A stretch of 64,000 nt of DNA from Psococerastis gibbosa (Eukaryota; Arthropoda; Insecta; Psocodea; Psocidae): positions 14,791,344 to 14,855,343 of the forward strand of contig OZ020487.1 in assembly GCA_963971405.1 (NCBI GenBank), written 5' to 3'. The number at the start of each line of letters is the position of its first letter. The stretch's first letter is position 1. Both the position numbers and the translations under genes were made by a program. The notes beneath the pieces were generated by a model. The model did no database searches and was not told where the DNA came from. It was given only the letters and a program-made list of their open reading frames with translations. This document shows positions 1-64,000 of this stretch, one piece after another.

Positions 1-73
1 AACATCCAGTAAGATATGATTGGTACATCGCCAAAATAGTGTTGCGTGGGTATGCAAACACAATAGGACTACA

Positions 74-244
74 GCAGCCTGATCCAGGCGATTATAATAC
101 CGGGGTTAAATAAATACCCTAGGATTATAACTGTAAACAAACAAATTTTCAATAGCACTTTCCATTAAAAAATTATCTTGTTTACATTTTTAATACCAGG
201 GGATTAAATAAATACCGGTATTATAATCGCCTCGATCAGGCTGC
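74..244. mobile_element. Inverted-repeat element, GCAGCCTGAT family, copy 1
   Basis: A near-complete palindrome of about 170 bp. It begins GCAGCCTGATCCAGGCGATT and ends with the complement (…CCTCGATCAGGCTGC), so the terminal inverted repeats are about 30 bp or longer. The core carries two further inverted blocks, a CCTAGG-containing one and one around TGTAAACAA. It has no coding capacity and is a MITE-like non-autonomous DNA element. A second copy in opposite orientation lies at 2969-3139, and a longer relative with another core at 43434-43898. Superfamily not determined. Confidence 0.75.
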
Positions 245-1040
245 AGGTAGGCCACTAGACAGTTTTTAAAATCCTATTTTAATGTATTAGTAGCTTGTAC
301 CTATATCCCTTAAAATTATTTCTTCCATAAAAAAAACGTCATTTAGTAGGGAGGAAATGTTCCCCATAAATTTAGGTTTGATGGTTAAAAAGGGGAGTCA
401 CATGACTGCAAAATATGACGCCATTTGTGATGCCGGAGAGTATCAGCCAGCCAGTTGGGGATGAACAACCAGTTGCTTTGGTAGTGGCGTCAATGTGATG
501 TCATTTCAAGGTCAATCATGTGTATGTAAATCGAATATATCTATACTTTACGTCTGTATCACGTACATATTATTTAAGTTTAAGGATATCACTTACTATG
601 CATAAACGCAATGAGCGGCAGTTAGAATCCAATATTCATCAACAAGGCTTCCACCACAGACGTAGTAAAATCCAGGTTCTTCCACAATAGCTACCTGAAA
701 ATATCAGGATATAAACGTACCACTCACTCCAAACTCACCATACCTATTTCATGATGGCAGTTTGCTTGAAAAATGTTTGGACACAGTTTCCATTAATTTG
801 TTTCTATATTGAAGTACCTCTCCCCTCCAATTAACCCTAGGAGCTTGGTCCGATTTTCCGTCCGTTGATCCATCAAAAATGATGTAATGCCAAATCTTGA
901 AATCTACCCTCTTTTCTTTTGCGTCGGCGATCCATTCAGCCACTAATGTGCGACATTAATCCGGTTCATTCTTAAATAGTTTTTTTTTTACTGTTTTTTA
1001 AAAATGTATGTAAAGCAAAATATATTGTTGGGCTGCATGT
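245..1040. other. Intergenic, no recognisable gene
   Basis: AT-rich sequence between two repeat elements. Short open frames here have no recognisable domain and no splice or codon pattern that I would defend. Confidence 0.5.
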
Positions 1041-2070
1041 TTCTAGAATTGAAAGTAGATTGAAAGGTCTGACTATGGAATTTGGGAGGCAATTGAGGAG
1101 GACTGTTCGCTGTGCTGAGTATGATGGGCATTCCAATGTGATATGCTGTAGGGTTTCAGTTGACCCCGGACAAGTGTCTTCGTGACCCCGTGGCCACTTC
1201 TCAGTCTCGTAATGGTCGTATAAAATTTTTTAGTGAGTGGTGACTGGTAACCTTTAAACCATGGAGACAACGATACTTTTGGGAAGTTCTCCTTATACAG
1301 GACCCCAGCAGCTGGGTAGGAGGAGATTAATCCCTGTCACTTCGCCAACAGTGTCTGTCTTATGTGTAAACCCAAATCGGACGGGGGCCATACCGGGTCC
1401 TGCATGTCAATGCACCTATGACGGGTAGCTTCCTTGGCCAAAGCGTCTGCCATCTCGTTTCCTACAATCCCAATATGTACCTTAATCAAAATAAATTGGT
1501 GTTCCCATCCTTTACTGGCTAGCTGTTCGCGAAGGGTCAGTATGTCAATCTCTGGCTTTATAAAATCGGATTTCGGAGAGATGTTTCTATACATTTCTCC
1601 ACTCTCAAAGAGTCGGTCAAAAACACCACTTTTGTAATGCGGGCTCCCCATATTGCTACAATATACTCCATCGCCATCTGGATGGCAATTAATTCCGCGG
1701 TATAAACGGACGCAAAGTCTGCTATGCGATAGCCTTTTTTTACTTCTAATTTTTCTATATAAAAGGCGCTACCTACTTTTTCCCACATTCGGGACCCATC
1801 ACTATGTACATACAGGGCGTCCGGCCACTTCTCTGACAATAATTCCCTCAGCTCAGCTTGGAGAAATCGGCATGTGGGTGTATGTACACACTTTGTGTAG
1901 AAATAAATTGTTGCATACTTACATGCCATGGCCATTCAGAAGGTTCAGCAGCCCCAATGCTCCCGCTGTCAAATCCCTTTATGCCGCATCTCTCTTTGAA
2001 AGTGTTACTTGGGGGTTCCTCAGGAGTTAGACAGCACGCATTCGACTCATCGAGTCCGCAATAGCTAATA
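1040..2070 (-). pseudogene. LINE remnant: RNase H and C-terminal region of a non-LTR retrotransposon
   Basis: Reading the minus strand, three overlapping frames give an RNase H-like domain. In order they show LYVHSDGSRMWEKVGSAFYI (first catalytic Asp, near 1800), SVYTAELIAIQMAMEYI (Glu), VFLTDSLRVEKCI (Asp) and IGIVGNEMADALAKEATRH (last Asp, near 1430). A decayed tail follows, of the zinc-knuckle type usual after RNase H in LINEs. The reading frame changes at least twice, so this is dead. It is not the same family as the intact LINE at 15.0-19.9 kb, because its RNase H sequence is clearly different. RNase H places it in the I/Loa/R1-like group of LINEs. Confidence 0.75.
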
Positions 2071-2968
2071 GGCTGACCTCCTCTGGAAGAAAAAAAATAA
2101 TTTACTGTCTGCCGAAAGCCTTGCTTGCTATAGGGAGGGTCGGCACCCCCCCCCCCTTTCCTCCAATAGACTAACTAAGCCATTCCTGACCATAATCAAT
2201 ATAATAATGTTTCACGGCACGAGGGAGCGCAGAAATTACAAAAATTGTAAACAATGAAGTATGAAAATATACGTATTATTATTATTATTATTATTATATA
2301 AAGGTAGCAAAGGAGAGAAAGGTTTCGCGTCTGAAAATAGGCATTACACAGCCGAATATTGTTCCAATCTTCTTCTTCTTTGAATGCCTCTTCTATTGAA
2401 GATTGGCATTTGTAAAAACGTAGTTACCCAAAGGAAGTCAAATATGTAGAGTATCGATTGTAATATAATTAGTCATGATTATTGTAGCCTACTAGGGAAT
2501 TTTAATGCAGTTGTTTCCCGAATTGTCTTCTGCATCCTTATGCCGTTGACACTTCATTGAGATCCTCCGCCTTCGGGGTCAGTTTCCCAACCCCAGTACA
2601 GAAGAGTGCCGTGAGTTGGTTATTTAGTGGCGGCAACTATTGACCCCATCACAAAGTCATCCTCGGGCTACTGTGGCTTTTTCTATGGAAGCTTCCACCA
2701 CCAGACTTGCCACCACATCAACCTCCGAATATGCCACTGCTTATTGGTTGGGGACTGCTTATTCGTTATATTCGCAGCTACCCACCATTCTCTGGTGGCA
2801 TTTTCCGCGACCTGCGACCCCGCAAGTAGCCTGCAGCTTAGCCCTAGCAATATTCCAATCTTATTCTATCCAATAAATGTGAAATTTAAGAAAAATTTCC
2901 GATTGAAATCGTATTAGGCCTATTAATATACATATAAATTCACAACTCAATTTTGAGTAAACTTACCT
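2071..2968. other. Intergenic, simple repeats, no gene recognised
   Basis: Contains a poly-C run near 2148, an (ATT)n microsatellite near 2275-2297 and an unidentified GC-richer stretch at 2560-2880 with no defensible coding frame. Confidence 0.4.
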
Positions 2969-3139
2969 GCAGCCTGATCGAGGCGATTATAATACCGGTA
3001 TTTATTTAATCCCCTGGTAATAAAAATGTAAACAAGATAATTTTATAATGGAAAGTCCTATTCAAAATTTGTTTGTTTACAATTATAATCCTAGGGTATT
3101 TATTTAACCCCGGTATTATAATCGCCTCGATCAGGCTGC
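2969..3139. mobile_element. Inverted-repeat element, GCAGCCTGAT family, copy 2
   Basis: Opposite-orientation copy of the 74-244 element. Ends are GCAGCCTGATCGAGGCGATT and its complement. The core matches copy 1 closely, including the CCTAGG block and TGTAAACA blocks. Both flanks read CTGCAG-like, which could be target preference or part of the element end. Confidence 0.75.
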
Positions 3140-4346
3140 AGCAGCAGTAAACATGAGTTAGCTTATTAGAAATGTAAACAAAGTATTTTTTAAATGTAAA
3201 TGTGTTAGGTCTATTTTTATTTGAAATAGTTTTTCCCGGCAATAAGTGAACTTTATATATCATAATGCATTCATCCCAATAATCGATTGCAATCACAATT
3301 CAATTTGAGCTAGGTACTTGTATATAGGCTATACTTATGTGTATCTGACATACCTGTTGATACATTCCCAATACTCCATGCAATCACAACTGACTCCCCG
3401 ATGTTCTGCCCTCAGCTGAGATGACGATGGAGCATCTGGTGCAGAAATCCTGCTGACGTCAGCAGTCAGAAATTCTTCCTGTCCGCCTACAGCGCCAAAA
3501 ACCAGCACCAACACCGGCCACATTGCTGGAGATGTTCACAGATTCATTCCAGTTAGGTACGGTACCTAGCATCGGAAGTACCTATGGCATGACCTACATG
3601 GTGGCTCCATGTTCATCTTCACTTTCACACAAGGTCGCAGTGCTGGGAGCGGTCCATATATCACCAAACTACTGTGTAGGCTTACAAATTTGTATACATT
3701 AGTTCTAATGAACATACCTATAGGTATACTAGGAGTTGGCCCTATATACTGAGGAGGCATATTTACGTACCTACGAGGTACTACAGCCTTCTCAATATGT
3801 GCTGTCATTATCATGATATTTGATGGGAAGTCCTCATTTCTGTTCAACAATAATTAAAAAGGGCCACCCTATGGAGCCACGTTAATGTGACTCCCCAAAG
3901 TGGCGAGTTGTCACCCGAGTAGGAGTAAGATAAGAGGGGTGGGGGCCCCAAGCTCCGCTCGTATAGTTTTAAAGTAAGGCACTATATACCCGGGTATTGT
4001 CATCCGCCATGTTGTAGCCCTTATTTCCTATATGGTAAGTATTGTAAGAAAAGTAAAAAATTGAAAAAAAAAATTGAAAAAAATTAATACACGTTTTAGT
4101 AATTTTTTATTATACACTTCCCTACTTGGTAGCACGTTTTTTAAATAAAAATAAATAAACAACGACAAATTTCAAAAAATATATAGGTAAACACCCAATG
4201 CTTGGCTTATACACAAGACTTATAATGGATACAACATGGTGGATGACAATACCTGTCTAATATAGAGCCCTATTTTAAAGACAATATGGCAAAACACTAT
4301 ACCGTACGCCACCTTAAAAAAGTCGATTTAACGCATTTTATAATGG
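3140..4346. other. Intergenic, no recognisable gene
   Basis: No conserved protein, RNA or clear repeat boundary recognised. Minus-strand open frames at 3335-3850 lack recognisable domains and flanking structure, so they are not called as genes. Confidence 0.4.
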
Positions 4347-4560
4347 CAACGGTAAGCTTGTCTCAGATTGCATATTGGCACTTGTGGTCGGTGTGTTTTG
4401 ACATCGAGGAGTGAACCAAATTGCCAACGGCTAGAAATCAACTCGGAAACAATACCAATAATGTCTGAAAACGGAAGGGACAGGCCTAGGTTCAAGGGGC
4501 CCACATAAGTATAGGCCTAAGTCTATTAGCCCTTCAATATTAATAATAGTCTGAAGCCTA
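4347..4560 (+). repeat. Dispersed SINE-like repeat (family 'ACCAATAAT'), copy 1
   Basis: Shares ordered blocks with five other places in the window: GGTAAGCTTGTCTC, a tGTcGGTGT…GACATCGAGG block, GCTAGAAAT, CGGAAACAATACCAATAATG, and a final AGGCCTAAGTC block. Other copies are near 21480-21680 (+), 29845-30060 (-), 30475-30640 (-), 40930-41150 (-) and 53930-54115 (+). The fixed polarity and variable tail suggest a SINE, but I cannot show the promoter boxes clearly. Confidence 0.55.
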
Positions 4561-5704
4561 AAGTCCTGAACTAAAAGACGAGTAGGTACGGTACCAAATA
4601 TTATATTACAAGAAGTTTTGGAAGAACCTTAATTGTATATAATAGGCGAAAGACCTTTGTGTTCTTTGGACCAGACATTCCGTAGCGACGTAGCGTGGCG
4701 TGGCGTAGGTATACTAGGTATTTCCCAATGTTTCCGGCTTCGAATTATATATTTGATGTCTCGTGGAAGCCGCACGTAGCCAAGCACTGGCTGTGGCCTG
4801 TGATGGTTATCAGCTCATAACTCTATTGTAGTATACTATTTATTTTAGGGAGATTCAACTACCTATTGAGATGGTGACAAATGTTCGACTTTCGGAAAAT
4901 TTCTTCACAACTTTTCATTTCATGACCCCCTGAGCCTAAAACCACCCTCCGTTCAAAATGTTAAATATATATCGATTTTAGGAAACACTCTAACTTCCGT
5001 AAATATTATCCGATTTTGATTAAACTTGGCACAAAAATTGATCATACAAATGTCTTGATCGAATTCGTTAACCAGCTAGATCCACTATTTAGTTACATAT
5101 GGCGGCCGATTAAAACCTTGTATAATTCATATCTCAGTTACTATTGGTCGCAGAGGAATGAATTAAAATCTGCCTCTAAGTCCGTATTATTATCTACGAT
5201 AATGGTAATCACCAATTTTTAGGAAAAATAAACCACCTTAAGGTGGCATCCAGTCAGAGTGAAAATAATTTGATAAATAAAAGTTCATAGTCGGCATTTT
5301 GGTTCGAAATTTGGAACACAAGAGTGTTTTGTGTGTTGATGTTGTGGTCGGGAAAATAATGAAGTATTTGTAATTTGTTATTACATACATACATAGCGTA
5401 GGCAGCGTAGAGGAAAAGCAGGGTCTGCGGAATCTCCCTACTCCTGATCGGCCAGAGCCGAAAGGGATTTTTTTATTTGGAAAGGTTATTATGAACTGCA
5501 TTGCAAAACCACCAGATCCCCAAGGCTTCAATAGCTCTCAACAACCACACTAAAGAACCGGTCCGAGTTTACTCGAACATGCTTTCCAATTTATCAATTA
5601 GCAGATAGAGAAAATGAGTAATATCATTACATTGTAGTATTATATGGTATATGTAACACTGACATTAAATTAACTTTGGTTGAAGAGGTAACCTCCTCGT
5701 TATA
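4561..5704. other. Intergenic, no recognisable gene
   Basis: AT-rich. The only open frame of note (5016-5222) is low-complexity and matches no family that I know. Probably old repeat sequence. Confidence 0.35.
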
Positions 5705-6063
5705 CCGAAATTAGAGGATATGGCTAAAACTGGGCTTGGCGGGATTCGAACCCACGATCTACGCCTAACCGGGGCGTCGTCTTAACCGCTGGACCACAAG
5801 CCCCGACAAGTCCAGTAAATGCCAAATCCTCTACTTATGCTCTAATTGACATGATTCGTGTTGCTAGACAGACCTTAGTTGTGTAGTTGTGCTAACCTGT
5901 CTAGCAACACGAATAATGTCAATTAGAGCATAAGTAGAGGATTTGGCATTTACTGTTTTTGTCGGGGCTTGTGGTCCAGCGATTAAGACGACGCCCCGGT
6001 TAGGCGTAGATCATGGGTTCGAATCCCGCCAAGCCGATTTCTTTCCATATCCGCTAATTTCGG
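5705..6063. repeat. Palindrome of two tRNA-like (SINE) units head to head
   Basis: Two arms of about 160 bp are complementary with few mismatches. They are separated by a loop of about 25 bp near 5875-5900. Each arm contains a tRNA-like segment, reverse strand at 5738-5805 and forward strand at 5965-6036. It has a D-arm (GTCCAGC…GAC), an anticodon arm ACGCC/GGCGT with loop CCGGTTA, and a T-arm GTGGG-TTCGAAT-CCCGC, closed by GGCTTG/CAAGCC. B box GGTTCGAATCC is perfect. Loop position 33 is C instead of the near-universal T, and unrelated sequence continues on both sides. A tRNA-derived SINE pair or foldback element is therefore likelier than working tRNA genes. Confidence 0.65.
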
Positions 6064-7704
6064 AGTAATGTCATGGTAAATAATTTTCCTATTTTTAAAT
6101 TTCGGATATCTCGGGGGTGGGGGGGGGGGGGGTTGCCCACCTGACGTCACTGGAGGTGAGGTAAATCCTAGATAGGTCAGACCACAAAGTAATAATGCAT
6201 TTGAGCGTGAATTTTTTTTCATTTTTTCAAAAAATAATTTTTTGCACAAAACCAAATAGTTTCTTGGGAAAGCAATCTGTCCGGTTTCATTACTCAATCA
6301 AACACCTAAAACATACCTGAAAGTAGAAATCATCGATAGAAAGGTTTCGCAGAAAAATTATTTTTTAGTCATTTTTCATTAAAATTTAGTTATTTTTATT
6401 TTTTACCCCCAGAAGCAAACTATCAAGAGGCAAGCGACGATTTTGTCAACATTAATAACGACTACAACATATGTGAATTTAAAAGAAATCGTTGGAGAGG
6501 TTTTTGAGAAATAATTTTTTTAGACGTGTTTTTGGAGTTTTTCGAGAATAAACCCCCCCCCCCCCCCAATTGAGTTGGCCCAAAATAAAAATAAAAAGTG
6601 GGTGTGTGTACTTATGTACGCGGGTGAGAAGTTATACTTCTTTGCCATTATTAAAAAAATAGTGTACCGTACAGTTCCAAAACCAAGAGCTTTGTCTGAA
6701 GCAGAACATATGTTCATCGCTCATGAAGTGCAAACGTGGGTAAACAATATTAAAATTAATTCTTATTACGTTTAATATAACTTAATTAAGTAGGTAGCCT
6801 ATAACTAGGCCTACAATATAACTATTAATACTACAACAGCTATTCTAGATCAAGGAAACGACATGCATTTTTTAAAGAATGTTACATCTATAAGCTGGAG
6901 AAATAAAGCCTTAGTCGTTTCTTCTAAACCCTTATTGAACAGATAGGTACCTACCTTAATTGCAGTTCATCAGGCAATTTATTAAAATGACATGCAGTGG
7001 TACCGTACATAACTAAGCTCGTATCCATATGAATTAAAATCGTATACTGTATGTAGGTAAGCCCTTCCATTTCGACCACCATAAAAATATATAATCATCT
7101 GCATATTTCCATGGATACAACTGCATAACCTAACCGTTTTTAGAAATAATTCTTAGGTAAGTTTGCGTGCATTATACATAAGTTGAGAAAAATATAGCCT
7201 TCTGCATGTAACTACCCCAAGGGAAAACTGGGACCATCTTGATGGTTGAATAACCTTTTTTTTTTTGTATGGTTTGGTTTGGCCAAAGCACGACTTCCCT
7301 TTTCAGAGCAGTAGTCTCCAAATGTCCCATATAATTGCCATGATGGTCGCCAATCTTCGATAGAAGAGGCATTAAATATGGAGAAAAAAACTGGATAAGT
7401 TATATATTCTTTTAGGTTGGGGCTACGGCTGCAAGGGTGCCCCACGACCCTGACAGCATCAAGGTCATTATAATACAATATTGGTAATATGAATATCTAC
7501 TTCCGCGCCAGACCACAGCTTGCGGTTTTTGTCGGTTCTATTGTACGTTTGACCGACTAAAGTGTACTCGTTGTAGTGCCTCCAATAATATTAAATACTT
7601 AAACCATGCAGGTGTGTCTACTCTTATATAATACAACCTGCGCCGTACCTTGTTAACCTGTAAATCCTGCGGCTGTGATTTTAGATACCGCGGTACCGTA
7701 TACA
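6064..7704. other. Intergenic region upstream of first ADPRS gene
   Basis: Contains a poly-G run near 6117-6132, a poly-C run near 6550-6567 and T-rich stretches. The promoter of the downstream ADPRS gene should lie within the last few hundred bases, but no TATA or initiator motif stands out. Confidence 0.4.
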
Positions 7705-8839
7705 ATGCAGGCATTAACTCCGTGTAGTGCAGTCCATGACCGGTTCCGCGGTTGTTTGGTGGGGGCTTTAGTTGGTGACTGCTTAGGAGCTCCCTTTGAA
7801 GGAAAAAGTGTGGGACCGCATACTGCTTATTCAAAAGAAGACATTTTTCGCCACATTGACCTCAGTGAGAAACAAGAAGGTACCATAATCAAGTTAATTA
7901 AAAAGTTAAGCTGCTGCACCAAAATTGAGTAAAAAACATGTATATTCTATTTTAAAATGCAATAGATAATATAGCCTATTTGTTTCAGTAACGCTAACTT
8001 TTACCGATGACACGCAAATGACTCAAGAAATTGCTGACTCCCTCTTAGAAAACCACAACTTCGTTGCTGAAGATTTAGCAAAACGTTTCGTCACACGCTT
8101 TTATGCTGACGGACTTCACGCAAGATATGGTGCAAGTGTCATTCACATATTCAAGAAACTAAAGGACTCTAACTTCGTAGACCCTTATTTGCCAGCAAAA
8201 CAGCAATTTGGTGGCTCTGGGTCATACGGCAACGGCGCAGCCATGCGCATTGCACCCGTTGTACTCTTTCAGCCTCACGACGTGATAGATCTGTTGAAAC
8301 TGGTAGAACTCACTGCTACTCTAACGCACACCCACAAAGAAGGTATAGATGGTGCGCTTTTTCAAAGTTTGGCCATACGTAGATGCCTGATGCAACCTAT
8401 CACCAGCGCTAAAGAATTTTTAAAGCCATTCAAAAATGATCTGATTAATGCAAATATTTCGGAGGTGTACATCAAGAAATTGAAAGAAATTAAATCATTG
8501 TTGAAGAAACGTAAGAAAATTACAAGCTCGGTGGTGTTTGAAAGTTTGGGGAATGGTGTCGCCGCTTTGAAATCGGTACCTACTGCTCTTTTTTGCTTTC
8601 TCCGAGGTCTCAAACCCATAGCTGGGTTTCACGAGACCGATCCGTTTCGCCGTGTTATGGAGTATGCCATAAGTTTGGGAGGAGACACGGATACTATTGC
8701 TTCCATGGCAGGGGCAATCACTGGAGCTAACTTTGGGCTTGACGCAGTACATGTTGGCACACGGAGATCATGTCAACAAATTGACAGAGTTATTAAGCAA
8801 GCTGATGGTCTGTATGAAATCTTTTGTCATGATGTATAG
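7705..8839 (+). CDS. ADP-ribosylhydrolase ARH3 family (ADPRS-like), tandem copy A
   Basis: Two exons, 7705-7879 and 7989-8839, joined across a 109-bp GT-AG intron (donor after GAAG, phase 1), give 341 residues; human ARH3 has 363. The family removes ADP-ribose from serine and from poly(ADP-ribose), using two magnesium ions, in nucleus, cytosol and mitochondria. Visible motifs are RFRGCLVGALVGDCLG with the following Glu32, FTDDTQM (Thr64-Asp65-Asp66), GSYGNGAAMR, LGNGVAA…SVPTALFCFLRG, and GGDTDT (Asp291, Asp293, Thr294). All metal ligands known for the family are therefore present. The ATG at 7705 is chosen because it gives an N-terminus matching copy B; the frame is open only a little further upstream, without another ATG. 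Copy B follows 0.8 kb downstream on the same strand. Reads as a working gene. Confidence 0.92.
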
Positions 8840-9645
8840 GCTAATGTGTGGATTTATATAATATCATCACCTCACCAACGCCAGAATATCAATTTATAGA
8901 AGAGGCAAAACTGGGTTAGATCTCAGATTGGTCGCCTCTGCAAAAATATTTGAAAGAAACCATGCAGACTCTGACTATGTTTGTTACATTGCTTTAAATA
9001 AGTGAACGCCGTCCTGCCTCCGAAGTGACAAAACAATATGCCTATACCGGAGTACCACACAAGAGCCATGAATTTTAAAGAAAAATCCATGTAATAGTAA
9101 GTTCTCTTTCATACAGACGTTGCCCATAAAACAAAAGAAAAAGAGGTCGATCTAATATTGCTACAGCTATTGCGTTTCATCCAAGTATTACCTGCAGATT
9201 TGAAAACAGGCAACTTTGCCAATTCTATTTAAAAAAAAATTAATAAAATTTTTTTTTTTTAATGGAAACTGGATAACTGTCAAGACAATATCTCATGTTG
9301 CTGATACAAACCGGTGAAGAATGGCACTTATTGGAATTAAGAAAGGCGATTAAATAATAAAACTGTTCTTTTTTTAAAACGCCGCAAACTTGAATTGCCA
9401 ACTCTTTTAAAATTTTCAAACTTAAATGTTTTGGCGCAAACATAGGTATATAGCAAATAACCGTGTCAGTGTCAGTAGTGTCACTAGACTCCGACTCGAG
9501 AGTGTAAACAAAAACAACTAAAAATGTCTAATGTAGTATTTCCTAAAAATTACTAATGAACAAACCATGAGTCCATGAAACCAAGTAAATGCGACACATT
9601 TTACAGGCAATATTTAACAAATTAATTTTAAATTCACCCAGTAAA
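8840..9645. other. Spacer between the two ADPRS copies
   Basis: About 0.8 kb without a recognisable gene or repeat. It holds the 3' end of copy A and the probable promoter of copy B. T-rich runs occur near 9232-9260. Confidence 0.4.
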
Positions 9646-12160
9646 ATGGTTTTAACACCTAGTTCTGTTTTGAAAGACCGATTTCGGGGCTGCTTGGTTG
9701 GTGCTCTCGTAGGTGATTGCTTGGGAGCTCGTTTTGAAGGTTTGGAGTCGGAGCAGTTTACAAGACAAGATATTTCGGAACTAATTGATTTCAGCGAAAA
9801 ACAAGAAGGTAAGGAATTACTGTAGAACCATGTGGTAATTCGAACTGGTGGGTGCGTGAAACTTTTTCTGCCTTTGGCAAATGCTAAACAATGCACCATC
9901 ACAGCTCACGCCGTCACGTTCCTGTGTTTCCACCGAAATACTCTAAAAGGTGAAGAGCTAGGCCTGTGGGTTTTCCTGTTAAACTTTGGAACACTATGGT
10001 CATTGGTCAATGTTAGGTAAATCCTAACTTATGCTACCCTACTGTACACAAATTCGGATGAAGATGCATATAAAATGGAAGGTCAACGCCCTATTTGCAA
10101 GACAATTCATATTTTAAGCAAGGAGCCAAGGATTGTTATTTTCACGCCTCAGGTTTGTTCCTGTCAAAAATACCTTAAATTCTTTCCGAAACGGGGTTCT
10201 ATGGGTATCATATGTATTTGCCATGCACATAAGCTAAATAAACGATACATTACCAAATTTCGATATTTTACTAGGGGTAGCTTAAGTTAATGCGCCCATT
10301 CCATTGACCGGCTAGGGCTATTTCCAAAAACGGTGACGTGGTAGCAGACATTGGAGACTTAGGTAGCGTTTCCACCGACCTCGCATTGCAGAATTGACGG
10401 AAATGTTTATTTTCCTCTATGCCATAGTTAAAATTGATCAATGATCATACAGTAAAATCATAAACAAACTAACTAAAATTAAAAAATGGCGTCATGGGAT
10501 ATGTTAAGTACAAACATTTTAATATATTTCTATAAAAAGAAAAACAAACATTTCCGTCAATGTCACTTGCAATCTGCAATGCGAGGTCGGTGGAGACGCT
10601 ACCTAAGTCTTGAGTGTCTGCTACCACGTCTCCGTTTTTGGAAATAGCCCTAGCCGGTCAATGGAATGGGCGCCTATCTAGAGAGCGGCGATATTGACAG
10701 AAATATCGATATTCGATATTTCAAAATATCAAAAACATAATATCGATATCGATAATTATCAGGCATTAGATTATCGATATTCAATATACCGTATTCGATA
10801 TTTTGCCGTTAAAAATAGAAAAAATAGAAGACGGTTTCAGGTTTGTTCCTGAAAACCTGCCCCCGAGAGGAGGCTATTATAAATTTCTGTAATTTAACAT
10901 ACCTTAAGTACCGTGGTGGACTCTTCCGCCAAGCTAAAATTTCATTCCTTACCATAATTTTGGTGATTTTTAAAAAAATATTTCCTTTTTTTTCGATACA
11001 GGTAGCCTATAAATTTCGATACACATTTCGATATCGTATCGGGGTTTGAATATCGATATTTACATGCCGATAATATCGATATTATCGTATCGTATCGCCG
11101 ATCTCTGACTTCAACCAATGTTTTACAGAAACCTTGGTCCTTGATGACTTAGATTTTATTAGGAGGTAGCTGTTGGTGTTTCCTGCTAGCTACCCATATT
11201 ATCTTCATCTTTCTCGCCAACTTGCTGCTATTAACCTTGCAAACAGGGAATGGTACGTTACCTAACTACCTATCGGCGCATACTCACAAATGTTATTTTA
11301 TTTTTGCAGTTGACTTGCAATTTACCGATGACACTCAGATGAATCAGGAAATCGCTGACTCACTGCTCGAAAAGTCAGGTTTTAACGCAGAAGATTTGGC
11401 CGAACGCTTTGTAAGACGCTATTACTCGGAAGGAATCAACGTTCCGTATGGGGCCAACGTTGTGCATGTATTCAAAAAACTCCGCGACTCAAACTTCGCA
11501 GACCCTTTTTTACCGGCAAGTGAACAGTTTAATGGAACAGGATCTTATGGAAATGGTGCGGCAATGCGCATTGCTCCGGTTGCTCTCTTTGCCATTGATA
11601 GTGCCAAAAATGCTGCTAAATTAGCGGAACAAACTTCAATACTAACCCATACTCACGAGGAAGCAACACATGGAGCTATTTTTCAGTGTTTAGCTATACG
11701 TACATGCCTATTGAAACCTGTTACCAATGCTGATGATTTTTTGGAACAATTTAACAACGACTTAGTACAAGTAGATATCTCAGCAAAATATGTAAACAAG
11801 TTGAAAGATATCAAAGCTTTACTGGACAGTGTAAAAATAAGAGACAATGATGTTATTGCAACTTTAGGAAATGGGGTAGCTGCAATGAAATCTGTACCTA
11901 CAGCTCTGTTTTGTTTTCTTCGAGGGCTTAAACCTATTCCTGAGTTAAGTGAGACGGATCCTGTTCGACGTGTTGTGGAATATGCAATCAGTTTGGGCGG
12001 GGACACTGACACGATTGCCTGTATGGCGGGTGCTATTGCAGGAGCTAATTTTGGGTTGAACGGTATAAACACGGGGACATGGAATTCGTGCGAGCAGGTA
12101 CACAGAATAATTAAACAAGCTGACGATCTTTATGATAGGTACTACCAGCTTCACAAGTAA
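9646..12160 (+). CDS. ADP-ribosylhydrolase ARH3 family (ADPRS-like), tandem copy B
   Basis: Exons 9646-9808 and 11310-12160 (GT-AG, phase 1) give 337 residues. The intron sits at the same position as in copy A and the second exon is exactly as long (851 bp), so this is a tandem gene duplicate. Catalytic features are intact: RFRGCLVGALVGDCLG with Glu31, FTDDTQM (Thr60-Asp61-Asp62), GSYGNGAAMR, SVPTALFCFLRG and GGDTDT (Asp286, Asp288, Thr289). By eye the two proteins are roughly 60% identical, so the duplication is not recent. An upstream in-frame ATG at 9589 would add MRHILQAIFNKLILNSPSK, a basic amphipathic stretch like a mitochondrial presequence. The 1.5-kb intron carries a 384-bp MITE and an AT-rich ATCGATAT-repeat stretch. 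Role as for copy A. Confidence 0.92.
10291..10674. mobile_element. Harbinger-like composite MITE, copy 1 (in ADPRS-B intron)
   Basis: Terminal repeats start near GCGCCCATTCCATTGACCGG and end with the complement. Inside come GACGTGGTAGCAGACATT, then a second inverted-repeat element bounded by TTAGG…CCTAA and beginning with a TTTCCACCGACCTCGCATTG block. No coding capacity. Five further close copies lie in this window. TWA-type flanks and GGC-type ends suggest PIF/Harbinger. Confidence 0.8.
10675..11110. repeat. AT-rich ATCGATATT repeat tract
   Basis: Many imperfect copies of ATCGATA/TATCGAT at 10690-10810 and again at 10995-11100, within the intron of ADPRS copy B. Minisatellite-like, no function inferred. 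Confidence 0.5.
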
Positions 12161-12359
12161 TATGACGACAAAAATCATAAAATATTCTTAAAAAGGAACT
12201 CTTGTTTGCTTTCCTAATTATCATTTAGTATAATAGGTAGATAACTACGAGGGGGGGGGGGGGGGCACAATCATTTATGCTAAATAATAATGCCCTGAGA
12301 ATTTATTTTCGACTGCCATGGTTTTCCCTATGCCAAAACATTGATTGCTCAATAGAGTA
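12161..12359. other. Spacer downstream of ADPRS copy B
   Basis: 3' flank of the gene with a poly-G run near 12250-12266. No other feature seen. Confidence 0.4.
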
Positions 12360-13780
12360 ATAGTAGGAGATCTGAAGTAAGATCGACCGTCACCGATTTG
12401 TTTAATGGATGTAATTAGTTTTATAAGCAATTTAGTAAGCTAAGGATCATAAAAATAATGGGTTGCCTGAAAAAATCCTGGCCAGGCTGCCATTAATTCA
12501 AAAATCACTTTTTTGTTGAATTTTCACCGAACAGTTTAATGAAAATTTTTTACACTAGCCATAAGTACTAATCCTATCGAGTATGAAAACGTAGGGTTGC
12601 CTATATTTTTCTTGGCCAGACATAGGGTTGCCGGGTTTTGAACAGGTACTAAAAATATAGGTATCTTCTCCTACTTGTTTAATGGATAAATTAAACATAG
12701 AAATAAGGGCGGTTTTTTTCCGAATACGATGATGTAGGGTTGCCTGCAAAAATCCTGTCCAGAATAAGGGTTGCCGAATTTTGAAAAATGATATTTTGAT
12801 GCGATTGTGAACGTACGACAAAGAGATCCGAGAATATACCTCGTGCGATAGACGAAGACACAGTTTTCTAGCTGGTCGTGGTTCAATTCCTGGAAGTAAG
12901 AAAGTGCGTATGATAGTAGTTCATGCAATAGACAATGATAGCGATAGAAGGGCGATAAGCATCTCTAGGCGCAGTAACGGATCCATTCCTTACATTACTA
13001 TTCCATTTGTAAGAATGAGAATGCAAAAAACCTGTATTCGTCACTGCGCCTAGAGACTGATTATCGCCAATCTATCGCTCTGATTGTCTATTGCATGAAC
13101 TACTATCTTCCCAGTTGCTGACCGTTATAAATCCTTTTGATAATTCCAGTCTTCAATACTTGTTTTGCCAAAGTAGCCAGCCCATTTATAGTATTATACA
13201 AAAGACGCAGATCTAAGAGTCCGCGGATAGAAACATTATAATCCACCTCCAGGAATTGAACCACGACCAGCTAGAAAACTGTGTCTTCGTCTACCCCACG
13301 AGGCATATTCTCGGATCTCTTTGTCTTACGTTCACAATCGCATTAAAATTTCATTTTTCAAAACTAGGCAACCCTCATTCTGGACAGGATTTTTGCAGGC
13401 AACCCTACATCATCGTATTCGGAAAAAAAAACCGCGCTTATTTCTATGTTTAATTTATCCATTTAACAAGAAGGTGAAGATACCTATATTTTTAGTACCT
13501 GTTTCAACCCCGGCAACCCTATGTCTGGCCAAGAAAAATATAGGCAACCCTACGTTTTCATACTCTATAGGCTTAGTACTTATGGCTAGTGTAAAATGTT
13601 TTCACTAAACAGATCGGTGAAACTTCAACAAAACAGTAATTTTTGAATTAATGGTAGCCTGGCCAGGATTTTTTCAGGCAACCCATTATTTTTATGATCC
13701 TTAGCGTACTAAACTATTTTCATCCTAAACAGATCGGTGAAGGTCGATCTTAGATCTTACTTCGGATTTTTGACTGTAAT
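12360..13780. repeat. 1.4-kb hairpin-forming inverted repeat
   Basis: Left arm about 12360-12990 and right arm about 13035-13780 are complementary over most of their length, with a short centre. Matching landmarks are GCCTGAAAAAATCCTGGCCA (12466) against its complement near 13655, the CTGGTCGTGGTTCAATTCC block (12870) against 13255, and TCTATTGCATGAACTACTAT on the right arm against 12915. The right arm holds about 150 bp more (13105-13250) than the left. GGGTTGCC is repeated many times. The outer ends share a CATCCATTAAACAGAT-type block with the MITE at 30679-31155. No coding frame is conserved between arms. Foldback transposon or inverted duplication. Confidence 0.75.
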
Positions 13781-14271
13781 GGCAATGTCTAAAAAGGGCA
13801 GATGTGTACAATGCATAATATGCACGGCAACCCAGGGTCTCTTTCTTGGCCTGTTGTATTTTTAAAAAATTGGACAGAAACTGTTAAAAGTAGTCATTCC
13901 GCAATAGAGTTTAACTGAATATGTATTTTCTACTTTTATGTAGCCTTCAAATGGATACTAACGGCCGTAATTAGGTAATGGAACATATTTGGAAAAGACA
14001 AAATAGTGATTGTGGCTGTGTAAGTTAAGTTATACCCTAAATTTTTCCTTATTTTAATAAAACCCATTTTTTTTTTAATTTTTCTTATTCCTAGATTGAG
14101 TGTAGTGCTCCGGAAGCCATATTATTTTTTGTTACGTTTTTTACTTAGATCTTGTCAACATTGTTACCTACAGTGAGTGGTTGAAAGATATGTATAATAG
14201 GTATGGCTTTTCTATATTATCCTATCCGTACTATGTACTTTTACATGGATGGAAAGGACGCGTGCTGTTAA
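13781..14271. other. Spacer, no gene recognised
   Basis: AT-rich flank between the large hairpin and the next MITE. Nothing recognised. Confidence 0.35.
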
Positions 14272-14661
14272 GGCGCTTATTCCACCGACCTGCAAGTGCA
14301 AAATACACATACGGTGACGTGGTAGCAGATATCATTAATAAAGGCGGGGTTTCCACCACCCTCTCATTGCAGAATGCTAATGACATTGACGGAAATTTTT
14401 GTTTAACTCTATGCCATAGTTAAAATTGTTCAATGATCATAGAGTAAAATCACAAACAACCTAAAATTAAAAAATGTCTTCATGGGATATGTTAAGTACT
14501 AACATATTAATAGACTTCTATAAAAAGAAAAATTCAAATTTCCGTCAATGTCATTTGCATTCTGCAATGAGAGGTCGTCGGAACCCCGCCTAAGTCTTGA
14601 ATGTCTGCTACCACGTCACCGTATGCGTATTTTGCACTTGCAGGTCGGTGGAATCCCCGCC
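14272..14661. mobile_element. Harbinger-like composite MITE, variant ends
   Basis: Flanked by TAA on both sides. Ends are GGCGCTTATTCCACCGACCT and GGTCGGTGGAATCCCCGCC. The outer arm continues with GCAAGTGCAAAATACACATA and its near-complement, replacing the GGCTAGGGC arm of the other copies. The inner TTTCCACC…CATTGACGG element and the core with ATGTCTTCATGGGATATG are shared with them. Confidence 0.75.
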
Positions 14662-15017
14662 TAAGGAAGAGATTTCAAAATATTTGGAAAACAAGAAATG
14701 ACTGTGTATTTTTGATGAAATAAGATAATTTCTGAGAAGCAAAGATAAGAAGGAGAATCGATAGACTCCTATTTAAAAATAGAGAGTGACAGAAACAACG
14801 CCGAAATAGACGCAATTCATCATTGGAGCAGATATAGTCTGTTTTATAAAAGCGCAACAATTAGGCGGGTATTCCACATACGTCAATCGTCAATGAAAAA
14901 TTGAAAAATGACGTAAATTGACGTGGTAGCAGAATTTTTAGTACGTTTTTAATGTCTGCTAAAACGTCATTTTTCAATTTTTCATTGACGATTGACGTAT
15001 GTGGAATAAGACTGCGC

Positions 15018-16229
15018 ATGAAAAATTCACAGAAAAAGCGCTTCAGGTGGCTCATGGCGCATGGCCACACCTTTGAAGAGGCTCGCCGGCTGTGCATGCA
15101 GACTATCGCCCAGAGGGAAGGTCACACCACACCCGCTGCGCCAGCCTTAAAGAGAGGTCGATCGGAAGGTTCTACACCTGACCAAACTCCTTCTGGATCT
15201 GGACTTGGATCTGGGTCAGCTACAAAGCCGGCCAAGAGACCTGCCAGACAGAACACTCCGGAAAGGAAAAAGCCCATAGGCGCCAGATACAGAGATGCAG
15301 CCACGGGGGATCTGGCCAGGGTGGCTATTCTACCCTCCAATTACCCCGACGGCTCCATGTCCAGAGAGCAGCAAACGGAGCTAGAGGAAAAGCTAGCTAC
15401 CCTTCTATTCAATGCTCCACCCCAAAACCCACCCCTCAGGTTCAGAGGTACGACCTTTCGCAGTGGCTATATTGTGGTCACCTGTGCTGACAAAAACACT
15501 GCAGAGTGGGTTAAGGGAAGATCCAGTGAGCTCAGCCTACCTAACCTAACTGTGAGAATTGTCGAAGGAACCGAAATCCCCAGCCCTCACCTGGTCACGG
15601 GATATTTCCCAAACAGTCTCACACGAACCAATGATGAGATATCGACTCTCATCTCGAATCAGAACCCAACTCTGAAGTGCAGAGACTGGCGCATCCTGAG
15701 GAGAGACACGGGTAAAAGCTCTGTTGAGATTCTCTTTGCCGTGGATGGGGCCAGTCTTCAGATACTCAAGAGTCAAGGCTTCGACATCGAATTCCGGTTC
15801 GGAACTATCCGACTGCATGCCAGGAAGGAGGCGGAGTCTGCTGCGGCCGGTCAGCCAACAGCTCCAGCAGCAGCAACCGTATCCAACCCGGCAGCAACAC
15901 CCAGTGCTCCAGCGCCTACGGTAGCTCCTAATACCAGCGCACAGGTGACGGGCGGGTCCAGAGCCGCGAAGGAAAGTGCAAAGGGAGCAGAAGCTTCATC
16001 GCACACTAAACAACCGAGCGTGCAGGTGTCTAGAGGCACGTCACACGGCAGCACACGAAGATCGAGTGCTCAAGGGCGCAGTGACGACCGAAAATCTAGA
16101 TCGCACGGAGAGCGCCCTCATCCAAGGAGGGAGTGGGAAGGAGAACGCCATCCCATGCAACCCTCTACAAGGAACAGGGGAAAGCCCTGGAAACACGAGC
16201 GGGCCGACCATGGTCAAAGTCGCCGCTAA
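15018..16229 (+). CDS. LINE ORF1 protein (nucleic-acid-binding, DUF4780-like)
   Basis: 403 residues from the ATG at 15018. The frame stays open upstream to 14952, but those bases belong to the MITE, so they are not native. The N-terminal third is basic and Ser/Pro/Arg-rich. The middle (about residues 90-280; landmarks GARYRDAATGDLARVAILP and LTVRIVEGTEIPSPHLVTGY) resembles the ORF1 domain called DUF4780 in arthropod LINEs. The C-terminal third is Ala/Pro-rich, then Arg/Ser/His-rich. I see no CCHC zinc knuckle, which many ORF1 proteins have. The stop overlaps the ORF2 start by 20 bases, so ORF2 is probably translated by reinitiation or frameshift. Role: RNA chaperone in the LINE particle. Confidence 0.75.
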   Translation: MKNSQKKRFRWLMAHGHTFEEARRLCMQTIAQREGHTTPAAPALKRGRSEGSTPDQTPSGSGLGSGSATKPAKRPARQNTPERKKPIGARYRDAATGDLARVAILPSNYPDGSMSREQQTELEEKLATLLFNAPPQNPPLRFRGTTFRSGYIVVTCADKNTAEWVKGRSSELSLPNLTVRIVEGTEIPSPHLVTGYFPNSLTRTNDEISTLISNQNPTLKCRDWRILRRDTGKSSVEILFAVDGASLQILKSQGFDIEFRFGTIRLHARKEAESAAAGQPTAPAAATVSNPAATPSAPAPTVAPNTSAQVTGGSRAAKESAKGAEASSHTKQPSVQVSRGTSHGSTRRSSAQGRSDDRKSRSHGERPHPRREWEGERHPMQPSTRNRGKPWKHERADHGQSRR

Positions 16230-19200
16230 AATCAAAGTCCTTCAAATCAACCTACATCATGCCAAGACAGCCACTGATGTCGCAATGTGTAGGTTTGCAC
16301 AACAACAGCTGGACGTCGTGTTGATCCAAGAGCCATATGTTCTCGAGAATGCAGTTAAAGGGCTCAACACACGTCAAGGTAAGCTTATTTATTACTATGG
16401 TGATGAAAGGCCGCGTGCGGCCCTACTCATAAACAAACGTATTAAATTTACTCCTTTGTCCAGGTTTATAGAACGCGACTTCGCTGCAGTGCTTCTGGAC
16501 ATGCCGGGCCAAGGGGGAGGAATCAGGTGTGCCATTGCTTCGGCCTACTTCCCCGATGCGGCTGAGGCGCCTCCCGAAGTTGTCCAACGCTTCGTACAGC
16601 ACTGCAAGACGATGAATATCCAATTCATCATAGGGTGTGACAGTAACGCTCATCATACGGCTTGGGCGAGCACCAACATCAATAAGAGGGGAGAGGACCT
16701 CTTTGACTACCTGCTAGCTGCTGGAGTTGAAGTTAGTAACACAGGTAACCAACCCACTTTCCACAATGCTATTAGGGCAGAAGTCTTAGACCTCACTCTG
16801 AATAGCCCTGCTTTGGGTCACAGGATTGAAAATTGGCATGTGTCCCCGGAGGAATCCCTCTCCGATCATAGACACATACGGTTTGACATCTCTGGCCAAA
16901 TAGAAAAGCAGTCACCTCGGCGTAATCCCAGGAAAACTGACTGGAATCTTTACGCTGGCTTGCTTGACGTAGAGCAGGGGCCCTCTGAGCTTTGCGGCCC
17001 TGCCGGCATTGACAGAGCGGCTAGAAGGCTACATGAAAGAATTGCAAACGCATACGAAAGCAGCTGCCCTCTCAAGGTACCAAAAACCACCCGCAACGTT
17101 CCATGGTGGAATAGTAACCTCGCAAAGTTGCGCGGAAAATCGAGGAAATTGTTTAACAAGTGGAGGGCAAGTAGGGATCCTAGGGATTACTCTACTTAAA
17201 GGAGAGCCCATACCAACTACTGCAAGGAACTACGCGAGTCCAAAAGACGGACGTGGCGATCCTTCTGCGAAGAGATCGTAGACACACCGTCAGCTGCTCG
17301 CTTGCATAAAGCCCTTGCCAAATCTCCCAGCAATGGCATTGGAGAACTAAACAAGGAAGACGGCACGATCACCCACACGGCTGGAGAGACGCTGCAGGTC
17401 CTCATGGATACACACTTCCCGGGATCGAAAAACTGTCCCCACAGACCACCACAGATGGTCCGTGCACCAAGAAAGGGAGCCCGAAAACTGGCCAACAAGC
17501 TCTTTACAGAAGAAAGAATAAGTTGGGCAATAAAATCTTTCAAACCCTACAAATCTCCTGGAGGGGACGGCATCTACCCTGTGCTCTTGCAACGAGGTCT
17601 CCCGGTCCTGGTGAAAGATCTGGTGAGCCTTTTTCGAGCAAGCTTCACATGGGCCTACATACCCGATCTGTGGAGAGACGTTAGAGTAAGCTTCCTACCC
17701 AAGGCGGGAAAACGCCCAAGTATGGAGGCGAAATCATATCGTCCGATCAGTCTATCATCCTTTCTATTAAAAACGATGGAGAAGATAATTGACAACTTTA
17801 TCAGACAGGAACTCCTACCCAAGGAACCACTGCATAAGGATCAATTTGCCTACCAGAGCGGTAAATCAACTATCTCAGCGCTACACAGTCTGATTAAAAG
17901 ACTAGAGCGCACGATGGAGCACAAGGAGATTGCACTCTGCGCGTTTATCGACGTAGAGGGAGCATTTTCCAGTACCCCACGCAAAGCTATACGTGAAGCC
18001 CTGATACGCAGGGGCGTAAATCCGGCTATGGTAGACTGGGTGATGGCATCACTCGACAGCCGGATCATAACAATGCTTCTTGGCACAGAGACGCTAACGG
18101 CAACACCGGGGGACGGGTGCCCGCAAGGAGGATGTTTATCGCCTCTCATGTGGTCCCTAGTGGTCGACGGACTGCTGAGAGAACTAGCTGAGGAAGGATT
18201 CGAAGTCTGCGGCTACTCAGACGACCTAGTGATCATGGTGCGGGGCAAGCATGATGGAACGATAAGTGACCGCATGCAACGTGCCCTAACCATTGCTTAC
18301 AGATGGTGTCTTTCTGAGGGGCTAGAAATCAACCCCAAGAAAACAACTCTCATACCGTTTACCAGAAGGACAAAAACCACGCTCAAAGCTCCCAAGTTAG
18401 GGGGGGTAGAGCTGTCCTTCACCAACAACACGAAATACCTTGGTGTGGTACTCGACCAAAAACTTACTTGGAGCCTGCATCTCGAGCAGGTAGTCAACAA
18501 GGCCCGAAGTGCGTTGTTCCTCACAAGTAGGATGGTTGGGAGAAAATGGGGACTAAAACCCAAGATAGTGGACTGGATCTACAGGTCCATAGTTAGGCCA
18601 ATTGTTAGCTATGCGTCGCTAATCTGGTGGCCCAAACTCGAACAGAAGGTAGGTGAGACCATTCTGACCAGACTCCAGAGGACAGCATGTCTGGCCATCA
18701 CCGGAGCATCGCGCTCCTGCCCCACAGTAGCCATGCAGGTTATACTTAACCTGCCTCCCTTACCAATGTTCATAGAAAGTGAGGCGGCGAAAGGAGCAAT
18801 AAAAATAAAAAAGGGGCACTGCCTTAAACCTGGTGATATCACGGGGCACCTAAGGATCTTAAATAAGTACGAGGTACCGATTGATGAGCTCACAGATGAA
18901 ATGCAGCCCAAATACCAATTTCAAAAGAAATTCTCTGTTACAGCCGACAACATGGGGGCCGAGGAAGATACCTTCTTCCCAAGAGGCTCACTCGTGTACT
19001 ATACGGACGGGTCAAAGATGGACAATGGTGACACTGGCGCAGGAGTATTCGGGCCACGGCTGCAACTAGCCATCCCCATGGGATCTCACCCCAGTGTTTT
19101 CCAAGCCGAAGTCCATGCGATCCGGTCCTGCGCTGAGCACTGTCTGATGCGCAGCTACCGCAACGCAAAAATATATATCAGTACTGACAGCAAAGCATCT

Positions 19201-19811
19201 CTACTTGCACTCGCATCGAATCGAAGCTGGTCTGGGAATGCACGCTTGCCCTGAACACGTTAGCTGATACCAATAAGGTAACTCTAATGTGGGTAAAAGG
19301 CCACAGTGGGGTGCCCGGAAACGAAGAAGCAGACACGCTCGCCAAGAAAGGTGGCGCTGCATCGTTCGTGGGGCCTGAACCCTTCTGCGCCTTTCCCAAA
19401 AATCATCAGCGCATGATGATCCAGCATTGGGAAGAGAAAAGGAAAACCAGTTACTGGAAGTCAACCCCAGGGCAAAGACAGGCCAAACTGTTCCTTTCCT
19501 ACTCACAAAACTTCACAAAGAAGGCACTCAAGCTCAGCAAACTAGATCTGAGAATCCTCACAGGCATCCTCACAGGACACTGCCCGGTGAATTATCACCT
19601 GAAAAACATGGGAAAAGTGACTGAGGACACATGTCGCTTATGCAAGGAAGCCACTGAGACTGCGGAGCACGTACTATGCGACTGCCCGGCCATCTCCTAC
19701 CGACGCCAAGTAGCCACCGACTCCCGGTTCCTAGATCCAGTGGAAGTGTGCAAACTAGCACCAAGAAGTGTGGTCAAGTTCATAAGGAACACCATCACAG
19801 ATTGGGACTAA
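16210..19811 (+). pseudogene. LINE ORF2: APE endonuclease, reverse transcriptase, RNase H (broken)
   Basis: About 1,200 codons from the ATG at 16210. The endonuclease (about 16230-16900) shows LIQEPY, GCDSNAHH and SDHRHIRF. The reverse transcriptase (about 17500-18370) shows YRPISLSSFLLKTMEKI, FIDVEGAFSS, GCPQGGCLSPLMWSLVV and the catalytic YSDD at 18214-18225, where YADD is commoner. RNase H (18985-19360) shows VYYTDGSKMDNG, FQAEVHAI, ISTDSKAS and KGHSGVPGNEEADTLAKK. The end has a CCHC-like CRLCKEATETAEHVLC. A TAA stop at 17197-17199 interrupts the frame between endonuclease and RT, and a frameshift of about one base near 19210-19225 splits RNase H. The copy is otherwise undamaged. Confidence 0.88.
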
Positions 19812-19884
19812 CAAGATCGGGAAATCGCAATAGATCTTAAGGTCAAAGCGATTCGCAAGGCCCACCAGGGTCAAACGACCTAAC

Positions 19885-19904
19885 TTTAATCTAATCTAAT
19901 CTAA
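19885..19904 (+). repeat. LINE 3' pentamer tail
   Basis: Tandem TAATC/CTAAT units close the LINE directly before the repeated target site. Short tandem tails instead of poly-A are known in several LINE clades (for example TAA repeats in the I element). Confidence 0.8.
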
Positions 19905-19936
19905 ATGTGGAATACCCGCCTTAAGCTGACGGACAC

Positions 19937-20525
19937 GCCGTGAGAATGCCAGAAGACCGCATGCTGAACAAAATGTACAAAGCAAGCATGACGGGAAGAA
20001 GACATCCACAAAACCGCTGGAAGGGCGAATTAGAAACCGACCTTCGCGAGTTGCGAGATTACTGGAGGAGTGTTGTTGAGGTGCCCATTCCATTGACCGG
20101 CTAGGGCTATTTCCAAAAACGGTGACGTGGTGGCAGACATTCAAGACTTAGGTGGCGTTTCCATCGACCTCGCATTGCAGAATTGACAGAAATGTTTATT
20201 TTCCTCTATGCCAAAGTTAAAATTGGTCTATGATCATACAGTAAAATCACAAACAAACTAAAATTTAGAAATGGCGTCATGGGATATGTTAAGTGCAAAC
20301 ATTTTAATAGATTTCTATAAAAAGAAAAATTCTAATTTCCGTCAATGTCATTTGTATTCTGCAATGCGAGGTCGGTGGAATCGCCACCTAAGTCTTGAAT
20401 GTCTGCTACCACGTCACCGTTTTTGGAAATAGCCCTAGCCGGTCAATGGAATGGGCGCCTAAGCAGGCCAAGGCCCATCAAGGACTGCAGAGTCGGAAGA
20501 AGAAGTATTAAAGACTCGTTCAACA
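19937..20525 (+). pseudogene. RTE-like LINE 3' fragment interrupted by a MITE
   Basis: Before the MITE the frame reads RMLNKMYKASMTGRRHPQNR and on to …RSVVE. After the MITE it resumes as QAKAHQGLQSRKKKY. This is the typical C-terminal tail of LINE reverse transcriptases with RR/GR-rich ends. The MITE at 20080-20459 was inserted between the Glu and Gln codons, adding a TWA-type duplication (TGA/TAA). Confidence 0.65.
20080..20459. mobile_element. Harbinger-like composite MITE, copy 3 (inside LINE fragment)
   Basis: Ends GGTGCCCATTCCATTGACCG and complement. Same inner nested element and core (ATGGCGTCATGGGATATG) as the other copies. Flanks TGA and TAA fit a slightly mutated TWA duplication. 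Confidence 0.8.
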
Positions 20526-20909
20526 GCCAAGATATGAAAGTAGTGTGATTAAATTGAATAAAAAAAATTAATACACCCGGTTTGTGAAGAAATAATATTT
20601 CAGATCATAGAATTCCTGCGAAAGCTTGATTTCTTTTTTGAATTAGAGGAATATATATTTAAATATAATAATTTGAAAGACGATTTTCATATATTTTGAA
20701 ACCGGTCCCTAAAATTAGAAATCAGAATTACTTAAACGAAAACATTTTGCATATGTAATAAATGACAACAAAGGTTTTAGTGCAAGTAAAGAATCAAGAA
20801 ACGAATGTACATTATCATTACAGGAAATGTGTGACGTGTGTATGAAAATAAATAGTTGGTAATTTTTTACAGGTAGTATAGTAGTAGTATCGGACTATAA
20901 GGTCAACAG

Positions 20910-21009
20910 TTACACAGAGATGGAGTCTTCTAGGAAAGCGTTCAACTCCTTATAATGCTGTGGTTTGGAGCCAGTTGCAGGAGACGCTGCAGTAGGTCTG
21001 CCGGAGTAA
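20910..21009 (-). CDS. OGDH: OGDH exon 18 (last, with stop)
   Basis: Encodes [20 protein letters not shown] and on to the stop TAA at 20910-20912, the conserved C-terminus (human YAGRDPAAAPATGNK…). Phase matches the donor at 23438 (AA|T). It is 2.4 kb from exon 17, so it is easily missed. Confidence 0.92.
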
Positions 21010-24000
21010 CTGCAAATAAACAAAATTGCCATGTTAAGCTAGTGAGTGCTCCCAATATTTGCCGCTAGTGGGGTAAGACAGCTGTAACGTCAAACTATGC
21101 AGTGATGGCTATCTCGCCGCGTTCATTGGGCGGACTTATCTATGGCCCGGTGCATAAAGGCAGATTCTACGCAGCATATCAGTCGAGATACATTCGAGCA
21201 AATATGTTAGGGCAGACATACCGATGTATTGCAGCAGATTTTAGGCAGGTGTGCACTTCTTAGCGGATCTGCTGGAATCTGCCTTCGTGCAACCAGACCA
21301 GGTTCCTGTATATCTTAATAGCTTAATTTTGACTGCGTTGGGCTTATGGCGAGAACAATCCGCTTTGACTAGGTTAGAACCTTTTTTCTGCTTCAATAAA
21401 TGCACTGTAGATTGGCCATCCAGTTAGCCTGGTTTAGACTCGCACACATATGATACTTGGATGGCTCACGCCAATTACAATGTCTCAATGATAAGCGTAT
21501 CTCGGTTTGTCCATTGTCGCTTGTAGCCGGTGTTTACCAGCGGCAAATATTCTTACGAAAACAATACCAATAATGGCCAAAAAACTCAATGAGGTCGGCA
21601 AGGTTCATTTGGCTACTACAAGTAGGCATAAGTCCATAAAAAGCTCTTCAAATGACAATAATAAGTAATGTGGTTTATTGTAAGCGTGCACGTTATAGCA
21701 TGAAATTAACTATAAAATAGCAGCATCTTTCTATAATTTCAATTTAATCATAAATCCCTTTATTAAACTTCACGTTTAATATCTTGACAACAATGACTGA
21801 ATCGAATTGTGGCCACAGGCAAGTATACTAGACCTACGTTATCAGTAGTGTAATGTTTAAATTAGTGACAGCTTAGATAGCAGCAAGACAGGTTATAGTA
21901 TAGTGTTATATGTGTTAAGTTACGTTTAAATTCGTGTGCTAATAATAATAATATACCCCAAATGTTGAAAAGTTTTCCTAAAGCCCACATAAACACCGAA
22001 CATGTTCATATTATATTTCCCTTTCCCATGGACAAGCAAATAATAGTCAGACAAGTCGCCACTGGTAAGCACATGAGCACCCTACCTAATGCTGCGCAGA
22101 GGTGGTTGCTCAGAGACTTGCGGCTGGGGCGCAGGCGCGCTCCCGAACAGACGACCCAGCAGTCCTTGGCTAGACCCCTCAGAGTCAGTACTGCCAACAA
22201 ACCAAAACAATCAGACACCCCAGCCGCAAACATCTACCTCCGATATGATGTCGATGTGTCGAATGTTTATTTAATGCTTCTTCGATTAGGTTGATTATTG
22301 TTCTAATATTGAATTGTATCAAGCCCAAAATATTTGCACGAAGAGAAAGATATTATAGTGTTGTTAGTGCTTGAGAATCATGCATAAAATTGGTATAAAC
22401 CCAATTCACATAGGCAGCGATGATAAAATATATGTAAGTAGTAATCATGGCCATCAGATGACAAGACAGAGTAGGATTACAAATGAAGTAATGAGAAGAG
22501 AGTCGGAGGTGGACGAAACATTGATGGAAAAGACAGCGAGAAGGAGACTGCAATGGTTTGAACACTTGAAGGCGAATAGATAACAGGTGTGCGAGAAAAT
22601 GGCTGGAGGAAGAAATACGTTAAGTACACGATCTCAGGAGAGTGGAGCTAGTACCAGAGGAAGTTTTGAATATCCAGTTGTAGATAGGGAGTGAGGAAGG
22701 CTCGCGCATCACACTCCGACATCTGGGGTTGACTATTGACGATGATGGCGTAGTAATCATGCACACTTGTATAGTCCACGCAAAATGAGAAAAGTATGGA
22801 CATGGAATGATTTGATCCTGTATAACACTGTAAAAATATTCCTTGCACCATTTTGTGTTACCTTGTTGCATTGGATGCAAGGCATAACAAAAATTGTGCA
22901 AAGAATATTTTTACAGTGTTGCACAGGATCAAAACATTCCATGTCCATACTTTTCTCATTTTGCGTGGACTATATCCCAATTACACAGAGGAAATCCACA
23001 TACAACTCCATCAAACATAGAATCTCCACCTTATCTTTAATCAAATTTCCATATGGATTCTCGCACATCCAAATCCATTACAATAGCTGTCACCGATTCA
23101 CATGAGAAAATATCTATAGATCCGTTAAAATATCCTTTAATGTAACCCGCTGGTATTGAAACGTTGATTTAATATTTCTATAAAACGGGATGACCATTGA
23201 TAAAAATTTGTATTCGAATTGTAAACGAAGAGGTCAAAATCAAAAACATAGGATACGATGAAGGTGTACAAAAAAAAATACGAAATGCAAGGGGATGTCA
23301 TCATGAAGTTTGAACAGAAAGAAACAATTTATGAACAGAGACATGAGTAGAGATGGATCATAAATCACGGAGCGGAGGCGTACTAACAAATGCCAAGATA
23401 TTCAATTTACTTTTGCACTGAATGGTATCTTACTTACTTCATTTGCCTAGAACCACTGAGCGCGGTATTGACACGTGGTTGGACGTATGTCCAGCACCCT
23501 TGGTTCTTGTGCTCCTCCTGGGTCCACACCAGCTTGGCGTTCGAGTACTTAGCGCATTCTTCCTTCACCACGTCAAACGGGAACGGGGAAATCTGTGAAA
23601 AGACAAACAATTCTTTAACACTGGGATCAAACCAAACAACTGCTACTGAAGTTGTACAACCAGTGCGCGCAGTCTTCGCACCACCGCCATCGCATGTGGC
23701 CACCACGCCAACCAAGGAGGAGATGGTGGAAAACGGCACACGGCGATGTGCGCTTCAGGAAAAGTCGTGGTAGGAAGTGGCTGATGACAAGACGCATGGT
23801 GTTTGCTGAGCTCAAAATCTGGTAGTATATCAAAATGTTAAATGGGACTATTTACCTGTTCCATCCTGTTGATGGCAATTTCACTTTCCAATCCCTTCTC
23901 CGTGCGCCTCTTCTTCAGATCATAATACACTTTGCCACTGCAGAAGATGAGTTTCTTCACTCCACTTGGGTTCTTGGAGGCGGGGCCTTCATCACGGATT

Positions 24001-27000
24001 ACCCTCTGGAACTCCGTACCTAAAAAAATGAATATTCATCGGTAAATTAAAATTAAGCCAAAACCTGCGCTTGGCTACCACTTGTGAACCAGTATTAAAG
24101 ATTGTAATAAAGTAGGCTAAGTATCGAAAGAATTACCTTCAACCATATCGTCAAAAGAGCTCTTAGCTTCGGGGTGACGAAGTAGAGATTTAGGAGTCAT
24201 AAGGATCAGAGGCTTGCGGAAGGGCAGAGCAATCTGTCGCCTGAGGATATGGAACAAATTGGCGGGTGTTGTGCAGTTGGCAACCTGTAACAATATAACC
24301 ATGTGAAAACAGGAACAGAATTAATGGTTGGGACCCATGTCCCATGACCCATATATTGTTATTGGCACCTTGCCTCCACGTGCAAAATGGCTCCTCAACG
24401 GCAAGGGACCCAAAGAAGAAAAATTTATTATCTAAATTTATGTAACTGAATTTATTTTGGGAATTACACTATTATTATTATTATTAGTTGATTTAATAAA
24501 ATGAGTTTAATTAAACCAAATCAAATGAGGCCAATCATAATATTCACAGATTCACAATGAGCAACGAGTGAGAAACAAAAAAATTAATCAAAAGTAGTTT
24601 TCTATCTAGGAAAGATGGAACATTCCAGCGCGCCATAAATATTTTACGAATCCTGGGGCCACCTGGTACGTTGTTACAATGACAGGTCATAGTCATTAGG
24701 AGGCATGGCGAGTAGCCCCAGAAATTCAAGTATATATTTTTGGTGGGTAGCGAATGTCCCATCTCTCCTATATATAACTCTAGTAGTAATCGCCTATAGT
24801 TATTTTGCATGAGAATCATCATCAATAATCAGCTCCAGTTGTCCGGGTGTGATATGTGAGCTTCCTCCATCTTTCCACTTCTTACTTCTTGCTACCGGCT
24901 TCCAGCTTCAGGTGATGCCGATGGCCAGGTCTTTCCACTTCTGATTATTCAACACTGCCTCTTGCAGTCCCACTCTCCTGAGATCGTCTTCAATCAGGTT
25001 TCTGTATATCTTCCTGGGTCTTTCTCTTCTTCGTGTTCCCTCTATTTCTTCCTCCAGCCACCTTTTCACGCACCTGCTGTTATCCACCAATTGGCCCTAC
25101 TCCCAATTTTTATGAAATGCTAGCTTGAAATAGCATAGCTATGTACTGTTTTTGGTGAACTTACAATCCAGTTGATGTCGTGGAGCTGGCGTGTGGCGAA
25201 CTCTTCACTGAGCGGTGGGAAGTAGTCGGGGTCATCAGCACACATCTGCAGGAACCGTTCCAGGCGCGCGCTTGAGTGCTCAGGTCCCTGGCAACATTCA
25301 AAATTAACAATACAATAGCTTAGTGTATTATTATTATAATATCGCCAGGTGTCCCATAAGGGACTTGCTTATAGTGTAACTGTCATGATATAATTGTTTC
25401 AAATAAAAAAATTCAATTACGTATAGATTTATTTTATTAAATAAATAGGCGCCTTGCCCTTCTGGGCTCCGCTTTCGCGCTCATGTTGTTGTCAACCCCA
25501 GGTCCTCATCGGAGTATTCTGAGTACTTCCACGCAATGGCGAGAGGCATAACCAGTTCGTAATTTCCAAGCAGCTGTTGCAATGTGTACACATTGAATAG
25601 TACATATAAATATTCGAGTGTAACCAATATGTTGATTATATAACTCCAACATCATAAATAATAATCATAAACATAAAAATAAATCATAAACTATGCAAAA
25701 TGCAAATTGGAAATATTCTTAGCCAAACTCATGCCTATAGACTATATTTTTAAAATTTTCATCACACACAGTCTATTCCAAAGCATGTGCAATCACTCGG
25801 AAAGGTTTATCTTTACGGTTTTCAGCACATGGCCAAAGCGCTTGGAAAATGAATTTCTTTTCGACTCCCCCTGTTACTAATGACAACGAGTAAATATAGT
25901 ATTGTACAATATTATGCATGAAAGGCAGAAAGTGCACCCACCATGCCTTCAAGTCCATGTGGCTGCAACATGACCAAACCTGACTGCCTGACCCATTTGG
26001 CCTGTCCGCTGGAGATAAACTGATCAATGATACACTGCGCCGTGTTGTTGAAGTCACCAAACTGAGCCTCCCATAGCACCAATGCGTTCGGGTTTGTCAT
26101 GGAGTATCCCAGTTCGAAACCTATAAAAAGAACAAGTACCACAATATGAGTATAGCGAACAAGGTTTACGAATTATGGATCATTGAAATACTGCATGTCA
26201 AAGCAGAAATGGACTGATACACAAGAAAACTATCTTCACAATAAGTATTTAAGAAGTGTGAATTTTCAAAGGAAACCTACACTACTAGGACATCAGCACG
26301 GCAAGTCCCATGTGCCTCAGTTTAAGTCAACACAACTATGGCACAGAAAATTAGTTCACAATCACGACTAGAGGGTCGCACATGAATTAAGCGAATAAGT
26401 AAGAATGTGCATAGCATAGATATACTCACCCAAGACGGCATATTCGGAGAGAGACGAGTTGCAAACGGTATAGGGAGCCTGGTCAGGGTACAGATTGCAT
26501 AGAGGTCGGTACAGGGCCTTGTCGACGTGCTGATGGTGGAGGACGTGATGCCTGTGGGAGAAGGTGCCTCGCTCCACGTCCTGTCCAGACAGCCGTACGT
26601 GGATCCCCTCTTTCAGCAGTGAGCCGAACGCCATCGCCTCGCCCAGGGCCCAGTCTACGGTCTTCGATTCCACCATTTCCATGCGAGCCTTCAGGATTCT
26701 CTCCAAACCTAAGAAAATCGGTAATTACGGGGAAAAACTAACGAAATGCTGCCGAGAGAAAATATGAGTCTTTCGTCTCGCTATAATCCTTGTGGTTTTT
26801 TTTTTTAGTTCTATGTCGCCATTGACCTCATTTACATCATTTCACGGAGAAAATGCTCGATTGAGGATGTTCTGGGTTGATGAGATGTAGATCCATCATG
26901 GACCCTACCTGTTTTTGGCAATGTATTGAGAGATGAGGCCTGAGATATGAAACATTGAAAACCCCTTAGGCTTAACACCTGATTCTACGTACTATTATTC

Positions 27001-30000
27001 AGGTGCTTCTTCTCAATTTTCTATCGTTTTAAAAAAGGTTAATCGCATGAAAATAGTTATAATAGGTTAATACCCGTGTTGAGCTACGACACGTCTCCAA
27101 GCGCATGGCGTGTAGAGACCCGCACAAGTACACTACCACCGTGCCATCGAAGTAGTTATATATACAGTATATAGCACTATATCCACGTATTCCGTAAAAT
27201 ACAGTATATTGCTCACCTTTGTGGATAACAAACTCAGCGGCATTGGGAGGGGGACTGGAGAAACGGCGACCAATATGAAACAGCGTGTCCTCTTTGATGC
27301 CGGTAGGGCTGACCTTCAGAGGGTCCTTGCCTTCGAAGAAACCGGACCACGGGGAGTCCAACCAGTCCTTATACTTGATGTGTGTTTCCTTTCTTGAATT
27401 TACAAGCGCTTCCTCACAGATTTTGTCGTATTTGTCTTTCACATCCTGTAGCATCATCAAATTATTAATACTAGATTATATCTTTTGTATACAGAGAGAT
27501 TCATTTCTACAGACTCTTTCACATGGAGATTTTAATAGATAGAGGGTTTATGACACGAATATAAGCCGAGCCATCAGGCAACAGAGATCTGAGTTTACTC
27601 TTTGATTCCTCCTGAGTTTTACAAATAGTTCATACCTCTTGTTTTGCTTTGAGAGCAAATCGTCCCCGTTTTTGTGGGGATACTGGAACTTGGGGGTGCC
27701 GTCCTCCTCCATAACAAGAATTCTGAATTCTGTTGTGGACTAGGACGACACCTCCATGGTCCAATTCATAGCGGTGCCTTCAGTATTCATCACAAAAACG
27801 CTTCAAGGGACTGGGCCTTAGTACATCAAGCCGATTCCCTATGATCTTATCGAATAGTTTCTCTTGAAATTGCAGTGGACACATTCAAGTGGTCATCTTA
27901 CCTTGACTTCCTCCTGTGTGACAATACCCTCCTCAATTAACTTCTTGGCATACTTGTCGACACTGGGTGGTGTGGCCTTGATCTTGCGGTACATGAGCGG
28001 CTGCGTAAACATGGGCTCGTCGATCTCGTTGTGCCCGTTACGGCGGTAGCATACGATGTCGATAACCACATCCTTGTGGAACGTGGAGCGCCACTCGGCC
28101 GCCACATTGCACACGTGCATCACACTCTCCGGATCGTCAGAGTTCACGTGGAAGATTGGGGCGTTCACGACACGTGCCACGTCTGTAGTAAACAAATCAA
28201 ATTTCGCAATTTTAAGGCAGTTCCATTGAGGAAGGTGAAGCATTAAATCTGCTGGCTAGCTTGTGATTGATCCTAAGGGTCACCATTGCTCGAACGCGTA
28301 CAGTCTTAGTGGCGACTTAAGGGGTCTCTTCGTAAACCTATCACACCAGGGTATCAGCTCATCCGCAGTTCGGAAAGGAGCAGGAGCGTCTAATTGGCTG
28401 CCACGTTACACACATGCACAATACTCTCCGCAAGGTTAAGTCACGCCTTCAAAAATAACAATATAAGATCTGCGCTATACGCCATCTGTGGAGCACAGTC
28501 CTACTGCCAAGTTGCACACACACATCACACTCTCCAGGTTCACGTGGAGTCCATAAAACGTTCAAACGTAAAGGGCAAATTAGAGTCTAGTATGTGTCCC
28601 GCCTACCCAGTCCCAAAGCATTGGCAATCCATCTGAAATCATTTCCCTAAAAATGAGTTACAAGTAATATGTTTTACCAGTGCAATAAGCGGAAGATCTG
28701 GAGTAGCGAGGGTCGGTAGTGAAGCCAATCTGATTGTTGACGATAATGTGAACGGTCCCGTGCGTGGTGTAGTCGGGCAAGTCCGACAAGTGGAACGTTT
28801 CGTATACGACACCCTGCCCGGCGAACGCGGCGTCTCCGTGAATCAGCATCGACATGACCTAAACCAAAATAAAACTCAATAAAATGGTTAAGTGGTTACC
28901 ACAGTTAACGGCAGTGGAAACACGGTGATTTGTGTTGGAAATATTGACTCGCAGAAACCTGCGAAGCAAAGTAGGACTTCGTTAAGCTAACTGAGAAGTT
29001 TAACCGTAAAAGGGTCACACCCGCAAGATCCTAGCTCATAGTTAAGAAAAAAAGATCTTAAGGAACAAGTAGTAGTTGCAGTAATACTTAGCACGGGGCA
29101 CAATAGGCCACAAGGTTTTAGTGCATACGCAAAAACGGACCCCAAAATAATAATTATAAAATCCAAGATCAGTGCTCTACCACCGCACCATAAATCATAA
29201 TTGGGTCCAGTACAGAAGAGACGGGACATTCGCTTCCCACTAAAAAGATATTTTTTATATTTTAGGTATCACCTGCCACATCCCCCATGACCAATCTTTG
29301 AAAACACGTGGTAGGTGGTACCTGGACTTTGCTCCATCACAAAGACTTTCAGGCTCACCTTTTTGCCCTCTCCATCTCCGCGGTAAAACTGCTCCGCACG
29401 GGTCTTGCCCTGCACAATGGGGTCGACAGCTTCGAGATGGCTCGGGTTGGCGCATACCGCCAGCCTGATGTTCTTATTGGTGACTCGGTTCAGCCGCTCA
29501 ATGTACGTGCCCAGATGGTATTTCACGTCGCCGGACCCCTATACATATCATTCAACAACCATTAATACTGAAGCCCTCGGTTATAAGAGACATGGACAGA
29601 CTACAAGTTTTTTAGTAACCGACGTTCTTTACTAAAGGATAAAAGGAAGTTCTTCCCCGCCACTTAAAATCAATAGTCTCTACGTACATGTATGTTCGCA
29701 AATTAGGGATTTTTTCTCCCGCGTGAGTAAAGACATAGATGAGCGATTTTATCCCCATTTTGGGTAAATTTCTCAAATCCTAAAAAGTGCTTTTAGTAAT
29801 CGGGATTACAAGTTTTTCTTCAGAAATTTCAAATCACTAGTTCCATTTTTTATGGCTTTTTATGGGCTTAGGCCTAAATGTAGTAGCCCAACGACAACGA
29901 CCTCATTGACTTTTTGGAATTGTTTCCGTATTCATTTTGGACGCAGGGACGTCCATGATGTCAACCTGCACCGGCCTCATGTGACAATGGACAACTTACA

Positions 30001-33000
30001 ACAAGCTAACCATTGACAAAATCGAACCCGGGTAAGCATGACAACTAAGTTCGGGTTAGAGTCTAGTTCCTCGTTAAGGGTACTTACATCATCGGCCGCT
30101 TCTAGAGCAGCAAACTGTGTGAAGATCTGTTCTAGGGGTTTGCGACATACATTGGCAAGCACATTCAAACGTCCACGATGTGGCATACCTGTAAACAGCA
30201 AAAAAAAATTATCAGTCCCCCTACGACATAGCTGAAATATTTTATGGAGCTAACAGGGCCTTAATGGAGGGCAGAAGACAAGGAAGGCCACGCCACCGAT
30301 GGGGAGACAAGGTGGAAAGTGATCTGCGAAAGATAGCGGCTTGGCAGAGGGAGATGTCATGAAAGAAGTGGTGTGAGAAGCTAAAGCTCACCCCGATCTG
30401 TAGCGCCGAGGAAGAAGAAATGAAGTTAGAATAACACTATATTACCACATTAATTCTAGGTTTAATTAATTGTGAAACCTTGAACGACATACTGTGTGTA
30501 TGCTTGTGCTGGCTCATTGAACCCTGCAATGACCTCATTGATTGATGTCAACCCACATCGGCTACAAGCTACAATACACTAGCAAAGACAAGCTTACAAT
30601 TGGCACATTGAAACAGACGTGAGCCCACATAATCAAGTTCATGAACTATGTATGATAATGATATGATGCATTATATTAGGCGGGTATTCCACATACGTAC
30701 ATCGTCAATGAAAATTATGAAATTGAAGGGAATTTCAATTTTACTCCATACCATTGTTAAAATTGATCAATGATCAATTGATCATAGAGTAAAATCACAA
30801 GCAAACAAACTAAAATTAAAAAATGGCGTCATGGGATATGTCAAGTACAATTATTTTAATTGAATTTTTAAAAAACCGTTTTCATCCATTAAACAGATTG
30901 GTGAAGGTCGATCTTACTTCGGATCTCCTACTATTATTAGGTTTTATTAAAAATAATAAGTGTACGAAGAAAACAAATACAAACAAAATTTCAAAAAACA
31001 AATGCAAACAAATTACAAAAATTTGGCGCATACGTTTCAATAGAAAATTGTCAATTTTTGAAAAAACATGTGGAATGGCCGCCATCAATGAAAAATTGAA
31101 ATATCCTTCAATTTCATAATTTTCATTGACGATGTACGTATGTGGAATACCCGCCTAAGACTCCTGACTTACCCATAACAATAGACTCGACACCTAGTTC
31201 AGTAGACCTGTCGATGACCTGCTTCATGGCAGGAATCAAAATTTCGCAGCCTTCCAGACCAAAACGTTTCTCACTGGACCACTTTCGAGCCAAGAAAGCC
31301 TCCAGACTGCAATAAAATAAATTATCAATATGTCGCTTCCAATGAACAGGACAAAATCTATTGTGTACTATTACAGCTGTTTATATCGACTTCGATGGCA
31401 TGGTGGTAGCTTGTTAGTAAGGCGCCCATTCCACCGACCAGCTAGGGCTATTTACAAAAACGGTGACGTGGTAGCAGACATTCAAGACTTAGGTGGTATT
31501 CCACAGACCTCGCATTGCAGAATGCAAATGACATTGACGGAAATTAGAATTTTCTTTTTATAGAAATCTATTAAAATGTTTGTACTTAACATATCCCATG
31601 ACGCCATTTTTTAATTTTAGTTTGTTTGTGATTTTACTGTATGATCATTGATCAATTTTAACTATGACATAGAGGAAAATAAACATTTCCGTCAATTCGG
31701 CAATGCGAGGTCGGTGGAAACCCCGCCTAAGTCTTGAATGTCTGCTACCACGTCACTGTTTTTGTAAATAGCCCTAGCCGGTCGGTGGAATGGGCGCCTA
31801 ATTGTGAGAATCTCGGAGGTGATCGGTGATGTGTAACTCAACACGGGTACTAACCTACAGAGTCGACAGAAGAGGTCAATCGGATACATTCATTAAATTG
31901 TTTGTATGCGATTAACCTTCTCATAATAAATAAATAAATAAATAAATAAATACACACACATATATATATATAGGTTTTTAAAGAGCATTTTGGTCAACAT
32001 ATCAACATAAGGGCACTGGATCGTGAAACTAATTAATTAGCTCTCACCACATGTTTAAAAAATAATAATGAAAAGATTAGTCTTAACCTAATAAGACTTA
32101 CCCGGTGGCGCGAGTAAGACGGGCGAGGATCAACTTCTTCTGTTCTACATTGATGTCCATAACTCCTGGTACTTCCAATCGCTGCCTAATCCAGTTGCAC
32201 TGTTCAAGCGAATTAATAAACATGAATTCACAGCCAATGTGTCTGAAAAAGGAACAAAAAGTCCATTTACCAAGACAAAAATTAGGCTCCCCGGACTTCA
32301 TCAATATTTAAAATAAAGCCTTAAAGCCCTTGTTACGGTCATATACCGTAGCATACAGAGGCAGGATTGGAAATCGGAGTGAACCTAGGAACGACCCTGG
32401 GGAGTAGCTAGGGTGGGCCACCAGCCACCCAGGGTCTATATCTGTATGTTTAATATGTTTAGCTTATAAGGTAGTATAGTTTTATAAATGGTGTTTTTGT
32501 GTATTCTGTTTTACTGTTTGTACCTTGTCTTTAATTTGTGTTTATTATATCGTGAGTTCTCGAATAGGAAACACGGGTATTTTCCTTGCTAGCGGTAGTC
32601 TCCCCATCAAGCCAGGCTGCCACAGCCTCTCCAACAGCCCAGTATAACGATGACTAGTTGTGGAGCCCTTATGACTAGAAGACTACCGTGGACTATTGTA
32701 ACTATTATAAGACTATGCTGTTTTGAGTCAAACAAATCACGGTAAGTTGACTGAGGCATACTGTGCAAGTTTTATGCGATCAACAGCCATCTTCCTCTAA
32801 ATGAAATGCACAACGCTACCGTCTATACAGTAAAGCAGGAACAAGGTGCTACGTACGTACCTGCAATAAGCGTTTTCCAAGCGTTTCAAAATTTCACGGA
32901 GCGTCAACGACTTCTCCTTGCCTCCGCCAATGAACGTCGTCGACGGAAGCTTGAACACACGGTCCATGTCTTCCTCCTCTGTAAATACAAACAGACGTGT

Positions 33001-36000
33001 CACCAGACAGTCTACCGCCCACCAACACGACCCAACCCACAAGCAAAAAGTTACAGACAAAGCGTGCGCAAGCTCATACCATTAGTACACGAAATAATTA
33101 CTCAGAGATCCGCAAACGGCCCCAATGAGTGGTTCAACTGAAACTTTTACTACCTTCACTAGGCATAGGTTATAATATTCATCGGCGATCATTTCAAAAT
33201 AATTTCTTACTTAATTTTACTTAGTAAAGGTCCCATTGCATTTTTAAATGGACAACTTTTGTGTAGGAATCCTCGCTCTGATTGGTGGGGCGCAATTGCT
33301 ACTGCTGCCATACTAATATAATGGGAATAAGTGCACTTCATCACATTTTATTTTATTTCACTAAGACACAGACTTATAAATCTTTTTTTTAAATTATAAC
33401 AAGTTAGATTCTGCAAGGAAAGCACGACAATAGCTACCAACTAAATTATCATATTATTTGAGTGTTGATTAAATATAATTACAAAGACTAGTGTTGTTTG
33501 GTAAGCTTGGGTCTACTATACGATAGATGAGAAATTAGCTTCCAACAAAAATATTGTTTGAATTTATATTTGATAATCTACACCCAAATGATAGGCTATT
33601 GTCGCATTTTCCTTGCAGAATCTAATTTCTTATAATTCAAAGAAACAAGGAATTAAAAAGCTTGCATTACTTTGTGAAATAAAATAAAAAGTGATGAAGT
33701 GCACATCTTCCCATAAGATAAATATGGCAGCCACTAGCATTTGCTCCCCATCAATCAGAGCGAAGCCGCCATGGTGGATTCCTACAAGAACGTTGTCCAT
33801 TTAGCCAGTAAGTAACATATTGCTTAACATTAAACAATCTCAGTCATATTATTTTTTTCCGATTTAGCAGGTTATTTGAAACAAATTTCAATACACTACC
33901 TACTGTAGCAGTAATGTAGTGTACTAGACATGCAGAGCTGACTCGATCGAATTGTAACTTCAGCAAAGAGTTCTTTTATTACTGTATTTGACAGGGTCAT
34001 TGAATTAGTGTCCCCAAAATGCTAAGACCCGGTACACACGGACGATTCAAAAGCCGTTGACTCGCTGAGAAATTTGTCATTTAGTAAATGGGTAGTTGCA
34101 AAACCAGAGTCAACTTCAGAAGATTTCTGATACTGGCGTGAAGCAGACCGCATGCAGGTGCATAGTATTCCCCTAGACACGTCTAGAACACGCTTAAACG
34201 TCAAAAACCATCAGAAGTGCGTTCAGAAATCGACCTTTTTTGTTTGCACTAACCAATCACCAACCCATTTATCCCCATGACAAATCTCTCAGTGAGTCAC
34301 CAGTGGGAAACGTCTATATGTACTGATCTTAACGCCCAGATTAATGGTTTTTTATTTCTATTACGTACTTCCCTGTTAATTTGTCTAGCTAGATAACAAA
34401 ACTGTCAGTTCCCTTAACAACCATAGCTCACAATGAAATAGACTGCGTTTCGTTGGTAATTAAACCAGCTATCATTAGATTATGACGACAAAAAAAAATC
34501 AATAACTGATTTCGCTGTATATGCCATTTCAAGTCTCACTGATTTTACAGAGAACTGTTTGTTTTGTCAATAACCATGCAATTTTCGACACTCCTCCACC
34601 AGTACATTTCACTATACTATACGAAAGACAATAGACAGAGAGACAGTACCGTAACTTGAAAATATCTACTGTTGTTATAATCGAAAGAAGGCACAATTTT
34701 ATGAAGTAGGAGAATAGACGTAATTTGAGGAGTAATTAAGGCCGTTGCAAGGAATTTTGAAGGGTGAGGAGCGGTTCAGTCCCGGGGTCCCCCGGGGAAA
34801 TTTCTTGAAATATTGGGGCTTTACGCTTTTGATAGCAGCAAGGTTTTATTTTACCAACGAAGATTCATATGACTCCAGACATGGGGGCCTCCCCGGGGAA
34901 ATGTTTGAATAAATAGGCCTGAAATATTGGGGTTACACATTTTTATCATTAGATTTTACCGACAAATGCTCAATAACTTCAAATAGGAGGGTTTACACAT
35001 TTTTACACTCCTAGACTTCTTGAAAAGACTACAACCAGAAAGTCCGGGTGTCACGCCCTGCGAGAATTAAAAAATAAAGGTATGAGTACAAAATTGTGGG
35101 GGTTTACTCATAATTTTGGTAAAAAGATATTTTTCTCAAGAGGGGGGTTAAAACCGGCTGATCCCCCTGATCAAGGCCGTGCCCAGGTTTTGATTTCGGG
35201 GGGAGGGGGGGGGGGTCCGGACCCCATGGACTACCCCCCTGGGCACGGCCATGCCCCTCATCCTGGGTAAGGCCTTGGTCAAATGCATAAAAAATTAAAA
35301 AATTACAAATAAGGCCGGTAAGGACAAAATAACAATTTAATATAAAAAAATGAAATAATTGCAGAGTTAGATTAGCAACGTTTGCATTATACTTGTATCG
35401 TATATTATTTCATGTGTAACCAGCCTTAAGCGTTTTCACTAGCCCTGTTAAGTATCGATTGAAATCTCAAAATAAATGTTGAATAGTTAGTCTAAGAACG
35501 AATGGGAACCATAAACAAAATATTAAGGAAAATTTTGTCTCAAACTTAAAGAGGATCTCTTGTGGGCTGAGTATGCTTAAAAAAATTATATTCATATCAT
35601 ATTTATATTTTCATGATAAAAAAAAATGCTTAACCATTACGCCTACATGTTAATATATGCTGATCCTGTGACTGCTACCCCTGGCTGCAGGCGTAGGTAC
35701 CAAGTTAATTTATTCCCAGGGTTAAAATGTAAACAAAACCATTTTAAAATAGCACTTAGCATCTTTCGTTTACATTTGTGACCCTGGGAACAAATCAATT
35801 TAGTAGAGCTCGTGTTATGCCTGCAGGGCAGCTACTTAATTCACAATTGAACTATTTTTATACTCCCACGGGTCCGCTGCCAATCCTGGCAATTATTACA
35901 GATTAAAAATAGCGTAAAATCAAAGTATAAATACCGCCACACCGAAGAAATAGCCTCCCAAAACCATACATGTTGATAATACCTACTCTCCATCATTGAA

Positions 36001-39000
36001 GCTACTTTCCGCTGAAGAATGTTACTGTAAGTTGCACTGGGTTTTCCTAAATCAACAGAAACAAAAGAGACTACTACAAAAGGAAAACAGAAAATAAGCG
36101 TAACACATGTACTGTAAAGCACTGACCGGTGTAAAGCCAGCGTTAATCAGCTTGGGTTATTGTATGCGTTATAACAACAAAAGCGTTCATATTTGTTATG
36201 AACTTTTCAGCAATCTTTGTTATTACAAGAAAAAACTACCTAAATTCACACAATTACTAAAATGGATAACTTGCTCATGTTGCTCCTATGAATATGATAC
36301 CTAAATTAAATGAATTAGGTTGGTTGCATTGCAACAGTAGAGTAAAGATAAATTACGACAAAAAATATACATATTATCAATTTACCATTCTAATTAGGCT
36401 TTTAAACATTGGAATGACCAAAGGAATCTACGTACTGTAGCCCTATGTGGAGGCAAGCTTTTAGGACCATATACCTACAACAAACCTTCACTGTATTTCT
36501 TTGGCTATCACAGGGTGTTTAAAAACGTCTAATGGTGTAAAACGAAGTAGAATAATAAATTATAACGCAATAGGGAAGGAAGTTTTGAAGAGATTTCAAG
36601 GTCATGCGGGTCACACCAAAATCTGGTCCTTTTTCATTTTTATTAATTTACAAAAAAAAAATCTGTGATGAGTTTTTAATTTTGGCAGTGATTATTTTCG
36701 TAACAATTATGTCATATTTTTTGTCCAACTTCGATCAGTTTTACGAAGAAACCTAACAATTCAATGTAGTTTTTTAAATAGTTATCTATAACTTGGGCGT
36801 ATTCTTCTTAAAAACTTTCGTTGTGCATTAATTTTATTAAACATTAAATTGTATTACATTTTGAAGTGACCTTGACACTTCCCCTTGTGAGAAGTCCTGT
36901 AAAACCTACAAGTGCCGTTAACTTAATAGTTGTCAACATCTTGCCGATGCAGGTTCTGATAAATTAATAATGCGGTCATGTGCTCAATGGGAGCAAATCC
37001 CGATAGATGGCAGCATACAATTCACCGCTCACAGAGGGATATCCTACTGAATTGAATTGGTAAATACTTGAGTTCTATTTAGGAGAATTCCCACCCAAGG
37101 ATATTTTTGAATTTTAAGGTCCTCTTGCCGGGTGATTCGAAGAAGATTGTAGAAATTGTGACATGGGAGGCGGATCTTGAAATCTTTGGCGGGATGTTGT
37201 CCCATCTAGTCCATATAGAACTCTTGTATGCATCTAACTGACCCTGTCATAGGTGCTATTGAAACAGACCCTGTGCCTTGAGGGCATGGATGAAGAAGCT
37301 CGAAGGGGGAGCAGACTAAGCGACAGACCCAAAAGAGATGCAGATAGTAGAAAGAGGGATGAACTTAAAGAAGACGTGCAACTGAGATGAAAGTGCAACT
37401 AAATTAGATATAGTGCTGGTAGGCTACTTGATGGTTTAGATGAAATTATTGTTAATGCATTATTCCGGTCGCCAAGTGTTTTAAACACCCTGCCAAACTG
37501 CTCGCCATGCCAACTAGACATTTCAAACTGTGCCATGCGGATATAATTCAAGGTCGAACATCTTAAATCCAGATAAGGGCATTTACCTCTGAGAATGACA
37601 GCGGTGACGATGTAAATGTCTATATTTGTGGAACTTCGGCCTACATTAAATATGTCACGCCCAGTCCCTTGGCCTTCTGGCCTACTTTATCTACTGTAAA
37701 TGATATAAATACTCGGCACTATAGTTTGAAGAGACATGATTAAAAAGGAAATGATAGGGGGTGGATGAACAATTGGTGGAGACGATTGTGAGGAGACTGC
37801 AATGGTTCGGACACGTAGAGCGAATAGATAGCAGCGGGTGCGCGAGGAAATGGCTAGTGGAAGAAACACGAAGAAATGGAAGACCAAGGAAGAAGACAGG
37901 AAGATACACATGAGCCAGATTGAGAAGATGTGACTGGTACCTGAAGAAGTGTTGAATAATCAGAAGTGGATCATGGTCAGGACATGTAGAGTAGTGGTAC
38001 AGACTCCGACTTTCAGCCAAAAGGTTGTCGGTTCGATTCCAACACTTGCTACATTTTCTGATCATTTCTGGAGTGTAGGAGAGGGCTTTATAGCCCTAAC
38101 TCCGCTAGGTTGGCTTAGTAATAGAACAAAAAGTTAATATTTATTTATAAGTGAGAGACAGGAGGGAGAGGGCGGAGGCTCACATATCACACCCGGGCAT
38201 ATGGAACTAATTATTGACCATGATGACCACTATAGTTTGAAACAAAGCCAACAAGACATTACTATTAACCGTCTGGTCAAGCTTGGCTAAACAGGTTATT
38301 TTTATTAACGAGATTGGTTGTATTAGACTGCCAACTAATCCGGATTATAATAAGGGTTTCACTCTGTCCACTTCTTTCACCTATCAGTTGCCCCAGTCAT
38401 TCCTCCTAAGACCAGGTCTCACCAATGCTTGCAAAGTATCGATAAGGAATACTGAACGGCACCGCTATGCATTGTTAGATGGCTGTGCCGGCCTGTATTC
38501 CGTACAAATATTGTTCAAGGGATGATGGGACCGGGTCTATGGGGTACCCACAGAACTACACCCCTTCGCCTATACAACTGATTGCAGTCGTTTATAAATA
38601 TACAACTTCAACCCATAACCAGTGTTTCCCTTATAATAAGTTGCATTCCCTTGTTGCCCATGCAATTATTATTCTTCCCCTTCTTTTTCCTCTTCCCTTT
38701 TAATGCCGCGAACCCATTTCTTAAATTCGACCCATTATTGAATTATAAAGAGTTAATACGTTTGTTACTGTTTATTATAAAGGCTTCCTCAATCTATCTA
38801 TCAAATCGTAAGATAATGCTCTGTAACATGATAAATTAAAAAATTAATTAAGACAGCTTCCTTTCTTATTGAACACTTCATCGTCACCATTGTCACAATC
38901 AGAGATAATAATTGTACAGACAGTACTTCAACTACAATTTCTAAAGAAAAGAGAGTACCTATCTCTATACTAAAGGATCCATACGACAACTTAACATAAG

Positions 39001-42000
39001 CTAGTCAAATGACGGAGATAATGGAATTGTTACAAGGCTGAACCTGACATACCGAATGAATAGTGATTGTACAGCAACTCTGGAGGATGTTTGTCGTCCA
39101 GATCAGCGCTGGAGATGCCCAACGGGTCCAGGTCGGCAATATGGTGGCCCCGAATCTGCGAGTCCAAAATACAACCACTAACCACTAGCCACAACATTCT
39201 ACTGTACAACAGAGTCAAAATTAGTCACTTTCTATTAGAAATACATTAATATAATCATAAAAGAAAAAAATTGGAAACTAAAGGAAATAAAAAATTAATA
39301 ATAGCCTTAAGAAATTATTGAAGAATAGAAACAGTACAGAAAACAAATGTAAAAAAACAGTACTCGTCGAAAAAAATTAAAAATACCTACAGGAAAGTAA
39401 AAAAAAAAATACTCTAGACATGGGGACGACTACACAAAAAGTTATTGACTCAATACCCCTTTCCTGGTTAACCTTCACTTAAAAGCAAAAACATTGATTG
39501 TTAACATATCAAAATGATGACAAGGAGAAGAAGGTAGTCACGAATCTGCTACTGAAGACAAAATATTTGTTAGTATTATACACAAATAAATGAATGATAA
39601 AAATCTACTCTGGATGGATAAAGCACAGGATATACTTGTAGTACTAAGTCTACGTTACAAAAACGTAGCACACACCTTTAAATATAAATCATGGACATTC
39701 GTTGAGTAGACAGTACTAGTACATATTACGATAATAGGGTAATAGTGAAACATTGGTATAAATGCGACAAGAGTACATATAATTCAATAAAATGTCCATA
39801 GAAAAAAACAATGCCTTCAGTCATCTGCCGAAACACAAAGTGATACCTCATAATAGATATAACGGTTTTTATTCATTTTATGTCACCAGTTAACTATTTT
39901 TTAAGTATTACTTCAAAATGTTTTGTAAACAAGAAATTATCGTAATGTTTGGACGAAATTAATTAATTGCTCGTTCCACAGCCACAAAGATACAAAAGGG
40001 AACAGATGAAAAAAAATCGTAAAAAATACGAGTTTTCTGTGAAAGCTGTCTATTTCCCCTACAGATTTACAACTGTTCTACAAAATGGGTTTAAGGCTCT
40101 TTGTCCCATTTTTCTAAGGTAATAATATTTCAGTTCAGAAAATATAAACTTCCTGCGGTAACTTGTATTTTGTATAAGTTTTTTATCTGTCCACTTTGTT
40201 ATCTTTGTATCTGTGGAATGAGCAATAAATTAGTTTCGTCATAAAACCAGCAAAATTTCTTGTTTACAAAACATTTTGAACACTCAGCCTTAAGTAATGA
40301 ATAAATAACCATTTATTTGCAAACAGACCGAAAGTCCAATAAAATGCAAATCCCAAATCAAAACTGTGCTTTCCTTAGAATAAAATCTGAACAATTTAAG
40401 GGCTTAGGAGACAATCGAACAAACACCCTCGCAGCCCGAATTTGAAAAATATCCCATTTCACAGGAAATAAACAAATGAAACGACATAAAATATAAGAAA
40501 TAATCCTCATAATTTTGATAAATAGCATGTATTACTAACCCGAATTAGCCACACATTCTCAATGTCCGTTAAGATATACAAATGCACATCTTTTACTGGT
40601 GTCTCTAAATCGGTGTCAGTAACGGCCACATAATACACATGAAACTGTAGAGGAACATTTCTTATCATTTATGGCACAACAATCGATAATTGCTGCGAAA
40701 GTTTATTTTTTACACTCAGGTTGTCTTCTAACTAAATAAAAGTAATAGGATCTTTTAATATTTTGGCAGGTAACGCAGACATTCAAATGAAGAACACTGA
40801 CTGGAACCCAATTTTAGCATAAGCCATAGGGCATGCAGGAATAAAATTATTCTGGCCCATTTTTGGTAACCAAAGCCCCATAATGATCTATCTTTGTTAT
40901 TATTTAATGTTTTTTTTATGGGTGTAATTATATACTGGCTCATTGAACCTAGTCCTGCCAACGACCACATGGATTTTTGGACATTATTGGTGTTGTTTCC
41001 ACAAGAATCTCGTCCTCGATGTCAACCTACACCGGCTACAAGCGACAATGGACATGCTGAGATAAGCTTACCATTGACACAATGTAAAGCCGTAAGCGTG
41101 ACTGAGCCAAGTTCGGGTACGAGTCATGGTTTATCTAACAATATTGTGCTGTATTTCGGCTGCAATGTCACGGCAAATACGTGATAGATAACTGAACATC
41201 AGCTGGAGTAGCCTAATCTATAATTTAAGCGTTGTCATGTGAAAATGCACGTCGTTTATACCGGGCACTGGGTAACGCGGTAAATTTAGGATTACTGTCA
41301 ACGGGCAGCAAAAATTCGAACTACGGAAAGCCATCCACCAGGGACTAGGTTTCTTTTCTAATTTTGGGGAACTGTTTTCCACCCGTTGGAAAGAAAGAGA
41401 GATAGAAAGAGACCTGCGGAAGATGACGAAGGAAGACAAAGAACCGGGGGGACAAAGCTCACCCCGGGCTGCAGTCCTGATAAAAATGGGTTAAGGTTTT
41501 GCGTATGAGCCTTGTATATGTTTTAGCCTTTTAAGTTTCAAAGAGTTGTGGCCTATCGTGCCCACTGCTGTGTAAATTTACTCCCTCCTTAGGCGCCCAT
41601 TCCATTGACCGGCTAGGGCTATTTCCAAAAACAGTGACGTGGTAGCAGACATTGAAGACTTAGGTTGCGTTTCCACCGATCTCGCATTGCAGAATGCAAA
41701 TGACATTGACGGAAATTAGACGTTTTCTTTTTATAGAAATCTATTAAAATGTTTGTACTTAACATATCCCATGACGCCATTTTTTAATTTTAGTTTGTTT
41801 GTTTGTGATTTTACTGTATGATCATTGACCAATTTTAACTATGGCATAGAAGAAAATAAACATTTCCGTCAATTCTGCAATGCGAGGTCGGTGGAAACGC
41901 CACCTAAGTCTTGAATGTCTGCTACCACGTCACCGTTTTTGGAAATAGCCCTAGCCGGTCAATGGAATGGGCACCTTATTAGGAATTCGATCCTTTTAAG

Positions 42001-44322
42001 GTTTGCTCAGTTATTTGAACTAAGTCCTATTTTGCATCGGCATGGCCCGGGTGTGCCTTACCATAGCGGAGTCATTCAACAGCCGTCTCACTCAATAGCC
42101 AACTTATCAAACTAGCAAGTGTTTTGCTTTCTAACAGGTTTAGACCACCTCTAGCATGTACACAGTTATTGGCTTGGACTTTGAGAAATGGGGTGCATAG
42201 CATTTAAATGCTGGACATTAATTTGTTCAACAAAAAGTGTCGTTTCCACAAGGGACTTAATATCAACTTCCATGTTACAACATGGAATCATTGTCAAGAA
42301 TGGTTGCTGTTTTGCTGCTATAGAGCGAAATTTAACCCTGTTTTGACTTCTGCTACATGGCAACGAACCATTCTCAATTATGATTGGCTGTCTTATTTAG
42401 TAATTAACCTAGTAGGCGGATCACTGGATATACTTTGAAACCACCCGTAGAAGACATCAAATATAAAGAAATTTTTAATACCAAGTTGTGTAGGTAATTA
42501 ATTTTAATTGATGTTGCTTTTAATTTTTTAAGTGCTATAAAAAAGTAACCTAAATGAGTAATTTATCACTGTTATTAGCGTTCAAATCAGTGTTCTACAA
42601 ATGTATTAGAGACAAGTGGTGAGCACACAATCTTACCTCTTGAAGTTAGCAACTTCTCCACGATTTGCACTAGTACTACTTATGTTATTTGGCAAATAAG
42701 ATCTTCTGAACCTCCCACATATAAAATCAATCACTCAGAATTTATATGGGTACAGATCCTGGCTTTATGCATCAGTTATATTAGTCACACTCGTACTATC
42801 TGTCTTAGTAACACAAAAATTGATTAACACTTACCCAAATGGCAATTAACTTCCACTAATGGCGTCCCTCATCATTTCACTCATATAACAACAAAAATTA
42901 CAGAAATACGTGTTTACGGTGAAACAAGACCACTCCAGCATAGTTCCAAACGCGTTACATTAGTGCTGAAAATTGCGAATCTACAAGCATCTACCAGGCA
43001 AAAAAATAAAAAATAGCATAGCAGTCAAATTAAAAACAAAAACAAAAATGATCCCACATTTTGGATATGAAAAAAAAAACGTTGTCTAGATTTGCTAAGA
43101 GATTTACTAAATGTGCAACATTCACATTCCTTGAAAGGGAAATGACAAATTACAAAATGTGGGAGTAGACACTTCACTTTTGGCCAAATTACTGTTTAAG
43201 CTTAGGTAATGAAAGCAGTATACTATGTTCACGGTGATAGGTAGTATTTAGAAAATGTGTCCGCATTTATGCCTCATTCGTTCCCCCCACGCCACCCCCA
43301 ACTTGTGTTTTTCTTATGTAACAGATAGTCACATACAGTAAGTATTTTTTTTTTTTTGTGAGAAAAATGAATTAAAAATGACAGGATTGTATTTTAAAGA
43401 GAGATTCTATCAATTTTACTTTTAGCTGGTTCTGCAGCCTGATAATGGCGATTATAATACCGGGGTTAATATAATACCATGTCACGTGATGGTATTAATT
43501 CAACTGTTTAAAATAAATGAACAGCAAATTCAGAATTTTTAAATTGGCAATACTGAAGAACTGAGCTGACGCGACGATGCCGTAGCCAATATTAATAGCC
43601 AAAATAATCACATTCCGCCCTAGAAATAAACAAGTTTTATTTTTGATTTAATATATCAAGGATTATAAATAGTTTGTCGAAATCTAAGGAAGAAAAAATG
43701 AAGAAAATATAGCCGAAGATCATTTAAATAGACACAATTAGAATTTTCCGCGCTTAGCACTCTTGCGACCGACGATTACCAACATCAAATATTTAAAAAA
43801 TCTGAAATTTGCAGTTCATTTATTTGAGTTAAATTAATGCCATCACGTGACATGGTATTATATTAACCCCGGTATTAAAATCGCCATGATCAGGCTGCTG
43901 CTACATAATGTCATATATGTACATACAGTCGCCACGAAAAAAGTGACACATTTGTCAACAGATAAGAAAATTAAAATATGGCACTGAAAAACGTGTGCGT
44001 GAGTTTCCAATTTTTGCAAAGCCTTAATCGATGCACAAATTATCACAGTATTCGAACTGCATCATTATCTCGATAAAATGATAATAATTTAAGAATCATT
44101 ATGGCCACTACACAATGTCGCATTATTGCCTGGGGAGATAATGATCAATGATTCTGACAACCAATTCTTTCTCAACTTGTTTCGCAGAGAAAGGCGGTTC
44201 TCATAATACAACAGGATGAAATATGTGATGCATTAAAATATAAATATGATGGGCTGAGGCAGAGTTTACAAAATATTAATTATAAACCACTTGGAGTCCA
44301 AGTCATTTTGTCCAAGTCATAT

Positions 44323-44377
<55 letters not shown>

Positions 44378-47300
44378 TCTCAAAATTCAATTAATACAAG
44401 ATAGGTAAAATGTCCTTTATCTCGTTTTTAGTAATAATAACGTCAGGTGAGAAAATGTCAATTTATTGTGAAAGCTTGCATTTTTTAAATCAATTTTTCT
44501 TGCGTCCATTTTCATTTCTTTGCAGCTGTGTGACGAGGAATTAACCAATTAAGTCAAAATGACTGTTCTCAAGCTATTTACAAAATATTTTGAAATCCCT
44601 GCCTTAAGTTAACAACTGAAGCATAGCCTACCGTTTGGGAGAAAATTCTCAGCTACATCTATTTTACGCCACTTGAGTCATGGCACGTAAAATCAACTAG
44701 CCCAGATCCTATGCAAAAGTTGTAAGCCGCCACAAATTGTTGCAAAAATAGTTGTCTAATAATTAATAACTCTTGGCATAAATAAGTTCGGGCTGTAAAG
44801 TTTTCTCTTGGACTGAAGTAATACCTATATTCCCATTGGCATTGTTTGCCACTTTAAGTCACAGAAGCAACCTCATAATTATAAGGCCAATTTTAAATAA
44901 GCCTTCATTAAATTGTACCAAGTAGTAACCTAAGAAAAATGGACCGGGCCGAAAATACATTGAAAAGTCTAAAAATCGATGGGACCAGACCCCCTTGGTC
45001 TTCGGTCTGTGGACCGTACACGACCGTCTATTACTAATAGCAAGTATGGAATCCAAAAGAAAATTCTTTCATTTCAATTGAGAGTGACAACTGACCTGAT
45101 ACAGCTATTATGTAATTCATGTTGTAGCTGAAATGTATGGTTTTGAAATTTGGGAAACTAACATTGATACTAAAGGAAGTACAAAGACATTATCAGGAAC
45201 GACTATCGACTTCAATGGCAAGGTGGTAGCGTGCTTGTACACGTACTTGTGTAGCCATGCGATCGGAGACGTGTCGTAACTCAACACGGGTACTAACTTA
45301 CAGAGGCGACTGAAGAGGTCAATCGGATACATTCATTAAATTGCTTGTATGCGATTAACATTTTAAGAAAAAAAAAAAAAAAAAACCAATGCATGCCTTA
45401 AGGATGACAGGTTACCTCAACACAACACCACCAGATAGGTTCAATTTTTGCAACAATCAGCAACTCAAAACAACATCAACATGGACTTTGCTAATTATAT
45501 CTAAATATCATAAGCTATGCTAAACTAGCTTAATAGGGAAGGGGATGATTGTTACCGAAACGATGACCATGAAATATGGAATTCAAAACAAACTCTTCGC
45601 GAGTGGTAAAGTTCTCGTGCCAGTAAGCAACAGCAATGCCCAGGGGATCCAAATTAGAAACAGCGTGCCCTCGGACCTTGGGAAAATTAAAAACCTGTTG
45701 TTAGTATTCGAAAATATTAGTAGTAATGGCGATAATTCACCACATGTTCTGTGATAGTTGAGGTGTAGTAGGTTTGAGAGACGTCTTATTTACCCAGATG
45801 CACTTTTAATTTACGCTTTTTTATTTAGCTTCAAGAATGTGTCTGGGTAGTAGTAGTAGTATGGTTTGACACAGTCCCAGGCCACGGTGTGGGCCCATAG
45901 GACTCCAGTGGACCTCCTGATTATAGTGGATTCCGAACCACTTGGGAAACACAGTCAAGTCACACGATTAGTTCGGAGGTGACCAGGACAAGTCCTACCA
46001 TGTTTCCCTACCGGCACTGTGCACACGACCAATTTATCTGCAGCTTTGAACCTGCTCTGGTCCGCTAGATTCAACTTGGTATGGCGGCCGGCATGTGTCT
46101 GGGTAAGAGAGTTAAATGTGATGTCTGTTCTGTTTACATGTATTTAGTAGCATTTAATTTCTCTGCGGCAAAGACCATTATTGCAGACCAGGGGTACTTG
46201 GGACCTGACGTCGTTCGCTTATTTTTGTTAAGAAGTAGTTTGGAAGTAGGTGACACTCACTATGGAAGTAGGAATCTACTGATTATTCCCCACTCGATCA
46301 ATTAATACAAGAAACCTAATTCCGCAGCGAGTACCAACCACCCGCAGTCTTCTTAATGAATAATAAGCAAATGACATAGTATCGTTAATATTTAGGTACA
46401 CAACAGTGATAAAAGCATAACAAGGTGGAGTTAGTAGATGTTATGGAAGTAAAGGCGGAGATTTCCAAACATGTTTTTTTTTTTTTTTTTTTGTAAACAA
46501 GGGAGGCCTCGGTAATTTTGACTGAATTATTGTATATACTGTATATAATTTCTATTACTGTATAAAAAACAAAAAATGGATTTAACTGATTTTATAGAAT
46601 ATTCGCAAATTAGTCGGGTAAATAGTATTATTATTTAGAAAGTTTTTTTTTTAAACCTGACTTTTTCCTAAAACCATTTTCAAATCTTTGAGGCTGCGGA
46701 ACGAGGAATTGATTAATCTTCTGGAGTTACAACTTATCGATTGGTTTGCAGCGAATGTTTCAATCTCCTTCTCGACTCTTGTCAATTTTGTGTGGTCCTT
46801 TTTATTACAAGGTACTGCAATTAATTAATTTTGTCAAAAAGCCGGGGCATCCCATAATATTGACTTTAACGAAAACGCCAATATTAGGAACTGATGGTGA
46901 CAGCATTTTTAAGTTTAAAAAGGAAGCAGAATTGACATTTGAACAGCTACGATAACTTTTCGAGTTCAGCTAAGCAATGACGCTTTCCTATATTTAAGAA
47001 AAAACCTTGGTCTGTTCTCTATACCTACTGGTTAATAAATTTAGACTTTGCATTAGACTTGAAATATGGCCAAAAGTAAAGTGTCCGGGAGGAAAAATAG
47101 CGGGGTTTACCGAGCATATGATCGCGGACTACAATCTTGGAGGGGGAGTCGCCTCGTTTTTCGTATGCGCTGTGCAAGTCTGCGTATACAATGCCCAGCG
47201 GGTCCAAATCTGAGACAAGATGGCCGCGAGCCTTTCCAGAACAAAATCATCCGTATATTACAATCCAGATTTTTATATTATTTGATGTACTGTTCTTGAG

Positions 47301-50300
47301 GACGTCACCACTAAGATGGGTAGTTTGATTTTTGGGGAGCTTATTTACATTTTCCAGCTCCCCTTACTTAGGCATGGCGCTACTCGCTAGTAGGGGTATG
47401 CCTCGTAGTGGAAATTATTGACGATATTCTTATGATGACAATATATGGTTTGGTATCGTATAAACCTACTGCAAATACCTATAATCGCAAAACATGATGT
47501 TTCCTAAAGTTTAAGGTGTTGCAACCGGTTTAAAATACTAAATTTCGAGTTCAACCATTTAAAGAAATCACCATTGGAATAGATCAAGATGCAGTGCCGT
47601 ATACATAGAATATTGGGGGCCGCAAGAGCTCTAGCTATCAACTTCTTGAAGCGTGCAGAGGCCCGAGACGACGTTGAATTCTACGAACCACTCTCTGTTG
47701 ACCCCATCATTTATTAAATCTGGCAAATTATGCATCACAACAACTCACATTATTAATTTCATCTTAAATTCCCCCCCCCCCTCCCCCTTATATACGCCAC
47801 TGTCTAGATCTACTGATCTATGACCAATTGCAATAATCCAATAATAATAACTTCATTGAAAACATCATGTCTTACGTTTGAGTTGACAACTACAGATCCA
47901 TGACCTCAAGGCTGCATGCTATTGGATTAGTCTACCACAGAGAAAATATTACCCAATTAAACTAATGATTACCCAATGATTTCATGATTGAACGGATCAA
48001 ATGCAATACCGATCTCCCAACAATAATACTACCAGTCATTTTCCGGTCACCAAGAAAATCCAGACGCGCGACAACGCGCCTACCCCACCCAAAGCGAATA
48101 TGTTTACAAGAGTTCAAACTAGATACAACCAGAATTAAAACGGTTCTCAACTAGACAGTGTTCGCCGTAATGCTTTCAAATAAGAAAATGCTTGCGGCAT
48201 TGTGGGTTATTGAAGTCTCTGCCTACATGTAAAGCCGGCATTTTGCATTTCAATACGAAAGAGGTGCAATTTAAGAGGATATGGAGCCTAGATATTGGTC
48301 ACTCCCTTGATCACGAAAAAATCAGACGGTTTATATTTTGTATTTAATAAACTACGTAAGATATAAATATTTGGCCTATGGTAGTTGTAGAGGACTACTT
48401 CATACACAATATCATAGGATAGTTTTACTTTATGGTGATATTTCTCCACTAACTTTAAAATGCGTAAAATTTTAGTTCTCCGTTAAATTCATTAAATAAC
48501 ACCAAAAAATAAAAATATGTGTGATATTGCATATCGTGTATAAAGTAGTCATAGATCAACTTACACAGACTAAATCTTTAAAATAATAACCATAATCCAT
48601 GGGTGATCATCATCTTAAATGACTGCATTACTCTAGATTTCTTGATATATCACTAAAATATCAGTACTGTAATAATTGAAGACCGTTTTCAACAAACTCT
48701 ACTGTACACTCGACCAACACCCCCAACGAAGCCCTTTGAAAACCCAACGTATACAGCATACGACCGTATATAACAGTCAGCGTTAGTGCTGCTAAGTCAT
48801 AGTTTGCCTAAAATTACAGTAGGAGTACTGTACATAGACTACTACATGTATTACGGGATTCGCTATGTGATTCAGCATGCTAAATGTTAAAAAATTTAAA
48901 TTTGGAAATGTAAACATCGTGAAGATACCTTGTGCTAAAATTAAATATCGACAAATTATTTTTCATAAAATATAAGAAAACATTAAATAATTAAAAACTA
49001 CCCGCTTACACAAAATAACCGCTACCGTAATAAACAAATTAAAAAATACAATAAATAGAAAATGGCCGCGGCCGCTAGGCTGTCAACCCAAATTTACGAT
49101 TTCAGAAATTTACAATGGAGTTACATTTACATTTCCGTGCCATGTTCCATTGTTTTCATTTACGATCGGGAATCGGATTCTCGATTTAACAAATTTAACA
49201 CGGTTTAGCATGCTAAATACCTGATAGTGAATTCCCTTAATATACATCATATATTTACATGTCACAAGCTAGGAGATCATTAAACTCTCCTGATCAAGAA
49301 ATAGTGCATGAGAACTTAAGTTTTGTCGTAGCACATGATCTTTCTGGAGGAGAAAGCAACCACGGTAATAGTTTCATGAAGGATTTCATTAGATTTATTG
49401 AATCTCTCCTTCCAAAGCAATAAAAAAAATTGAAAAGTGAAAAATATGAGCACCAAATGTGCATTACTTTAAACGTAAAATACAGTATAAAAATATAAAA
49501 AAATAGACAAAGGGCTTCGTATTTTTTCGAGAAAAAAAGGAAAGAATAAGAAGATATATTTCCCAATGACCGAGAGTATAGAAGCCAGACTTCTTACTTT
49601 CAATGTTGATCATGTAGTTTCGGACCACTGCCGGATCCGGCTGGCCCTGTCGGTTGTAAAATAGAGAGCCATTCCCGAAATTTATTTGCATCGGATCCAG
49701 GTCGCTTACTAGGTGCCCCCGACTCTTTAGGGAAACACACAACCCGGTTACTCTCATAATAATAGTAGAAGTACTTAGTAGTGGTAGTAGTATAGAATGT
49801 CGATCAAATTTTTTTTTAATAGCACCTGGAGGCCTAGGATAATTTGGCATTTGAGCTCAAGCTACAGGCTTCCCTCAATTGTATATGGTGCCTCTACATC
49901 TGACATTCTGAAGGTGCTAAGAAGAAGCATACAGAAGAAATTGGCCACCCCTGGATCAAAATCTATTTTATTTTATTTAATACGTAAGTTACAATGATTT
50001 GGTCCCAAGACTATTACACAGAACTACGAACTAAGAACTCGTATAATGAATTATTTCAGTTTTGGTGCAGTGATTATTCCATTATGATTATTCTCATAGA
50101 GGACCGACATTTACCGAATTATCAAATTCATGGGAAAATTATAACAATAAAAATTAAAAAGACCTTATCTTATAATAAATAAAATATAAATAAATAACAG
50201 ATTTAAATGGATTATCTAGGGGTGGGCAAAATCAACGGTCGGCTTCCTAAACCAACAAACTTGGTTGCATTTTACCCATTTAGTCACACACAACAATCGA

Positions 50301-53300
50301 GAGTGACCAGGTCGATATTCATAGTCGATAGAATTGGATACAACCAAGTTCGCGAGTATGTCAACTTCTTAGGTGCCCATTCCACATACGTACAACGTCA
50401 ATGAAAATTATGAAATTGAAGGTGGTAGCAGAATTTTTAGTATGTCTTTAATGTCTGCTACCACCTTCAATTTCATAATTTTCATTGACGTTGTACGTAT
50501 GTGGAATGGGCACCATATTAATATTAACAAATTCAAACCTATTCACATAATATATTGTATAACCTACGGTTAAAAGTGATGGAGGGATTGCAATTAGATT
50601 GAGTTTTATAGACACCAAGAATTTTAATTTCAAAATCTTATAGTGATTTTTTCTCGAGTTTACATGTAGCAAAATCTTGAGTCCGAATGCAATCCCTCCT
50701 TCCCCAATGAGCATTCTAATAGAATGGGTTAAATTTCTCAACTTGACAAGTTCAATTATAAAATTGTAAGTGGCAATGAAAAATTTACATCACCCGTATT
50801 AAGTCGTTCTGAAGAGAAAGTTTAAACCAATGTAAACCAATCTTACACATATAAATTATAGCAAAACAATCAAATCATCGACATTTATAAACTTTGGCGA
50901 TAAATTTAAATCAAGATACTTTGCCGGCTTATTTATATAACACACAAATTCCAAATATCTCAAAAAATATCTCAAAATAACGAGCGAAATTCAGCATAAA
51001 TTTAGAGTACGCCTAGTTCTACATAAAATGTCTTGTCACAATATCGACCTTTATATTATATTAGTGTATAGGTATGGTACCGACAGCATGAGCATCAAAA
51101 TAAATTGTTTGTTACATTATTTAGCCAAAGCCAACGATTAAAAAAATTGTTTTGCCATTAATATTCGTCATGCCATTAGAAATGATGTCAGATTAAAAAT
51201 GACCATTTCACCCTAGGAGGAAGTATAAAATTGCATAAAAATGTAAAAATGCATAAAACTATTATATTTCCTCCATTATTTCACCCGAACTATGGAATGG
51301 ATTACGTAACCTTAGTTACAATTTACAGCATTATTTATTACTTACGATAAATCGTTCCAATAAATTTGTTAACACAGGATGATCGGTTTTTTGGCGAAAT
51401 TAATTAATTTATCGATCCACGGTTATATAAATCTAGGAATAGTCTTTTGGGGACTCATAAAAAATACAAATTTTGCCGTAGACTTAGGGGCCTACTGCTA
51501 TTCTATTGGATTATGATAATTCACACAATTATCGTTTTGTAGTAGCCTAATAGGCTAATACTATATATCAGATGAGAAAATTCAAATTTACTGTGAAAGC
51601 ATGTCTTTTTTATAAAGTCTTCAAAATAATAATCTAATAGCTTTGTGGCTGTGGATTGAGATATTAATTAATTTTGTCACTATTACTCTGGTCAGCCTTT
51701 GTTTTCAAAAACTTGGAAAGTTATCCCTTAATCCCAATGGCATTTTCGAGACTACCTACCCAACTTCTCCTCGTAATCACAATATAAATAAAATCCAATG
51801 ATGTTTTTCTCAGTAGATTACAAATCACATAACTTATTTTAAATCACTATTAAGCAATTCAATTTGCAATGCTGAGAAAAATATCCAAACTAAAAGAAAA
51901 CAATTTATTGACTTCAGTTATAGAACACAAATAATTTGGTAATTTACTGCAAGTCATCAGCTCTGAACACAAATTACATTGCAAGTTATTTTGTAAACAA
52001 TGAACCTAAATAATTTATTTCTCGTTCCACCCCATTGGTTCACGAGTATGTGTATCAATGCCTTAACAAGGCAGTTATGTGACTGAAATAACCAGTATTT
52101 ACTCTCCGTATAGTGTACAATGTACACCACTGCCAAGATATATGTACATATATCTGGCTGAAATGCCAAGAACGGGCGTTGGCTAATATTAGTCATGTAA
52201 AGTATGTTAGTTCTTAATGTACAAGAAAACCTTGATTTTCCATTAGTAATTCCCAGTTAATATTATATAACGTTCTCACAATTGGATGAAATAGCAATTT
52301 ATTTTCTCATCACAATTCCTCTACTTCCACTGAGTAAATAAATAAGTTATTCATTTTTGGCTAAAAGAAAAGTAATGGGGGTACAAATACAGTTGCAATG
52401 TAACGTTCAGACGCAAAATGACCTACAGCACCATGGAAAACCTGGAAACAACTGCAATTACTTACAATACAACTGAAAAGTATTTACCTGGTAACTGCGA
52501 ATGATGGCTTGTACAGCCAAATGGTCGTCGATTACTTTTTCGGAAATTGGGCCAGCGCCGACTGCAGGAAGACCCCCCGTGAGGGGGATGAGGCTGGACA
52601 ACGTAGCCTCGTTGGCGCGGGGCGACGCCAGAGAGGGGGGCGCCACGTAGGCTGCACCGGGGGCAGCGCCTGCCGAGCTCGAACGGAAGAACGCGTCCCA
52701 TGACTAAAACATACAGCAGACAATGAAAATGTATCCGATGAAAGGGAAATCACAAGAAGGCTCGTTAGTATCATTATTTGGAAATTTTCGAACTGGCACG
52801 AGCCACATAAGAACCTTTTAGCATCTTAATTTACATAAAATTAATTTATTCAGGACTGCGCGCATCTTATTGGTCCGTCCCATGAATAAATGTCTCCATT
52901 ACTACTGCAACGTGAACAAGACAGCAAAATTCAAAAGGCACCGCAATTTTATTGGGAAAGTGACGTTTCGCCATTATTACGAAATTAATAGCCTTAACTA
53001 AATGGGAAGTCCTGCATACCTATTACAAATAAAAACCCCAGGAGAGTAAAAAAAAGCCTCACTAGCGCATTTTTAGAATTCACATGTTTAATATAATCCA
53101 ACTTCTTTGAATTTATACTTTATTTTATTTATATTAGGAACCCTGACTTGTACTTAGGCTTCTTATAAATTTCTTATCTGTACAAGCAATATAAAACGGT
53201 AAAGTATACTTATAAAATACTTATCGTGGTGCCAATATGATATTTAAATAATTTCATGCAAACATGGTTAAGTACCGCAGTTTATCTATAGCGGATCAGT

Positions 53301-54474
53301 AAAACTATAGTATTCAAATTAAAATATTAAATGTGATAATAAATAATGCCCCATCTTAAGCACCTCCTTCAACAATGTAATCAAAACAAGTTAGGTTTCA
53401 AATTAATACTGATTAGGTAGTTCTATTCAAGGGTCATAGGAACTGAAGGCCCCATTTTCTAAACCAATAATATCGGTCTTCAGTGAGCCGTTGCCGTACT
53501 GGATTAAGTCGAGCTAACACCTGTTACAACGTCAATGTCTTAGGCGCCCATTCCACCGACCGGCTAGGGCTATTTACAAAAACAGTGACGTGGTAGCAGA
53601 CATTCAAGACTTAGGCGGGGTTTCCACCGACCTCGCATTGCAGAATGCAAATGACATTGACGGAAATGTTTATTTTCCTCTATGTCATAGTTAAAATTGA
53701 TCAATGATCATACAGTAAAATCACAAACAAACTAAAATTAAAAAATGGCGTCATGGGATATTTTAACAGATTTCTATAAAAAGAAAAATTCTAATTTCCG
53801 TCAATGTCATTTGCATTCTGCAATGCGAGGTCGGTGGAAACGTCACCTAAGTCTTGAATGTCTGCTACCACGTCACTGTTTGTGTAAATAGCCCTAGCCC
53901 GTCGGTGGAATGGGCGCCTTAGTTTGCCGATCGGCCCTTGTAGAGTCGGTGTAGGTTGACACCGAGGTGTGAGCCAGTTTGCTAACGACTAGAAATTCAT
54001 TCGGAAGAAATACCAATAATATCCAGAAAGCGATAGGTTCAACGGGCCTCACTACAAGTAGGCCTACGTCCATAAAAATAGCACGTCAATAATAATAATA
54101 ATAATAATAATCGCTTTCAGAGAAGAATAGCGCGAAAATAACTGAATTACTAGACTTAGTTTTCATTTGTGTTCAATAAAACAGGGACTCTCATACTACA
54201 ATTTCTGTACGGTAGTAAACACACAGCCACTGGGCCTCCATTCCAAATTGGAAGCAATACTTACAACGTGTACTGATTTGGGATCAGCCAGCCACGAGTT
54301 GTACATTTCTTCGACGTAGGCGGATGACGACCCGTTAAGGAAAGGTTCGGCGGCCGCTGCCGAGTTGAGGCGGAGCGACGATGCGGCGATGCGCGGCGCT
54401 GCTGGGCGCAGCAGCCAGGCGCCCATCTCTCCTGGCGCCGCGAGCCGCTGCAGCACGGTGCGAGCTCGGTGCAT
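20910..54474 (-). CDS. OGDH: 2-oxoglutarate dehydrogenase E1, mitochondrial (OGDH), 18 coding exons
   Basis: Thiamine-diphosphate E1 of the mitochondrial 2-oxoglutarate dehydrogenase complex. It decarboxylates 2-oxoglutarate and passes succinyl to the E2 lipoyl group in the TCA cycle. Coding exons on the minus strand: 54474-54265, 52703-52488, one of four exon-3 versions, 32978-32861, 32242-32102, 31306-31173, 30188-30088, 29538-29359, 28858-28678, 28182-27902, 27445-27217, 26708-26430, 26120-25942, 25287-25165, 24284-24137, 24019-23856, 23592-23438, 21009-20910. Every junction is GT-AG and in phase. With exon 3d the protein has 1,013 residues (human 1,023). Landmarks: presequence 1-40, [35 protein letters not shown], the ThDP motif from GDAAFAG (409) to NN (442-443), HVNSDDPE, and [15 protein letters not shown] in the pyrimidine-binding domain. 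Exon 3 choice gives 1,013, 1,019 or 1,021 residues. Introns are full of MITEs and SINEs. No defect seen. Confidence 0.96.
21149..21303. mobile_element. Possible small MITE in last OGDH intron
   Basis: CGGTGCATAAAGGCAGATTC near the left end is the approximate complement of GAATCTGCCTTCGTGCAACC at the right end, about 150 bp apart. Imperfect arms and no clear target duplication. Confidence 0.4.
21480..21680 (+). repeat. Dispersed SINE-like repeat ('ACCAATAAT'), copy 2
   Basis: Same block order as the 4347 copy: GATAAGCGTATCTC, CCATTGTCGCTTGTAGCCGG, AACAATACCAATAATGGCC, CTACAAGTAGGCATAAGTCC. Lies in the last OGDH intron. Confidence 0.55.
22360..22760 (+). pseudogene. RTE-like LINE 3' end fragment
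   Basis: A frame reads [20 protein letters not shown] followed by [16 protein letters not shown], the C-terminal tail of RTE-type reverse transcriptases. Further downstream it matches the 3' ends at 37785-38230 and 24790-25095 (CACATCACACCC-like block, then TTGACGATGATGG). TGATGA-type tails are usual for RTE elements. Confidence 0.65.
22770..22974. mobile_element. Near-perfect 200-bp palindrome MITE
   Basis: Begins TATAGTCCACGCAAAATGAG and ends with the complement. The arms pair over about 95 bp each, with TTGCATTGGATGCAA at the centre. TA at both ends would fit a Tc1/mariner-type duplication. In the last OGDH intron, downstream of exon 17. Confidence 0.75.
23438..23592 (-). CDS. OGDH: OGDH exon 17
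   Basis: Starts [20 protein letters not shown] and contains [16 protein letters not shown], matching the conserved C-terminal region (human LSPFPFD…EEHKNQGYYDYV). Donor GTAAGT after ATGAA, phase 2. Confidence 0.94.
23856..24019 (-). CDS. OGDH: OGDH exon 16
   Basis: Encodes [20 protein letters not shown] and [18 protein letters not shown], ending INRMEQ in phase 0. Matches human FQRVIPEDGPAAQNPENVKR and LLFCTGKVYYDL. Confidence 0.94.
24137..24284 (-). CDS. OGDH: OGDH exon 15
   Basis: [20 protein letters not shown] followed by [20 protein letters not shown], strongly conserved in E1. Confidence 0.95.
24790..25095 (-). pseudogene. RTE-like LINE 3' end fragment, reverse strand
   Basis: Minus-strand frame reads [20 protein letters not shown], then [20 protein letters not shown] and [14 protein letters not shown], a standard RTE-type C-terminus. 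Tail region shares the CACATATCACACCCGG block with the 38.2-kb copy. In an OGDH intron. Confidence 0.7.
25165..25287 (-). CDS. OGDH: OGDH exon 14
   Basis: Encodes [20 protein letters not shown] then [20 protein letters not shown]; phase 0 at both ends. Matches human [15 protein letters not shown]. Confidence 0.95.
25942..26120 (-). CDS. OGDH: OGDH exon 13
   Basis: Encodes [40 protein letters not shown] and LQPHGLEGM, the conserved part of the pyrimidine-binding domain. Donor GTGGGT. Confidence 0.95.
26430..26708 (-). CDS. OGDH: OGDH exon 12
   Basis: Contains [40 protein letters not shown] and [17 protein letters not shown]; start of the pyrimidine-binding domain. Confidence 0.95.
27217..27445 (-). 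CDS. OGDH: OGDH exon 11
   Basis: Encodes [32 protein letters not shown] and a spacer ending FVIHK; phase 1 donor GTGAGC. Confidence 0.94.
27902..28182 (-). CDS. OGDH: OGDH exon 10
   Basis: Longest internal exon. Encodes [40 protein letters not shown] and [19 protein letters not shown], part of the ThDP diphosphate-binding domain. The upstream intron holds decayed copies of part of this exon. Confidence 0.95.
28395..28565 (-). pseudogene. Decayed partial duplicates of OGDH exon 10
   Basis: On the plus strand, TGCCACGTTACACACATGCA with following CACTCTCCG (28398-28435) and TGCACACACACATCACACTC, TCCAGGTTCACGTGGA (28513-28552) mirror the exon-10 stretch at 28098-28153 (CACATTGCACACGTGCATCA, CACTCTCCGG…GTTCACGTGGAAG). 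No open frame or splice sites remain. They look like small tandem duplications of exon 10 that have decayed. Confidence 0.6.
28678..28858 (-). CDS. OGDH: OGDH exon 9 (ThDP-binding motif)
   Basis: [20 protein letters not shown], then [20 protein letters not shown] and [10 protein letters not shown]. The GD…NN thiamine-diphosphate/magnesium motif is complete within this exon. Confidence 0.96.
29359..29538 (-). CDS. OGDH: OGDH exon 8
   Basis: [20 protein letters not shown], then [20 protein letters not shown] and [10 protein letters not shown]. Sixty codons, phase 0 both ends; donor GTGAGC. Confidence 0.95.
29845..30065 (-). repeat. Dispersed SINE-like repeat ('ACCAATAAT'), copy 3, abutting OGDH exon 7
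   Basis: Reverse-orientation copy of the family at 4347 and 21480, with the blocks TGGGCTTAGGCCTAAATG, AATTGTTTCCG, GTCAACCTGCACCGG and TAACCATTGAC in reversed order. Its outer end reaches to about 20 bp from the exon 7 splice donor (30082-30087). Confidence 0.55.
30088..30188 (-). CDS. OGDH: OGDH exon 7
   Basis: [20 protein letters not shown] then [13 protein letters not shown]; donor GTAAGT. Contains the conserved [12 protein letters not shown] substrate/cofactor loop, its first codon split with exon 6. Confidence 0.95.
30245..30430 (+). pseudogene. LINE 3' fragment (reverse transcriptase tail)
   Basis: Plus-strand frame reads [20 protein letters not shown] then [15 protein letters not shown], and after a stop [12 protein letters not shown]. 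This is a common C-terminal tail of LINE polymerases; the similar fragment at 41330-41500 carries ERDLRKM…KLTPGCSPD. In the OGDH intron between exons 6 and 7. Confidence 0.6.
30475..30640 (-). repeat. Dispersed SINE-like repeat ('ACCAATAAT'), copy 4 (partial)
   Basis: Shares GCTGGCTCATTGAACC, CCTCATTGA, GTCAACCCACATCGGCTACA and the AAGCTTACAATTG block with the 40930 copy. Confidence 0.5.
30679..31155. mobile_element. Harbinger-like MITE with GGCGGGTATTCCACATACG ends and composite core
   Basis: Ends GGCGGGTATTCCACATACGT and complement, flanked by TTA and TAA. The arms continue CATCGTCAATGAAAA with their complement. The core contains AAAATGGCGTCATGGGATAT (as in the GGCGCC-ended MITEs) and then CATCCATTAAACAGATTGG (as in the ends of the 12.36-13.78 kb hairpin). 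It therefore joins modules of three element types. Located between OGDH exons 6 and 7, ending 18 bp from exon 6. Confidence 0.75.
31173..31306 (-). CDS. OGDH: OGDH exon 6
   Basis: Encodes [40 protein letters not shown] and SIVM. Donor GTAAGT, only 12 bp from the neighbouring MITE's TAA flank. Confidence 0.94.
31383..31960 (+). repeat. tRNA-like SINE interrupted by a MITE, copy 1
   Basis: Left part ATATCGACTTCGATGGCATG… up to TTAGTAA (31420). Right part from TAATTGTGAGAATCTCGG to CAATCGGATACATTCATTAA and a (AATA)n tail with following (TA)n. The uninterrupted copy at 45200-45385 shows the same two halves joined. The inserted MITE (31421-31798) has TAA on both sides, its target duplication. Confidence 0.7.
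31421..31798. mobile_element. Harbinger-like composite MITE, copy 4 (inside SINE)
   Basis: GGCGCCCATTCCACCGACCA at the left and its complement at the right, TAA on both sides. The inner element is inverted relative to copy 1 (ATTTTCTTTTTATAG before CATGACGCCATTTTTT). Confidence 0.85.
32102..32242 (-). CDS. OGDH: OGDH exon 5
   Basis: [20 protein letters not shown] then [20 protein letters not shown]; matches human [20 protein letters not shown]. Donor GTAAGT. Confidence 0.95.
32861..32978 (-). CDS. OGDH: OGDH exon 4
   Basis: [20 protein letters not shown] then [16 protein letters not shown]; matches human ESDLDKVFHLPTTTFIGG. Its first two bases complete a codon begun by the exon 3 version used: Glu with 3b, 3c or 3d, Lys with 3a. 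Confidence 0.95.
33246..33802. mobile_element. 560-bp MITE with about 130-bp inverted ends
   Basis: Begins AAATGGACAACTTTTGTGTA and ends with the approximate complement GAACGTTGTCCATTT. The arms continue through GGAATCC…CTCTGATTGGTGGGG and a GTGCACTTCATCAC block. An inner complementary pair TTAGATTCTGCAAGGAAA / TTTCCTTGCAGAATCTAA follows. No coding capacity. In the OGDH intron between exons 3d and 4. Confidence 0.7.
34740..35280. repeat. Unclassified GGGG-rich repeat stretch
   Basis: Contains repeated GAAATATTGGGG-type units and CCCCGGGGAAAT, then GGCCGTGCCCAGG/CCTGGGCACGGCC inverted ends at 35173-35252 around a G-rich centre. Probably old transposon pieces; no family named. Confidence 0.35.
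35684..35828. mobile_element. Inverted-repeat element related to the GCAGCCTG type
   Basis: GGCTGCAGGCGTAGG…TTTATTCCCAGGGTTAAAATG at the left pairs with …TTTACATTTGTGACCCTGGG and TGCCTGCAGGGC at the right. TGTAAACA blocks recall the 74-244 element, but the ends differ. Confidence 0.45.
36511..37494. mobile_element. Possible degenerate DNA transposon with CAGGGTGTTT ends
   Basis: CAGGGTGTTTAAAAACGTCT at the left, GTGTTTTAAACACCCTG at the right, 0.98 kb apart. Inside, [20 protein letters not shown] near 37290 may be a LINE fragment. No transposase recognised and no target duplication seen. Confidence 0.4.
37785..38230 (+). pseudogene. RTE-like LINE 3' end interrupted by a SINE
   Basis: Frame reads [20 protein letters not shown] then [20 protein letters not shown], the RTE-type tail. 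At AATCAGAAGTGG it is broken by the SINE at 37972-38150. It resumes with CTCACATATCACACCCGGGC, which follows directly in the reverse copy at 24790-25095. Confidence 0.65.
37972..38150 (+). repeat. tRNA-like SINE (GGACATGTAGAG type), copy 1
   Basis: Head with GTAGAGTAGTGGTACAGACT (A-box-like) and GGTTCGATTCC (B box), then body GAGGGCTTTATAGCCCTAAC, TCCGCTAGGTTGGC and an AT-rich tail. A second copy is at 54549-54768. Confidence 0.7.
39053..39155 (-). CDS. OGDH: OGDH alternative exon 3d (ADLD-containing)
   Basis: 103 bp, phase 0 to 1, acceptor CGCAG, donor GTATGT. Encodes [20 protein letters not shown] then [14 protein letters not shown]. Closest of the four to the human segment [20 protein letters not shown]. 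It keeps an S-A-D-L-D motif resembling the D-A-D-L-D element implicated in calcium response of human OGDH. It is the nearest version to exon 4 and probably the ancestral or default form. Confidence 0.93.
39900..40305. mobile_element. Foldback element, AATTAATT family, copy 1
   Basis: Left arm TGTTTTGTAAACAAGAAATT … ACGAAATTAATTAATTGCTC, GTTCCACAGCCACAAAGATA pairs with right arm TATCTTTGTATCTGTGGAAT … TTAGTTTCGTC … AAATTTCTTGTTTACAAAAC. About 400 bp. A related copy lies at 51340-51720, and weaker traces near 44380-44620, 46560-46720 and 59570-59940. Confidence 0.6.
40930..41150 (-). repeat. Dispersed SINE-like repeat ('ACCAATAAT'), copy 5
   Basis: Reverse copy with CTGGCTCATTGAACC, GTCAACCTACACCGGCTACA, AAGCTTACCATTGACAC and CCAAGTTCGGGTAC, the fullest version of the outer half of the repeat. 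Confidence 0.55.
41330..41500 (+). pseudogene. LINE 3' fragment, short
   Basis: [16 protein letters not shown] followed by an alternative-frame KLTPGCSPD. Same type as the fragment at 30245-30430. Confidence 0.45.
41592..41975. mobile_element. Harbinger-like composite MITE, copy 5
   Basis: GGCGCCCATTCCATTGACCG at left, complement with one change (GGGCACC) at right, TTA on both sides. Inner nested element and ATGACGCCATTTTT core present. In the intron between OGDH exons 3c and 3d. Confidence 0.85.
43434..43898. mobile_element. Inverted-repeat element, GCAGCCTGAT family, long variant
   Basis: Ends GCAGCCTGATAATGGCGATT and complement, then shared TATAATACCGGGGTTAAT. The next inverted block, ATAATACCATGTCACGTGAT, is absent from copies 1 and 2, and the 280-bp centre is also unrelated. 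Lies between OGDH exons 3c and 3d. Confidence 0.75.
44329..44373. repeat. Long poly-A run
   Basis: About 45 consecutive A. May be a retroposon tail, but no head is clear upstream. Length is unreliable in sequencing. Confidence 0.7.
45200..45385 (+). repeat. tRNA-like SINE, copy 2 (uninterrupted)
   Basis: ACTATCGACTTCAATGGCAA, GGTGGTAGCGTGCTTGTACA head, then GTAACTCAACACGGGTACTA, GAAGAGGTCAATCGGATACA, TTCATTAAATTG body and a poly-A tail. Full-length counterpart of the MITE-interrupted copy at 31383-31960. Close upstream of exon 3c on the opposite strand. Confidence 0.7.
45556..45676 (-). CDS. OGDH: OGDH alternative exon 3c
   Basis: 121 bp, phase 0 to 1, acceptor CCCAAG, donor GTAACA (weaker than the others). 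Encodes [20 protein letters not shown] then [20 protein letters not shown]. Keeps RGH and LDPLGI but replaces the ADLD segment. Same length as 3b. Confidence 0.88.
45837..46105 (-). repeat. SINE-like insertion with 13-bp target duplication
   Basis: ATGTGTCTGGGTA occurs at 45837-45849 and again at 46093-46105, around a 243-bp insert. On the minus strand the insert starts GCCGGCCGCCATACCAAG, has GGTTCAAAGCT (B-box-like) and ends in a (TAC)n tail at 45850-45860. The head origin is not identified. It sits between OGDH exons 3b and 3c. Confidence 0.65.
46723..46812 (+). repeat. 90-bp dispersed repeat, copy 1
   Basis: TATCGATTGGTTTGCAGCGA, then TTTCAATCTCCTTCTC and ACAAGG. A second copy lies at 63640-63738 in the same orientation. 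Nature unknown. Confidence 0.6.
47111..47231 (-). CDS. OGDH: OGDH alternative exon 3b
   Basis: 121 bp, phase 0 to 1, acceptor GGAAAG, donor GTAAAC. Encodes [20 protein letters not shown] then [20 protein letters not shown]. It resembles in length and C-terminal charge the longer alternative segment of vertebrate OGDH. It keeps an A-D-L but not the following Asp. Confidence 0.9.
49598..49724 (-). CDS. OGDH: OGDH alternative exon 3a
   Basis: 127 bp, phase 0 to 1, acceptor CTAAAG, donor GTAAGA. Encodes [20 protein letters not shown] then [20 protein letters not shown]. Most divergent version: the PLGI motif after LDP is lost and a Gly/Asn/Gln-rich stretch replaces ADLD. The codon split with exon 4 becomes AAG (Lys) instead of GAG (Glu). 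Confidence 0.85.
50372..50514. mobile_element. Short palindromic Harbinger-like MITE
   Basis: 143 bp. GGTGCCCATTCCACATACGT at left and complement at right. Arms pair almost perfectly over about 65 bp (…CAATGAAAATTATGAAATTG, AAGGTGGTAGCAGA). Centre TTTTTAGTATGTCTTTAATG. In the intron between OGDH exons 2 and 3a. Confidence 0.85.
50577..50702. repeat. Inverted repeat pair GGAGGGATTGCA / TGCAATCCCTCC
   Basis: Two complementary blocks about 100 bp apart with partly complementary sequence between them. Possibly a small MITE; the arms are weaker inside. Confidence 0.5.
51340..51720. mobile_element. Foldback element, AATTAATT family, copy 2
   Basis: GGCGAAATTAATTAATTTAT, CGATCCACGG at left opposes GGCTGTGGATTGAGATATTA, ATTAATTTTGTCAC at right, as in 39900-40305. 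Confidence 0.5.
52488..52703 (-). CDS. OGDH: OGDH exon 2
   Basis: 72 codons, phase 0 both ends. [20 protein letters not shown], then a variable Ala/Pro-rich linker and [18 protein letters not shown]; matches human SWDIFFR and DHLAVQSLIRAYQ. It is GC-rich compared with the introns. Confidence 0.95.
53543..53918. mobile_element. Harbinger-like composite MITE, copy 6
   Basis: GGCGCCCATTCCACCGACCG and complement, TTA on both sides. The inner element is bounded by TTAGGCGGGGTTTCCACCGA and the complementary CGGTGGAAACGTCACCTAA; about 380 bp. Located between OGDH exons 1 and 2. Confidence 0.85.
53930..54115 (+). repeat. Dispersed SINE-like repeat ('ACCAATAAT'), copy 6
   Basis: GGTGTAGGTTGACACCGAGG, TGAGCCAGTTTGCTAACGAC, GAAGAAATACCAATAAT, CTACAAGTAGGCCTACGTCC and a (AAT)n tail. 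The tail supports a retroposed origin. Confidence 0.6.
54265..54474 (-). CDS. OGDH: OGDH exon 1 (start codon, mitochondrial presequence)
   Basis: ATG at 54474-54472, ten bases after the acceptor TTTCCAG. The frame is open a little further, but only through non-ATG codons. [20 protein letters not shown] then [20 protein letters not shown] is an Arg/Ala-rich presequence without acidic patches. The mature protein starts near [20 protein letters not shown]. Donor GTAAGT. Confidence 0.95.
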
Positions 54475-54548
54475 TGTCAATTAACTGGAAATTAATAAAA
54501 TAAATACCGTATTATTAAGAGATCACAACGGATCAGGAAAGTGGTACA

Positions 54549-54768
54549 GTCAGGACATGTAGAGCAATGGTACAGACTCCAACTTTCACCCGAAAGGTTG
54601 TTGGTTCTAGTCCCACACTTGCTACATTTTCTGACTATGCTTCGGAGGGATGTAAAGCAGGTGGTCCCGAGTCTTCCTAGTTGAGTGTAAGGGAGGGCTT
54701 TATAGCCATAACTCCGCTGGGTTGTCCTAGTACAAAAAAGTCAATATGTATTTATTTATTTATTGAAA
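54549..54768 (+). repeat. tRNA-like SINE (GGACATGTAGAG type), copy 2
   Basis: TCAGGACATGTAGAGCAATG head, GGTTGTTGGTTCTAGTCCCA (B box slightly changed), GAGGGCTTTATAGCCATAAC body and a TATTTATTTATTTATT tail. In the intron before OGDH coding exon 1. Confidence 0.7.
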
Positions 54769-55589
54769 TAACGAACGAAGAGGCGCACTAAAGGTTAAAT
54801 GAATGAAAATCTCTTGCTACGATCCCATTCGCGAGAAGAGCCAAGTGGATGGAAACCTGATCAGACACTCCTTAACACCATAATAGAAGACACCATTGAG
54901 AGGCGTACGCAGAAGATTTAAAGTAAGGTATGGTATGCAGAATCTACGCCTAGGGTAGAGATTAATGGAGGGGAAGATAATTATATTTGCTGCAAACAAC
55001 TCCAGATTGCGACTAAAAGAGAAGATAAAAAGTGAATATATTTCAATGATACTCGCACAGGGGTTAAATTAGAAGAAGACATTAAAAGCTGAACGAGAAG
55101 ATGAGTTGAGTGACAAATTCATTGCACTGAGATGAGACCTACGTTTGATTACCGCTATCGTTCTATTTTTATGTCAGGTTAGGTATTTCTCTAATACCAG
55201 TAAAGAGCACAAAAGGAACACTGCGTGTACCTAAAACTACGAAAGTAACCTGCGCTGCACGTCTCCAGCTCAAGATAATTTGGACTAAAAACTATTATAG
55301 TGTTTCATTGGGCAGCAAGCATCGGAGCAGTAGGCTAGTAGTGGTAAACTCAGTTTAATGGACTCATTTAACTCCTAGATGCAGTCAAATTACTGTCGCT
55401 TAATGAGTACAAGTGGTTATGCATGATAATCCATCCTTATCTACTTAAATTGGCATGCAGATCAACAGATTCAAAAATATCAGTAACAAAATAATTTGTG
55501 ACACAATTTGGGAGAATTCCTGTAGAGTACTAAGTTACTATAAACATTTTAAGCCATCACTTTTAGACGAAATTATATGCATATCATGT

Positions 55590-55745
55590 AAAATAGTCGG
55601 AGGCGAGGCGAAACTCATCTCTTGAAAAGGGTTGAGGTCGGACGAGAGCACAGGAGAAGGGTAAGACCGAAACTGACGCTCCCAAAAATTATCCAGAAAG
55701 CGCCAATCTCCCCTAGGGGATATGGCGCGAAAAAAATAAAAAATA
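55590..55745 (+). pseudogene. Possible LINE 3' tail
   Basis: Ends with CCAATCTCCCCTAGGGGATA, TGGCGCGAAAAAAATAAAAA. Conceptually KAPISPRGYGAKK before a stop, which looks like the extreme C-terminus of a LINE polymerase. Weak. Confidence 0.3.
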
Positions 55746-56439
55746 AAATATCGTGTAAAATGGAGTTACCCAAATAAAAGCAACAACGTCTGACTCTTAC
55801 TTTACTTACTTACTCTTACTTTTATTTTATCATATCTTGCAATATTTTTTTTTAACTAATGCTCACAAAGATGAAAACGCACAATAACTGCGCGTATAAA
55901 CAATGGAACAATCATGGGTGATAGAAGCGCTAATTATTTATGCCGACAGCTCTGCGACAACTTGTGCAAGGCTTCAATGGTACAAATTCAAGATTAAACA
56001 CGTCTACTGTCTAGCTGCAGCAACATTGTACTTCGGGTCAATATTTAAGACGAAAATAATGGTCAACATCTCACAAATCCAGTCGCGTAAGTGTTTACAG
56101 TGCGACAAATACTGAGCTTTTTTTCCACCCCCGAACAAGTCTGGAACCGCTTTTTAGCATTACTTCAAAATAGTCGTGTCTTTTTCTACTGTGTTATTTG
56201 GTTAAGATCTTTCCACTTCCGGCTTCTATTTACGTTGATTTGGAGTAGACAAATACTGAGCTAATGAGCCCTAACTAGTGTCCAAAGGACTCGTACGACT
56301 CACATACATGCTTGGATAATTCCAGCTCCTGCTAGTTTTTATTATTCAAAGCGCACTGTGCAACTAGGGAGTATCAAAAAAAGGTCATTTGCTTCTCAAC
56401 TGCAGCAATGCAAGCCCGGAGCAACAAGAGGATGACTTA

Positions 56440-56960
56440 GTAAGGAATGCCGGACTAGGCTCATGGCTCTGAAGCACTAAACCACCTCAGACATTCATCT
56501 ACAGTGGGTCCCTAGACACTGGGAACGAGGAGGCTGAAAAATTGGTGAAAGCGGGATGTTTACTGCCTCAACCTCTCCACCGCCTCACCTTCTCCATCAA
56601 TTGCAGAAACATCGGAAACAGCTCAAGGACGCTACCAAAGATTCCTATAAAGCGAAAGCAGCTGGTGAACGATGGGAACCGCTTTTGTTAAAGACTCAAA
56701 AATCTTTCCCAGCAAATTGCGCCGGGACAATGCCGTGGCAGCGTTCCGACAGGAATACTACCAGAGACACCTCCAGAAAATAGGTATTTCCGGATCACCC
56801 TCTGCTCCCTGAGTAGCTGGAGCTTCAAAACCGAAGTTGAACGCTGGAGGGGAAGAGCTGGGCGTCAAATGACCGATCAGCCCAGGACGGGCGTTAGCTG
56901 AAGAAGTCATTTCAATAGTAAGCAATACTCAAATTCCCATCACCGCCTGTAGCCTTAGCT
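56440..56960 (+). pseudogene. LINE remnant with RNase H end and C-terminal domain
   Basis: DIHLQWVPRHWE near 56490 looks like the end of an RNase H domain (LQWVPGHxGxxGNExAD). In another frame FRQEYYQRHLQKIGISGSPS near 56740 looks like the following tail. Several frame changes; dead. Confidence 0.5.
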
Positions 56961-59107
56961 CCAACTGATTCTTCTTTTAACTATTCAGTAGTCCGATCTC
57001 GGGTCACGCCCCGGCATTTGGTTAGAGCAGTGCTTTATAAGTACCACTATGTTTTCCTTAGAATGGGGAAGCCACCTGATCTGAAGTTTCACAGCCTCAT
57101 AGGGAACCGAGGGATTAAGAAAGAGTAGGTTCAGAAAACCGCGACCGATGACTTGGTACCATTTCAATCACGCTTTCTCTAATAATATTACGATAATTAT
57201 ATATAAAAGGAATTTTTAAATTATTATTATTTTAGACTAGGTACCTGTTAAATAGTACCGCATTCACATTAGGCCCCCTAAATAATTGATACGCTGAATA
57301 TCGTTAAGATCAGGAAACTAGCTCAACATCAGTATGTGTCAACATTAGGGATAAGGGTGAAAGTATGCTTCTAATTGGGTTAAAAATTTTCATCTGGTAT
57401 TAACTAATGGATCTCAAAGGTGACAGTCAATCCAAGTTTTGGCATTGGTTTGAGCACATCAATGAAGATGAGCGCTTAATTATATATATATAAAGATATA
57501 AAGTTCTATTCCTTGATAAAATATGTTCAAAGGAAAATCAAGAACTGTATTTAACAAAAAATATAATAATATACAGTGCATTATTTTTTTCCAAAATCTA
57601 CTAATTTAATTAACTAAACATTATGAATACATACGTATTGAAGTCTTCAGAAATGAAATAAACGACGATAGAGATAAATTGGCAGAAGAATATTGTGAAT
57701 AAATAATTCTATTAACGTCACGTATTTCCCGTGAATAAGAGGCTATGAACGTGCCAGCTTCAGGCATAGGCTCGGCAACCTCAACTGCTCAAGTGCAACT
57801 GTCATGACGCGCTACATTGTACAAGGACGAATTAATAGACGAGCAGGTCCGTCTTTCATATGACCATGCAGATTACTGTACCTTTGAGATATCTGGGGAA
57901 GTGAATAGGCCTGGTGTAGTCAACGAGCTTGTCTGAGAAAGAAGTACTCACTAATGAAAGAAGGTGAAAGTGAAATCACTGGATTAGAAAGGAATGGGCA
58001 TCCAGGACTAATTAATATTTTAATCAGCCGTTGAAATTCTCCAGCCAATGAACCTACACAATACTTAGTATTGTACAAAGACTGCCAATATTTCTTTGTT
58101 AGAAGCAACTCCTTACCAAACGCATGAAAAACTAGCTAGTGTACCACATATTATAATAGGTTTTATTTTATTTTAAATTAATTTAAACTGTAAAAATTTT
58201 GCCGGTAAGGCGGGTGAATATATAGAAAGTTTGAAATGTTGCAGCATGAAGGTAGCATAAAATTTGGAGCTTAATTTAACAAATAACCAGTCGATTAAAC
58301 TATTTAATTAATTTTTGAATGAATCTTTATTATAAGGGTGCGCTTGAAATAACTTGTCAGTCGGTCGGCAAAATAAAATTAAATGATATAGAATAATATA
58401 TATATGTAGATTATAGTTGGTGTTAGTAGTTAGTAGTCAAACTGAAACTGAAGGTCTACCTAAGCTAGCTAACGGCCTGATCTATTTCGAAAGCTCTCAA
58501 GGCGCAAGAGTAGCGACAAAATATAGCTAGTAAGCGTACATGTTCATTCCTTTAGTACAAAAAGTTCTCTGAAACTAGTCATTACTATAAAACCAGAAGA
58601 GTTAGGTAAAATACACACATGACCAATTTATCCAGATGGCAACATGATCTGTCAAGTGAATTGATAATTTTCTATTAATCATGGACGATGACGCTACTAT
58701 AACTGCATAAAACATATGGTATTATAATTAATAAAATTTCCTTGCCAAATTCAAGGACTCAATTAACTTTTAAACCACCCTAAATTATGGAAAGCAGAAA
58801 CATAGTCGCGTGACAACACAATACCTAGTTTTAGCGGTCAGGGTCAGTCTAGGGTCAGAAAGGTCTAGCTAAGGTTTTAAAATATGCAAAAATTGCAAGG
58901 TCGTAATGAAGACTACAAGTTTATAAAAAAGACGAAGCAAGTCAAATTCTAAAAATATAGCTTTGCAATCGTAAATTGCGCAAATCACTGACCCGCTCAA
59001 AGGTGACTAGAAAATCGATTTCTAGGTCACAAGTTAACCACGTATGCTAGAACCACTTTGAACGGTAAATTAGAAATTTTTTAATTCTACAATAAATAAT
59101 AACTTAC
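56961..59107. other. Probable first OGDH intron, no other gene recognised
   Basis: AT-rich with a (TA)n stretch near 57482 and no defensible coding exon on either strand. Confidence 0.4.
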
Positions 59108-59200
59108 CTTGTAGCCTTATTCTTCGGGAAACGTTTAAAATTAGAATAAAATTAGGTAAAATTTATTGCCGCAGTTCCTTTTACACCTTGGCGGCCATGA
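59108..59200 (-). other. OGDH: Probable non-coding first exon of OGDH
   Basis: On the minus strand, GAATAAGGCTACAAG is followed by a strong donor GTAAGTTATT (59107 downward). The upstream part contains GGCCGCC and ends near the GC-richer patch at 59190-59220. It would splice to the acceptor at 54485-54486, just before the start codon. The outer boundary is a guess. Confidence 0.5.
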
Positions 59201-61488
59201 CAGAAAGTTTCCAGGGTTGCCAACAGGTCAATTGAGGGTAATTTCCCGCTTTTTATGTTTAAAAAAAAAAAGTTCGTGTTTAGTTTCATTGTTGGAATTT
59301 AATTATTTTTATTTTTATTACAATATTCCTTAACTTCTATTAAAAACATTGCAGCTAGTTTCATTCTTCTTTTTTCATAACCCAATTATTTTACCTTTCT
59401 ACTTACCATCTTACACAGGAATTTCGAATTTTTACCATGTAGTATAGCCCACTATGAGACGAGTAGGCTACCTAACATTGATGAGAACGAAACCTTCAAA
59501 TTTTAAGTTATGCAATTGTGACAATATTTCTAGATCGAGAAATCAAAAATTGTGACCGATTTTTTTGACACCATTAATTAATTGTATATTGATAAAATAT
59601 ATTAAAATTGTACAGGAAAAATTATGCATTGAAAATTCAAACATAAGCAGTAAATTCACATTGACTCAACTTAAAATTTAAGTAGGCTATTGTTATTAAA
59701 ACATGATATTGGAATAATATGCTAAACTGATTTAATAAAATAATGGTAATTCAGCAGACTAGTAATAGTTGTTTTATGAATTTTTCATCTGGCCATGTTC
59801 ATTAATAAAATTAACGGTGCCTGCCTTCCTTTGCAACTGTGTTGTGTAAGTAAGAATTTATTTGAGTATAGTTTCGTTGAAAAAGTTAGGGTCCAATATT
59901 TGTGTACAAAATAACTTGAAACCTCTGCCTAAGGGCTCTTTTAGATTGTAACAGGCAAGGATGGGATGGTAGCTTTTGCCTGATAAAATTTTTAAGTTTT
60001 CTTGAATAGAGTTGCATATTTCAATTTTTTTCTAAACTTTATAATCTACAATATTTGATGTATTAAGGGCGTTCAACCACTATTCAGTTAGTAAATATAA
60101 TTTCTTATTGAAAATTAGAATTTGGTGGAATTTTTAAGTCAATGTATGGTATGGCCGCCAACTGTCCCATATATTTTTCATTATGTTGTCAACGCCTGAT
60201 AACATCGGCGGGTAATATAAAACAAAAAATATGCCATTCCGTGTTTACATTGGGCAGTGTGTTTCCTTCTCATAAGTCCTTTGAAACGTAATAGGCGCGC
60301 GATTATACCTAGGTAAGGCGCTTATTCCATCGACGTCAATAGTCAAAATAATGCTGATATTGACGTGGTAGCAGACATTTTTACACTGTCTTTAATGTCT
60401 GCTACAACGTCAAACACCGTCAATAATCATTATTGACGTCGGTGGAATATGCGCCTAGGGAACTAGGTGGTCGCATAGCCCCGCTACGCGTTTTTTTTTT
60501 TTTTTTTTTTTTTTTTACATAATAGGTTGAAGACGTTGAAGTTCTCATGTAATATATTGATTAGGCCTTATGTAGCTATATAAATGAGAGTACTAACCTG
60601 ACATTAGAAGTAAAATGCAAGGTTCACGCCACCAAGACTGTAGTAGCGTGGTAGTATAACCTAGGTATACCTAGTGGTAGTGTAGTCTAAGCACGGTACC
60701 TACTTTAAAATAGGATATCAAAATTTAGAGGAGAATTAATTTTGTCTGCAAATTTTTCCACTCATACTGTGATCGATATGTTTCATAGAAATCCGATCTT
60801 TACAAAAAAACACGCGTATAGTGGGTGTGTCCCATTTTTTTTCCTTCCAGATACCAAATTACTATATACTATACACACAGCCTACACTACACACCCACCG
60901 ACAAATAGCCAGCTGTAAAGCTGTTCTAAAATGTGATATATTATTTTCATTTGTCACATAGAGGTAAATTGGGTATAGAACCTCTGAACAAGCTGAAGAA
61001 CAGAGATAACAGAGAGAGAGTTGTTACAACACCAGACTTTGACGAATCAATAGAATCCGGGATGGTAGGCCATGGTCGTTCTGAAAGTTGCTGCAGAGCC
61101 TCCGAGATACAATCTTAGAAGTCTACGCAGTTCCACTGAAGATGTCGACAGCAGATGCTGACGAAACGTTTGGATGTACGCTTCAGAACTACCACGGCCT
61201 ATCGTCCCGGATCGGATCATCTACTGCTTCGTCACGTAACTCCGGCTGTGAAATCCTTTGTAATTACACTAGACTTTAATCACTTTCATACCCGCTGCTG
61301 ATATTCAACAAAGTAGCTTATGGGACTATGCAGTCTCAAGACTAATATTGCTGTGACTCTTGACTAATGTGCTGTAAACTAATTATTATACTATGAATGC
61401 TGGGGATATCGCAATAACCACGAAGAATAACCTACAAATAACTTAAGTTTGTAATATTAAAAATAGTGTGAGCTAAATATTAAATTAA
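59201..61488. other. Intergenic between OGDH and the secreted-protein gene
   Basis: AT-rich. Holds a short MITE at 60317-60455 and a poly-T run near 60490-60516. A plus-strand open frame at 60933-61279 has no recognisable domain. Confidence 0.4.
60317..60455. mobile_element. Short palindromic Harbinger-like MITE
   Basis: GGCGCTTATTCCATCGACGT at left and GACGTCGGTGGAATATGCGCC at right, flanks TAA and TAG. The inner arms carry GACGTGGTAGCAGACATTTT and AATGTCTGCTACAACGTC, the module found in all the larger copies. 139 bp. Confidence 0.8.
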
Positions 61489-62295
61489 TCAGGAACTCGT
61501 GGCTTCAGTTGTAGTTTCCTGGCCTTCAGTGGTACTTTCAGTAACGGTTTCGGAATCATCTTTCGTGGTGCTGCTCTCGGCAGAACTTTCATCACTATGT
61601 TCAGTTGTTGCAGGCTCCTCAGTGCTTGCCGAAGAAGACTCTACTTCTGCAGGGCTGTCGGTACTGGCACTTGCTTCCCCATCGCTGTCGGGCTTCGCAG
61701 TAGATACTTCAGTTACAGTTTTAACCGGAGCTTCCGTTGAGTTGTTTTCAGCAGCTGTGCCGGTTGGGATCTCACTGATGAATACAGCACTGAACGGTGG
61801 CTGCTGTGGGTTGTAGACGGAGAAGTAATTCTGGATTCTTTCAACGAGTTTCTCTACAGGGCTTGGAAACTGTGAAGGAATGATTTGGATTGGCTCGCGG
61901 AAAGCTGGAATTTTATTGTACGATATGTCTTGCTGGAATAGATCGTCGTATTGAGGAGGTGGGAATTGCTGATAAACAGGATAATCTTGGGCAAAAGTGT
62001 TCGCAGGGGACTGAGCTCGGTGATGGATATCGTTGAGTAGGAATGGGGGGAAGTCCTGCTGAGGCTGAGGTTGTTGGAATAAGGACTGATAGTTTGATTT
62101 GAAGAGGGGTTGATGATGGAATGACTGTAGAGAGTGGTGAGACGGGAATTGTGGCTGCTGGTAGAAATTGTTGCTCTGTTGGTAGTATGGAAGAGGAGGA
62201 GGGAAGTTGAGGAAGTCCGCTTGGCGCTTGGAAATCGTTCTTGTCGCTGAATTTACCGAAGACGCTGCGAGGAACAGGACACAGGATGCCAGGAT
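61489..62295 (-). CDS. Secreted Gln/Pro-rich, Ser/Thr/Glu-rich protein (last exon)
   Basis: 268 codons to the TGA at 61489. The acceptor TATTGCAG precedes ILASCVLFLAASSVNSATRT, a hydrophobic signal-peptide core with a likely cut after VNSA. The true ATG therefore lies in an upstream exon that I could not fix; one candidate is ATG|GTAAAG near 63042-63050. After the signal come ISKRQ, a dibasic processing site, then a Gln/Pro/Tyr/Phe/His-rich part (PPPLPYYQQSNNFYQQPQFP, repeated QP and QQ). A conserved-looking VEKLVERIQNYFSVY follows, then a Ser/Thr/Glu-rich tail of about 90 residues (TTEGQETTTEATSS end), probably O-glycosylated. Low-complexity composition suggests a cuticle, silk, saliva or matrix protein; I do not recognise the family. 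No neighbour suggests a pathway. Confidence 0.75.
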   Translation of the reverse strand: MLASCVLFLAASSVNSATRTISKRQADFLNFPPPLPYYQQSNNFYQQPQFPSHHSLQSFHHQPLFKSNYQSLFQQPQPQQDFPPFLLNDIHHRAQSPANTFAQDYPVYQQFPPPQYDDLFQQDISYNKIPAFREPIQIIPSQFPSPVEKLVERIQNYFSVYNPQQPPFSAVFISEIPTGTAAENNSTEAPVKTVTEVSTAKPDSDGEASASTDSPAEVESSSASTEEPATTEHSDESSAESSTTKDDSETVTESTTEGQETTTEATSS

Positions 62296-64000
62296 CTGCA
62301 ATAAGAGTAAAGATAAAATCAGAAAGGTGTATTTATGATTAATAATCTTTGCTAAGAGAAAACAGAGGGATAAAACCTTATATGAATGTCCGTATAAGAT
62401 TTCAAACGATAGATTGATATATCAGCAGGCAATTAAGGTATTTTAACTCTCAGTCCACAGTTTTTAAAGGTTCAGGCCACCCGATAGGTAGAAGACGATC
62501 AGGATTAGATTGGAGTAAACAAAAACTCAGGTGACTAACCCATTGCTCGGTCATTACCATAGCAAATTATTAGTGGTCGATTCCATGTAAAATTCCAGTG
62601 GCTATTTACCAGAGATCACTGAACCCATATAGTCTATAGGCTGTCGGCGATCAAACTTTTTACGTCTTTTTTTTGCCAGGAATGAAATCTTTTACGCATG
62701 GTTCTCATTGGAATGTAGCCTAGTGTAATGTGTAGTGTACCAAAGTGACAAACTTAAAAAAATAGTTATTGTTTTTGTACAATTCAGTATTGTACTCAGT
62801 CTGGGTCTCGCCGTCTCGATACTGTATGAAATACTGGACGGCACCGCCATTTTCTAGTTTATGGTGGTTCCGGGCCATTTTCCTTATCAAGTCTTTCCAA
62901 GCTAGTGCTGAGATATGTTAAATTGTTGAGAATGTTAAATTAGAAATGGAAAGTAGAGAAATAAATAAACCATTCATAGCCTACTACTTTTTATTTAAAA
63001 TATTTTGCAATGTTGCTGTGCTTCTCACTTTACCATGGGACATCGGGACATATGAGTAAAAAATAAATACAGTAATGAGTTTTTATTAGCCTATATTAGG
63101 TACCGAACCAGCTAGGTTGGTCCGGGACAGCCTGTTTTATTTAGTGAAGAGCTTGTGCATAACATACGATCAGATGACCTTCTTCAGTCGTTCGACCTTC
63201 GACATTTCCAGATGGCAAGGATTAAGGCGACTACAATGCCAATTTGAAAATGTATTTTCCAGACACTTGCATTATTGATGTTAGGGCGTTGTGAGTCCCA
63301 TACGATTCAGTAGGAGTCAGCCTGAAGGTATTCCAGGTTCTAGGAGCCGGTGCAATGACTCCAGACTATATTGGACACTTTCCAACAACCTTGATTACAT
63401 CCAGGTATGATTCATCATCGTTGGCTTGGTTGTGCATTATACCAGTCCCACATGGTTTATGCCAAGAAAAAAAAATGTAATGGCGTCATTATTTGTTAGA
63501 ATTTCAGTGAACTATCAGATGAATAGATAGTCTTCAGTAAAATAACGTTGACAGCAGAGAGGAGTAACGTAACCCAACTTCTTCCGGAAGGAGGTTTACG
63601 CGCTTTATATTCAGCTCGTAGAATTCTACGGCCTTCTTCTGGAGTTTCAAACTATCGATTGGTTTGCAGCGAATATTTCAATCTCCTTCTCTACTCTTGT
63701 CTAGGCCTATATCTTGTGCGGTGTTTTTTAGTACAAGGTAGGTGTCGCATCTTAGGTCCTTCTTGGTGTCTCCAGGTACTTACTGTACCTACTTACTACT
63801 ACTTACTGTACTTACAATACCCTCAATGATGTTCTTCATGAGTCCTTCATATCTCAGAAATGCCTCATCCATTTGTCTCTTCTTATTGAAATGGCGGCAA
63901 TAATAGATTTTTTTTTCTTTTATTCTAAGGAGCACGCATTCAATGGTTATATACACAGTGGCGTAGCCAAGAGGGGGGGTCAGCGGGGTCCGGCACCCCC
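62296..64000. other. Upstream region of the secreted-protein gene
   Basis: Should hold its first exon and promoter, not resolved. Contains the 90-bp repeat at 63640-63738. The window ends in TGGCGTAGCCAAGAGGGGGG, which looks like the start of another repeat. Confidence 0.4.
63640..63738 (+). repeat. 90-bp dispersed repeat, copy 2
   Basis: TATCGATTGGTTTGCAGCGA, TTTCAATCTCCTTCTC and ACAAGG as in 46723-46812. Confidence 0.6.

Follow-up and report, generated by a model that had tools for sequence, protein, structure and literature searches.

The gene for 2-oxoglutarate dehydrogenase E1 (OGDH, E1o) of Psococerastis gibbosa contains four homologous exons, denoted 3a to 3d, arranged in tandem between exons 2 and 4, all of phase 0 to 1 and with AG/GT borders. 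Judging from their sequences, these exons probably form a single cassette of mutually exclusive exons that arose by tandem duplication and diverged long ago, and which is predicted to work as a four-way selector in splicing at the Ca2+-switch segment of the enzyme. Among the control points of the TCA cycle is OGDH, whose Ca2+ response is tuned by two alternative exons in vertebrates (PMC7969005). Four versions in an insect genome would, if true, show further diversification of the same protein segment.

The window, i.e., the whole stretch of 64,000 nucleotides that was analysed, contains the complete OGDH gene of 18 exons on the minus strand (54474..20910), with an open reading frame. Coding exon 1 (54265..54474, minus strand) has the start codon, an open frame, and a GT donor; it encodes the presequence by position, and its product presumably resembles the human N-terminus. 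The constitutive upstream partner of the cassette, exon 2 (52488..52703, minus strand), has a strong donor (CAG/GTAAAT, score 9.6), and the constitutive downstream partner, exon 4 (32861..32978, minus strand), has a strong acceptor (score 9.2). Exons 5-18 and their introns extend to the stop codon (20910..32242, minus strand). Within this part of the gene, intron 9 (28183..28677, minus strand) contains two short stretches, 28535-28506 and 28430-28383, that resemble degenerate copies of a portion of exon 10.

An earlier sequence-only reading had identified the gene as OGDH, which was borne out by three comparisons. Two of the six matches to OxoGdeHyase_C (PF16870) fall in the gene, both above the cut-off (C12:14814762-14814938 and 14815193-14815363). 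In tblastn, Escherichia coli SucA aligns with the locus as a collinear series of pieces that spans about residues 94-932 and is interrupted by gaps (e.g., 502-588), and the segment from exon 2 to exon 4 is matched by human OGDH (7WGR; E 5e-22). This segment, 77 residues long, had no Pfam match, and positions 20000-56000 had no Rfam match at gathering thresholds.

Variant exons 3a (49598..49724, 127 bp), 3b (47111..47231, 121 bp), 3c (45556..45676, 121 bp), and 3d (39053..39155, 103 bp) all lie on the minus strand and encode a segment of 34-42 residues. We verified all the positions, lengths, borders, and phases given in the sequence-only reading. Its description of a different tail following LDP in each version also held; however, these tails were counted at 23-31 residues and not at the 20-30 given there. 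A profile of the four versions recovers all of them at E 1.2e-17 or better, as it must by construction. No fifth copy was found with this profile in six frames of the whole window with filters off, the next match having E 1.2.

The segment encoded by the exon 3 versions aligns with the human peptide bearing the Ca2+ motif, and the likening to the two vertebrate exons, 4a and 4b, was apt (PMC7969005). Both systems have exclusive versions of the same protein segment of the same gene, one with a DADLD-type motif and another without (PMC7969005), exclusivity being a prediction in P. gibbosa; however, vertebrates have two copies and DADLD, whereas four copies and SADLD are found here. In vertebrates, DADLD is essential for Ca2+ activation, and exon 4a gives the Ca2+-insensitive form (PMC7969005). 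Among the four versions, SADLD is present only in 3d, where it is aligned with the DADLD of exon 4b; 3b has a partial motif (YADLH), and 3a has FGNGS at this position and no Ca2+-type motif. Over the first 20 residues, matches to the human DADLD-bearing peptide number 16 in 3d, 13 in 3b, 11 in 3c, and 8 in 3a. The retention of the motif in 3d alone suggests what the exon choice may be about. Exon choice would set the E1 segment that bears the Ca2+ site in vertebrates, with 3d as the putative ancestral, Ca2+-type version. Since 3a, 3b, and 3c are without the motif, cells could switch between an enzyme that may respond to Ca2+ and forms set differently.

It is possible, although we consider it somewhat doubtful, that the variants serve a role unrelated to Ca2+, e.g., in E1-E2/E3 assembly, targeting, or the binding of another ligand, and that SADLD forms no working Ca2+ site. 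The first motif position carries S in place of D, and a D>A change abolishes Ca2+ sensitivity, whereas what D>S does to Ca2+ affinity is given as unknown (PMC7969005). Consistent with such a role, there are three different motif-less tails and not one. However, the cassette occupies the segment at which vertebrates set Ca2+ sensitivity by means of alternative exons. It should be noted that SADLD occurs in some Insecta (PMC7969005).

The reading frame permits just one exon 3 version per intact protein. Each version alone between exons 2 and 4 yields an open frame from ATG to stop, with protein lengths of 1021, 1019, 1019, and 1013 aa for 3a, 3b, 3c, and 3d, respectively. Omission of all four versions leads to a stop at codon 167. 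The earlier claim that joining two versions breaks the frame proved correct, and none of the 11 possible inclusions of two, three, or four versions reads through, with stops at codons 190-284. Even with all four versions together, where the frame is restored arithmetically, a stop occurs at codon 256. We propose that one version is taken per transcript, and that wrong products, which carry premature stops, would be lost, probably via nonsense-mediated decay.

The splice sites of the variants tend to be weak. Acceptor scores were -1.2, 2.8, 5.2, and -0.1 and donor scores were 7.0, 2.7, 0.1, and 2.5 for 3a, 3b, 3c, and 3d, respectively, and five of these eight sites score below the weakest of the 15 constitutive sites of the same type (0.9 for acceptors, 4.6 for donors). 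Weak variant sites between the strong exon 2 donor and exon 4 acceptor are the pattern expected for regulated exons, but they can also reflect disuse. Splice-site scores fail to set the variant exons apart from the intronic background, in which the 3c donor is equalled or exceeded by 424 of 1179 GTs and the 3a acceptor by 258 of 956 AGs.

We also examined the features by which exclusive choice might be enforced. In human OGDH, exon choice is enforced by branch points that lie 25-41 nt from the donor of exon 4a (PMC7969005). Here, the introns between 3a/3b, 3b/3c, and 3c/3d measure 2366, 1434, and 6400 bp, and at such lengths (1.4-6.4 kb) the vertebrate short-intron/distant-branch-point mechanism does not fit. 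Control of the vertebrate type, which combines a restricted intron with remote branch points and an extended zone free of AG, was accordingly rejected as a candidate; the AG-free stretches at the variant exons are 24, 56, 16, and 20 nt. Exons 3a and 3b had no yUnCURAy-like branch point in the nearest 100 nt, and the one closest to 3d lies at -66, with intervening AGs; 3c has a branch-point-like TACTAAC about 25 nt upstream. The variant introns, read by eye, start with GTAAGA, GTAAAC, GTAACA, and GTATGT and end with AG. U2/U12 incompatibility was rejected as another candidate, none of these starts fitting the U12 donor consensus. Docking/selector pairing, scored as weakest-of-four duplex energies, was no stronger than in shuffled sequences in three comparisons (9, 8, and 12 of 20 shuffles as good), in a test that spanned 600 nt next to each of exons 2 and 4 and 350 nt next to every variant and, on a single genome, had low power.

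Splicing might alternatively involve no active exclusion, with random choice among the versions, destruction of the products with none or several of them, and sorting by the frame alone. We hold this to be doubtful. The frame logic would suffice for it, the tested complementarity did not exceed that of shuffles, and no steric or distant-branch-point arrangement was found. However, such waste would presumably be costly for an essential enzyme, the contrast between weak variant sites and their strong constitutive neighbours suggests regulation, and the pairing test was low-powered and limited to the spans given above. The favoured reading, a cassette of mutually exclusive exons, can be extended, tentatively at best, to a four-state selector that provides one Ca2+-responsive form and three distinct settings by tissue or stage, and that achieves exclusivity over kilobase introns via a non-vertebrate mechanism. 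If true, it would represent an expansion of a site that, in vertebrates, merely switches between on and off. Four otherwise identical enzymes differing in this one segment of 34-42 residues would offer a direct test of regulatory-site rewiring, and the cluster would offer a test of exclusive splicing across introns longer than the vertebrate mechanism allows.

The copies appear to be old and preserved as protein. Single-exon tblastn searches linked 3a with 3b (~2e-7), 3b with 3c (1.5e-5), and 3d with 3b (~2e-5). In the shared 14-codon heads, pS exceeded pN in all six pairs, indicating that the copies are old and preserved as protein. The 3a and 3b heads have 11 residues but only one codon in common (pS 0.96, pN 0.25), and the heads of four of the six pairs are at or near synonymous saturation (pS 0.72 or more). 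Random-mutation controls with as few changed residues numbered, per 100000, 0 (ab), 3 (ac), 5332 (ad), 106 (bc), 548 (bd), and 315 (cd); head conservation is beyond chance in five of the six pairs, the exception being ad. Tails past codon 14 were too diverged for a selection test. Among the best 30 of 36 direct and the best 30 of 46 inverted matches, the introns resembled one another only in A/T runs, in one exact match of 17 bp, and in local inverted repeats, and the tandem repeats found were an A-run and one 12-bp pair. At the sensitivity used, near-saturated heads together with introns that have nothing in common but short exact matches and low-complexity runs also imply that the copies are old. 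The divergence among the copies argues for an old expansion of the exon 3 cassette; the sequence-only reading had ascribed the expansion to this lineage, for which no support was obtained.

We consider it unlikely that only 3d, or 3d and one more version, is in use and that the others are dying exons still open by chance. Such decay could explain the weak 3c donor and 3a acceptor and the lack of a branch-point-like site near 3a or 3b. Codon usage gives a divided picture: over the whole exon, 3b and 3d stand out from open intronic windows (0 and 12 of 5000 scoring as high), and 3a and 3c are not distinct (369 and 712 of 5000). For the tails alone, the corresponding counts are 118 (3a), 17 (3b), 1112 (3c), and 129 (3d) of 5000. 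However, the 3a and 3c heads keep their residues in comparison with the random-mutation controls in the ab, ac, bc, and cd pairs, only ad being weak. In addition, each version is 1 mod 3 in length, has an open frame, and is bordered in register with the others, and 3c has its TACTAAC. The decayed-looking exon-10-like stretches of intron 9 provide an in-gene contrast, being very unlike the intact exon 3 copies.

The locus lies within an 82,405-bp perfect tandem repeat, which is probably an assembly artefact; assembly may be faulty here, but it is most improbable that the four exons are such a fault, since the repeat duplicates the gene in its entirety, the four exons included, and cannot create four so divergent exons within one copy. 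A tRNA scan of the COX1 locus returned none.

Insects possess well-known clusters of mutually exclusive exons, e.g., in Dscam, Mhc, and 14-3-3zeta, in which tandem homologous exons lie between constant exons. The OGDH cluster shares this arrangement; however, its target is a TCA-cycle enzyme, and docking/selector pairing was not found in the weak test used. Bacterial SucA has the RGHxxxxLDP head in common with this OGDH, but in a single version only. OGDH without the exon duplication has been described in Lottia and Amphimedon (PMC7969005). No report of insect OGDH exon 3 versions was found in a partial literature search, and passages of PMC9177970 and PMC10323237 contain nothing on them; gene databases may already annotate such isoforms.

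A search of viral contigs with a 422-aa OGDH piece returned no insect relatives, and with a 367-aa query against genome contigs, the best 80 of 577 relatives all had bacterial titles, although an insect contig might occur among the rest. The head motif occurs in 74 of these best 80 of 577 (66 distinct, six dropped), a count not used as evidence: the search pattern demanded RGH and [LI][DE]P, so that invariance was built in, and the ADLD count was confounded by the head. A related E1 gene on contig C20 of the same genome is a separate gene, with 53% and 40% identity in two pieces; judged by eye from its C-terminus, we take it to be DHTKD1-like.

The minus strand of the window carries a complete gene for the E1 component of 2-oxoglutarate dehydrogenase (OGDH; 54474-20910), with 18 coding exons placed using reading frame and splice borders and a joined frame open from ATG to stop. 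An E. coli SucA query matches it in collinear pieces, with gaps between them, from about residue 94 to 932; two C-terminal pieces exceed the PF16870 cut-off, and the exon-3 segment matches human OGDH (7WGR) at E 5e-22. The first two exons precede the matched part and were placed on their open frame and a presumed resemblance to the human N-terminus.

Exon 2 (52703-52488) and exon 4 (32978-32861) flank four versions of exon 3 on the same strand, 3a (49724-49598), 3b (47231-47111), 3c (45676-45556), and 3d (39155-39053). As the sequence-only reading had described, each is preceded by AG and followed by GT, starts in phase 0, and ends in phase 1. Any version singly yields a full protein (1021, 1019, 1019, and 1013 residues for 3a to 3d), whereas a transcript with none stops at codon 167. 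All 11 multiple inclusions run into a stop at codons 190-284, bearing out the claim that two versions together break the frame. The proposal of four mutually exclusive versions is well supported by anatomy, and 3a-3d stand as predicted alternatives at the RNA level. In tblastn searches with single exons, which are profile-independent, the versions match one another (best 3a-3b, E ~2e-7). A profile built from the four, whose recovery of them is by construction, detected no fifth copy in six frames of the whole window with filters off (next match E 1.2). The arrangement is an enlarged form of the smaller one known in vertebrates, and gene databases for insects may contain annotations of it already.

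According to an excerpt of PMC7969005, the DADLD motif of vertebrate exon 4b is required for Ca2+ binding and activation, and the exon 4a isoform is Ca2+-insensitive. When aligned to a 20-residue human OGDH segment, 3d shares 16 residues, 3b 13, 3c 11, and 3a 8. At the DADLD positions 3d has SADLD, 3b YADLH, 3c VAYWH, and 3a FGNGS; 3a-3c have VS in common where 3d has IA. The same excerpt places SADLD in several Insecta and gives the effect of the D-to-S change as unknown. Taken together, 3d is likely the ancestral form, and 3a-3c are without the Ca2+ motif.

Constraint was assessed pairwise on the first 14 codons (heads); the remainders (tails) are too diverged for a selection test. The 3a and 3b heads share 11 of 14 residues and 1 of 14 codons. 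Differences per site were higher at synonymous than nonsynonymous sites (pS > pN) in all six pairs, with pS at least 0.72 in four (three without finite dS), 0.68 in 3b-3c, and 0.49 in 3a-3d. Per 100000 random-mutation controls, as few residue changes arose in 0 (3a-3b), 3 (3a-3c), 106 (3b-3c), 548 (3b-3d), 315 (3c-3d), and 5332 (3a-3d, the sole non-significant pair). The heads were chosen for looking conserved, so the test gauges constraint where it was already seen. Codon usage separated 3b (0/5000 open intronic windows as high) and 3d (12/5000) from introns, and did not separate 3a (369/5000) or 3c (712/5000). Two minus-strand stretches in intron 9 resemble part of exon 10 (28535-28506, 83% over 30 bp, E 0.004; 28430-28383, 77% over 48 bp, E 0.001). 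Their frames hit stops, and on these short and weak matches they are apparently decayed partial copies that look like the fate of unselected copies, in contrast to the exon 3 versions.

In vertebrates, the choice is enforced via branch points near the donor of a size-restricted intron (excerpt of PMC7969005). That arrangement is ruled out here by intervening introns of 2366, 1434, and 6400 bp and by AG-free stretches of just 24, 56, 16, and 20 nt ahead of 3a-3d. A scan for docking/selector pairing, covering 600 nt next to exons 2 and 4 and 350 nt next to each version, showed no excess over shuffles in three comparisons. All version borders are GT-AG. Scored with matrices from 15 constitutive sites per kind, acceptors gave -1.2, 2.8, 5.2, and -0.1 and donors 7.0, 2.7, 0.1, and 2.5 (3a-3d); five of the eight fall under the constitutive range, against strong scores of 9.6 for the exon 2 donor and 9.2 for the exon 4 acceptor. 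Counting against the exons, the donors of 3a-3d are equalled or exceeded by 23, 198, 424, and 212 of 1179 intron-region GTs and their acceptors by 258, 86, 45, and 201 of 956 AGs, and a branch-point-like TACTAAC at the usual distance is present for 3c alone. Splicing at a CAG 18 nt upstream of the 3c acceptor (45694-45677, minus strand) would lengthen 3c by six codons in frame, but by eye this CAG is very close to the TACTAAC. The simplest model of exclusion would be regulated version choice, with splicing errors removed on the basis of reading frame.

The copies are old, since the introns resemble one another only in A/T runs and a single 17-bp stretch of exact identity (best 30 of 36 direct and best 30 of 46 inverted matches), in a comparison that would overlook strongly diverged likeness. 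Insect relatives were found neither in the viral collection nor among the best 80 of 577 prokaryote-collection matches. Positions 14806160-14888531 of the contig bearing the window (C12; from window position 14817 to past its end) recur head-to-tail 82,405 bp downstream (14888565-14970936), with 82,372 identical bases, zero mismatch, and zero N. This block includes the entire gene with its four versions, and OGDH-piece searches found two copies, not three. The lack of differences suggests that the block was duplicated during assembly or by a tandem event in the very recent past, and the block cannot be the origin of the four versions.

Local inverted repeats occur in the introns flanking the versions (50514-50372, 41972-41595, 43898-43434, 33763-33273, 40280-39912), with arms of ~90-110 bp plus one 143-bp palindrome; these are perhaps small transposons. 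The assembly also has a TTAGG telomere end, and its mitochondrial COI reads with code 5 (TGA encodes Trp in mtDNA), both in keeping with an insect-like arthropod. Besides the COX1 match on contig C68, 42 others lie on contigs C1-C3, C12-C15, C19, and C20, nearly all partial and some with internal TAA or TAG; these are probably nuclear mitochondrial insertions, the longest being in two pieces (C14:11085363-11086704).
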